In this document: in pieces, positions 1-64,000 of the stretch
Position numbering within the stretch: position 1 is the first letter of the stretch
How the letters are laid out: each line of letters begins with the position of its first letter
NCBI RefSeq assembly: GCF_910596095.1
Contig: NC_056554.1
Location: 4,092,001-4,156,000 of the forward strand
Origin: Thunnus maccoyii
Lineage: Eukaryota; Chordata; Actinopteri; Scombriformes; Scombridae
Reading direction: 5' to 3'
DNA: 64,000 bases
The notes under the pieces: model-generated
Told to the model about the DNA's origin: nothing
What the model saw: the letters and a program-made list of their open reading frames with translations, nothing else
The model's database searches: none
Translations under genes and position numbers: made by a program

Positions 1-59
1 TTTACTATATGTATGTGTGTATATGTGTATGTGTGTATGTGTGTGTGTGTGTATGTGTA
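1..59. repeat. GT/AT microsatellite
   Basis: Alternating purine-pyrimidine run of tgtg and tata units at the left edge, directly abutting the TA target dinucleotide of the Tc1 element that follows. Confidence 0.85.
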
Positions 60-369
60 TACAGTGTTGCTTGAAACTTTTTAGAATTTTCTACATTTCT
101 GCATAAATATGACCTAAAACATGATCAGATATTTACACAACTCCTAAAATTAGATAAAGTGAACACCATTAAACAAATGAGACAAAAAAATCTTTTTTTT
201 TTTTCATCTTTTTTATTTATTTATTGAGGAAAATTATCCAATCTTACATATTTGTGGGAGGCAAAAGTATGTGAACCCTTCCTTTCAGTAACTGGTGTGA
301 TCCCCTTTTACAGCAATAACTTCAACCAAACTTTTCTGGTAACTGTTTATCAGCCCTGCACATCAGCTT

Positions 370-1175
370 TTTTTTAAATTTTTTTTTTTTATTGGTGATA
401 CTGTTAACAAGACATAGTGGAAAGGAAAAAAATAAATAAAAGACAAATCAAGCAAATAGACAAACAAACAAAAATAATGACAAACAACAGCAGTGACAAC
501 ATCATATTACAATGAAAAAGGTAGTAAATGTAGAGAGCAACTAAGCAATATGGATTGATTGTGGGAAAAGGGAAGGGGGGGTGAGTGATTAAAGTGAGAA
601 AAGAAGAGAGAGAGGGGGAGGAGAAAGGGAGGGGGAGAAAGAAAAAGTGAGAGCATTAATAATTATGATAATAATAATAATGATAATAATAATAACAATA
701 CGACAATATAACATATTAATGATAATAGTCTTGTTTGATAGTATACTGTGGCGTCGGTAGCGGCAGAGGCAGCCACAATAACAGCAAAATGGGTTAAATA
801 ATTAAGATATTTATATTAATTTATATCAATTTATATCTATTTGAGTTTATATCAATTAAATTAATTTAATATGGCTATGGGGGGTGGAGCCAAACACAGA
901 GAGCCCAAGAAGGGGATGCCACCATCACCCCTCCACACGACAGCCAGCCCCTCCAGCAACACAGCCACAGCCCAGGGACCAGACCAGCTGAGACCAGCTA
1001 AGGGGTATTCCTCCTATAGTATTTGTCTGTTTTGCTTCTTTCCCCTTCTCCCCTTCTCTGTCTTTTGTTGTTTGTTTGTTTGCTTCTTTGTCTGTTTTGG
1101 AGACGGTCCAAACCTAGTCCAGCTGGACCACTCTCAGACCCTTTGGGAGAGAGTTTGTCCAGTGGAAGGTGACCT
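370..1175. other. Unclassified insertion inside the Tc1 element
   Basis: Starts with T-rich sequence and holds a GA-rich tract (about 600-650), an ATA/ATG-rich tract (about 655-715) and a GC-richer stretch (about 870-1000). It replaces an expected internal segment of the Tc1. A short reading frame at 871-1182 is low-complexity and resembles nothing I know. No terminal repeats or target duplication were found, so the element type is unknown. Confidence 0.5.
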
Positions 1176-1178
1176 GCT

Positions 1179-1951
1179 CTAACCATTCTTTAGTAGAACA
1201 ACTTGTGTGTTTAGGGTTGTTGTCTTACTGCATGACGTGCTTTCTGTTGAGCTTCAGTTCACAGACAGATACCTTGACATTTTCCTGTAGAATTTGCTGG
1301 TACAACTCAGAACTCATGCCTCCATCCATGATTGCAAGTTGTCCTGGTTCAGAGGCAGCAAAGCAGCCCAAACCATGATACTACCACCACCATGTTTCAC
1401 AGATGGGTTAAGGTTCTTATGCTGGAATGCAGTGTTTCCTCATTGCCAAACATAACGCTCCTCTTTCAAGCCAAAAAGTTTGATTTTGGTCTCATCCATC
1501 CACAGAACATTGTTCCAATCACCTTCTGGCTTATCCACATGGTCTTGAGCGTACTATAATAGGCAGCAATGTTCTTTTTGGAGAGAAGTGGCTTTTTTCC
1601 TTGCAACTCTGCCATGCACACCATTGATGTTCAATGTTCTCCTGATGGTGGACTCATGAACATTGACTGTAGCCACTGCACGAGAGACCTTTAGTTTCCT
1701 AGAGGTTACCCTGGGGTCCATTGTGGCCTCCCAGACTATTACACGCCTGCTCTTGGTGTGATTTTTGTTGTTCGACCACTCCTGGGGAGGGTAACAATGA
1801 TGTTGGATGTCTTCAATTTATACATGATCTGCCTGACAGTTGACTGGTGGAGTCCAAACTCTTTAGAAATGGTTTTGTAACCCTTTCCAGCCTGGTGAAT
1901 ATCAACAACTCTTCTTCTAATGTCCTCAGAAATCTCCTTTGTTCGAGCCAT
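1179..1951 (-). pseudogene. Tc1 transposase remnant
   Basis: Reading starts at the methionine codon whose first base is 1951, giving MARTKEISEDIRRRVVDIHQ, the paired-like helix-turn-helix start of Tc1 transposases. It runs through LHQSTVRQIMYKLK and LPRSGRTTKITPRA (the GRPR-like linker) before the frame breaks near 1740. Translated similarity to the catalytic part continues in other frames to about 1179, where foreign DNA interrupts it. Frameshifts plus the insertion mean no active DDE enzyme can be made. Confidence 0.85.
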
Positions 1952-2489
1952 GACACATTTCCACAAACCTGTGTTGTGAAGCTCAGACTTTGATATTAAA
2001 GACCCAGATTTCTCTTCTTTAAATAAGGTAGGGCCTCCCAGACTCACACTTGATTTTCATCCCATTGATTGAAACAAATGACTGTAATTTCCCCTTCAAA
2101 TGAAGTAATAATCCTAGGGGTTCACATACTTTTGCCACACACAAATATGTAACATTGGATCATTTCCCTCAATAAATAAATGAACAAGTGTAAGGTTTTT
2201 GTCTCACTTCTTTAACTGATGTCTCTTTATCTAGTTTTAGGATTTGAATGGAAATCTGATCACATTTTAGGTCATATTTATGCAGAAATAGAGCAAATTC
2301 TAAAGGATTCACAAATTTCAAGTAGCACTGTACATATGTAGAGCTTGATGACCTCAAAATCTTGCTGTCCAATATGTATCAACATGCCATAAACTGAGGG
2401 ACAGTGAATGACCCAGACACACACACAAATACATGCATAAGATATACTATATGTAATTAATATATATCAATCTTAATGTTGGAGAAGTA

Positions 2490-2758
2490 CCACTCCATTC
2501 TTCAGAGACATGCTGTACCCTCTGGTTTGTATCTTTGTGGAGAAGGATTCATACTGCAGCAGGATAATGACTCCAAACACACCTCAAAGCCAGCTGGAGT
2601 GCATGCTGTCATTAAAGTAAAAGGAGGAAATACTAAGATATTCTGAAATTTATGTACATTTTTCAAATTATTTGTAATGAAAGAAATAGTTTTACATTCA
2701 GAACAAATGCAAAATAGAAGTATCTTGACTAGAAGTCTCAGACTTTGGATCCCACTGT
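2490..2758 (+). mobile_element. Tc1 fragment, C-terminal transposase plus right end
   Basis: Encodes the Tc1 catalytic-region peptide HAVPSGL then HLCGEG and LQQDND on the plus strand (about 2,507-2,590). It then jumps by internal deletion to the right terminal repeat ending CCCACTG next to TA. The same family occurs at 17,660 and 26,757-27,702. The fragment has no reading frame of coding length. Confidence 0.8.
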
Positions 2759-2760
2759 AC

Positions 2761-4150
2761 ATGTACATCCTTTTTTTCTTTATGTAAAAATTATTTTTAT
2801 TTTTTTTGTCATTAACCTCTGACTTCATTTTCTGGAGTCTCGTCCTGTGTGGAATCTTAGGAAGCACTTGTGTTTGTTAGTAAACCAGAGATGATCATCA
2901 CACTTTCTGTACTTTGCATAAGAAATACAATATATTTGTATGCATCTATTCAACCCTTTAGACCATAAAATGTACTTGTGTCTGTTATTGCCAGTGAGTA
3001 GTAGATAGCAAAAACATGAACCAGATCATCATTTTACACAATAATACATCGCCATCATTCAGAATGTCTTAACACTTACACTAACTGCACTAATTATGTC
3101 TCGAGGCAACGCATAAAAAAATCACATTTTAGAAAAAATAAAACATGTCTTTAAAACATCAGTTCAGTTTTTTAGAGATTAAAGCACATGCTTGTATCTT
3201 TTTAAAGGTTGTCTTGATTTCAAGGTGTTATATAGTCAAATATATCTGACCCTTTTCTAGCACTGTGCCACATGTGGCTCCACTTCCTGAAAATGTGTCC
3301 CACCCCAAAAATGCAACATTATACCCACTTCAACTCCTCATCTGATTTGATAGAAACTTCTGATCAAGGTTAACAATGTGTGAAAATTACAATATGTATA
3401 AGTGAGAGGCTCAGAAGACTTCCTGCTGCCTGAAGGCAACAATATGTAGTAGAGTAGTGGTAGACAAACAGCAGCCATGAGCCAAATCTGGTTGAACTGT
3501 CTCCTATTAAACCTGTGAACTGATATTACTCAATTTATTTATATATGTATGTGTGTATTTTCATCTGATGTATATACACATTGGAATCGGTGGAATTTTA
3601 ATTAGAGGTGTTAACCACATTTAAACATTTCAAACATCCAGCCCAGCCTCTCTGTGAACAGGTATCATTGGAACTACTTTCTACTGAAGAAATAGTCCCA
3701 ATGAAAACTGATCACAGTGAATTCTGTTTGGAGTAATGAAGACTCCAGAGGGAGATGTTGCTGCTGAATTATCTGAATGACACTTTTTCAACACTGTGAG
3801 CACCAAAAAACAAAGAAACAGAAAATTCCATTCACCTCTAATGTATAGAAGACAAATACAACTGAAACTCTGCACGCTAGATACGACTGGAGGTAAGTGA
3901 GAAATAAAAGATATATATTTTGTAGTTGAGATGAACTGATCCCTTCAAATCACTTTGCACACGACCAAAGTATGACTCTGAAAAAAACAGCCTCAAAAAT
4001 GTTCTGTGGGAACATGAAAATGTTATGGAGACAAACATTTACATGTGTGTCAATACTTTTTGCATATAGAATGCAACAGAACTGTGACTTTTGCCCCTAA
4101 CAGAGAAGAGAAGCTGGTGTTGTATTTGACTAGATTTGCCTAAGAACAGC
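2761..4150. other. Noncoding stretch upstream of lectin A
   Basis: AT-rich DNA with no supported exon. From about 3,741 it matches the region upstream of lectin B. 2,761-3,740 has no counterpart in copy B. Confidence 0.6.
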
Positions 4151-4172
4151 TAATATAGAGGTAGAGTTTCCT
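4151..4172 (+). promoter_or_regulatory. Conserved proximal promoter block of lectin A
   Basis: TAATATAGAGGTAGAGTTTC lies about 45-65 bp before the lectin A start codon. The same block precedes lectin B, and a shorter form (TAGGTAGAGTTTCCTTTTTA) precedes the orphan third exon 1. The ATATAGA part could act as a weak TATA element. Its role is inferred only from conservation and position. Confidence 0.35.
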
Positions 4173-4215
4173 TGTAAGAGTGAACATCGACACACAGAGA
4201 CCTCAGAGCAGCATC

Positions 4216-7200
4216 ATGATGGAAAGGATCTTGCTGGGTGTCCTGTATCTCTCAGGTCAGTTAAATATTTAAAGATATAATATGTAACTTTTGCACATTA
4301 TAATGTTTAATGTTTAATGTTTAACTTAATATTTTATTGAGTTGTGTAATTACATCATCCAAAATGTTTCTAATGTTCAAACCTGGAAATTCACACTTTT
4401 AATCAAGGTAAGGGTCCTTTTCATTTGGTCGGCAGTTAATAGCATCATATGACCTTTGTGCATACATCAGTGTTGTGGTTGTCTGCCAAATGCTGTCATA
4501 AACTGACATGTACCCAGATTTAAGCCACATTTTTATTAAACACTTTTTATATCTTGGTTGTTTTTAACTATATCTTTTAACCGGATGAAGGATTTTAGTC
4601 ATCAGACGTCTGGATCTTAAGTTATCAGAGAAACAAGCTGAGCAAATGTTAACAGCCTCTCTGAATGTCTCATATCCAGAGGGGCTGAAACACTGATTAT
4701 TAACATGAAACTGCTTTATTCAGTGTTTTACTGGTTTTAATCACTGTGTAGGATATTCCTCAGCAGAACACTGTCTACCTTAATAAGTGGCCAATGCCAT
4801 CACTTTATTACTTTCCTTATTGTTTGAATGTGTACATTTGTGTCCATAACTATGTTGGAAATTTTAACTCAATTCTCCAAGTTGTATGTGTGTTAAAATC
4901 GGGTAATTAATATCTCAGTAACCACTAGAGATAAACATGTGCTGTTTGGTAGCATTGTAATCTCCTGAGCATAAGAACATTCGATTTTTAGTCATGGTAG
5001 TTGTTTGGTAACAAGGTACAGTTGTTTGAGAGATTGTTTTAAAAATAAGACAAATTATCTGACCTCCAGTGGATGCCATGATTGGTCAGACGCTTCTCTG
5101 AAGTCCCTTATCTAACTGTACCTATAAAAGACCATCACTGGAATGCAATAGTTGGATTCTCTTTGTTACTGGTACGAGGTCCCATTCTTTCTCTGAGTTG
5201 AAACCAACTTCAGCTGACAAATCTTCATCTCCACTCCCCACGGTGGCAACGCCTTCTCATCTCTCCTGACGTCACCACACATCTCAGCAGTTACCAGCCC
5301 ACAGACATGCAAGTAGCACACTTCTGCTCTGCTAACCGGGTGAATTAAAAAAGCTTCATCTGCTTAGAACTGAATTCTAAATTTGCCACCCCAGTTTACC
5401 AGCTGCTTCCAGTGACGGTCACTAGTCAACCCCTTTTCTGACAAACTCTGGTTCTGCATTCATTCATTCTTTCATTGTAGCGTCATTGTTTGTTTAGTGA
5501 GTGTTGTTTTGTGTCATTGTTAGGTTAGTCTTTAGGTAATAAATGTTTTGCATATAAAGTCATTGCCTTTGTTTTCTTTAACTTACTTTCAGTCACTTTA
5601 CGTATCCGATTCCTTTCCTGAGTGCAAGTTAATTCCTTCCCAAAGCTGATTTATGTGTTAAAGATTCTCTTGACTAATCACCAAGAGAAACTATTTATTA
5701 GTCTTATTATGCTGATTCTGAGGTTATAACGCTGAACAAATAATTGAAGTGGTTCTGTGTAATAATTCTGCTTAACACTAAATTTCCCCAAACTGAGCTA
5801 AAATTTTCCTACAATTGGGTCTGTTTGTTTTGGAGAGGAGGAGACCTCTGTGGATAATTTGGCTCCTGGTAAAAACCTCCTGAACAATGAACACTGAAGG
5901 AATCCTAACCGGGAGAAGCTGACTGCAATGACTGCAATGGTGGTTATTTCACAATGAAGACAACAACTCCCATGATCCCACACTACTTCATGATGTCATC
6001 AAACTCTGTCTTTTGTTATTGTTTTGATTAAGAGACCACTAGCAGCAGAAGTTAAGTTACAGTTATACTGTAATACTTAAAAATGTTAGAGTCACCTCAC
6101 ATGTTAAAAAGTGGTGTTTTCCTCACAGGCTGGTCCATCTTCTCCACATGTCGTCTCCATCAGTACCACTTTGTTGCTGAACCCATGAATTGGACTGAAG
6201 CTCAGACCGACTGCAGAGAGACATACACAGACCTGGTCACCATTGAAAACACTGAAGACATGAACCAACTCATCAACACAGTTTCATCTGCTGGTTACAA
6301 CAGTCAAGTCTGGATTGGCCTGTACAGAGTCATTGATTGGAAGTGGTCAGATGGGTACAGAGGGAGTGGAGCTGAATATAGGAACTGGAAATCAAGTCAT
6401 CCAACCTTATCGATTAATATTCACTGTGTAGTCATTGGATGTGGTCACGATTGGTGGGATACTTCTTGTGAAAGAGATTTTAAATTCGTCTGTTATAATG
6501 GTAAGTACCCAGCTAAGCATTATTTCTTCTCTAATAATGATTACATTCAGCACTTCAAATCAAAGATTCATTTTTCCCCAATAATTTAACTGCAGGAACA
6601 CAGCTGGATCCTGAATTTGTTTTTGTGAATCAACCAATGAACTGGTCCAATGCTCAGAGGTACTGCAGGGAGAACTTCATAGACCTGGCCACTGTGAGGA
6701 ACAACACTGAGAGCCGGGAGGTTGGGAATTTGGTGCCTTGTGCAGACTGGGCATGGATCGGCCTGTACAAAGACCCTGGTATTAACTGGTCTGATGGCAG
6801 TGCCTACTCGTTCCCCCATTGGGGTGGCTCATTTTCAGTTTCAGAATCACTCAGATTGGTGAAAATGATGTGTGGTGTGCAGGAATCAAGGCAGTGGATG
6901 TTTAAGTCCTGTGGAGAGAGATTTCCATTTGTCTGCTACAGCATCCCTCCTGGTGAGTGGTTTACTGTCCTTCAGTGGAAGCCAGAGAATGCTGCATAAC
7001 TTTAGCATAAATCATGTTTGAATGTACACGAAAAAGTGTAAATATCACAGAACTAATAGGACAGCAAATGAATGATTCATTTCTACTCTCATTCTGTGTC
7101 TCAGTACCAGTAAAGAGGTGGGTAGTTAAGCTGAGGATGAAGGTGCAGGACTCCTCTGTGGATCTCAATGACCCTGCTGTGAAAGCAGACATCCTGAAAA

Positions 7201-7538
7201 AGGCAAGTCTCCAAAATCCAGACTGGGTTGGGGGCTGGTGTGTCTCAAACAGGTCTAGAATACTTGTTTACATCCTTATTCTGCTTGATGTGTTTTGCCA
7301 CTATGAAGTTTGATAATATCTAAAAACCAGTGGGGGATTTTAGATACAACAACAACACAATAGGGGGGATGAATGTTTCAAAATGGATTCCATCTGTGTT
7401 TCCCAGTTCCAGGACAGACTGAAGGAGCAAGGAGTGAGTGGAGTCACCCTGAAGTGGAGAGAACAGCCTGATGGGAAAGTCTTCCACAAGGAGGGAAAAG
7501 AAGAGAAGAAGAAAAAAAGAAAGAAGACTGAGCTCTGA
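4216..7538 (+). CDS. Secreted tandem C-type lectin (lectin A)
   Basis: Five coding exons are proposed: 4216-4255, 6129-6500, 6596-6952, 7105-7202 and 7407-7538. Phases join (1,1,1,0), giving 332 aa. Exon 1 encodes the signal peptide start MMERILLGVLYLSG. Exon 2 is C-type lectin domain 1 (about 21-137), with WIGL at 75-78 and likely disulfides C42-C135 and C113-C127. Exon 3 is domain 2 (about 139-255), with WIGL at 191-194. Exons 4-5 give a charged tail ending in a Lys-rich run. Neither domain has EPN or QPD; WWD (122-124) sits at the WND position of domain 1 only. Calcium-dependent mannose or galactose binding is therefore not predicted. Exon 4 uses a GC donor (AAG|gcaagt). No transmembrane segment is seen, so the product is probably secreted. 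Fish genomes carry many such genes, named mannose-receptor-like or P-selectin-like. The start could be either of two adjacent ATGs. Confidence 0.85.
4853..5813 (+). mobile_element. Probable solo LTR in lectin A intron 1
   Basis: A 961-bp block that starts TGTTGGAAATTTTA and ends TAAAATTTTCCTACA, so its ends are short inverted repeats of TG...CA type. It contains a TATA box (TATAAAAG, 5123-5130) and a polyadenylation signal (AATAAA, 5538-5543) followed by T/G-rich sequence, in the order expected for an LTR. No flanking target duplication and no internal coding region were found. The same block occupies lectin B intron 1. The family is not assigned. Confidence 0.55.
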
Positions 7539-7715
7539 AATGAAAACCCAGCTTTACTTATCTGTAATCCATGTTGAATGTTGATTCTCTATCTGATAAC
7601 AATATACTATCATCAGCTTAACCGTAACCTTGACTACATCCTGTATAGAAGAGTTTTATCCTTCCTCATCAATATTACTGTGTGAAGTGTTTCAATCAAA
7701 GTCACTTTTCTTCCA

Positions 7716-7721
7716 AATAAA
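7716..7721 (+). terminator. Poly(A) signal of lectin A
   Basis: AATAAA lies 178 bp after the stop codon, and the following tract is TGTGT-rich near 7755. It is conserved in copy B. Confidence 0.7.
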
Positions 7722-8071
7722 ACATATGAGATGAGTCTTTGGCTTCAAGTTTACAGTGTGTGAACCAACCTGATAAAAGCAACAGACACACAGTTATGGC
7801 ATTGATTTATTGCAGAATAATAAAGTAATCTAGGTGATAATGGGAGCACTGGTAGTCTGCAAAGGCCTTCCATCCAAACTGTTGAAATCTGTAGACTTCT
7901 GTTGCTGCACTCAAACAAAAACACTTTAGCAAAAGGCAAGAGTACTAAGAAAAGACACAACTGACAAATGTATGAAAAAGTATGAGTATCTTATATAGAT
8001 AATATGATATAGGCTGATAATATAGGCTGACACAGCAAAATGTATCCACTTCACATTCCCTCCATGACAGC

Positions 8072-8655
8072 CAGTGGAGGAAGAAGTTTTTACATCCTTT
8101 ACTTCAAAGCAGCAATACTACAATATAACATAAGTATGATGAGTAAAACGTAGTAGAAGTATAACAAGTGAAAATAGTGGTTGTGCAGTGACGTTAATAT
8201 GACATTATTAGATTATTAATACTGATGCATCAGTGTGTGAACAACATTTTATTGTTGTAGCTGGTTAAGGTGGAACTAGTTTGAACTACTTTATATACAG
8301 GAAACTTAACTGTAGGTAGTTAAGTCCAGTGGTTCCCAACCTAGGGGTTGGGCCCCTCCAAAGGGTCCCAAGATAAATCTGAGGGGTCGTGAGATGATTG
8401 ATGGGAGAGGAAAGAGGTTAAAAGACAAATGAAACACTGGTTTAATCTTTAATGTGTTGTATTTTATATCATGAGTGTTTTTATGTTAAATAAAATATTC
8501 TGTACAGTAACTAGTGACTATAGGTGTTAAATAAATGTATAATATTTCCTCAAATATTTTGGAGTACAAGTTGCTAAAAATGGAAACATTCAAGTAAAGT
8601 ACAAGTACCTCAAAATTGTACTGAAGTACAATATTTGAGTAAATGTAGTTAGTTT
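8072..8655. mobile_element. hAT-like non-autonomous element with nested second element
   Basis: Begins CAGTGGAGGAAGAAGTTTTT and ends with TGAGTAAATGTAGTTAG, resembling the abundant fish hAT MITE whose ends read CAGTGGTGGAAGAAGTA. Inside, at about 8,330, a second hAT-type end starts CAGTGGTTCCCAACCTAGGG. Neither has coding capacity. Family assignment rests on recognising the terminal motifs. Confidence 0.6.
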
Positions 8656-10200
8656 GTTGTCAGATGAAGACAGGAACATGTCATGTGACTGAGCACCTCT
8701 GTTATTTTACACACCATTGGACAAACTATGTGCTCCTACAAACATGGTTGTGAACGTCACACCAAACCTCTGTAAATATGTCAGGTCTAAATAATTACAC
8801 ACAACTAAAGAATATACAGATACATAGTGGGATTATGGTGAATTATCAATGACTACATGAGCACATACTGTGTTTCATATTGCATACATGCTGAGTTCTC
8901 CACGTATCTGTGTGTGAGAATTAAAATGCAACACTGCACTCTTGTGTTTGCATGTGTGTATTGTTGGCTTCAAAGTGAGAGTCTAGTAAATGTGGGAACA
9001 AAGTGAGAGACAGACATGTAAAACAAGAGGGGAGGATGTGATTTGTTGTTGTAGTTTTACTGAGCTACAGCTGATTGCATGTTACCCTTTAGAAATAATC
9101 TTACTACCATAGGATCATTAAAATGGTTTGCTTGAGAAAACATCTGAAATATCTTCATTTTAGAGGAGTCATTGAACCTCTCCTGTATTTCTCTTTGTTG
9201 GTAATGATTTACTGAGTCCTATTGCATTTCTACATGAGGTGCTTGAGAGAATTTGAGGAAGACAGATAACAGAGAGAGAAAATAAAACATGTATTGAGTT
9301 CAGTAAAGTGACTTATTTGGATGTAGTTTGGTTAAACTAAGAACCTGGAGTTTTGTATTGATATGCAGCCTTGAAACATTTAGATGGGAGCTGTGTTTAG
9401 TGGCCTTTTGTTTGACACAAATGATGTAATAATAAATTACTCACCTTTACCTGGTTTCTTGGAGAGTGGATGCTACCCTTCGCTGATGAAACCTTCCGGG
9501 ACCATGAACCTGGGAAGAATCATCACCCATTTACCGTGTGTGAGCCCGGCTATGTGCTCCTGTGTGTCTGGCACAGTTAGAGTGTAAGGTTGATAACAGA
9601 GATGGGGGGAGAAATTACTCACCTTATGCAACATTTCTGGAGAAGAAACTCAGGCACAGTGCAGATGAGTAGAGGAGAGAACACCTGCTGCCAAGCAGGC
9701 TGCCTGCGTGACGTTATGTCATAGAAAGATGTAAGATGAGAGGCCAGAGAAGAACGAGCAACAGACATTGTTTTTCCCTTTATTCATCTCACCTGAGTTG
9801 GCGAGACATAAGCAACCCCCTCCTCAGTGTGGTGCCTCTAACTCCTGGAACACACAGCCTACCTTTACCTGAACAGCGTGTGTGCATCACTGAACTGCTG
9901 CGTCTCACACACCTGCAGTGTCCACACAGACAGTGTTGCTGCTGCAGTGCTGCTACTGCCAGTCCTATATTTCTACATAGAGTTTGACTTTGATAATGGA
10001 CGTTAATAACAGAATGTTTCATATCATTTCATTTATTTTTAGTTTAGACAGTCAAAGGTTAAGAATCGTGTGCTCATTTGTGAAAAAGAAATAAATGTGA
10101 AAGCTTTGTTTCTGACGGGCATGGTGGGGTCAAGTTGGGGCTACTTCTGTGTCAGACACATACACTCCTCATGATGGGTGAGGGAGGGACGGGGTGCGTC
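8656..10200. other. Noncoding, shared by both duplication copies
   Basis: No supported exon. Short reading frames at 9,384-9,587 and 9,736-9,987 are conserved in copy B only because the whole block is duplicated. They resemble no family I recognise. Splice-donor-like AAG|gtgagt motifs on the minus strand (around 9,440 and 9,620) are noted but not supported as exons. Confidence 0.5.
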
Positions 10201-10797
10201 CTCTGACAGTCAGCTTCCTCCCCAGGGCCTGGAGGCAGCTAAGGAAGGGGAAACCACAGCCCCTTGATGCCCCAGCCAGTTGATGGTGGAGTGATGCTGC
10301 TTCCACTTGCAGATAATGGCCCCAGTGGTGCTTATGGGAACATTTAAGAGTTGAGGAATCAGTCGCTAACCTGTATCCTTCCTATGTTGCTCAACAGTCT
10401 TGTTGCAAAGGTTTTGGGAGAGCTCTTTGCCTCTAATCATCATGAGATGCTTCTTCATGACAGCTTGGTAACAAATAATGTGTTCACAGATGTCTAACCC
10501 TTTTTAAAAGAGTGGAAGTGCTAATAGCCACATGCACTAACCAGCTGATTCTAAATAGCACAGGTAAGAGGACTAATTAGTGGTTCAGTGTTTGTTCATA
10601 CAGCGTGTTCAATACTTTAGGTCATTCAAATTTAATGCACATGACTTTTTTATTGATTGGAATGTTATGATTTCTTTAGCTGTTTTGCCTTATTGAGTTA
10701 ATATCAATGTCTGATCTTAATTTCATACGAATATCTGCACTGGAAATATGTTTCCTGAAAAAAATGTTGACGTGTTGAATACTTATTTCCCCCACTG
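10201..10797 (-). mobile_element. Tc1 fragment, 5' half, copy A
   Basis: The minus strand encodes the N-terminal helix-turn-helix part of a second Tc1 family, seen intact over about 68 codons in copy B. Here the frame is broken by a TAG codon. The right terminal repeat ends CCCCCACTG next to TA (10,798-10,799). The catalytic half is missing. Confidence 0.75.
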
Positions 10798-10841
10798 TAC
10801 ATTTCTGTTTTTCGTGTTAATTATTATACACATATGATTAA

Positions 10842-12164
10842 AGGAAGACGATGCACCTGAAATAGTTATATTTGTTCTGACTTATTACATGAGTTTGCCT
10901 AATTTGCATAATTTCATGATAAAAATAAAGGTTATAATACAGAAATATATTGTATGTAGGTCTGTAATAATAAGTTTCATTGTGATAGAAGAACAAGATT
11001 TATTTTGTCTTTATTCAACTGTGGTGCCTTAGAACACATCCACCCTCACCCACGTTTAGGTTATTAAGAAATTTCACATAGGCTTGGCTATGTTGCAAAT
11101 TGGGCCTACTGGTACAGAAAAAATAGATATTGTGATCCGTTGTGGGGAGAGTGAGGTAACCTGTTTTACATTTACATTGTTACACTATAATACCAACTGT
11201 ACCAACAAATTATATACATTTATTTTAGTCTAAAATACAAAATGTGTAATATTTCACTCATGACTGTATATCTGAGCAGACTGTAAGTTATATACTGTAC
11301 ATAAACAACTACTATACAGTATGTACTGTACATAAAGTAACGTCATTTTACCATTTACCGTTACCTATGTTTGACACAAAATACGAGTAGACTACATTAG
11401 GAGTTAAAAGAAAAGATCAAGCAAACACCAAGTTACTTAAATGATAAATTAAATAACACAAATAATGACTTCATTTAACATTAGGGAACTCCCGGCTGTC
11501 GTTATACAACAGCTGGCCCGCCAAAATCCAAAGTATTAAACACAGCAAACAGCTGCACAACTTCCAGCCTCACTAGAGGACATTAATTAGATCAGAGTGG
11601 ATGTGTTGGACAAATCTCACAATTAATTAACATTTAATCACAATTGTTGGATATGGAAATATACACAAGGAATGACTATATACAGGTGAAAACATTTCTG
11701 TGGTATGTGTGACCTGCCCAACTGGAGGGTAAGGCACTGCTAATCCCACCTTAACCTGGGCTTCCCCCAAGACCACCTACTCTATACAGGTCAACACACA
11801 GATAAGTGTAAAGAAATTAAACAGAGACGTGGCTTCAAGAACAATTGTATCAAATTAATTTATTTAAATTTATTTAAAAAGATCAGTTTAAAAAAACAGT
11901 AATGTTGTAATACAACCAGAAACCAATTTATTGATATAATAAAGATAATATCTGCCAAGTAGGTATTTAAGAGTTGAAAATACCTCACACACCCTCACGA
12001 TCATGCTGTTTCTGAGCGAATAATAAAATATATATATTCAAATTACTCCTAACTCTAAAGAAAAAAACAAAAACATATGATTAACAAGCCAGGCTGACTG
12101 GTACGAGATAGCCTCTTCCTCCCACGACTACATCACCATGTGTTTGCACAGCACTGCCACCACT

Positions 12165-12204
<40 letters not shown>

Positions 12205-13164
12205 CAAACTAACACCCCTAGGTGCCGTGTAATACTTGTCTGCATGCAGGTGCACAACAAACCATACGGCTAGAGCCCCCACACAGTACAGCCCGGATAC
12301 CTAAAGCTAAAATAAAGGAGCGCAGAGACAGCATTAATACACCTAACAAGATCCTTCAGGTGCAGTGGACTCGTCTCACAACACAAATCAACCAATACTA
12401 CAATCAGTCAAAAATATGCTGAACCAAAAGAGGCAAAAGCAACGCTACATACAACTAAACAAAAGAAAGAAAAAAATAAAAACAACAAAAACTATAGGCA
12501 AAACAGTAGCAAACTATCCTAAAAGAAAAGAAAAAGGAAAATTAAAAAAAAAAACAAAAAACAATCCCAAATATCCAACCGTGGCCTTCAATATGATATG
12601 TTTAATTATTTCATCCTACCTCTACCATAATAACCCCGGCCAATTATGGCACAGCTCAAATGCTCCTCCGCTCTGGACCCCTAAATCACAAAGAACTCAT
12701 CATTTTTGATACGACTCAATACAACACTACACAGGAAACAACAACTATTAGTGCCTACCTCTACAGGTGAAATCTACTGTGTCCCACGGATCTGGATGTT
12801 CAAAAGCTGGGGTTGCCTGCACCTGGTATTTACAATTGTTGCCATTAATACCATGAAGAAAACCTGGCAGGTTGACTTTCAACTACTATACATACCTCGA
12901 ACAGGAAGACCAAACTCCCTGTCTGCCAGCTGACCACCGTGTAGGAGGACTATAGCACTCTGCCGTACGCTACGGGAAAACACGTCTCTGTGTGTGTGTG
13001 TTCAATGAGTATTTAAAATGTGATTTGATTGCGCTGTCGGCGTTTCCCTTGTATGGAAAATAACATACTAACATAAAGAGGAAGTGACATAGGTGGCCGT
13101 GACCAGCCAGGTAAAAGTGGCACAATTACACGTCTATCTGCTTGTTATTTTCTTTTAATAAACA
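10842..13164. other. Single-copy spacer between duplication copies
   Basis: No gene is supported. It contains A-rich tracts (12,420-12,560) and a CA microsatellite (about 12,173-12,202). Reading frames at 12,222-12,933 are low-complexity Lys/Asn/Thr-rich and are judged non-coding. Confidence 0.6.
12170..12202. repeat. (CA)n microsatellite
   Basis: Uninterrupted CA repeats of about 15 units. Confidence 0.9.
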
Positions 13165-13778
13165 GGCAAAATACAAAGTGTAAATTAAATAAGAGGCAAA
13201 GATTTGGATAGGCAGCAATAAAAGCAATACCATAAAGACAATAATAACGCAAGAGTACTAAGTTTTTATTACAGTGGTGACTTATGACCTCTCATATCAG
13301 CGTCATCACAGTTGAATGGGTACGCTTCATTCACATCAGATCACAGCAGGGGGCGACGGAGTGGGCTCTCCGCCCGCCCACCCTACAGGTGTACGCTGGT
13401 GAGATGAGGGAACACATCCGATCTGCTCCCTGCTGAACTACTTTACAGCAAACATACGGTGAGTAATAATCTGAATGTATTTAAGCGGTAATGTTACCCT
13501 TCAGTTCTTCCCAAAGTTCCAGATTATTGCTCAGGAGGTCGTACATACTCATGTATGTAATAATAGAATAGGTACCTGGTAGTTAAACAATGACTACAGT
13601 GTAATTTGTAAATTCCTAAATTTTTACCCCCTTATTCCATAACGTCACATCTTGTTCCCCTGTACCTACATATATGTATTGGTACGTACTGTACTGGTAC
13701 ACTGTTAGTACAAAAGATTACACCGTAACTACAGAGTAATTACATTGTACGTTGCAGGCTGTATTGTAAAGCGTTACC
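13165..13778. mobile_element. Truncated copy of the long-TIR DNA transposon
   Basis: 13,165-13,470 matches the internal part of the element at 45,406-47,835 (compare 45,860-46,120), including CAGCAAACATA then a GTGAGTAAT donor-like site. 13,490-13,778 matches that element's right terminal repeat, ending GTATTGTAAAGCGTTACC. The left repeat and most of the interior are missing. Confidence 0.7.
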
Positions 13779-16700
13779 AAAATAAAATGTAATCTTTGTT
13801 GGCTATATGTCCACTAACAGGGCCTCACACAGCTTAATTAAAACATACTATAGTTATTTAACAAACTTACTCTTCCTACTAGCTATCATACATTGTAACT
13901 ACTAGCGTTAATTCTTTGCTTATCAAAGTAATCCTTCATACATATCACATTCCTACTGAGTCATGTAGAGTTTCAAGGCAATTTAATAGATATCACAATA
14001 AAAAAAAACATACATCATACATCAGCTTCAACCTCAATGAAAGTTGTCCACTGGATGGCACTGTGGTTCTATTACTATGTAACAATTTGACAGGCATTAC
14101 TTTGTGACCAATAATATATAGATTACAAGATGATTTTATACTTAAGAAACATTGAATCAAACTCCTGGTTTTAAGGAACACAGAAATTCAACTAAGGCTT
14201 AACTGAATTTACGACAGGTCTGGACTGTCTTTATTGGAAGTCTTACCAGGGTGAAAGCATCAGGGGAGGAATGTGGGTGTGTGTGTATGTATGAGATTAG
14301 AAGGTGAAAAGAGAACATAAAATGTAGGTAGAGTTGTCCAAACTCATCAAACAAATTGATGAGGTTTCACTATGATAAACAGTCTCTCTGCATTTGTCCA
14401 AGGAAAGGGTCCTTTAATCCGGCATCCTCTGAATCTTGGGTTGATAAAGCATGTAGCAGCATTAGTGTCATAAATTCCACTTCGGATTGTCCCACACAAT
14501 TTAGAGAGAGTTTGGGGTGAGGAGATGGTTCTGTGAGGAGTCAAAACGGACACTTAAATGTGAAGGAAGGGTTCTCAGTTTACCTGAGGGCATTTCCAGA
14601 CAAAGTTGAATATACATCCATGTCTTTTGAGGTTAGAGGTTATTGTTGATTGAGCTCAGACCTTCTTTGGGCTATTTTTGCAGGAAAAACAAAGATCAAC
14701 TGGTTCTCCTACAATTCTGACAGGTTTGAGGCTAGAGTAGGCAAATGTTGAAAATGTTTGTAAAAATAATCTTTTATGCTCATTTTCTAAAACTATTTTC
14801 TACTATTATTTTCTGTATTGTACAACATTATGTGCATATTTGTCTGTAACTTTCATGGTAGCTCAGCTCTGTGAAGCACATTTACATCGTACATTCCTGG
14901 AATGAAATGTGTGATATAAATAAAGTTTTGTTTGCTTGCTTGATAATATCAAAGACAAATCCATGTAAATGTGGAGCATGCAAACTAAGTGTGTGTCTCT
15001 GTTTGTTTGTTTTGTAGGAATGGGAGCAGAAGAACAGCACATAAACCTCTCAACCCCTCACATCAGTCTCATGTTATTTCCTTTTTCTTTTTCTTTTTAA
15101 GAAATTGTGTTTATATTTATTTAAACTGTTCATACAGTCTGAGAGCGTGTTGAGGACACAAGCATAGCATTCACATGAACCAGAACAAGTTGCCTGTTTT
15201 AGTAAACTGTAAGTACCACAACATACAGAAATAGCAACCTTTTGAAACTTTTATACTATGGAGCATGTTTAGTGCACAAACTTTCTTCTTCAAGCAACCA
15301 CTAGTCTCTTTGTTTCCTTTTCACTCAAAATCTGATTCAGTTTGGGTTCAAAAAGGTCAAAACCAAGTATTTATTTGTAAATGTTTGAAGGAAATACTAG
15401 CTTCCCTTTGTTTATTTATGTTGATATATTTAAAGTGTTTTTGTAGAATTTGTTTGGCTCCACACGATCATATTTTCTACATCATGACTGGTTGTCATTC
15501 ATGTGTGTCAGCATCAGCAGACAAAGTGCATCTTTAAGGGCCACAGTAATCACACACCAGCTGAACAACAATGCAGCTCCTCTCAAAGAGCTATTTATTT
15601 CAAGAAGCAGAATTATTCTCAGCATCATCATGAATTCATATTTTATGTCTGTGATGTGGGAGGAATTTGAAGGTATATTGGTGAGTAATGGTGAATCCCC
15701 TGTTTTATTTCCTGTTTCCTCGCTGAATGAATACAATACTGTATTTGTATTGTGGAGAACCTCCGGACACTGACCTCTGGTAGCTGTTTCAGGACAGCAG
15801 CTGACAGTTGGTAGGCCCCTTCATCCTGGTTTACTGTCCACTGGCTCTGAAACCAGAGCCCCTCATCTTCATCAGGGCCTTTTTTAGTTGTGTCCATTAC
15901 CTGAACTGCCAGTTTTTAATATGGAAAACCATATTTTCTCACTTGTCTCTAGTGTTGTGTAGCCATGCAGATACTTTTGGTTGTATTTGTCCAGGTATTG
16001 AGATTTCTGCACCAACACAATGAGACTGAATAGAATATTGTTTATGGCACAAACAGCATAATCAATAATTACAAATTCAAACGCAACGTGTCTTTCAAGA
16101 AACCTGTTTTCTTAAGTACTATTTTTGCAGTAGAAAGTTGTTCCAAACCAAAAGTACCTGCATGGCTACCACCTGCACCTGCTTACTGAGAAAAAATGAG
16201 CCTGATTCCAGACTAGAGATGTGCTGCCCACATGTCTCATCAATGTCATATTTTTATATTTTTATGGTGCTTTTTTGATTTTGGCTTTATGCTCCACTGT
16301 AGTCAGCATGTTAGCATGAAGACAAGGAGTAGAGGATTTATATCTGCAAGTATTTAGATCATGTTGTTTCTCTGTCAGCTTGGTGTGGCTTATAACTGAG
16401 CAAGATGTCTGATGTCAGTAAATGTGAACCTGCTGTACATAGCTTGGCTTTGTAGGTGGGGGTGGGGGGTTGTGGGGGGAATACAGACTCATGCATCAGT
16501 GTTTGTTTTTGCATCTTATTCATTTTCTACTCTGTTTTATATCTCAGACAGTCTCCGCCTTGGTGACAGACATGCTAATACATAAATGAATAAACCTGAC
16601 AAACAGCTCACTGCTGACTGTGATGAAATGCAACATTTCTATTTTTCTGAGCGTTTTAAGGACGTCTCCATGTTAAAGGATGTGGTTCGAGTTAAGAAAA

Positions 16701-17548
16701 AGCTCGAGTTGAGGTTGTACTTAAAGGGCTCGTAAAAAAGGAAGTTTGAACGTTCACTTTTCCATGACAGCTGGGCAAACTCCATCTGCTGTACAGAGAA
16801 CTACTCTCCTGAGACTGAAAGTGTGATCACTGTTATTAGTTTTTGGAGCTGTTCCTCAACAAGCTGCCCTAAACTCATCATGAGGAAGAAACATGTCATA
16901 CAGTGCAGCCGTGTGGCTCATTAACGTTTTTTAATAGTTTTTGGACAACGGAGGTCTACGGCACAGAGAAATAAGATATATCAGACTTTGGATACAAACA
17001 CAATACTTGTAAGTAGGATGAGTTCATTGCTGTTCAAAGACATTACTGTTAGCAGCTGGGTCAGTAAAATCAGTCCTTGGGAAACTTCCACTCCCAACAT
17101 AAAGCTCTGCAAATGAATATCAACTGTAACAATGAGGAAATGAAACAGCATGTCTGACAACTCCTTCAGGCTCTGCAGGAGGGAGGAGACAGACAGAAAC
17201 TCAGGGTTTGAAGAAAAGCTGCCAGTGAGCAGGTTAGTTCACAGAGTGAGTTACCACAGTGACTGACCTTCAGTTAAAGTCATCTCATGTGTTTTCACTA
17301 AACCCACGATCTGGAACAGACCCCAGGCTAAAGAGAAGCCCCCTTACTGATGGGTGTAGTCAAAAGTATGCTCTGTTGCACCTGTAACCACACCCAACAG
17401 CAATGTCATGATGTACTTACCACAGCCCAAAGTACATTTCTCTACATCACAGCAGCAAGGTGAGAAGTTTAACCACTGAAGGTCAGTAAAAAGCTGCTGT
17501 TAAATTGCTAATTTAATAATGTGGGAGCTCACATGCAGTATATATATG
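13779..17548. other. Spacer with no supported gene
   Basis: AT-rich DNA. The segment ending ATAAATAAAGTTTTG near 14,930 looks like a LINE or SINE tail. Reading frames at 15,265-16,023 overlap each other in several frames and match nothing recognised. A G-rich run lies near 16,458-16,480. Confidence 0.55.
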
Positions 17549-17659
17549 CCCAATATGTATGAACATGCCACAACCTGAGGGACAGTGAATGACCTACACA
17601 CACGCACACACACACACAAATACATGCATAAGATATACTATATATAATTGATATATATC

Positions 17660-17835
17660 GATCGTAATGTTGGAGAAGTACCACTCCATTCTTCAGAGAC
17701 ATGCTGTACCCTCTGGTTTGCATCTTTGTGGAGAAGGATTCATACTGCAGCAGGATAATGACCCCAAACACACCTCAAAGCTTTGCAAGAACTACTTGAA
17801 GACCAAAGAAGACCAAGGAGTCCTGACTGTCATGG
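17660..17835 (+). mobile_element. Tc1 fragment, copy B
   Basis: The plus strand encodes HAVPSGLHLCGEGFILQQDN, DPKHTSK and a following linker, a piece of Tc1 transposase around the second catalytic Asp. Similarity stops at the deletion junction near 17,836. It is better preserved here than in copy A. Confidence 0.8.
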
Positions 17836-18208
17836 ACTTGGAGGGAGATGTTGCTGCTGAATTATCTGAATGACACTTTTTCAACACTGTGAGCACCAAA
17901 AAATAAAGAAACAAAAAATTCCATTCACCTCTAATGTATAGAAGACAGAAATCTCAGAAAAACAGAAAGACAAATACAACTGAAACTCTGCACACTAGAT
18001 ATGACTGGAGGTAAGTGAGAAATAAAATATATATTTTTTGTAGTTGGGAAAAAAAAAAAAAAATTCTGTGAGTACATGACAATGTTTTGGAGACAAACAT
18101 TTACATACGTCATACTTTTTGCATTTGGAATACAGCAGAACCGTGACTTTTAACAGTAACAGAGAAGAGAAGCTGGTTTTGTATTTGACTAGATTTGCCT
18201 AAGAACAG

Positions 18209-18231
18209 CTAATATAGAGGTAGAGTTTCCT
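18209..18231 (+). promoter_or_regulatory. Conserved proximal promoter block of lectin B
   Basis: Carries the same TAATATAGAGGTAGAGTTTC block as lectin A, about 50-70 bp before the lectin B start codon. Confidence 0.35.
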
Positions 18232-18277
18232 TTTAATAGTGAACATCGACACACAGAGACCTCAGAGCAGCATCACG

Positions 18278-21200
18278 ATGGAAAGGATCTTGTTGGGTGT
18301 CCTGTATCTCTCAGGTCAGTGAAATATTTAAAGACATAATATGTAACTTTTCTGCATTATAAAATCTAAAAACGACTAGACATATGTTATATATTTTGTT
18401 GAGTTTTTTAATTATCCCAGATGTTTCCAACAATGTTCAATCCGTGAGAAATCTGAAATTTTAATCAAGGTAAGGGTCTCAAGGGTTTCATTTGGTCGGC
18501 ACTTAATAGCATCATATCCTCTTTGTGTGTATGTCAGTGTTGTGGTTGTCTGCCAGGAACCGTCAATAATTTCATTTTTATCTAGTTTTAAGCCACACTT
18601 TTCGATAAACTTTTTATATCTTGGTTGTTTTTAACTATATCTTTTAACCGGATGAAGGATTTTAGTCATCAGATGTCTGGATCTTAAGTTATCAGAGAAA
18701 CAAGCTGAGCAAATGTTAACAGCCTCTCTGAATGTCTCGTATCCAGAGGGGCTGAAACATTGATTATTAACATGAAACTGCTTCATTCAGTGTTTTACTG
18801 GTTTTAATCACTGTGTAGGATATCCCTCAGCAGAACTCTGTCTACCTTAATAAGTGGCCAATGCCATCACTTTATTACTTTCCTTATTGTTTGAATGTGT
18901 ACATTTGTATCCATAACTATGTTGGAAATGTTTAACTCAATTCTCCAAGTTGTATGTGTGTTAAAATCAGGTAATTAATATCTCAGTAACCACTAGAGAT
19001 AAACATGTGCTGTTTGGTAGCATTGTAATCTCATGAGCATAAGAATATTAGATTTTTAGTCATGGTAGTTGTTTGGTAACAAGGTACAGTTGTTTGAGAG
19101 ATTGTTTTAAAAATAAGACAAATTATCTGACCTCCAGTGGATGCCATGATTGGTCAGACGCTTCTCTGAAGTCCTTTATCTAACTGTACCTATAAAAGAC
19201 CATCACTGGAATGCAATAGTTGGATTCTCTTTGTTACTGGTACGAGGTCCCATTCTTTCTCTGAGTTGAAACCAACTTCAGCTGACAAGTCTTCATCTCC
19301 ACTCCCCACGGTGGCAACACCTTCTCATCTCTCCTGATGTCACCACACCACTCAGCAGCTACCAGCCCACAGACATGCAAGTAGCACACTTCTGCTCTGC
19401 TAACCGGGTGAATTCAAAAAGCTTCATCTGCTTAGAACTGAATTCTAAATTTGCCACCCCAGTTTACCAGCTGCTTCCAGTGACGGTCATTAGTCAACCC
19501 CTTTTCTGACAAACTCTGGTTCTGCATTCATTCATTCTTTCATTGTAGCGTCATTGTTTGTTTAGTGAGTGTTGTTTTGTGTCATTGTTAGGTTAGGCTT
19601 TAGGTAATAAATGTTTTGCATATAAAGTCGTTGCCTTTGTTTTCTTTAACTTACTTTCAGTCACTTTACGTATCCGATTCCTTTCCTGAGTGCAAGTTAA
19701 TTCCTTCCCAAAGCTGATTTATGTGTTAAAGATTCTTTTGACTAATCACCAAGAGAAACTATTTATTAGTCTTATTATGCTGATTCTGAGGTTATAACGC
19801 TGGACAAATAATTGAAGTGGTTCTGTGTAATAATTCTGCTTAACAGTAAATTTCCCCAAACTGAGCTAAAATTTCCCTACAATTGGGTCTGTTTGTTTTG
19901 GAGAGGAGGAGACCTCTGTGGATAATTTGGCTCCTGGTAAAAACCTCCTGAACAATGAACACTGAAGGAATCCTAACCGGGAGAAGCTGACTGCAATGAC
20001 TGCAATGGTGGTTATTTCACAATGAAGACAACAACTCCCATGATCCCACAATACTTCATGATGTCATCAAACTCTGTCTTTTGTAATTGTTTTGATTAAG
20101 AGACCACTAGCAGCAGAAGTTAAATACTGTGTGTTTAATAATGTCTAACAGTGTTTATTATTTCATTATACTGTAATACTTAAAAATGTTAGAGTCACCT
20201 CACATGTTAAAAAGTGGTGTTTTCCTCACAGGCTGGTCCATCTTCTCCACATGTCGTCTCCATCAGTACCACTTTGTTGCTGAACCCATGAATTGGACTG
20301 AAGCTCAGACCTACTGCAGAGAGACATACACAGACCTGGTCACCATTGAAAACACTGAAGACATGAACCAACTCATCAACACAGTTTCATCTGCTGGTTA
20401 CAACAGTCAGGTCTGGATTGGCCTGTACAGAGTCATTGATTGGAAGTGGTCAGATGGGTACAGAGGGAGTGGGGCTGAATATAGGGACTGGAGATCTGAT
20501 CACCCACAATTATGGGCTGATTGGCTCTGTGTAATGGTCTATTATAGTCATTACAGATGGACAGATAATCCTTGTTCATACAAAACATATTTTGTCTGTT
20601 ATAATGGTAAGTACCCAGCAAAGCATCATTTCTTCTCTGGTAATGATTATATTGAAGTTCAGGACTTAAATCATGTTTCCCCCCAATAATTTATCTGCAG
20701 GAACACAGCTGGATCCTCAATTTGTTTTTGTGAATCAACCAATGAACTGGTCCAATGCTCAGAGGTACTGCAGGGAGAACTTCATAGACCTGGCCACTGT
20801 GAGGAACGACACTGAGAGCCAGGAGGTCCTGAATTTGTTGCCAGGTACAGACTGGGCATGGATCGGCCTGTACAGAGATCCTGGTATTAACTGGTCTGAT
20901 GGCAGTGCCTACTCGTTCCCCCATTGGGGTGGCTCATTTTCAGTTTCAGAATCACTCAGATTGGTGAAAATGATGTGTGGTGTGCAGGAATCAAACCAAT
21001 GGATGTTTAAGTCCTGTGGAGAGAGATTTCCATTTGTCTGCTACAGCATCCCTGGTGAGTGGTTTACTGTCCTTCAGTGGAAGCCAGAGAATGCTGCATA
21101 ACTTTAGCATAAATCATGTTTGAATGTACATGAAAAAATGTAAATATCACAGAACTAATAGGACAGCAAATGAATGATTCATTTCTCCTCTCATTCTGTG

Positions 21201-21640
21201 TCTCAGTACCAGTAAAGAGGCAGGTAGTTAAGCTGAGGATGAAGGTGCAGGACTCCTCTGTGGATCTCAATGACCGTGCTGTGAAAGCAGACATCCTGAA
21301 AAAGGCAAGTCTCCAAAATCCAGACTGGGTTGGGGGCTGGTGTGTCTCAAACAGGTCTAGAATACTTGTTTACATGCTTATTCTGCTTGATGTGTTTTGC
21401 CACTATGAAGTTTGATAATATCTAAAAACCAGTGGGGTTTTTTAGACACAACAACAACACAATAGGGAGGATGAATGTTTCAAAATGGCTTCCATTTGTG
21501 TTTCCCAGTTCCAGGACAGACTGAGGGAGCAAGGAGTGAGTGGAGTCACCCTGAAGTGGAGAGAACAGCCTGATGGGAAAGTCTTCCACAAGGAGGGAAA
21601 AGAAGAGAAGAAGAAAAAAAGAAAGAAGACTGAGCTCTGA
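18278..21640 (+). CDS. Secreted tandem C-type lectin (lectin B)
   Basis: Paralogue of lectin A with exons 18278-18314, 20232-20606, 20701-21054, 21207-21304 and 21509-21640, 331 aa, identical phases. The first of lectin A's two ATGs is ACG here, so translation must start at the second (MERILLGVLYLSG). Domain 1 is nearly identical to lectin A up to GSGAEYR, then diverges sharply over about 35 residues. That stretch has WTD in place of WWD, loses one extra Cys, and is Tyr/Trp-rich. Domain 2 differs mainly near residues 173-188 (lectin A has PCADW, lectin B PGTDW). The GC donor of exon 4 (AAG|gcaagt) and the Lys-rich tail are conserved. There is no EPN/QPD motif. The frame is fully open, so it is likely functional. 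Confidence 0.85.
18920..19881 (+). mobile_element. Probable solo LTR in lectin B intron 1
   Basis: Counterpart of the LTR in lectin A intron 1: TGTTGGAAATGTTTAAC at the left end, TTTCCCTACA at the right, with the TATA box and AATAAA conserved. Its presence in both copies places the insertion before the segmental duplication. Confidence 0.55.
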
Positions 21641-21817
21641 AATGAAAACCCAGCTTTACTTATCTGTAATCCATGTTGAATGTTGATTCTCTATCTGCTA
21701 ACAATACACTATCATCAGCTTAACCGTAACCTTGACTACATCCTGTATAGAAGAGTTTTATCCTTCCTCATCAATATTACTGTGTGAAGTGTTTCAATCA
21801 AAGTCACTTTTCTTCCA

Positions 21818-21823
21818 AATAAA
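21818..21823 (+). terminator. Poly(A) signal of lectin B
   Basis: AATAAA lies 178 bp after the stop codon, at the same place as in lectin A. Confidence 0.7.
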
Positions 21824-22173
21824 ACATATGAGATGAGTCTTTGGCTTCAAGTTTACAGTGTGTGAACCAACCTGATAAAAGCAACAGACACACAGTTATG
21901 GCAGTGATTTATTGCAGAATAATAAAGTAATCTAGGTGATAATGGGAGCACTGGTAGTCTGCAAAAGCCTTCCATCCAAACTTTTGAAATCTGTAGACTT
22001 CTGTTGCTGCACTCAAACAAAAACACTTTAGCAAAAGGCAAGAGTACTAAGAAAAGACACAACTGACACATGTATCAAAAAGTGTGAGTATCTTATATAG
22101 ATAATATGATATAGGCTGATAATATAGGCTGACACAGCAAAATGTATCCACTTCACATTCCCTCCATGACAGC

Positions 22174-22757
22174 CAGTGGAGGAAGAAGTTTTTACATCCT
22201 TTACTTCAAAGCAGCAATATTACAATATAACATAAGTATGATGAGTAAAACGTAGTAGAAGTATAACAAGTGAAAATAGTGGTTGTGCAGTGACGTTAAT
22301 ATGACATTATTAGATTATTAATACTGATGCATCAGTGTGTGAGCAACATTTTATTGTTGTAGCTGGTTAAGGTGGAGCTAGTTTGAACTATTTTATATAC
22401 AGGAAACTTAACTGTAGGTAGTTAAGTCCAGTGGTTCCCAACCTAGGGGTTGGGCCCCTCCAAAGGGTACCAAGATAAATCTGAGGGGTCGTGAGATGAT
22501 TGATGGGAGAGGAAAGAGGTTAAAAGACAAATGAAACACTGGTTTAATCTTTAATGTGTTGTATTTTATATCACGAGTGTTTTTATGTTAAATAAAATAT
22601 TCTGTACAGTAACTAGTGACTATAGGTGTTAAATAAATGTATAATATTTCCTCAAATATTGTGGAATATAAGTGGCTAAAAATGGAAACATTCAAGTAAA
22701 GTACAAGTACCTCAAAATTGTACTGAAGTACAGTATTTGAGTAAATGTACATAGTTT
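22174..22757. mobile_element. hAT-like element, copy B
   Basis: Duplicate of the element at 8,072-8,655, with the same nested CAGTGGTTCCCAACC end at about 22,432. No coding capacity. Confidence 0.6.
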
Positions 22758-24309
22758 GTTGTCAGATGATGACAGGAACATGTCATGTGACTGAGCACCT
22801 CTGTTATTTTACACACCATTGGACAAACTATGTGCTCCTACAAACATGGTTGTGAACGTCACACCAAACCTCTGTAAATATGTCAGGTCTAAATAATTAC
22901 ACACAACTAAAGAATATACAGATACATAGTGGGATTATAGTGAATTATCAATGACTGCATGAGCACATACTGTGTTTCATATTGCATACATGCTGAGTTC
23001 TCCACGTATCTGTGTGTGAGAATTAAAATGCAACACTGCACTCTTGTGTTTGCATGTGTGTATTGTTGGCTTCAAAGTGAGAGTCTAGTAAATGTGGGAA
23101 CAAAGTGAGAGACAGACATGTAAAACAAGAGGGGAGGATGTGATTTGTTGTTGTAGTTTTACTGAACTACAGCTGATTGCATGTTACCCTTTAGAAATAA
23201 TCTTACTACCATAGGATCATTAAAATGGTTTGCTTGAGAAAACATCTGAAATATCTTCATTTTAGAGGAGTCATTGAACCTCTCCTGTATTTCTCTCCTT
23301 GTTGGTAATGATTTACTGAGTCCTATTGCATTTCTACATGAGATGCTTGAGAGAATTTGAGGAAGACAGATAACAGAGAGAGAAATAAAACATGTATTGA
23401 GTTCATTAAAGTGACTTATTTGGATGTAGTTTGGTTAAACTAAGAACCTGGAGTTTTGTATTGATATGCAGCCTTGTAACATTTAGATGGGAGCTGTGTT
23501 TAGTGGCCTTTTGTTTGACACAAATGATAATGATGTAATAATAAACAACTCACCTTAATCTGGTTTCTTGGAGAGTGGATGCCATCCTTCGGTGATGAAA
23601 CCTTCCGGGACCATGAACCTGGGAAGAATCATCATCCATTTACCGTGTGCAAGCCCGGCTATGTGCTCCTGTGCGTCTGGCACAGTTAGAGTGTAAGGTT
23701 GATAACAGAGATGGGGGGAGAAATTACTCACCTTATGCAACATTTCTGGAGAAGAAACTCAGGCACAGTGCAGATGAGTAGAGGAGAGAACACCTGCTGC
23801 CAAGCAGGCTGCCTGTGTGACGTTATGTCATAGAAAGATGTAAGATGAGAGGCCAGAGAAGAACGAGCAACAGACATTGTTTTTCCCTTTATTCATCTCA
23901 CCTGAGTTCGGGAGACAGAAGCAACCCCCTCCTCACTGTGGTGCCTCTAACTCCTGGAGCACACAGTCTACCTTTACCTGAACAGTGTGTGTGCATCACT
24001 GAACTGCTGCGTCTCACACACCTGCAGTGTCCACACAGACAGTGTTGCTGCTGCAGTGCTGCTACTGCCAGTCCTATATTTCTACATAGAGTTTGACTTT
24101 GATAATGGACGTTAATAACAGAATGTTTCATATCATTTCATTTATATCTAGTTTAGACAGTCAAAGGTTAAGAATCGTGTGCTCATTTGTGAAAAAGAAA
24201 TAAATGTGAAAGCTTTGTTTCTGACGGGCATGGTGGGGTCAAGTTGGGGCTACTTCTGTGTCAGACACATACACTCCTCATGATGGGTGAGGGAGGGACG
24301 GGGTGCGTC
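22758..24309. other. Noncoding 3' flank, copy B
   Basis: Matches 8,656-10,200 of copy A closely. No exon supported. Confidence 0.5.
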
Positions 24310-24906
24310 CTCTGACAGTCAGCTTCCTCCCCAGGGCCTGGAGGCAGCTAAGGAAGGGGAAACCACAGCCCCTTGATGCCCCAGCCAGTTGATGGTGGAG
24401 TGATGCTGCTTCCACTTGCAGATAATGGCCCCAGTGGTGCTTATGGGAACATTTAAGAGTTGAGGAATCAGTCGGTAACCTGTACCCTTCCTATGTTGCT
24501 CAACAGTCTTGTTGCAAAGGTTTTGGGAGAGCTCTTTGCCTCTAATCATCATGAGATGCTTCTTCATGACAGCTTGGTGACAAATAATGTGGTCACAGAT
24601 GTCTAACCCTTTTTAAAAGAGTGGAAGTGCTAATAGCCACATGCACTAACCAGCTGATTCTAAATAGCACAGGTAAGAGGACTAATTAGTGGTTCAGTGT
24701 TTGTTCATACAGCGTGTTCAAGACTTTAGGTCATTCAAATTTAATGCACATGACTTTTTTATTGATTGGAATGTTATGATTTCTTTAGCTGTTTTGCCTT
24801 ATTGAGTTAATATCAATGTCTGATCTTAATTTCATATGAATATCTGCACTGGAAATATGTTTCCTGAAAAAAATGTTGACGTGTTGAATACTTATTTCCC
24901 CCACTG
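24310..24906 (-). mobile_element. Tc1 fragment, 5' half, copy B
   Basis: Minus-strand Tc1 with its right terminal repeat ending CCCACTG next to TA (24,907-24,908). It encodes an open N-terminal transposase piece starting with the codon at 24,567: MKKHLMMIRGKELSQNLCNK, then HRKGTGYRLIPQLLNVPIST, the helix-turn-helix domain. The catalytic half is missing. Copy A has a stop in the same frame. Confidence 0.75.
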
Positions 24907-24950
24907 TACATTTCTATTTTTCGTATTAATTATTATACACATACGATTAA

Positions 24951-25353
24951 TACTTTATCTCCATGATAGAAAGAAGAACACATCAGATGACGTGAGTCAG
25001 ATACAGCTTCTCTCTCTGTCTCTTTGGTCACTAATTTCATCTCTGATGGTAAAATGTCTCTGTGGCTGTTGTGTGAATTTATCTCCTTAACAAGAATGCA
25101 GCAGAGATCATATAATGTGCTGTAGGTAGTTTGCTTGTTGAAGTTACAGTGAGATGTCTGGTCTCACTCATTCATTTGGAATTGATCAGTTTTTAATTGA
25201 GTGGTTGTTCAGTCACCTGTTGATGATGTGTGATTAGTGAATGAGTGTGCAGGAGGTCTGGCTGCCTGCTTCTAACAGTTTCTTTAGTTTGTTTTTATGC
25301 TGAGTCGTATATTGAGTAATAAGCTTAAAGTAACTAGAATAACAAGTGTTAAC
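24951..25353. other. Noncoding spacer
   Basis: Nothing recognisable apart from a short CT-rich stretch near 25,008-25,024. Confidence 0.5.
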
Positions 25354-25812
25354 TAGTGGTGTAACAGATTGTAGTTGATCCGTGATCCGTACGGATCGCC
25401 CCCCACGGTTCAGCAGGCATATGAATTGTGGATTAATTGCAAAATGTAATGTCTCATTTAAGACAAAGTAAACAAACTGCTGTAAGTACAAGTCATGGAC
25501 AGACAGCGTGTCGCTAACAGGGATTTTGAAGAGCGACATTAAAACCAGCATCTAACAGGTCCGAAGTGATATTTGAGTTATGTTTACCTGCTGTTTAATG
25601 TGCTGCAGCTGAGCAGCTGATTAGCATCTAGCTGTTAACTGACGTTAGCAGTGAATGTTTGTTTGGTGGCTCGTTCAACAAGCTGCAGGACAAGACGTGT
25701 GTTCAAAACAACGTTTTATTTGTCTCCCCCTTTTTTCTTTTTTCTTTTTTTTTGCTGATCCTAATAATGATCTGATCTGTGACTCAAATCCGTGATACGA
25801 TCCGAACCCCTA
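25354..25812. mobile_element. Non-autonomous hAT element with perfect 8-bp target duplication
   Basis: 459 bp flanked on both sides by GTGTTAAC (25,346-25,353 and 25,813-25,820). The left end reads TAGTGGTGTAACAG; the right end, read inward, gives TAGGGGTTCGGATCG. Repeated GATCCG/CGGATC motifs near both ends (around 25,378-25,397 and 25,790-25,805) form subterminal inverted repeats. Eight-base duplications are characteristic of the hAT superfamily. There is no transposase frame. Confidence 0.85.
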
Positions 25813-26550
25813 GTGTTAACATGTCAGCTTTGTAGACTATATTTTATATGTGGTGCACATAGATAAGAGTGTGTGAGTCATGTATTTGATGCATGCATTC
25901 ATACTTTCTGATGTGAACCTACACTTTTAGATCTGTGAATGTTTTTAGTGTTCAGTCTTTTTAGTGTTCAGCATTGATCTGAACCTGTATCACATTATAA
26001 GCTTTGTGGTACTTTATATATTTCTGTATACTAAGAAAATACACAGGAAACACATGTAAATCATGTGATATCTTGTCTGTTTCTGATGAAAACATGAATC
26101 TGTTGTCACAATAGAACAATACTATAAATTTGAATTTCACTTTGTTTGTAAAATGACACATTCAGAACCACTCCAGGTCTAAAATGACACTTCTCTGTTT
26201 AGAAACAATATGTATAAATGTATTTAAAGAAGCATCCTTTTCACCACTCAGGGCTTTTTGTTTTTAAAAGCAAATTGATTTATTGGCATATAAAATTGCA
26301 TATAAAATTTCTGCAAAACCCAGATTACATTCAGTGACATTTAAACAGTGTTGGTGAGACTTATTAATCCAACTTGTTACAGACTCTACCTTTGTTTTGT
26401 GAGACACAGCCTGAAACCTGGATGATGTTTTGCAAAGAAACATTGTCATTAACAACGTTTTTTGCATAAAGATACCAACCAATACCAAAACCGACCAATC
26501 AGATGTCTCAGGAGCAGAGAAGGAAAGCAGGCTGGGAATTTCCCTGGATT
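25813..26550. other. Noncoding spacer before orphan lectin exon
   Basis: AT-rich DNA with no recognisable exon or element. Confidence 0.5.
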
Positions 26551-26745
26551 TTTAATTTTATAGGTAGAGTTTCCTTTTTACAGTTCACACAGTAGCATCA
26601 TGATGGAAAGGATCTTGCTGGGTGTCCTGTATCTCTCAGGTCAGTGAAACCTCAGATATTTTACTGTGCTTGTTCTTGTATATTATAACACTTAAAAGGA
26701 AATGTTTGAGCTACCTTACATGCTAAAATATGTCAACAGGTCATA
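26551..26745 (+). pseudogene. Orphan 5' end of a third lectin gene (lectin C)
   Basis: 26,600-26,639 is identical to lectin A exon 1 (MMERILLGVLYLSG, donor CTCAG|gtcag), with part of the shared promoter block just before it. About 60 bp further on, 26,685-26,740 resembles the last 60 bp of intron 1 up to the CAG acceptor. Exon 2 does not follow: similarity stops at the acceptor, and a Tc1 element begins about 15 bp later. Unlike lectins A and B, the intron is only about 100 bp and lacks the LTR. The gene cannot make a lectin. Confidence 0.75.
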
Positions 26746-26756
26746 CGTTTTTTCTA

Positions 26757-27702
26757 TACAGTTCATTGTTTATTAAGTAGTGTTGTGATAGTGGGAAACA
26801 TGGCATCAGGAAGTCAAATTGTTATTCTAAGCAAAGAGGGGCTTTCTCAGTGTCAAATCATGGCTAGACTAAATGTTTCTAAGGGGGCAGAGCATGGAAC
26901 TCTAAAACACTTTGCTGAAACTGGATCAGTTATATCCAAAACACGATCAGTCAGAACAAAAGTGAGCACACCATCAGAAGTTTAATACTTTAAGCTTAGT
27001 TCTCTGAGAGATAGAAAAGTAATTTCATCACAGATACAGAATTTTCTAAATAAAGAACACAAGACTCCAGTCCAAAAGTTCTGTCAAAAGAGGGACTCAG
27101 AGGATGTGTAGCAGTTTCTAAACCACTTTTCAGGGGGGAAACAAGGCCAAACGCTTGGAGTGGGCTAAGAAATACCAGCATTTCACAGTAAATGACTGGA
27201 AAAAAGTCCTATTTACTGATGAGTCCAAGTTTGAAATTGATGGCAGTAACAGAAGAGTGTATGTAAGGAGAGGAACAGGAGAGAGAATGATACCGCACTG
27301 TATCAAACCATCAGTGAAACATGGTGGTGGGAGTATTCAAATCTGTGGGTGTTTTGCCTGCTCCGGAGTTGGACACTTGCACCGAATTGACTCCACCCTG
27401 ACAAAGGAGAAGTACTACTCCATTCTTCAGAGACATGCTGTACCCTCTGGTTTGCATCTTTGTGGAGAAGGAAGCTTTGCAAGAACTACTTGAAGACCAA
27501 AGAAGACCAAGGAGTCCTGACTGTCATGGACTTTCCTCCACAGTCACCTGACCTCAACCCCATTTCAACGATTTCAACAAAGAAGATTTAACTTTTCACT
27601 CAAATTGTTAAGCTGATGTTATCATTTGAAAAAATAGTATTAAAGTCTAAACAAAAGTAAAATAGAAGTATCTTAGTGGTCTCAGACTTTTGGGCCCCAC
27701 TG
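26757..27702 (+). mobile_element. Tc1 element, internally deleted
   Basis: Plus-strand transposase remnant. The N-terminal part MASGSQIVILSKEGLSQCQI starts at 26,800. A catalytic piece at 27,155-27,490 contains FTDESKFEIDGSN (second-block Asp) and KPSVKHGGGSIQICGCF. Then come PQSPDLNP-like sequence and the right end CCCCACTG next to TA (27,703-27,704). Left-end TIR sequence is reduced to a few bases, and there are frameshifts and deletions. It lies exactly where lectin C exon 2 should be. Confidence 0.8.
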
Positions 27703-27748
27703 TAGATATGTGCATTAATGTGTTGTGTTCAGATGTATGTGAATTTCA

Positions 27749-27755
<7 letters not shown>

Positions 27756-27802
<47 letters not shown>
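27756..27802. repeat. (TA)n microsatellite
   Basis: About 22 uninterrupted TA units followed by GATA units. Confidence 0.9.
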
Positions 27803-27804
<2 letters not shown>

Positions 27805-29039
27805 TAGATATATAGCCGGGGAAGGGGTTTTGTTAAACTGGTGAATGACAACGCCACCTAGGAGAGAGCCTAGGTCTCTAAATGTTCGTGTTAACAGGGG
27901 TGAGCAGTAGGAATTACCCAAGAGACAGTCAGACTCAATTTGAATAATTTATTCATAAATTACTCAATTAAAAAAAAAAGGCACAATGCAAAATAATTAA
28001 AACTAATACTCTGAAACCAAGGCCTAATATAAAATGATAAAAAAAAATAAAAAGATAAAAGTCCAATAAAAATAAATAAAATGCGTCCAACTGTCCAGCC
28101 GCTCCGCCGACCAGCCGCCCTCTCCAGTCCGCTCTCAGCTCCGTAGCCAGCTCGTCCCTTCCGCTGTTGCTGCCCTGGAAGTAAAAAGAGGAAATCCGCC
28201 AGAGGGGAGCCAACGCCTGTACTTTCTCCGGTCCTTGCCCACCCTGTTTCACTAGGCTATACTTACACTTTGTCTGGACAGCTCGCCCAGCTGTCCAGAC
28301 TGAGTATAGTTCGCCTGGGTGGGTATGACTCGTTTTCTCGGCCCCTGGGACTGCCCGACGACTCTGTGGCTCTGCGTTCCGCTCAGTCTTCCTCTCCTCC
28401 TCCGGCAGCAATGATGACCCTTTTCTGTGCTCTCTCACATATCTATATATCTATATATATCTACATCTGCTCACTTTCCTGTATAGACATCACTTTTTTA
28501 AGTACCTGTACTCTTTTTTATCTGTTCTTTTTTTTTTTTTTAATCTTTCTGTGCTTTTATTGCTGATTGTATCATTTCTCATATCTGGTGGTAAGCAAGG
28601 AGGGTATACAGTGTTTTATCAAACATTTTACTGTCATTAGCCTCTGACACTGTCCTTACACTCACAGCCCAGCAGCATCTCTTCTTCTCCGCTGTGTGAA
28701 TTATAGCACTATAGGCTGACAGGTGTTTAGGGCAGAATATTTTACAGTAAAACTCAAAACAGATTTACAAAATAATAATAATGCAAACAATAATATTTAA
28801 AAGAATAAGCAAAGAATTCAAAGACACAAAGCAGATAAAACATTTTTAATTGCTAATAAGTATCAGCAGCAGAGTAATTAAGGGGAATAATTTCAAATAT
28901 ACGTGACAGGTAGGTTACAGGATAATTGTAATAAAATTCATCATCTTGGATAGAATTGACAATAGTCAACAATCAATTGTTTCCTATTGCAAATCCAAAC
29001 CATCCAATTTGAGTCTTTTTTTTTCTCACTTACAAAAGG
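27803..29039. other. Unassigned region with CpG-richer core
   Basis: 28,085-28,400 is clearly GC-richer than its surroundings and holds a perfect hairpin (28,272-28,300). The surroundings are A/T-rich. A 156-codon minus-strand frame (27,968-28,438) spans it but ends in a hydrophobic low-complexity run and is judged non-coding. It may be part of an unrecognised element. Confidence 0.45.
28272..28300. repeat. Perfect 12-bp inverted repeat (hairpin)
   Basis: GTCTGGACAGCT, a 5-base loop CGCCC, then AGCTGTCCAGAC. An outer CTATACT/AGTATAG pair flanks it, so the palindrome extends further with interruptions. Confidence 0.85.
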
Positions 29040-29610
29040 CAATGCAAGTTTATTCATATAACACATTTCAACAACAAGGCAATCCAAAATGCTTTACATA
29101 AAACATAAAAGGCATCAAGGCAAAATGTAAAAGAAATAAGACAATATAGAAAAGACTTTTACATACAATTTTTAAAAAAGCTAAATAGAAAATAAAAATT
29201 AGCTAAAATAGAATAAGACAGATAAAACAGGAGAGTAAGTTACAATGTAATGTAAGATATTAATCAAAAAGCCTCAAATTTGATTTAATAAAAGGCAAAC
29301 AGAAAAGTCTTCAGCCTTGATTTAAAAGAACTGAGAGTTGCAAGCAGACCTGCAGTTCTCTGGGAGTTTGTTCCAGATATGTTGAGCATAAAAACTGAAC
29401 ACTGCTCCTTCATGTTTAGTTTTGACTCTGGGAACAGAAAGCAGACATGACCCAGACCAACTTAGAGGTCTGGATGGTTCACAGTGTAGCAGAAGGTCAG
29501 AAATGTATTTTGGCCCTAAACCATTCAGTGCTTTATAAACCAACAGCTGTATGTTGAAATCAATTCTTTGACAGACAGGAAGCCAGTGTAAAGATCTGGG
29601 AAGTAGAATG
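29040..29610 (-). mobile_element. LINE (L2/Rex-like) 3' fragment
   Basis: The minus strand encodes VYKALNGLGPKYISDLL, then LLSVPRVKTKHEGAVFSFYA and QHIWNKLPENCRSA (29,322-29,543). This is the C-terminal region after the reverse-transcriptase domain of fish non-LTR retrotransposons. Downstream A/T-rich sequence (29,040-29,290) is compatible with the element's 3' end. No complete ORF. Confidence 0.65.
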
Positions 29611-29825
29611 ATATGTTAGGGCCTTTGCAGTCACAAGATCTCAACCCAATTGAACACCTATGGGAGATTTTGGACCAACACAATCAACAAAACACCAGCT
29701 GAGAGAATATCTTTTTGAAGAATGATGTTCATCCCCCCAGAAGAGTTCAGAGACTGTAGAATCAATGCCAAGACGCATTGAAGCTGTTCTGGCGGCATGT
29801 GATGGCCCAACACCTTACTAAGACA
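29610..29825 (+). mobile_element. Tc1 transposase C-terminal fragment
   Basis: Translation gives SQDLNPIEHLWEILDQ, the conserved Tc1 motif around the catalytic glutamate, then a frameshifted tail ending AACDGPTPY. The same subfamily is at 36,671-37,045 in the opposite orientation. Confidence 0.8.
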
Positions 29826-30224
29826 CTTTATGTTGGCTTGTGTGTATGTATAGGGTTAGGGCAGGTAGGAAATGAATGCATCAAATTCTTAGTTGTTTGT
29901 TTGTTTTTTCAGTCTAAATGTAAACATTTGGACAGTATTCTGAACCCACGGAGCATTTGGATCAACACAGACCTGCCTGTTTCCTACTGTGAATAATCTG
30001 TAGAGAGAAAATTGAGAGTAACACTTTTATTAGTAATATTGTGAAGTCAAAACTGTTGAGTTTTAAAATACAGTTTCCATTAGAAGAAAAAGTTATTTAC
30101 TTACATAATGGCATTAACGTTGCATAGAGATGTGGGTTGTTGTGATCTGTATCCCTTAATTCTTGAAAAAGGTATCGGTTTTGAATAAAAACGCATGCAG
30201 CATCCTGTTAAACATAGCCAGTGT

Positions 30225-30227
<3 letters not shown>

Positions 30228-30295
<68 letters not shown>
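30228..30295. repeat. (AG)n microsatellite
   Basis: About 34 uninterrupted AG units. Confidence 0.95.
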
Positions 30296-30296
<1 letters not shown>

Positions 30297-31929
30297 TTTG
30301 ATCACTTTCATGTCATTTACAGTTACTTTCATTGAAAAAAAGTTTTGTTGTTCCCTCCTGGAATAGAGAATGATTGATGACAATGACGATTAAAGATGGT
30401 GAATAAAATAAACATAATTATTTATTAATACTAACTTTTATTCTTTTAGGCTTGCGGTACTTTCAGACAGATATTGTTTCCAATATAAAGTGTTATCTTT
30501 AAAAAGATATAAAGATAACACACACACACAGTTGGCAATGGTTGAATTTCCACCACGGCTCACCATGTGACAATAGACACAACTCAATAATCAGTTTGAT
30601 TATCAAGTCTGGGCCAATAAACACTGTTTATGATATCATTTGAATAAACTTGCCATGTTAATCATGTAATATCGCTAATTGTTCCCCCTGCTGCTACTAC
30701 CTGCTGTACTTGGCTATACATGATGTGGCAGAACCACATATCAATTGTTAACATGCCCAATAATTGATTAAGGAAAATGTTTGAAATTTGCATCGCAAAT
30801 GAAAACTTGGCAAAAGCTATTATACTGTGTCATTCATTTATTGCCTATCCATCCACAACTGTCCTTTTAGGCATGCTTCATTAGAAGAGTTATAATTACA
30901 AAAATACATCAATAAACAACAAAAAAGTCATTTTATATGCTTACGATTACGTTACAATGTGTTAAAAAAATGTTTTTACTGCTTATAAATGCTATTCAAA
31001 ATATGTCTTCCCTTTATAGAGAGGTGAAAATAGAATGAAGGACTATCGCTGGTTATTGTTGACCAAAATAGCATAAAAATAGGGTTTGATATGACAAATA
31101 TCTTAAGAATTATTACTTTAATTCTTGCACTAATTGTTTTTTAGCCACCTGGGGGCAGCAGAAGCAAGCTGTAAAAACAACATTGACATATTATCACATT
31201 TTAAGGTGACACTTGACGGCTGCAGAGTCAGGTAATAAGTTTGTGGGATGCTCACTACAAGCAACCACTTTCACAGTCTGTACACATAGTCATTTGATCT
31301 ATTGTTGATACAATGATATTGATTAGAGCAGCTTTAAAGTCTAATAATCCTTGTATGGCCAGCTAACGGAGGAAATATGCTTTTTACATGTGCAGCCATG
31401 ATGTGGACACAATTACAACAGATCACACCAAGACCACATCCAGCTGTGATGTTGGTGGTCAGAGGTTAAAGAGACTTATACCTTCTAACACACAGAAGCA
31501 AATGCAGTGATGTTTTTCCTCCTTCCAAAATCTAGTGTGGGATTACTCCTTTAAGAATAAGGTTGATGTTATCATACACTTAGAGAATTTCCCAATATTT
31601 ACCACAAATAGACCAGGACCAGCAATGCATTAGTCTGTCTTGCAATAGTTCCCAGCTTCCCTATACCTACTCTGTAAGTGGCACTCAGCCACACACCAAT
31701 TGGTTCCTTCTAAAGATGTAAATCTTTAAAAACAGGTCACAAACTTCTCAAACAGGAGTAAATAGTACATATTAACTATTTGTAGCCAAGGATTTATACA
31801 CATTTAGGGCATTTGTGTTATTTCATGTTATTTAGCAGGACAGTGTATTTGGAATTGACTAAAAAATAAACTAGTGTGTTTTACATGTAACTTACTGCAA
31901 CAGAAAATCAAGGAACACGCCAACTCACC
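30296..31929. other. Noncoding spacer 3' of X1
   Basis: AT-rich DNA with no exon or recognisable element. A chemokine-type exon (the sequence for DDCCFKFYPR) was looked for on the minus strand and not seen, which matters for interpreting X1. Confidence 0.55.
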
Positions 31930-34900
31930 TTATGCTGCTCCTCTTGGATACTGATGGACTTTTTTTTGTACAGGAGCTTTTGAATGATGGGTCACTGTAA
32001 CAGGAGCAGCTTCAGAGCTACTGGCAGAAATCAGTCCAGAAGTTGTAGTGACCTCTGAAGAAGTCAGCTCCAGCACAGAGGGACTTTTAATAGTTGTTGG
32101 ACAACAATGGAGCTCTATGACACAGGAATAACATATATCATGCTTTTGATATGCAGACAATACTTGTTACCGGATCAATTCATTGTTGGTTTCAATCTTC
32201 CAGATTGAGAAAGGAAAATCAAGGAGCACGCCAACTCACCATGTACTGCTCTTTTTGGGTCCTGATCAGCTTTTTCTTGTATGGAAGTTTTTGAATGATG
32301 GGTCACTGTAACAGTAGCAGCTTCAGAGCTACTGGCAGAAATCAATCCAGAAGTTGTAGTGACCTCTGAAGAAGTCAGCTCCAGCACAGAGGGACTAGCA
32401 GGAGTTGTCTGTCCCAGAACAGAAAGAGGACTGGAGGCTAATGTCTTATTTCCGTCTCTAAACATATATATAAGACAGATTGGTTGAACATTTTGGAATA
32501 TGCTATTCTTTGGAATATACCATCATATACATATTGTACAGGACTTTTTTTAATGTCCAAACATCCAAAGATGCAAAACTTACGGAACAAGTGGAGCAAT
32601 GACAGAAAAGTAGATTTCCACATCAATACACACTTCCATGTTGGGAAACGCCATGCTAGTCCAATACAGTACAGACAAAACATGACAACAAAATATTTCA
32701 GATAAAACAGATATATGAGTTTTAAAAGTAATCTGTCACTGCATTTGGTGATATTAACAAGATTCTACCACATTTAATACTCCTGCTACCATTTCTAGAG
32801 CTCTTACTATTAGCCACAGCAGCTGCCGATGCTACCGCTACTGCTGTTACATACATCACTTACATTATCATAGGTTCACATCCTGGAGCAGGAGGTCTGA
32901 GGTCTATGTGTGACAACCTTGAAGAGTACAAATCTTTTTGTTGTATATTCGTCTTGTTGCACTGACAGTCTTGTTGACTTTTGTTGACAGAGCGGTTGTC
33001 ATGCAGTGTGAGACTGCTCTCCTTGCTCGCTGTAGAAAACACATGACTTCAGACTTTATCTGCACAATTATAACATTAGAGCATATGAGCAGGGGAGGAA
33101 GCAAGCCTTATACAAAGTCGTTCCCAACACAAAAAAAATGATTCAATCGAATGTAATCATAAATATAAGACAACAAGACAGAACAAATAAAAATAACAAG
33201 AGAAGGTAAATGAAATTTTAAAAGGGAATTTACAATCAAAACAAAAAAAAGGATAAGGGAGTGTTATAAAATGTTATTTTAAAGAGAGCGCAACTTCTAT
33301 ATTTAACAACATTGCAATTTACATCGACACACATTTGTCAAATACTGATTTTAAAGCAGTTGTGTGATAGGCTGATTCACTATCTTGCAATTTATAAACA
33401 TCATTCCACACACCCTCATTAATTAATCTAATGTTACAGCATTATTTGCTTTGCTATGATTGATGTTGAAACCACCAAGCAGCACCTTACACCATTTCCC
33501 CATTTTTCAAGTCATTTCTAGGGTAGATGAAATAGCATTTCTGAAGATGTCGGTATCAGAATCGGGTGGTGTATACATACAACTTAATTAAGCGTCACAA
33601 GTTTATCACTTTCAAATAAACCAAGTCTGCAGCTATAAATGTTAGCAGGCTATTTTGATTCCTCAATTTCTAATAAGCCATCAGCAAAAGTTAGTCAGCC
33701 ACCTGTGATTTTAAATGTTAATAAATCATTAATAGAGGATTCTTAAAATAATCCATCAGGTCTGCAGCTGTAAATGTTAACAAGCTTTTGGTCCAGATCT
33801 CCTGCAGCCCTATTCCAGAGGATAAGTGGTCAAACAGTCTACTGGATGGGTCTTCATGATGAATCAAGAGCTAGCTGAGTATCATATTTGAGGAGGATTT
33901 TCCACAACCTGGCAACCTAATGGCTTATAAGCTAATTATAAATAATTAGTAAATGTATTTATTCATAATTAATAAAGCCACTCAAAAAGCCAGAAAATGT
34001 ACACAAATAATAACCATCAATGCCAACAAGTAGAGCAATGTATAGAAATATGAAGTATATGTCAACAAAAATTTGGTTTACAACAGACACCAAAGAATAA
34101 AGAAGAATTTGCATTTTAAAAAAAGTAGCTATACACACAGTTTGATATATTAGATACCAAAAAATGTAAAGTATCATACAGTTAGGATGAGGTAGCAAGA
34201 AACCATCAAATACATAAACTGACAGCACACCTACAGAAGAAACAAGACTAACCTTCATATGTTGTGTTGGTGTCGTTGCTTTCATTAGATTTGATGTTGA
34301 CGGGTGGAAGCTGAATATAAAACTCTCCAAACAGCATCTCCTCATCAGTGCTTCTTCTCTGTACAAACACTGCAATTACACAAATACACTGCATTCACTT
34401 TCACTTCTAATAATAATTTTGAACACGTTTAAAGGCAACACAATGCAATGTAAAAACAACAGTGCTGATAATGATGACAAAAACAATTTGTTTGCATTGT
34501 TGATGTGCATGTTAAATGAGTAAAAGGGAACAGTTGAGCACAAGTTCACTCTTGACTCTTGCGGTACTAGTTTGACAAAAGAATGTTAAGTCAGTGAGTT
34601 GAGCCTGAATTAGTTTAAATTAAATTAAGTTTGATTTGATTTGATTTGTACAAAAGGAACAGATGGTCAATTACTTAAGTTTCTCTTAATCAGGGAAATC
34701 ACACTGATCCGGAAAGTGTTTCCCTGTTGAGCTGCAGTGGAAGGATTGTAACAAAAAGAGGAAATTTGGGGCTAAAAAGACAACATTGAAAGACCTGACT
34801 GTTGTTTTAGGACAGACTTGAAAAATCATGAAACCATCCTTTAACTTGGTCATGACTGAAATCACAACAGCTGAAAGACTGCCTGTCCGGGATATCTGTC

Positions 34901-35029
34901 CATTTGTGTGTGTTGCAGGGTTGTGTAATTTACAATTTCACCACAAAATAAATGGTAGATCAGCTCCAGAAACTGTATGTCATGGACTACACCAATGATC
35001 TCTCTCTCTCTCTATATATATATATATAG

Positions 35030-35070
<41 letters not shown>

Positions 35071-35377
35071 CAGTATGTTGGCTAATATGCAGAGAAGTTA
35101 TTTTCCCTAGAACATCTTATTTGAACATTGTGTCAAATTTCTCATAAAGCTGCAGGACTGATCCACACAGCTTTCACAAACCAACAAAATCCACATTGAC
35201 AGAACAAGGATGCATTTTCACAACTACTTATTATATACTATAAAATATGTTATATATGTTGTATATAATATGGCTGTTTCTGAAGCTTCTCTTACCTGAG
35301 AGAGGATCTGGTGTTAAAAAGAAGACAATCCATACTATGTTCAGGAGAAGCACAATGATATGAACAGCCCGCTGCAT
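31930..35377 (-). CDS. X1: mucin-like secreted protein of the extended-chemokine family, no chemokine domain
   Basis: Minus-strand exons 35377-35296, 34369-34253, 33029-32864, 32457-32240 and 32114-31930 join in frame (phases 1,1,2,1), 255 aa. Exon 1 is a signal peptide (MQRAVHIIVLLLNIVWIVFF). Exons 2-3 (residues 28-121) contain sequons including NES, NDT, NTT, NRS, NKS and NKT, and a CQC pair. Exons 4 and 5 (about 122-255) are near duplicates, Ser/Thr-rich, sharing SPSVLELTSSEVTTTSGLIS and VTVTHHSK. Exon 5 reaches TAA one base before a conserved GTGAGT donor. An internal exon therefore seems to have become terminal, and a former downstream exon, probably the chemokine domain, has been lost. 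The best guess is a heavily glycosylated secreted protein. Its function is unknown. Confidence 0.6.
34999..35070. repeat. Palindromic TC-TA-GA microsatellite in X1 intron 1
   Basis: Runs (TC)n, then alternating TA with one GATA interruption, then (GA)n. The TC and GA arms are complementary, so the whole can fold into a long hairpin. Confidence 0.85.
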
Positions 35378-36670
35378 GTTCACATGTGATGATAAAACTT
35401 CACTATCAGCACTGAATACAGCTGCTGTCTGTCTGACACACTGAAATATACTGCAAGACCTAATATCTAATCTCAAAGATGTTAAACTAGCTTCATGTGT
35501 GTGTTTGCAGGTGTGTTTGTGTGTGTTGCAGTCTTGTGTAATTTACCATTTAACCACAAAACCAACAGTACATCTGGTGTAGAATGTGTGATTTACTTTC
35601 ACACGCACATATAACACACTGTTTCCTACAGCTGAATTTTTTTCTCTTTCCAAACGTCATGATCACACAGTAGGAATGGAGTGTAAATTCAGAGCTTTGC
35701 TTAAACATTCAACTATCTCTTCACCGTATTTAAATACAGAGCCTGGAAGAGCCTTGTGGATCTACAGCCAATGTCCTTAACCAGCAGTCAGTGCTCATTA
35801 CAAAATACACTTGAACCATAGCCTGCATATACAAACAGGTGACAAATTAAAGGAAAAACTGGTACAGGTCTGAAACCACAACAAAATGTAATATAGTAAA
35901 TATAAGAGTCCCTCCAGGAGTTTTTTTACTATAGCCAAAAATGCTTGATTTTGCAGCTTATCTCAAAAATGCAATACAAATTGCAATATTCTCTGTGCTC
36001 TTTCTGTGGTAAAATTGTGGGCAGTGGTAAAAATTTGCAAGCAAGGGATTTTTTTGAAATACTACCAATGAAGAATCATATGTAATCACTTCCTTCGATA
36101 AAAACTGCATATCAGAGAAACGAATGAAGTGACACCTGCAAGCTACTTCAGGCAGCCCAACTCCAGCAGCCGCTCCACTCACTGTAACATATATCATCAG
36201 CAATATTTTATTTTCATTTTTTAAACAATGTGGCTAGATTTGTAGATGGTGTCAAAAAGTCGTTCGTCTCAATAAATATGTGTTTTCTGAAATTACACAT
36301 TTACACCTATTTGTTCTCTTGGCTATGACTCACTACTATATGATAATTCTCTTCAAAATACAATCATTTTAAGCCTCTGGTACGATGCTTTAACATTTCC
36401 CATCTGGCAACGCTGCCCTACTCACAGTTTGCTGCATGCCTGCTGCCACACACTTTGGCATGATACCGGCTTGTGCTGCCATGGCAGCTGCCGTCGCCGC
36501 CACTCAAACAGTGTTTCAAAACCCCCACTTCCACCCCAGCATCCACCTGTAGGCTCTGAGTCTATCTTCTACTAGAGGGTAAGTTAGTATCGTTGCTCCC
36601 CACTTTCTGCTGTGTGAGATCAATGTTTCCTTGTTGGGAGCGACGAGATCAGAGCCTAGACAACAGACAC
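35378..36670. other. Upstream region of X1
   Basis: 35,480-35,660 is a diverged match to the upstream regions of X2 and X3 (GTGTGTTGCAG and CCACAAAACCAACAG-type words), so it is probably promoter-proximal. The remainder has no recognisable feature apart from a short GCC-rich run near 36,478-36,500. Confidence 0.45.
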
Positions 36671-37045
36671 CAGTACTATTCCTCAGCCTTGGCATTGATT
36701 CTACAAGTCTCTGGAACTCCTGGAGGGATGAACACTAGTCTTCAAAAAGATATTCGCGCTGTCTGATACGTCGGTCCAAAATCTCTAATAGGTGTTCAAT
36801 GGGGTTGAGATCTGGAGACTGTGAAGGCCATAGCATATGATTCACATAATTTTCATACTCATCAAACCATTCAGTGACCCCTCGTGTCCTGTGAATTGGG
36901 GCATTGTCATCCTGGAAGAGACCCTTCCCTCTAAGGGGACAAGTGGACCCAAACCATGCCAGCAAAATGCCCCCCACAGCATAACAGAGCCACCAGATCC
37001 CCTCACTGTAGGGGTCAAGCATTCAGACCTGTACCAGTTTTTCCT
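36671..37045 (-). mobile_element. Tc1 transposase fragment
   Basis: The minus strand encodes GLFQDDNAPIHRT, then WPSQSPDLNPIEHLLEILDR, the catalytic DDE C-terminal region, open for 95 codons. There are no terminal repeats nearby. Confidence 0.8.
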
Positions 37046-37889
37046 TTAATATGTCACCCGTCTGTATATCATTCTGCACAGTGAAGCTCAAACATCCAAC
37101 TGAAGGAACAAGAAGAAAAACACATTTCTGGTAGATGGGGACTTTAAGTATTTTATAATAGGTTCATTTTTGTTTGTGCCACTGTGTATTATGCTGAGTA
37201 ATTTGATTAACCTTTAAACCTTAAAACCTACAGAACATACAACTTACTTGCTTTAATATGTATTCGTCAAACATGTGGCTAATCAGCACACATCAAGGAA
37301 GTATAAAACGTGTTCCTGTGTGTGCAGACCTTTGTGTTATACTGAGCATTCAACATGTAACCAGTGGCTCTCTTCTCTGAACCAAAACATCATGAACATC
37401 TCACTCCACCTAGTGGATAAAAGTTGGAAGACCTGTAACATCACAATCTTCATTTTGTCTAGTGGGAATGTAGGAATCACTATAGTGCAAAGTCAGGATA
37501 TAGACTGATTTGTCTATATTTACAGAAATAAACATTTACATATTTTAAAATTTTAAAAATAATTAAAATAACATTTAAAAGAAACACTGCAGTTTTGATG
37601 AGAATTAGTTTCTGCCTGACAGCATAATTTGATCATTTTATTTTGAATTGAATCAGTGATTCAAATTGAGTGATAAAGATTTACGACGTGGTGATTCTCT
37701 GATACTCTCACTGTCTTATGTATTACCTGATTTGATAAACCTACCATTTTATAGGTAGTTTTTGCAAATTTAAACTGTTGTGGAAATTTAGTCAAAGAAA
37801 TTCTAAAATTCTGTAATTGATAAATAAACAAGTAACAGAAATGAAAGTACAGAAAATATCTGGAAGAGTCAACAGTCACAATGATTCAA

Positions 37890-38100
37890 TGAACACATGA
37901 TCAGTCTGGACATAATCACAAAACAAAAATCCTCCACATCTCATAGATGTTGTTTGTTCGTGTGTGTTTGCGTGTGTTGGAGGAGCCTGAAATAAACCTT
38001 GTAACCACAGAACCAACAGATCATTTTTTCACTTGCTGACATCACACTGTGTTTCCACAGAGCAGTTTGATTTTCACACTCTACTTTTCATACTTTTCTA
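37890..38100. repeat. Cluster duplication block (copy of 40,850-41,070)
   Basis: Shares long words such as GAACACATGATCAGTCTGGA, CATCTCATAGATGTTGTTTG and CACTGTGTTTCCACAGAGCA with the sequence upstream of X2. Confidence 0.8.
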
Positions 38101-38159
38101 ACAAGAGCAATATCAGTGTTTAATAATACTTTTTGTTTAAAGGAACAGTGTAAAGCTTA

Positions 38160-38470
38160 TTTGATTTCTTATATCAGTCAGACGAGAAGATTGATACCAC
38201 TTTCTTGTTTGTATGTTGAATATAATCTGGGGACTGTTAGCTTAGCTTAGCACAAAGACTGGAAACAGGGGGAAACAGCTAGCCTCATTCAAAAATCAGC
38301 CTACTAGCACCTCTAAAACACACAAATAAACATTTTATCTGTTTGTTTAAATCTTGCACAAGATTTTTTTCTTAGCTTAGAGGAAGTTCAGAGGAGACAA
38401 ACCAACAATGAATGTTTCAAATGATTTAATGTATTTATATGAGGTTTATATGATATTGTGAGCAATACAA
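38160..38470. repeat. Interspersed repeat, also at 50,200-50,510 and 55,170-55,690
   Basis: Shares TTAGCTTAGCACAAAGACTG and GGAAACAGCTAGCC, then CCTACTAGCACCTCTAAA, with the other two sites. It is a fish interspersed repeat family I recognise by sequence but cannot name with confidence. Confidence 0.6.
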
Positions 38471-38590
38471 AGCATTTAAAACACATTACAAAAAAGATAA
38501 ATTAGCCAATTCAGGCTCAAAATGAGGTTTGCACATTAATACCAAAATCATTACTATATTGTAAATGACATGTCATTTCACATTATGTGA

Positions 38591-38596
38591 TTTATT
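38591..38596 (-). terminator. Poly(A) signal of X2
   Basis: AATAAA on the minus strand, 57 bp after the X2 stop codon. It is conserved at the same place in the 91-aa chemokine gene. Confidence 0.75.
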
Positions 38597-38653
38597 AAAG
38601 CAACAAAAGTAACTTTGCAGAGGGGCGAGGCTTTTTCCAGACAGGGAGCTGGT

Positions 38654-40626
38654 TTACAAGTTTGCTTCATCCAGACTTTTCATGATTTTCTTAACCCAGG
38701 GGAGATTGGGATCCACACAGATGTGACGAGACTTTCTGGTCAGCAAACTGAAAGAAAACAGGTGAAAATGAAAATGTCACAATGACACATGACAGTGTTT
38801 TTTAAGTAATTAAAATAGGATAACAAATAGATGTGTTGAGCTCTTATTGTCACCAAACTAAAAAAAGGAACAAGATCATTTAAAAAATAGAATATATATT
38901 TGTATATTTAGTTCATCATAATTGATCAACTAAAAAAAATTGTATTGACAAGTTATTCTGACTTTAAATAAATGTATTGCAAAATTTAATTGTAAAATCA
39001 AACAAGATACGTATATTTGTGCCTAATATATTAAAGTTATTATTATGTTCAGTGAAGTAATTTAAATGATCAGGACAAAAGTACAAATTTCTTACATGAC
39101 TCCAGTCCTCGGGCAGTGGTAATCAGTCGTATAATATGACTGGATCAAGTTTTTGTTCATGCTTCTCGGGTAGAATTTGAAGCAGCAGTCATCAGGATCC
39201 TTAACAGAAGGAGGTCGTCCCTGCTCATGAGGGGGACTGGCTGCAGTTTTCTCAAACCTGTCTCCAACAGTGGATACATCAACACATGACCAGCTCAAAA
39301 GACTTTGTGGAAATAAAGTCAAATACAGACATGTTCACTGAGCTGTATCATAAAGTGATCTTTTCCTTATTAGTGTATCACTGTGTAGAACTTAGAAGAA
39401 GATTTAATAAAAAAACAAAAAAAAAAACAGAACTGCAGTGAAAGCAGAAAGGAAACTTTCCATATCAATACACACCTCTTTGTTGGCAAATGTTAAACTA
39501 GTCCAATACAGAACAGAAGAATCATGATGCACAGGTCAAATGAAAAAAGCATCACAATGCTCCCACTGATACTAATATTATTGCAACTGGTACCAGTGCT
39601 GGTACTATAATACTAATACTGGTATGAAAGAAAGAAAGATAAAGATTTAAAAGATGAAGATAAAGTTTTAACTTGTATTACATAATAAACAGCTTTTACT
39701 TTGAATATAATAGCTAAATTTAACTCACATTCTCTTTGGTTTGTGTTGCGGTGTAGGAGATATGACGTTGATCTCTGACAGCAGTGAGGAGTCTTGATCT
39801 TTTTGCTGTATTTTTGTCTTGTTGTTCTGACAGTGTTGCTGACATTTGATCATGTTGGTTGAGTTGCTGCTTTCATGTAGTGAGAGGTTGCTTTGTCCAT
39901 ATTCTGCAGAAAAAAAGAGGAGTTTAGCTGGCATAGATAATAACAAACATATCATTTAGGATAAATGGAATATATAATAATTGCTAAATGTATAAAATTG
40001 TATTTTCCTGTATATAAATAAGATGATTAGGATATAAGGGTAAGAAGAATTGAGACAAGAAAATAAATGAATTGGTGGCGTATTTGTGGAATAGTTAAAG
40101 ACTCGCCTTGAAAAGTCGTGTTGGTTTTATTATCGGTGATGTTGACTGAATGTAGAGTTGATGTCCAGTTCATTTCAGATGGAAGCTGAATACAGAACTC
40201 CTTGTTGCTGTCAGAGCTTCTTCTCTGTACGGACACTGCAAATCAACACAAATCATCTCAAGATTACCCACATATGTTTAAATATGCTAAATGGTAAATG
40301 GGCTGCATTTATATAGCGCCTTTCTAGTCTTCCAATCACTCAAAGCACTTTACACTACATTCCAACTACATGCCAATAGTAGAAGTGAAGGTTCCTTTAC
40401 TTCTACTGGAAAAGCCTCCAGTAAAAGAACCTTTACTTCTGGACTGTAAAGGTTTTACTAATATCATTTGCAACATACTTTGGATTTAAAGTCAACAGAG
40501 TGTCATGAAAACTAGGGATGTTCAGTTCTTTAAACCTCTCTTACCTGAAAAAGGATGTGGTTGTAAAAGGAAGAGAATCCATACAATGTTCAGGAGAAGC
40601 ACACTGACATGGACAGTCCACTGCAT
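38654..40626 (-). CDS. X2: CC chemokine with a long glycosylated N-terminal extension
   Basis: Minus-strand exons 40626-40545, 40235-40107, 39903-39729, 39257-39096 and 38747-38654 join in frame (phases 1,1,2,2), 213 aa. Exon 1 is a signal peptide (MQWTVHVSVLLLNIVWILFL). Exons 2-3 (28-128) carry seven sequons (NWT, NIT, NKT, NTT, NLS, NST, NKT) and three Cys. Exon 4 opens with a Pro-rich linker, then DDCCFKFYPR. Cysteines C153, C154, C177 and C193 have the spacing CC-x22-C-x15-C of a CC chemokine, with ICVDP...WV before the C-terminal helix (to 213). Ordinary chemokines have under about 12 residues before CC; here there are about 125. Intron 2 has a GC donor (CAAG|gcgagt). CC chemokines signal through seven-helix receptors, and an extended N-terminus may block activity until cleaved. 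Alternatively, the chemokine exons could be used from another first exon. Confidence 0.65.
40285..40440. repeat. Fish interspersed repeat in X2 intron 1
   Basis: Contains GGGCTGCATTTATATAGCGC and CACTCAAAGCACTTTACACT, an abundant fish repeat. A longer copy lies at 45,245-45,395 in X3. Confidence 0.65.
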
Positions 40627-41836
40627 GTTTCTATCTGCTGATTAAACTCCACACTGTACTGAAAAACAGCTGCTGACAGACTCTGTGTGGGATATTAAAA
40701 GATGAACCACCTAACCTCATAGATTTTGTAAACTCGTGTGTGTTCCTGTCCGGTGGAGGGGCCTGAAATTAACAATGAAACCACAGAACCAACAGTACAA
40801 TTGCGCATGTTAATTTTTTCACTCGCTAACATCATCAGTGAACACATGATCAGTCTGGATATAATCACAAAACAAAAATCCTCCACATCTCATAGATGTT
40901 GTTTGCTCGTGTGTGTTTGCGTGTGTTGGAGGAGCCTGAAATAAACTTTGTAACCACAGAACCAACAGATCATTTGCTCATGTTATTTTTTCACTTGCTG
41001 ACATCACACTGTGTTTCCACAGAGCAGTTTGATTTTCACACTCTACTTTTCATGCTTTTCTTACAAGAGCAATTGCAGTATGTGACCAACATATTTGATC
41101 AAAACACTAAAAGAAATGCTTTATGAATTAGGTAATTACCATAAATGTTATACTATCCAGACTCCATCTGAGCAAGTACTGAAATTTATATGTAGCAAAC
41201 GTAAATGTCTTTGTATTTATCTTTACAAAGGTACAGAACATACAACTTACTTTACAGCTCAATGTTCCCTTTAACACCACTTGCAAAAACAAGGCCTACT
41301 GTAGACAGAATATGGCAGCCATGACCCTAACCAGCACTCAGACTCATGAATGAGGATTTAACCACTGGGATATTTACATTAGTTTACTATCAGCAAAGGC
41401 AAAAACATTGAGTAGCCAGTAATGTCCCTCCCAGGCTGCTTTAGGGCTAGACAGGCTTTAGCACCGCCAACTTTCTTGTCAATTTGTTTGGCTTGTTGTT
41501 TGGTTTCACTCTGGTAGGAAGTAGCTTCAGTTTGTAGGTTGGGGCAGCGCTGCTGTGTGTTTTACTCTGTTTTATTAACTATGGGTCTTGCTCCCTGAAT
41601 TATGCATTATCAAAGTCAAAACAAGGAAAAATCATTACATTTGCCACATAATAATTCCATCTCTGTATTCTGACTTTAAATAAATGTATTTTAAAATTGT
41701 AAAATCAAACAAGATATGTATCTTTCTGCGTAACATATTAAAGTTATTTTTCATTTTAAGTTAATAAGTTTATTTTATTTTTTATGTTGGTTCATAAGTA
41801 ATTTAAATGATTAGGACAAAAGTAAATTTTTCTTAC
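40627..41836. other. Upstream region of X2
   Basis: Holds the duplicated block 40,850-41,070. 41,050-41,410 closely matches 48,190-48,560 upstream of X3, showing that X2 and X3 duplicated together with their 5' flanks. No coding exon. Confidence 0.55.
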
Positions 41837-42589
41837 ATGACTCCAGTCTTCAGGCACCAGTCATCAGTCATATAATATAAGCTGATGAGGTTTTTGTTCA
41901 TGCTTCTCGGGTAGAATTTGAAGCAGCAGACACTAAGAACTCGTCCACACTGCCCCCTAGTGGAGCCCTGCCCCCCCCCCCCCCCCAGCTATCATGTTCT
42001 AAATGCCCCAAGGTTAACAGGCTGTGGTGGCGGTATTGCAACTGTTTTTTAAGAGTAATTTTACTTGTCTTCCATTCAGCTTTGGCTATTTTAACAGTTT
42101 TCTAAATTCTTTCTTTTAAAATGGTGTGTGACAACCCAATTTGCTGTGTAATTGTTTATCGACCACCCAACCATTCAAATGTGGGTTTACTTGATAAATT
42201 CTCAAGGTTGCTGTCCTCTCTTGTGGTCAAATTTAACAGGGCTAAATTCAAAAATTCAAAGTTCAAAGAAAGATAATAAACCAAGATTTTAACTTGTATT
42301 ATATTGTAAATAGTTTTTACTTTGAATATAAGTATAATACCTATATTTAACTCACATTCTCTTTGGTTTGTGTTGTGGTGTAGGAGATCTGAGGTCAATC
42401 TGTGACAGGTGTGAGGAGTCTTGATCTTTTTGCTATATTTTTGTCTTGTTGTACTGACAGTGTTGCTGACATTTGATCATGTTGGTTGAGCTGCTGCTTT
42501 CATGCAGTGAGAGGTTGCTTTGTCCACATTCTGCAAAAAACAAGTGAAGTTTAGCTGGCACAGAAAATGACAAACATATCATTTATTTT

Positions 42590-45000
42590 TGGGCCAGTGC
42601 CCCCCTATTCATTATCCAGGGCCCTTACAGCCCCCCATCAATTAAAATGTAGGCTAATTGTCTCCCCTCAATATTAATGTTGATTATTATTCGGTGTTAC
42701 ATCATTAAAAAGCATGTCATTGGATGTGAAATAACAGATTTGTTTAACTTGACAGTTAACATCATTATCATTAGTGAGCAAAAAAGTCATGTGAATAGAA
42801 ATTATATTGTTATAGTGTTAAACAAATACAACAGTTAGGAATTTGACATTCAAACTTTAATTCGGTCTTATTATTGATCATGACAGCAGCCAATCAGAAA
42901 GTGGTACTTTGGTGCCGGTGTCAAACGCTACTGGAACAAAAACCTAAGGTCAAATACAATAACCAGGTCAAAGACCCACAGCGACTGTGGTTGGAGGGTC
43001 TGGGGGTCCTCCCCTAAGAAAATTTGATGTTATTTGACTAAAAACAATGCATTTTCACATTTCCATTTTAATGTTGGACTATTATCATTACAATATTTGT
43101 TTAAAAAACACACTTTGTGCCATAAAAAAAATAATCACAAAACATGGGTAAAACAGGCTTTATAGTGAATGGATTTCAATTTTCTCATCCTCCCAAATCA
43201 GGCTATAGCCACTAGCCAGCTATAGTGACGGGTATGGTTAAAATTTTATATATATCTTATCCACTGGCCTACAATTTTTAATTATCTTTTTTAAAATAAA
43301 AAAAATAATAAAAAGAATACATTCATAACAGGACTAGAATAAATTCACATTTTAAACATGACAAAATATTGTTTCTACAGCAGCAACAGTAATGTTTCCA
43401 TCAGCAAAGTTACTATATCTAACCAATAATATCTCACTGGAAAGAAAGAAATAATGTCAGTAAAATAAATAATATTCCTGACATTAAATACTGAGTGAAG
43501 TTTAGAAAGAATAACACAGAATGAACACAGACACAGTCACACAGACACTTGGACATATATCAGTGTGATTTGAATGACCTAAAATGATAGAAACCATCTT
43601 TGGGAAAAATGTCTTTGATGTGCACCTTGATTTTTTTAGTCTGGCTAATGTCTCATTTGCTAAGATGGAGGGGGCGGGACTTATGACCTATACTGCAGCC
43701 AGCCACAATGGGGCGATCAAGATGTTTTGGCTTCACTTTTGGGGAGCTGTCATGACCTCCATATTTATACAGTCAATGGTGGACTCCCGTTCTGAAGCCT
43801 CAAGAAAGGTCTAGCTGCAGCCTTGCAGACTCACCCTAACCCTACACGACATAGCCACTTTACTATATGACACACCCCACTGATGTTTGTCACGCTAAGG
43901 CTGTCTTCAGGCTGTCACTGCGGCCGGAAAGTTGAGCCAGAGTCAACTTTTGGAGAAACGCCACCCGACATCACTGCGGATGAAGGCTATGGTGGCCAAA
44001 CACAGATCAGACTGATCAGAGCTGTAAATTCTGCCATGAAGGAGTAAAAGATGTTTCTAGGACGATGGGAGGACATTTCTCCTCATTTGATAAAAGTAAA
44101 GTAAGTAAAGTTAGACTTTGCGGTCATCTTCCTGACTCATTTTAAAAAAGACGAGAAAGAGAGAGAGAGCAAGAGCAGCAAGAGCAGGCTGGAGAAAGAA
44201 TGAAGAGAGGGAGTGCTGGTAGTGAGAAAGCCAGTGAATCAGATCAGTAAAATGTTATTTTCTGATTGTTTCACAGTGGTTAAGTTCTAGTGCACAAATA
44301 AACATGCCCACAGCCCCACACACCTCCGCTTGACCCTGCGGCAGTGGGCCACACCGCCTGATTTGGTCTGAATACAGCCTAACAGTATGTTAAATGACAC
44401 ACGCCCCTGACCCCAACCCCTAACCCTAACCATCCCCCTCCCCCTCCTCATGCTTAAACCTAACCAAGTGGGTGTATCATGTAGTAAAGTGGGTGTGTCA
44501 TGTAGATACTGCAAGTTGGTGCTGCTGCTGGATATAATTGGAAGCCTCAAGTTTGCATTTTGGCTGTCGCGATCTTGGGATTTTGGAGCCAGAAGTGACC
44601 ATATTTGGACGAGATGGTGGAGCTGACCCTAATGCTAGCTGCTAGCTTGGTTAGCACGGTGCATTTATAGTCTATGGTTAACTGTGATAACGCTAATGCT
44701 CATTTTCACTAGCAAAAAACAGGCTTAAAGCCATTATAGCAAAATGTACTTACCAAAAAAAGTGAACATCCAATTCCTTAGAGGGTCTTTTAGTACAACC
44801 GAACATTGAACAAGACTTTTTTAGAAGACCAAAATGTTACAATAAACTTTCATAAACTGAAAATACACTGAAATAGCTACGGCTACGGCTACAGCCATAC
44901 TCTGTGAATCTGAGGTTATACCATGGTTACGTTACATTACCTACCAAATGTTGTTGCCCAGGTAGCAACTTGCCAATCAAGATGTAGCCAAGTCCCAAAG
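42590..45000. repeat. Repeat-rich intron 2 of X3
   Basis: Contains three repeat-like segments. 42,590-43,020 has CAGTGCCCCCC and GGGTCCTCCCC words of a hAT-like element. 43,600-43,790 has ATGTTTTGGCTTCACTTTTG and ATTTATACAGTCAATGG. 44,540-44,700 has GCTAGCTGCTAGCTTGGTTA and TTTATAGTCTATGGTTAAC. They resemble common fish MITEs. Boundaries and families are not determined. A short CCCTAACCCTAACC run lies near 44,418-44,430. Confidence 0.5.
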
Positions 45001-45244
45001 CATGACATGCTTTATTGTCACATATTGTGGCGTATTTGTGGCATAGATAGAGCCTCGCCTTGAAAAGTCGTGTTGGTGTTGTAGGTTTTATTATCAGTGA
45101 TGTTGACTGAATGTAGAGTTGATGTCCAGTTCATTTCAGATGGAAGCTGAATACAGAACTCCTTGTTGCTGTCAGAGTTTCTTCTCTGTACGGACACTGC
45201 AAATCAACACAAACCATCTCAAGATTGCCAACATGTGTTTAAAT

Positions 45245-45396
45245 ATGCTAAATGGTAAATGAACTGCATTTATATAGCGCCTTTCCAGTCTTCCAATCAC
45301 TCAAAGCTCTTTACATGTCAGCATTCACCCATTCACATACACAGATTCATACACTGATAGCTGAGGCTGCCATGCAAGGTGCCAACCTGCTCATCA
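45245..45396. repeat. Fish interspersed repeat in X3 intron 1
   Basis: Longer copy of the repeat at 40,285: GCATTTATATAGCGCC, CATTCACCCATTCACATACA and GAGGCTGCCATGCAAGGTGC. It is the target into which the long-TIR transposon inserted. Confidence 0.7.
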
Positions 45397-45405
45397 AGAG
45401 TTTCA

Positions 45406-47835
45406 GTAACTCTTTAGATTACAGCTTGCAACGTACAGCGTAATTACTCCATAGTCAAGATGTAATCTTTTGTACTAACAGTGTACTAGTACAGTACATA
45501 CCAATACATATATGTAGGTACAGGGGAACAAGATGTGAAGTTGTGGAATAAGGGTTCAACAAACAAACACAAACTTGTGAAGAACTTATACTGTAGTTAT
45601 TTTAACTACTGGGTACCTATTCTATTGTTATAGAGTATGTATAACCTACTGAGCAATAATCTGGAAGTTTGGGAGAAATTTAGGGTTAATTATTACTGTA
45701 GTTATTTTTTAACTACTGGGTAGCTGTTATGTTATTACAGGATACCATAAAACTGAGCAAAAATCTGGACGTTTCAAGGAAGATGTGATGACTTCTGCAG
45801 CACTTAATAAATCTGATGTGATTTTATTTCAAAATGACCTTATTACCGTCAAACAAGCAAAATACAAAGTGTAAATCAAATAAGTGACAAAGATTTGGAT
45901 AGGAAGAACATAAAAACAATGCCATAAAGACAATAATAATGCAAGAGTACTGTGTTATTTTTTATTACAATTGTGACTTACTTCAGATCACAGCAGGGAG
46001 CGACGGAGTGTTTTCTATAAAGAATTGGAAAAGGCTCTCCGCCCACCCACCTTACAGGTGTATGTTGGAAGGATGTTTTTTGCTAACCTACTTTACAGCA
46101 AACATATGGTGAGTAATAATCTTAATATATTTATTGGCACAGAACTATCTGGTTTGTGGCTCATGTCAAATGTAGCGTTAACGGAACAAAAGAAAGATGC
46201 TGTTGGACTGTTAGCTTGATAATCATTTGTTAGCTACCAGCTGAAAGAGCAAAGCAGTAACTTACCCTGCAGATTTTACAAGCTAATACTAATGATTGCT
46301 CTAATAGTAATTAAAGGCAATGTAATACATAACATAACACTTGTGGGTTTGTGTCTTACAGAAGCTGAAATATGTTCAGGTGATTTTATTCACATAGCAA
46401 CCTACACTAAGTTAATCTGCTGCTGCACTGGCTAAACTTTCAACACATCCTCATTGGAGCTTATGTTAATTTGTGATGACTTTGCTGGCAACTAGCAAGT
46501 ACATGACCTCACGTAGCCCATTAATATTGCATTTATTCACATCTAGAATGCCAGCCATGATGGCTTTGCAGTTGTGTGGTGAAGGGTTTGATTCTTATGG
46601 CTTTTCACCAAGTGGGAGACATAATGACTGTCATAAATCCAGATATCTCACACTATAAATTACCGACAAGAGACTGACATTACAGTTTTTCTCTGTAGGG
46701 TCAACATATGGCCACGGTGCACTAGCTTCTTTCTCCTTGTCTCATTCTCAACCCTGTCATCTTCATCAGGAGTGGAAAGGAAGATGAAAGAATAAAAGAA
46801 GAAGAAGAAGAAAATGAAGAAGCAATGCAAGAAAAACAAAGAAATAAAGAATTAAATGCTATTTGTTCCTTGAAGGTTTCTAATTTATTTTAAATAAGAA
46901 GTATGTTAAATAAAGGTGTTAAGTTAAGGATGTAAAATTTTGGTTTTAATATGATAGACGACATACAATGTACACTTTAGATTACAGCCCACATACCCTG
47001 TAGTTACCCTGTAACAAGGGAGAAACAACCAACATAACTTACTCTGTAACTACATAGGACAATGTGAGGACAGTTTGTTTCAATTTTACTTGCCTCAAAA
47101 CATGGAAGAACAAACTAAATTCACTACACAGTTTACAATCAGAAGGGCATATGAACCATATATATGCGTTCTGATTCATACCTCATGTTTTATCTTTAGC
47201 TATATTTATATTATAGCTAAAGATGAGTGACATCTTTGGTGGGTAAATTCTGTCCACCGATGGCAGGCAGAGCCACCAGGCCATAAAGGAGCATCAAGTG
47301 ATGAAGTTGGCTGGTGAAGTGAACGACAGCTGAGACAGTCTTCAGAGGCCAAGAGCATCCATGACAATACGCTGTCCTCTGGACCTTTGTTCCGAAGTAA
47401 ATGCACAAATGTACCCTGTAGTTATTTAAGTACCCCAAAATGAAAAAGGAACAATGTAGTTTGCCTGTTTGTTAGTAATTAGGTCATTTTGAAATAAAAT
47501 CACATTAGATTTATTAAGTGCTGCAGAAGTCATCACCACTAACCTAGTAGTTAAATAATAACTAGAGTATTAATTCTCTCTAAATTCTTCCCAAATTTCA
47601 AGATTATTGCTCAGTAGGTTGTACATACTCGGAAATAATAGAATAGGGACCTGGTAGTTAAAAAATAACTACAGTAGTAATTTGTAAGTTCCCAAATTGT
47701 TACACCCTTATTCCATAACTTCACATCTTGTTCCCCTGTACCTACATATATGTATTGGTGCATACTGTACTGTTACACCGTTAGTACAAAAGTCAATTAA
47801 GCTTTACTTTGCAGGCTGTAATCTAAAGCATTAAC
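45406..47835. mobile_element. Long-TIR DNA transposon with 8-9-bp target duplication
   Basis: 2,430 bp. The first about 430 bp and last about 340 bp are inverted copies of each other: ends read GTAACTCTTTAGATTACAGC at left and, inverted, GTTAATGCTTTAGATTACAG at right. Shared words inside both arms include ACATATATGTAGGTACAGGG. The element is flanked by AGAGTTTCA (45,397-45,405) and AGAGTTTCT (47,836-47,844). Long TIRs with 8-9-bp duplications suggest a Mutator-like (or Merlin/hAT-related) superfamily. There is no transposase frame, so it is non-autonomous. It sits in X3 intron 1. A truncated relative lies at 13,165-13,778. Confidence 0.8.
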
Positions 47836-48031
47836 AGAGTTTCTAATGCTCATTCATAACTGCTAATATAATTTGCAACATACTTTGGATTCAAAGTCAA
47901 CAAAGTGTCATGAAAACTAGGGATGATCAGTTCTTTAAGTTTCTCTTACCTGAAAAAGGATGTGGTTGTAAAAAGAAGAGAATCCATACAATGTTCAAGA
48001 GAAGCACACTGACATGGACAGTCCACTGCAT

Positions 48032-50670
48032 GTTTCTATCTGCTGATTAAACTCCACACTGTACTGAAAAACAGCTGCTGACAGACAGTCTGTGTGGGAT
48101 ACTAAAAGATGAACCACCTAACCTCATAGATTATGTATACTCATGTGTGTTTGCGTCAAGTGGAGGGGCCTGAAATTGACCATGTAACCACAGAAGATTT
48201 TCGTATTCTCATTTTCAGACTTTTCTTACAAGAGCAACTGCAGTATGTGACCAACATATTTGATCAGAATACTAAAAGAAGTGCTTTATGAGTCATGTAA
48301 TTACCATAAATGTTATGATACTATCCAGACTCCATCTGAGCAAGTACAGAAATGTATCTGTGGTAAATGTCAAGGTCTTTATATTATTTATTAATCATTC
48401 TTTATAGCTCAATGTTCCCTTTAACACCACTTTCAAAAACAAGGCCTACCGTAGACAGAATATGGCAGCCATGACCCTAACCAGCACTCAGACTCATGAA
48501 TGAGGATTTAACCACTGGGATATCTACATTATTCTACTATCAGTAAAGGCAAAAACATTGGTTGAAATATTCCAGTTAATAGAACTTCACTTAATCTTCT
48601 CACATGTCACAAACCTTGATTTACATGTTAGTGAGTTCATTAACCAACCAACTATAAGAATATATTAAAATACTTCTGGAGGAAACAGTCATGCCAATAG
48701 AACGCATTGACATGAATAAAAGTCAGTAAGTTTTCCATGAACTAAGAAATCTCAAAATCCCATAAAAAAAGAGAATCAATATACATTTCAGGATATCTAT
48801 GTCGTAACTCAGCAGTAAACAGTTTGTGAGACACTTAAAAATATATATAATTAATACTGAGAATAATTCAAGAAACACTGATGTACAAAAATTAATATGT
48901 TTCAGATATCTTGGTAATAAAGCTGTGTGTGTCATGAAATTGCTATAGTATATCATAAAGCTCAAATTAATGATATTAATATATATTAATATTAATGATA
49001 TAAAATATTTCAGTGGGTTTCAGTCAAGGTTTAACAGAGTTCTCTTGTTAAACTGGTGCAAAAACAATAACATGAAGTTACATTAAGTCTGTCACAAAAT
49101 AAAGGTGAGGCTAACCTGTTTTAACTAAGATATACAGATGAGCATCATCAGCATATTATCGTATTAAAATAACAGAAAATACCAGTAACAAATTCTGTTA
49201 CAATAACTATGATCAGTTTGGATGTTAATCTCCATCCTGTGTTATATACCAATCAATTTCAAGTGAAGTTCAGCAGGTTGCTAGCTTATGTTTAGTTTCA
49301 GTCCATTTAATTTTCCAGTACCTGCCCAATGTCTCCCACTACATTATTTATTATTTTATTATTTATTTTTGTGCACCTGGTGTACATTTTTGCACATAGT
49401 GTGCTCTGGGTCAGTGCTGATTGATGGTTTTAATGGTTATAATGAAGCCTACCATTCAAATGTTGTTGCATCCTTCACTTTCAATAAATTAATAGAAATA
49501 ATTATGGTTGTTATGTTCTCTTGTTTTAGATGAGATCATAATATCGTGTGATTGTGAATGTATTTTCTCTATAAACGAATAGTGTCAAACCAAAACAAAA
49601 CAAAACACTCTCTTCTCTCTGAAATGGGTGAATGGAGGTTCAATCATCCATTTATTAATGACTAATAAGATATCTATAGATGCAAAATTAATTTGTGGTT
49701 CAAAGTTTGATATATGAACTAATAATAAAGGAATACCTCAGCTGGGTCAAAAATGACTAGCTCCATAACGTGCAGGGTCAGAATATGAACAGTATGTAAG
49801 GGTTAAAAAATCTTTTTATTAGTAAGCTAATATTTTGACCTATAGTTACACTTTTCGTCATGTGGAGTGGAACTGGAGCAGAAGTATAATCTTTTTTGTA
49901 ATGAAGATCACTACATTATTATTTCTTCTCACAAGGTGTGTCTGAAGGTCAGACTTTCTTGCCCTTTTCAACCAGCATGATAAACATTTCATACCAACCT
50001 TTCCTGACCTCTTCTTTACAGGATGTCCTGCATCCTCAGCACTACTATTAATACTACTGTGTGTACATGAGATGAATGGTATCTACTAATACTATTTCTG
50101 ATACTAGTACTACAACAATACTACAAACGATAATAAGTGGTCATTCATAGTACTGTTGTAATTCCAAAATGTTAAGTAATACTTTTTGTTTAAAGGTGTA
50201 AAAGTGTAAAGCTTATTTGGTTTCTTATATCAGTCAGATGAGAAGATTGATACCACCACCTCTTGTTTGTATGTTGAATATAAGCTGGGAACTATTAGCT
50301 TAGCTTAGCACAAAGACTGGAAATGGGGAACAGCTAGCCTAGTTCAAAAATCTGCCTACCAGCACCTCTAAAACACACAAATAAACATTATATCTGTTTG
50401 TTTAAGGCTTGCAACTTTTTTTCTTAGCTTAGAGGAAGTTCAGAGGAGACATACCAACAGTGAAAGTTTCATATTATTTAATGTATTTATGTGAGGTTTA
50501 TATGATATTGTAGGTATTACAAAGCATTTAGAACATATTAAAAGATATATCAGCCAATTCAGGCTCAAAATGATTCCATTTGAAAGCTAAATAGTTCATT
50601 ACTCAAGGCAGGTTTGCACATTAATACCAAAATCATTACCATATTTTAAATGAAATGTCAAACATTTGCA
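48032..50670. other. Upstream region of X3 and spacer
   Basis: 48,190-48,560 repeats the X2 upstream region. 50,160-50,510 repeats 38,110-38,470. 48,600-50,150 is AT-rich with nothing recognised. Confidence 0.55.
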
Positions 50671-50676
50671 TTTATT
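50671..50676 (-). terminator. Poly(A) signal of the 91-aa CC chemokine gene
   Basis: AATAAA on the minus strand, 57 bp after the stop codon, at the same spacing as in X2. Confidence 0.75.
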
Positions 50677-50733
50677 AAAGCAACAAAAGTAACTTTGCAG
50701 AGGGGCGAGGCTTTTTCCAGACAGGGAGCTGGT

Positions 50734-51104
50734 TTACAAGTTTGCTTCATCCAGACTTTTCATGATTTTCTCAACCCAGGAGAGATTGGGATCCACACAG
50801 ATGTGACGAGACTTTCTGGTCACCAAACTGAAAGAAAACAGGTGAAAATGAAAATGTCACAATCACACGTGGCAGTGTTTTTTAAGTAATTAAGATAGAA
50901 TAACAAATAGATACAAAAGTTATAACATACTGTATGTACAGTATGAGAAAACTTTAGTGATCTCTTAATAGAGTAAACAGACACAAAAAAAGTCATGGGT
51001 AGCATGATGTGTAGCCTGTGTGCAAACTACTTAATTACAGATGTAGAAAGGAGGACATATATATATATATACACACACACATATATTTATATATATATAT
51101 ATAA

Positions 51105-51156
<52 letters not shown>

Positions 51157-51551
51157 ATATATATATACTGAAGTATATAATACTGAAGTAAACTCAGTTT
51201 TCAGCACTTACATGACTCCGGTCCTTGAGCAGCGGTAATCAGTCATATAATATGACTGGATTAAGTTTTTGTTCACTCTTCTTGGGTAGAATTTGAAGCA
51301 ACAGTCATCAGGACCATTTGCGCCTGGAGAATAGAGACCATCATGTAATGTATTATCATGGTGTTTTGAGAAGTGAGATCTTGAATTGCAACGTGCTCAG
51401 GTTGGTCACATACACATGCCACATGTAGCTATATTTAAAAAAATATATATATCTATATATATATTTATATATTTATCTTACTGTTGCAGATCACTGAGGA
51501 AAGCAGTGCAGCTCCCAGGATGCAGAACAGAAGCATGTGACTTGTCCTCAT
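50734..51551 (-). CDS. CC chemokine, conventional three-exon gene
   Basis: Minus-strand exons 51551-51482, 51323-51212 and 50827-50734, phases 1 and 2 as usual for CC chemokine genes, 91 aa. The signal peptide is MRTSHMLLFCILGAALLSSV, with likely cleavage after ICN/S. The mature protein starts near ANGPDDCCFKF. Cysteines C31, C32, C55 and C71 give CC-x22-C-x15-C. RKSRHICVDP and WVEKIMKSL form the third strand and C-terminal helix. Exons 2 and 3 are very close to the last two coding exons of X2, differing at a handful of residues, so these genes exchanged or duplicated their 3' halves recently. The product would be a secreted chemoattractant for leukocytes. The orthology group is not assigned. 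Confidence 0.88.
51058..51172. repeat. TA/CA/TG compound microsatellite in intron 2 of the CC chemokine gene
   Basis: Alternating (AT)n, (AC)n, (AT)n, then about 18 GT units and (AT)n. The AC and GT arms are complementary. It lies within the intron between exons 2 and 3. Confidence 0.9.
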
Positions 51552-54500
51552 GATGACTCGATGTTCCTCTGGAGATGATGCTGATAGAGATTAATATCAC
51601 AGCTGCTCTTCACCTGCAGTAAAGGGCTACTAAACAAAAGGTAGTGTGGTGTTGAGCTTATCAAGATCAAATATTTTTTTAAAAGGCTGTCACTGATGTG
51701 AAGGAAGGAGGGGGGTTGCGGTTTGGAGGGGACCGAAGTTGCCTGTCACACAAACTTTCCACTCGGTTTTGAAAAGGCTGAGAGGTAGACTGCAGAGGAA
51801 ATGCAATGTGGTTAGCCCAGAGATGTTACTCAAAGCATAAGTGAAATAAAACAGTAGCAATTACTACAATATTTCTACGTTGATCAAAAAATCTTAAATT
51901 AATATAAAAGAAAAGATTTATTAAAACACTCAAAACAGGTAATGACGACATTCCTTTTTGTTTTGCTTTAGCTTGCTGGTGGAAAACTGGTCAATAGAGT
52001 AGTATCATATTGAGACATCTTGAGTTTAACTACATGTTACAAAGATACTTAAATAGTTAGTCCTGCAATTTGGGATTGCACGTCCATGTGCCTCAAGGTC
52101 CATTTAGTAGATTTCCATGATCTTCATAGTTTTCCCAGTTGAAAAAGAATGAAATGAAGAATGAAAAAATGTAAATTTAAACATTTACAAATCTAATTTT
52201 TGCTGCACTAATCAGTAGTGAGGGACATATCCATCTATTGGCGTCATTTTCAGTCAACACGGAAGATGCCGAAGTGATTGCTAGTAGTAGTTAACCTACA
52301 TTTTTGCAGTTATTTCTGTAAGTCGATTTACAACCTGTACAGTTGTGTCACTATTGTCTTTATTTTATCATGGATGTAGCTAGCTAGTGTAGCTAGTTAG
52401 CTATGTAGGGAATTTCTAAACAAATCTGACATGTGGATGGTCATTTAGGTCGGAACTGGGCTACTTCACCTCTATTACAACTGGGTAAACTATCTGCAGA
52501 TGGAGGTCATGTGATACATGATGAAGGATCTTTTTGTCAAGGTCAAGAAGGTGAAGACTTCCATAAAATTGGGGTTCAATTCTGCATTGTTTTGTCCGGT
52601 TGAATCGGACTCTGGTTTGTTTTACCCCTTGATACAATTCTTTTGGGAAGATCTGAACTCAGCAAATTGTATTCAGGTATGGACCAAAACAGGAAGTGGT
52701 CACAAACAAATTCTGAAATGGTTTGTTTGTGAAATTAGCTAGTTGCTAGCAGCTAGCCAGAGAATGAATCGAGGTCCAAAGACATAACAAGTAACAACCC
52801 TAACCCTAACCCTAACTCATCCACTGATTTGGGCCATAGCAAATAAGCTATAGATTTGAAAATGCACTTAGTACACGCTCTTGATCAAGCTTTAAAAATC
52901 ACTGGATCCTATGTTTCCCCTAATGCAACTTAATTAAGTCTTTTGTTAAATCCTCTATGCCTGGTAAATGCACGTCTTTCAAACTCCATGAGAGCTATTT
53001 GTAATGCAGGCTTTCTGTTAAAAAAAATGCCCAAGCCCATGCCAAAGTAACCTTGGTGACATCACTATGACATCATCAAGGTTATTTTCTCAGACTTGAC
53101 AAAGCTCCTCCAGAGCCACAAAAGACATTTACAACTGTTTTCACACACAAAGTTTACTCCTTTATGATGAGTAAACTAATAGTCATGTGTAAAATTGGTG
53201 GAAGGTACCTTTAACCTTAAGTTTTTAAGTCATAGAGCAAATGTATTTTGCACAACAATTCAACATTCATGATGGAATAAATCCATCATAAAAAAGGCAT
53301 AAATAACATTTTTATTATTGGACAGAAGTCTCTGGAACAAGAGTTGTCACATTTTAGATTAAGGGAAGTAATCACAATCATGGACATGACCTCATGTTCT
53401 CACATTCATTTGCCTGCTAGTTATTTGCCCAAACATGATTTGACAACAATATCTTAATACTGGACTGACTGAAAGGCAGTCTGGGAAATGTAGGAATTAA
53501 TTTCCAAATGACTCGACAAGGTAGGTTGAGAGTAAAAAAAAATAAATAAATGCACTAAAAGTTAGTTGTAAGTTTGAACAAAGACACAAAGACCGGCTAC
53601 TGGTTGAATATGTACAGCTCTTTATTTTAATAAAACCATAGTTTTTTTTTTATACATTTCAAGTGAGATACAGTTGCATGATAACCCTCTGCTCTCTCCA
53701 TGTATGTCTATCAGTCCTCTACAGTACATGGGGTCTCTTGAGGAAAAAAACAAAACAATTAGACAACAAAAAAAACAAACAGAACCCAAGAAATTAAAGC
53801 CATCCAGCAAATCAAACAGATCATTTAGCAAAGGTATATTACAATTTTTATTCAAATTTAGTTTGATTGAATTTTGCTTTACACTATTGTGGATCGGTTT
53901 TGCCAGTGTGTGTTGTGTGATAGAAGGACAGGACGCAGGTAGTGTTGGAAGGGCCAATGTAACAACTAATTAGTAGAGTAACTAACAGATCTCATTCTGA
54001 AAATACCACTCAACGACACACACGTGAAACACACACACTCAGCTTGCATTGTTAGCTGGTCACTACAAATTTTTTAAAAAGATGGAAAATGAACAACCCG
54101 TTTGAACCTGTGAGTGATGACAAAGTGATGATGCGAGGCACAACTCAAACTATGTGCAAAAAGCTTTATTGCAGTCCTGTGGTGTCTAACCACACTGGGG
54201 AGTGGGAGGGAGGAGTGCATTGAGACGAGTGATCAGAAAGTCTGCTGCATGGTGCTGAGCTGATGCACAAACCTATACACAGACCGTCTGTCTGTAAGCA
54301 GCCATAAACAGGCTGAGATGATGGGGATTTAAATAGTGAAATGAGTACATGTCTCAGCTGTGGTCCAGGCATTTAAGAAAGTACAGACAAGCAAAGAGAC
54401 AGAGAGGCCAAATGGGAGGGTCACCAATATTTCAGGGCACAAAAAGAAAAATTTCACACACAAAATCAGTAGCACATCATATCATATGAAGCAGCTTCTC

Positions 54501-57460
54501 CACCAATAACAGCACAGTTCACACTGAGAAATGCCATCAGTAGGTTCATTTGTTTCAAGATAGTTGGCTGCGCAAACAAAGACAACTGAACTGAGCCAAC
54601 AAGATTTCTACACTTCTCAGCTTTTATTTATTTTGATGAACAGTTGTGTGCAAAATGGGCAACTCCTCTTTGAAAAATGAAATCACAGAAATAGATATTT
54701 ATCAAACTGCTGCAATCATGTCAGCAGTAAGATGATACTTCACTACTTTTTTATCTGATCATCAGGACTAGCTGTCTGTTAACTCATCAGATTAATGTAG
54801 GTAATGTGACCACACCCTCAATAGTGAACTGGCCCCACCCTCCACTGGTAAGGATGGAGTCACACATTAACCTCAGTGACACAGTGACAACCTCAAAATA
54901 CAACAGCCACAAAGCCCAACTCCTGACACAGTTACACCCAGGGGCCCAGTGACCACTAACATGCATATGCTCAACGTGAGAGGAAATGACTCCTGTAGAG
55001 TATCTGTGATCCAAAAAACACTGCACAATGACAAAAAACAAAACAAAAAAACTCCAAAAACTAGACAACCACTGAATCTATTGAACATGTTGGAAAATAC
55101 TCTTATTCACTTTCTTGCACAGTTACATGAGGAGATCAATTCATATTTTATATCTGTCCTTTAGATATAAAGCTATAGCCAGGACACAGTTAGCTTAGCA
55201 TAAAGACTAGTAACGGGGGGAAACAACTAGCCTGGCTCTGTCCAAAGGCGAAATCCGCCTACCTGCACCTCTAAAGCTCATTGATGAACACCACATAGCT
55301 CACCTATTTCATATGTACAAAAATTGAAGTATAAAAATGAAAAGTTTTACAGACAGTTATGTGTTGGACCAGGAGTCTTTGTCACCTTGAGTTGGCTAGG
55401 CAGCTAGCAGAGACTCCAGGAAGCCTACACATCCGGTCCAAAAGTAATCCAACAAACAAACCCTGTAAAACTGCAACTTGTCATTTTTATAATTAGCTTT
55501 TAGTAAGGATTAAACATACAAAATATAAAATATTAAGTACTTAAGTATTTATTAGTGAGCTTTAAAGGGTGCTTTTTACCTTTGCACAGAGCTGAGCTAA
55601 CTGTTTCTGTCTGCTTTCAGTCTTTATGCTAAGATAAGCTAACTGTCTCCTGGCTCCAGCTTTATATTTAATGGACACACATGAGAGTGGTATCCATGTT
55701 CTCATCTAACTCTTGACAAGAAAGCTAATAAGTGTATTTCCAAAAGGTCTATTTTCTTTAAGGTGAACACAAAACAATTGCACTAAATGGGTGGAATCAG
55801 CTAAACAGACACATATTAAGGCTGACTGGAACAAACCATATTGGAAATGCCACAAAAACAAAAGCAAATATTTGCTTTTAACTCTGCATTTGAGTTCACA
55901 GCTTGACTGCCCTGCTTTTCTTGGTGCGTGTTCTCAGAAATTAACGCTCCATGTTCATGATGCAATGAGGCACAAGAACAGTGGAAGAACATTTTATCAG
56001 GATGTGAAGTAAGGTCAGGAGCAAACTACAGCAAGAATGGTGGAAAGTTTTAAAGAGAAACTACTTGTCTGCTTTTTTCATTGTACAAAGCAGAAAGTTT
56101 TCAAGTTCTCACCAGGGATGTTTCTGGCCTGCTCTTCAAAAATTTTGGGTGGGGAGAGGTTCAACAGCAAGTCTTCATGTGACGGCAACATGGGGTTCAG
56201 TTTATGTCCCATTGTCTCTTTGATAAATATTAAATATATGCAGAACATTTAAAGACATTACATTCATACCAAGACATTAGGAATCAAAACACTAACAAGC
56301 TAAAATGTACCTCAAACAAATGGACAAGGCGATGTCAATGTCTAATAGCAACACACTTATTATTTACTCCAGTTTCATTGACATAAATACACTGTAAATC
56401 TCATTTTACAGGCAGCTTTTGACCTCTTTTAAGAGGCTTAAAACATTTAATTAAATGTAACATTGTGGTGTCTCAGAGACACCAAACATGTCTTCAGGTG
56501 GTTAACCTATAGTATAAAACGTTATGTGCATTTCTGTTGAATATTCATGGATTTTAACTCACAAACCTTTCTTCAAGACTCAGAGTTGACTTCATGGAAT
56601 GGTTTAGGAAACAAATCTACACTAACTGGAAGAAATGAGAAGCATGAGGACATCAGAGGACATGAAGGAATGATAAAAGTTAAGAGGAAAAAAAAAAGGT
56701 GCAGAGACAAAGAGATGGAGACACACAGAGACACTAGCTGAGGTTCCACTTGACACATTTCAAAATTTGTCATTCACAGATCTGACTCTGGAGATGTGAT
56801 TTTAGGACATTGCTATAACTTTTTCCAGCTCTTCCTCTGCTTTTCTTTGCTTTTATACTCACTGTAGCTGGATATGGGATGTTTTAGGTTATTTTATGGA
56901 GGGCAGTCAGAGATGTAGACTGTATTTCAGGGAAACACTTCACGTTTCTGTCATAAAAATAGCCACATTTAAGGATAAATTTGCCAAAGACTTAAAAAAG
57001 AAGAGCAGAAGTGTAGCCAGAAAAAGCAGTGACAGCAGAAAATTCAAATCTTTGATGTAATAACTGGCATCTCTGTGGTTTCCTCTGGTCTGTGGAGACC
57101 TGAACCAGCCTGGTAGGTGCATGTATGCAGGAGTGTGTGATACATTCTTCTGCCTGTGCCAGCTACAGTTTCCAGTCCACTGCTGGGCCTCTGATCAGAG
57201 GAGGGATGGTGGGAGTTAAATAAGGCCTCATATTCCTTTTCTCACCCCTCCTCCTTCACTTACAGACCCCCCTCCAGGGTCCTGGTTCCAGTCAGAGCGG
57301 TGACACAGCTCTGGAGAAGAGGTTTATCACAGTGACTCAACCGCACCCCCGACCAGATCTCTCTCAGGTCCATCTGACCCGCTAAGAGTCCAGTTTTTCC
57401 CAAAGGCTGGAGGGGAAGTGGGTTGGCGCTGGAACTGGTCGAGTCCGCTGGTGTGTGACC
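51552..57460. other. Spacer and probable tbc1d14 3' UTR
   Basis: No exon supported. A three-unit CCCTAA run is at about 52,797-52,815. 55,170-55,690 is the interspersed repeat also seen at 38,160. Minus-strand AATAAA-type signals occur at about 54,169 and 53,621. One of these could end a long tbc1d14 3' UTR, but nothing in the sequence proves it. Reading frames on both strands around 53,620-53,970 and 54,787-55,164 overlap each other and look random. Confidence 0.5.
55170..55690. repeat. Interspersed repeat (family of 38,160 and 50,200)
   Basis: Contains AGTTAGCTTAGCATAAAGAC, CTAGCCTGGCTCTGTCCAAA and, near the far end, CTGTCTCCTGGCTCCAGC with TATGCTAAGATAAGCTAAC. The two ends are partly complementary, suggesting a DNA element with inverted ends. 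Confidence 0.55.
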
Positions 57461-58783
57461 TCAGCGCTTCAGCACCGGGCTGCCCCGCTCCTGATCTTTC
57501 TGTAACGCCTGCAGAACCTGAAGAGACAAGGGAAGTAGCTGTTAAAAAATATGACACTGGCAATCTGTAAAGACTTATAAACAACGGTCTCAGCTAAATG
57601 TCCTCAAACGTAAGCTCTAACATCCTCCTACCTGTGCCCACTTCCTGTTGCGGCTGGTCATGTGGATGGCGGCGATTTGCTGGAAGAGCTGCTCGGCGGG
57701 GATGAGGTCGGGCAGCCGGGTGAGGAACTGAGCCATGTGGATGAAGTCCATGCAGGTCAGGACGTCCTGGTAGAGACGCAGCAGGCCCAACGCCGTGCGG
57801 AACAGGAACTCCTCGCCGTCTCTGCAGAACACGTCCCACACCCGACACGCCAGGTCCAACGGCAGCGACTTACTGTACAGAGTGAAGATCCTGGAGGCAC
57901 GCAAGGAGGGAAAAGAGAGAAAACAACAGTGAACATTAGTTTTGTGAGCATACAAAAGCATAAATGCAAAATAAAAACTAGAAACAAGCACAGATGTGTG
58001 CATATCTTCAAGATGAATTTGTAGCTGTATATCATCTGTACAATGAAGCACACAGCTGCTGCATCTTATATCTCTACTGCATTGGTTTAAACACTTTTAA
58101 GATCCTAATGTCACAGCCATAATATGAAATATGATAATGATATGAAATATGAAAACAACTTTTCACCATGACAACGCCTCTATAAATTTTGTTTCTTGAC
58201 TAATTCTGACTTCTTGTTCAACAACTCCACAGTTAACTTTCAGAAGAGACCGGGCTTTGTAATTTTTTTTTTTTTTTTTTTTTTTAATTTGATTATTTGA
58301 TTACTCTTCCAATGATTTTCTCAGTTTATAAATTAATCATTTAGGTTGTAAAATGACAGGAAATTGTGAAAAATGTTGCAATTTCCAACAGCCCAAGTTG
58401 ATGTTTTCAAATAACCTTTTTCTGTCTAAACAAAAGTCTAAAAAAACCTCAATATATTCATTTTACTATCATAGATGACTAAGAAAACCAGCAAATAATC
58501 ACTTTGAAGAGCTGGAGCCAGTGACTTTTTGCCATTTTTTCTTAAAATGATGGTTAATCAGTTATAACAATTGCTTTTTATATGATTGATAAATCATTCA
58601 ATCAACTAGTTGGTTCTGCTTTTATTTTGAGTATGTTTTTTTCTGGCTTGTACTTAAGTTAGAAATCATGTATAAATGTAAGATTGGTTATAGATTGTTA
58701 TACTGGAGGGAGAAAAGCAACACATTTTCTTGTTCCTCCTGAGATTTCTCCCTTTTCCCCTCTGTTTAAGTGATGGAAACACG

Positions 58784-58833
<50 letters not shown>

Positions 58834-61800
58834 TTTGTGTGAAGTTTTTCTCTATCTGTTTTCTCAGAAATTACACGTGACACAGGAAACTGACGAGCAA
58901 AGTGTCATGTTTCTATATGACGACATGTAACACTTTTTCACCGGGACGGAGAACAAGGTGCACTCTGCATGCCGGTGGAACAAATGGTGACCTGCTATTT
59001 TGGCTTCACGTATAGTTTCCATTCTAGCTGTGAAATGTCATGATGGCAAGTAGATAAAAAAACATAACATTTCTTTTATGGTCTTCACACTGTGGTTTTA
59101 GGTTACATTTATGGTCAAATGAGCTGACTGTATGAACTAAAATGAAGAATACAATGATGTTTTAGAACACAAAAAAGCAGCAGAGAGGAGAGAACCAAAG
59201 AATATTTTTTAAAAAGAGAGTAAGAGTTTCAGACTCACCAGTCGATCAAATAAATATCGGGGGTCAAGTTGTTTTTCTTGAAATGTGCAAAGAGCTTTGG
59301 TAGGTTTTCTTCAAAGAACACTTCAAATGCCGCAAAGTAAGTCAACATCTGTAGAGAGAGGAGAAGGTGTCTTACAGAGGAACAAACATACACAAACCAC
59401 ATCATTGTAATAATCTGGGCAGTGGGTCATCTGTACAGATGGACAACAGCGGAGATATTAAAGTGTCTTGTAGAACAAAATGTAATCAGACAGCAGAGGC
59501 TGTTGAGATGTTTGTTGCACCCTTCTCTTTAAACATACTATTTGCCTGGATATTTAAATGTTTTATGTATTTTTTGTCACTTCTATAACCTTTTTGAAAC
59601 TATTAAGTTTTGATAATGTACCTGAAGGTCATGTTATATTCTAAGTGTTGTTGTGTGTTCTTGGTTTGATCATATGATTATGTGATCAACAGGATTTTCT
59701 GTCCATCTGGCAGATAAAGAACCTTTTTTTTCAGCCCAATAAAGTTTTGGGAGCTATGATCCAGTGTGCAGAAAGTCTATTATCCTGAACCTGGCATAAA
59801 TATAGCACAGGATGTGTGCACAACTACCTTTGTGCATAAATATATAATTTCTGAGGTCAAAAATGAAGGTTCTTGCTTGTAAAATTTTAAATATGTCGTA
59901 TAAAACCTTTATAGAAAAATAACCCGATCTGGAAGTGAGAGGAAATGCATATTTTTTGTTTTGATGGTGTAACTGTGTGTGTGTGTGTGTGTACTGACAA
60001 GGCTGTGGTCGACTCTGAAGAAGGCCATCTGACAGGGCTTGTTGAGCAGGTTGGCAAAAGCTATAAAGGCATCAGCTGTGTCCAGGTTCAGGATCAGCAC
60101 TGCTGCGATGAACGACATTCCCTGCACCTATACACACACACACACACATACACACAAATAAAAATTCTTCCTTGTGATGCTGTAAATGATGTGTAAAAAA
60201 TGTTAGAAAGAAACATACAAGTTGATTTCTGTCTCTGAAAGACCAGGACAGAGCAACACCTGCTACAGTGAACACGTTTTGCAGTGCACCATCTCTGACA
60301 CTGCTGTTGATATAAAGCTCTCTTATTTATTTAACTTGAAACAGTGATAAACATTTGTAAGTAGTTCAGCTTCAGTCTGGACATTTACGCTAGGAAGTGA
60401 AATGAAATGCTGACGCACGCCTGCAAATAGCAAAACAAACATGCACACAAAGATGAATGCATAGGTATGCTTGTGTGTGTGTGTGTGTGTGTGTTTAGCA
60501 TCTCATAGGTTGGGGTCAGTGCAGGAAGTCACAGTCATTTCTACCCAAGTAAAAACAGCATGGGGCTGCGGTGGGGAGCAACAAAGCAAACCACAGCATT
60601 TACAAGCGGTGCTGAAGAATTACAGAAAATGCAAATACATGTTCAGCGTGAAAGGACTGCTTCATGTCGAAACATCTCAATACAGAGAAGCAACTTCATT
60701 TTAATGCCTCTGGCTGATAAGAGAATAATTAAATGTTGGTCAAAGGTCAAGTTTACTTTTGTGAATCTTCTGCACATATACAAAATATACAAAACATATG
60801 GACAAGCATCAAGAGGCAGGTCAGGACTTGAGTGCATAATGTGAGTGTGAGAACAGACAGTAATGAGCCACTGACGCATGGTAAATCTCCTTAGAAGGAA
60901 GAAAAGGGTGGATGGAAGGAAAAGATGTGTAGGTTTGCAAAATCAAACCTACACACAAGCAGAAATGCCTACCCTAACCACTGGGCATTGCACTTTAGAG
61001 ATACACCGAATATGTGGGCAGATAGATGTTCAAATATCGATGATGGCGTATAGAGCTTCATGTCTCCCGCAGCAGTGACGTGGAAATTCAGAGCAGATTA
61101 GAGGACTCAACCTGACTTGAACTTGTGAGTTCTAAGGTTCAGATCGTTCACATTAATTCTGAACGCAGTGTTTAACATAGTTGTGTGCATCTAGTCTGGC
61201 TGGATTTCTAGTTAGTCTTGTGTAATGAGCCTCCAACATTTCCAGCGTCAAGTGTTTTCAAGCAGTCTGTTCTCAGCAGCCACATTGTTTTGAGTCATTC
61301 TACCAATATATTTTTGTGATTAACAAGCATACTGATTAGATGTTTGCAGCTCATTTATAATCAATGTGTATTTCCCGAATAGTGTGCAGTATACAGTATT
61401 AGCAGAAAGAACACTTCTGAGAAGAGGTGACATAAACATAAACTAGTTTTGATTTGTATATATTAAGACAAAGTTAGTAACAAATCAAATACATGACATG
61501 ACACTGACTTTATTAGCAATACAACGTTTTGGTGAGGGACTTTTTGTCAGTGCTGGGGGGGAATTTGACTTTTTCTTTGTTTAATGGAGATGGAGTGCAA
61601 GTCTCATCGTCTACCCACTGAGCTTCTCCAATCTAGCAGACACTTCACACTGAGTGGAAATCAAATACCTGAAACTATCAGTCATCCTGACCGCAATATA
61701 ACTCTGGTAATAGAAGATAACGACTATGTGGGTGTTATGTGGGAGATCCAAGACTGTGCTGTGTCATTTTTAACCTTCTTAAAAGGCAATAGTACTACCT

Positions 61801-62856
61801 TAATCCACAGTTCACTTACTATTACTAAGCACTGTTACTAGAGATGTATACTATGAATTGTACACTACTGTTTACCAATGTGCAATATGTTGTTTTATGT
61901 TTTTCCCTCATGTAATATTTACACAAAACACAGAGACACAAATGCATGAAAACCCATAAAACAAGAGCCAACTGTTAAAGCACTTTCTTGTCTGAGGCTA
62001 CACAACTGTTTATGTGCAGTACACAAAGTGGGTATAAGAAAATAATTATAAAGTGTGTTGGAGTATCACAACAGGATATACTGCCGTGTTTAGTGCATAT
62101 GACTTACGTAGCCAACGTCTGGCCGGTAACATGTGTATGCTCCCAGAATGCTGTGCAGCACATCATGATAGGGCCCGCCCTGATGACACACAAAGAATTA
62201 ATGAAGACAATGGAACAAACAGGCCAAAAATACACACACAAACACACTCATCCTTTCCCAGAATCTCCAGTGTTAAATTTATTTTGGTACAATAATATCA
62301 TTTTAATGAGATGTTTTGATGCTTCACTGTTTCTAGCTAAGGTTACCATGGTGATAATGTATTTAAAAGCAAGACTGAATGAGATATTTTCTCCATAAAG
62401 ACAGATAGTTAATAAAATGAAAACTTGTTGTTCCAGCAGCAACATGTCCTTTGTGTATTTTATTTTTGTATCCTATTATTTGTTTTAAGCAACTGAAACA
62501 TATTCAGACACATACAGAAGCAGGGCTTGCTATGATCACCGACCTGCTGAAAGATACACAGTTGGGGGAAGGTTCTCGAGATGTCCAGCTTGATCAGCTC
62601 AAGGCTCGACTCTCGATCCGACGAACCAGCATCTGGAAGACATGGTGGTTCATTGAGCAACACAAAGGAAAAACAAAAGAATCCTGATCAAAGTAACATC
62701 AAAATAACTTATCAGTCTCAATCAGACTGATGATGTGTGAGATTAAAATTAAAAAGGCCAGAATATATGAAGGACCTTCAGTTTCAATCTCTGGGGCAGT
62801 CGATGGCGTGGTCCTCCACTTCTCTTTAGCCCGTGACAGACAGATGCTATACAGCT
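57461..62856 (-). CDS. tbc1d14: TBC1D14, C-terminal exons of the TBC (Rab-GAP) domain, 5' part outside window
   Basis: Minus-strand exons 62856-62776, 62632-62544, 62179-62108, 60127-59999, 59348-59239, 57890-57632 and 57517-57461 join without frame breaks, giving about 264 residues to the stop. The arginine-finger motif [10 protein letters not shown] and the glutamine-finger motif GYVQGMSF (across the 62108/60127 junction) are intact, so GAP activity is expected. Other matches to vertebrate TBC1D14 are [58 protein letters not shown] and the terminal [11 protein letters not shown]1D14 binds Rab11 on recycling endosomes and regulates autophagosome formation. TBC1D12 is the close alternative, but these segments fit TBC1D14 better. 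Exons encoding the start of the TBC domain and the whole N-terminus are not in the window. Confidence 0.88.
58782..58831. repeat. (GT)n microsatellite in tbc1d14 intron
   Basis: About 24 GT units. Confidence 0.95.
60128..62107. other. tbc1d14 intron
   Basis: Intronic DNA between the exons ending at 62,108 and starting at 60,127. No other feature recognised beyond the GT run. Confidence 0.6.
60468..60495. repeat. (GT)n microsatellite in tbc1d14 intron
   Basis: About 12 GT units. A similar shorter GT run at 59,974-59,991 directly abuts the donor of the exon ending at 59,999. Confidence 0.85.
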
Positions 62857-64000
62857 CTGCAGGGACACATAACAGCACCACAGTACAGTCAATATGAGAG
62901 AAGACAGGAGAACATGATGACTGCAGAGAAACAAACTCAAAAGGATTCAGCTCTTTAGTTAAATGGCAGTAAAACTGCAGGTGATTAAAGACAACAGAGC
63001 TCCCTCCATTTCAGAAGACATTTATGTTGCTGCAGTATATTGATGTCCCGGCCTGTGCTTTGACCTGCAGCTGCCCTCTAGTGATGAGATGCTGGATCTC
63101 AATAATGAGCTGTCTGAGACGCAACATGGAGCTCTGCAATGGTGGCCCTGACCTTGTACAGTTGGCAACATTGGCCGATTAATAGAACCGCAGAGAACGG
63201 CGGAGAAGCTGAGAACATGAAGATACTTTGGGGATAAAAAGAACATATAAATATATATAAATAGCGAGGATAACAATAACATTTTACAACTAGCAAAATT
63301 ATGTGATTCAGTGGGACTAACAACCTGTCTGGGACTTGATGGCAAAAAATACAAAAATAAGACCCAAGTTTTTCATAGTAGAAGTCGTAGTAGCAGTTGA
63401 AATGAAACTGCTTCACTTAAAATGGGGGATTACCGTCACTGAGCTGCTATTTATAAAAAGGCCGACAACTCTGCTGAAGGGGACTGAGCTTCGTGTGTGT
63501 GCGCAGAGTGATAATGCACAGGACTGTGCTCCATTTACAGTAAAAGGCTGAGTAGCAAAGAGCAGAGAGGGCCAGCTCAGCAGCCAGCTACACAGCGCTT
63601 ATCTGCAAGTAGCCCTGAGGGTGCTGAGGAGATTACACACACACACACACACACAGTTTGTGTGACTGTCAAAGTTTGAGATCCTTTTGCAAGTGAGGAA
63701 GGAATTTTGAATTTGTAGTGTTATTGTGTGTGTGTATATATATATAATTTCCAACCAGTCTCAGAGAACTCATTGAAATGCTGCTCATTCCCTCTTGTAG
63801 TTGGGAATCATTGGACTGTGTTTGTTCTTAATGCACACACTCTTCCCTCCACTTCTATCTATTTCACTGATTCTTACTCAATTACAACCACTGAGACAAA
63901 TTGCTGCAATTGCTACACCCATCTGTGTGTGTGTTGTGCGTGTGTGTACCTTGACGGATGAAGAGATGTAGTCGCGGATATTAAAATTAAAACAATATGC
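62857..64000. other. Intron of tbc1d14 at right edge
   Basis: The exon at 62,856 starts in phase 1 and needs an upstream exon, which was not found before the window ends. CA and GT microsatellites lie at about 63,637-63,656 and 63,726-63,746. Confidence 0.55.

Follow-up and report, generated by a model that had tools for sequence, protein, structure and literature searches.

Predicted CC chemokine genes with an N-glycosylated N-terminal extension form a small tandem family in a fish genome

On C22 of a 782-Mb fish genome lies a small tandem gene family in which a CC chemokine is predicted to stand behind an N-glycosylated N-terminal extension. The window that we analyzed is a stretch of 64,000 nucleotides from this genome (C22:4092001-4156000). 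Exons of the extension occur in at least five places genome-wide (copies F, E, D, A and B), and all of these matches fall in one C22 cluster. Whole-genome searches were made with the extensions of A and F, and the matches listed away from C22 had E values of only 0.24 to 5.7. The product of such a gene would begin with a hydrophobic leader, continue through a pair of N-glycosylation exons followed by a Ser/Thr-rich exon, and only then reach the CC domain. The features of the window copies are collected in Table 1.

A preliminary description of copy A (38654-40626, minus strand) had proposed five minus-strand exons whose phases join, and this structure was borne out: the phases after exons 1 to 4 are 1, 1, 2 and 2, and the exons form a single open frame of 213 codons plus stop. 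The seven N-glycosylation sequons claimed for two of these exons are indeed present in exons 2 and 3, where shuffles of the same residues led us to expect 2.6 (P 0.004). Equally, the CC chemokine domain was found to be complete and in frame, with a match to Pfam IL8 (PF00048) above the cut-off (1.9e-17); its nearest solved structure is CCL3. Ahead of the domain there is a linker, as had been said, but the label "Pro-rich" is generous for 19 residues with 4 Pro. What the description of this five-exon copy overlooked was the fuller copy D, the GC donor of exon 2 (found in both A and E), two possible endings without a chemokine ahead of exon 4, and the weakness of the exon-4 acceptor, which with 8 pyrimidines in 16 positions has the fewest among the 20 sites listed. 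This acceptor appears to have shifted away from the ancestral AG.

Copy D (35377-29889, minus strand) lies in the same window as A and has six phase-compatible exons (phases 1, 1, 2, 1 and 2) that encode 263 residues, all in one open frame. Ser or Thr accounts for 25 of the 74 residues of its exon 4. The CC domain of D matched Pfam IL8 at 1e-21 and was nearest to an XCL1 ancestor (1.4e-11) and CCL20 (1.7e-11), these matches having been computed with a shorter exon 4 and an identical chemokine part. The adjacent CC pair and two further cysteines are present in both A and D. No polyadenylation hexamer was seen within 400 nt of the D stop codon.

Two earlier choices in the model of D were dropped. 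The exon 4 acceptor at 32431/32430 gave way to that at 32457, which is homologous to the acceptor used in F, and a reading of the CC exon with one cysteine was abandoned, the in-phase frame giving CC. The Ser/Thr exon of D has a second copy at 31929-32114 of the window, which runs into an in-frame TAA shortly ahead of the donor.

Table 1. Positions of predicted exons and possible alternative endings (window coordinates).
Feature	Position	Strand	Description
Copy A exon 1	40545..40626	-	ATG, hydrophobic leader; 82 nt, phase 1 donor CAG/gtaaga
Copy A exon 2	40107..40235	-	N-glycosylation exon, 4 sequons, GC donor
Copy A exon 3	39729..39903	-	N-glycosylation exon, 3 sequons, ends KPKR, phase 2
Copy A possible alternative last exon, TM-like	39552..39618	-	IISIIVPALVPVAIILVSVGAL stop; acceptor 14/16 pyrimidines
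Copy A possible alternative last exon 3b	39404..39497	-	phase-2 acceptor, short ORF
Copy A exon 4	39096..39257	-	Ser/Thr exon remnant and copy C type CC chemokine exon, fused in frame
Copy A exon 5	38654..38747	-	chemokine domain end and stop
Copy B exon 1	47950..48031	-	decayed copy
Copy B exon 2	45060..45197	-	decayed copy
Copy B exon 3	42355..42525	-	in-frame stop
Copy B CC exon remnant	41836..41928	-	5' end lost
Copy C	50734..51551	-	ordinary three-exon CC chemokine: 51551-51482, 51323-51212, 50827-50734
Copy D exon 1	35296..35377	-	hydrophobic leader
Copy D exon 2	34253..34369	-	N-glycosylation exon
Copy D exon 3	32864..33029	-	N-glycosylation exon
Copy D possible alternative last exon 3b	32580..32655	-	IMAFPNMEVCIDVEIYFSVIAPLVP stop, ATTAAA 101 nt from start
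Copy D exon 4	32240..32457	-	Ser/Thr-rich, ends DPKRAVHG, phase 1
Copy D CC chemokine exon	30105..30204	-	GCCMRFYSKPIPFSRIKGYRSQQPTSLCNVNAI
Copy D last exon	29889..29997	-	chemokine domain end, stop

Copy F sits 62 kb outside the window. Over exons 1 to 3 it is 66% identical to D, and the exons, phases and splice sites are kept. The frame of its CC exon is broken, behind the CC pair, within a run of A, and this break is either real or an assembly error; the CC pair and the third and fourth cysteines are common to F and D at 38% identity. In exons 1 to 3, copies E and A share 97% identity; E is open throughout (216 aa) and has CG at the place of the CC pair. When the CC domains of A (window 38654-39196) and E (C22:4081532-4082145) were compared, 13 nonsynonymous and 0 synonymous changes were counted over 65 codons. 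In the alignment of the two domains 12 of 195 bases differ, and in well-aligned noncoding sequence the figure is 2.0% (26/1289). Diversifying or relaxed selection is possible for this domain.

Copy B is decayed, and tblastn found no last exon for it. Within B, the window positions 45467-47792 hold imperfect inverted repeats (84-91%), which are probably a mobile element. Another block repeats at 37886-38031, 40662-40980 and 48089-48195, ahead of the first exon of both A and B and once more beyond the end of A. Elsewhere in the window, two similar plus-strand copies at 6074-7310 and 20177-21412 resemble C-type lectin genes in translation, and at 57600-58100 there is a minus-strand ORF that we take to resemble a TBC-domain protein.

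Exons 1 to 3 of A have counterparts in E, D and F that share their phases and length remainders. Exon 1 is 82 nt long in all four copies, the length modulo 3 of exons 1, 2 and 3 is in each case constant across A, D, E and F (4/4), and that of exon 4 is constant in D and F (2/2). In the predicted models of D and F, exon 2 on its own and exons 3 and 4 together are shown to be phase 1-1 cassettes, placed in what corresponds to the first intron, of phase 1, in ordinary CC chemokine genes. The family, if real, would be a case of exons shuffled into a chemokine gene at its first intron.

The same property bears on how the exons might be joined. The phases after exons 1 to 4 of D and F are 1, 1, 2 and 1; exon 2 and exons 3 plus 4 are phase-symmetric, and exon 1 could therefore be spliced in phase directly to the CC exon, giving an ordinary short chemokine. 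We consider such skipping improbable, since it fails by phase in A and E, where the fused exon begins in phase 2, and since the conservation of the extension would then need another reason. An excess of synonymous change was found between D and F over exons 1 to 4 (P 0.001) and between A and D over exons 1 to 3 (P 0.004), the substitution counts having been rounded before these tests. Over exons 1 to 3 the excess was marginal for D and F (P 0.048) and not significant for A and F (P 0.086). At the level of the predicted exons, two of the four comparisons clearly favor synonymous change.

Two further regularities of the extension were noted. It has an odd number of cysteines, three, in every one of A, D, E and F, and in all four copies VQ(R/K)R is found soon after the leader.

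Next to these genes stands copy C, which has its own ordinary signal-peptide exon, phases 1 and 2, and a CC domain that matched Pfam IL8 above the cut-off (7.2e-17). Copy C is the nearest relative of the CC domain of A, with 86% identity. Compared with D, the CC domain of A is 32-33% identical and its extension 57%. We then placed the start of exon 4 of A by means of a 60-base probe. Its best ungapped diagonal in D was exon 4 (35/60, best of 2600 positions), that in F was likewise exon 4 (30/60, best of 2075), and its best match in the C region reached 28/60. Aligned exon-4 stretches of 21 residues, which were picked by eye, beat shuffles with P values of 0.003 (A-F) and 0.006 (A-D). Gapped alignments did not recover this homology: a global alignment of A with D left exon 4 unplaced, and a local one scored 21, where shuffles averaged 20.3. 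The beginning of this exon in A is homologous to its counterparts in D and F, with the register preserved. As judged from the predicted exons, A is shown to be a young hybrid, in which the 5' exons are of D type and pass, inside exon 4, into CC and last exons of C type. The earlier proposal of one gene with the glycosylated part first holds in that D and F, diverged as they are, keep this arrangement, but A itself proves to be a derived hybrid with a C-type CC domain.

If each locus held two genes, one might look for a separate signal-peptide exon ahead of the chemokine exons. The interval from exon 3 to exon 4 in A and E was searched in three phases and contained no candidate. From exon 3 to the CC exon, searched in phase 1 only, D had three weak candidates (shuffle mean 0.54), consisting of one ORF with two donors that overlaps block 3b (see below) and one in a GTA repeat; F had one weak candidate, in a dinucleotide repeat, against a shuffle mean of 0.62. 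As controls, we searched six other loci (L055-L060), and all six had clear signal-exon candidates 205-855 bases ahead of the CC match, as did copy C. These loci were chosen by hand among the genome matches, leaving out three on C5, two near 21.58 Mb of C12, one on C2 and weaker ones, and where a control locus had several candidates the convincing one was picked by eye. The thresholds were loosened once, after control C had been missed (donor from 7 to 6 of 9, hydropathy from 2.0 to 1.9). That the predicted chemokine exons of A, E, D and F have no convincing separate signal-peptide exon supports the one-gene reading.

It is very improbable, in our estimation, that two adjacent genes came to be co-linear by chance within a decaying tandem array. 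There are decayed members in this array (copy B, the frame break of F and the lost cysteine of E), and a plain chemokine gene adjoins it, but the diverged copies D and F share exon order, phases and length remainders, with no convincing signal-peptide exon in between.

The single genes that we favor could nevertheless end in more than one way. The bases of the TM-like exon of A are identical in E, as compared by eye, and no TM-like ORF was seen in D. In exon 3b of A, ATTAAA lies 89 nt from the exon start and overlaps the end of the ORF. Within intron 3, blastn aligned D with F in block 3b and nowhere else (127 nt, 84%). In each of the four copies, of which A and E are not independent, this block has an acceptor in phase 2 and contains a short ORF, and a polyadenylation-like hexamer lies 86-128 nt from the block's start; the regional background of such hexamers is 0.95 in 400 nt. 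The differences within 3b by codon position (1,3,5 for D-F; 10,4,7 for A-D; 9,4,10 for A-F) are not clearly coding-like.

These endings raise the alternative that the genes make mainly a short glycoprotein, ending in 3b in A, E, D and F or in the TM-like exon in A and E, and that the chemokine exons are rarely joined to it or are relics. The conservation of 3b between D and F, the recurrence of its acceptor, ORF and hexamer, and the strong acceptor of the TM-like exon all speak for two such products. We nonetheless think this rather unlikely: D has an intact CC domain, D and F retain their CC pair and third and fourth cysteines at 38% identity, the frame and phase of exon 4 are kept, the CC exons have no convincing other first exon, and the codon-position counts of 3b give no clear sign of coding. 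For the fused product that we prefer, the predicted splice from exon 3 to exon 4 of A is plausible, with competing acceptors that look stronger. Because of the competing ends and the weak exon-4 acceptor of A, the fused product is more secure for D than for A. The alternative 3' exons may also yield a glycoprotein without a chemokine.

Chemokine activity depends on a free N-terminus. Unless the chain is cut, 152 residues in A and 195 in D, leader included, stand ahead of the CC pair, which is not a short mature N-terminus. The protein may be a pro-chemokine, in which the glycosylated part would block the receptor-activating N-terminus until a protease cut it away. The releasing protease would probably be a proprotein convertase acting at KR (DPKR/AVHG-CC in D, KPKR in A). 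In D this dibasic KR is four residues before CC, and a cut there would leave the four residues AVHG ahead of the pair. In A and E, KPKR or KPRR is 24 residues before CC, and F has its closest dibasic pair 64 residues ahead of CC. We infer latency and proteolytic release from these predicted chains; the KR site of D fits, and F is without a near site. Taken jointly, a family of glyco-extended CC chemokines built with phase 1-1 cassettes, with A as a hybrid and with a latent pro-chemokine freed by a convertase, is the account toward which we lean.

We also considered a different topology, in which the leader is an uncleaved signal anchor and the protein a type II membrane chemokine, an inverted fractalkine whose glycosylated stalk displays the C-terminal chemokine outside the cell. 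Between residues 18 and 36, D and F have no leader cleavage site that meets the (-3,-1) rule, so a signal anchor is possible in these copies, and the leader is hydrophobic (19-residue hydropathy of 2.18 in A and 2.58 in D). The leader of plain copy C, however, reaches 2.08 by this measure, which hardly tells the two apart; A and E do have a site that meets the rule (SVS/VQ), and no more than a few residues would be left as a cytoplasmic tail. We regard the type II reading as quite improbable, and we lowered our estimate of it a little because a plain chemokine leader is about as hydrophobic.

A broader version of the latent pro-chemokine, which we offer tentatively and consider doubtful, is a lineage of inverted fractalkines in which an anchored or secreted glyco-carrier bears a C-terminal CC chemokine freed by a convertase, the carrier having been re-used as an exchangeable module for a distantly related second CC domain in A and E. 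A long glycosylated carrier before two different CC domains would, if true, be a new way of holding chemokines latent.

Within the terms searched, the excerpts of the open-access literature that came up contained no N-terminally mucin- or glycan-extended chemokine. According to PMC2416438, the stalked chemokines of zebrafish and mammals (CX3CL1, CXCL16 and the mucin-tailed ones) carry the mucin part after the chemokine domain, which agrees with what the preliminary description had said of known stalked chemokines. Like CX3CL1, CXCL16 and the zebrafish mucin-tailed chemokines, the proteins predicted here would combine a chemokine domain and a glycosylated or Ser/Thr-rich stretch in one chain. 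Unlike CX3CL1 and CXCL16, they have the extension ahead of the domain, and the chains of A and D end soon after the fourth cysteine with no stalk or TM segment behind it. Table 1 of PMC2416438 lists zebrafish CCL-chr20e and CCL-chr20f as unusually long proteins of 163-174 aa with five coding exons and with 1 and 3 O-glycosylation sites; across the zebrafish table, whole-peptide counts of O-glycosylation sites exceed the C-terminal counts by at most 5 (PMC2416438). The likeness of CCL-chr20e and CCL-chr20f to our genes in exon number and length comes from this table description alone and is a lead only.

A further comparison is with the NC6 group chemokines (CCL6/CCL15/CCL23), whose extensions are short, about 25-30 residues, and whose mature domain has six cysteines. 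They are described as CC chemokines with N-terminal extensions in PMC7914252, and a 2005 study cited there reportedly concerns their proteolytic activation. Copies A and D resemble them in having the extension before CC and differ in that it is far longer (152 residues in A, 195 in D) and carries several sequons, and in that the domain has four cysteines, not six. Another extended chemokine is CXCL7, a CXC chemokine with a short extension. According to PMC3694472, the N-terminally longer forms PBP and CTAP-III are without the chemokine activity of NAP-2 (CXCL7) until they are cut. The step from PBP/CTAP-III to NAP-2 is a precedent for the latency proposed here, and it differs in concerning a CXC chemokine and a short extension.
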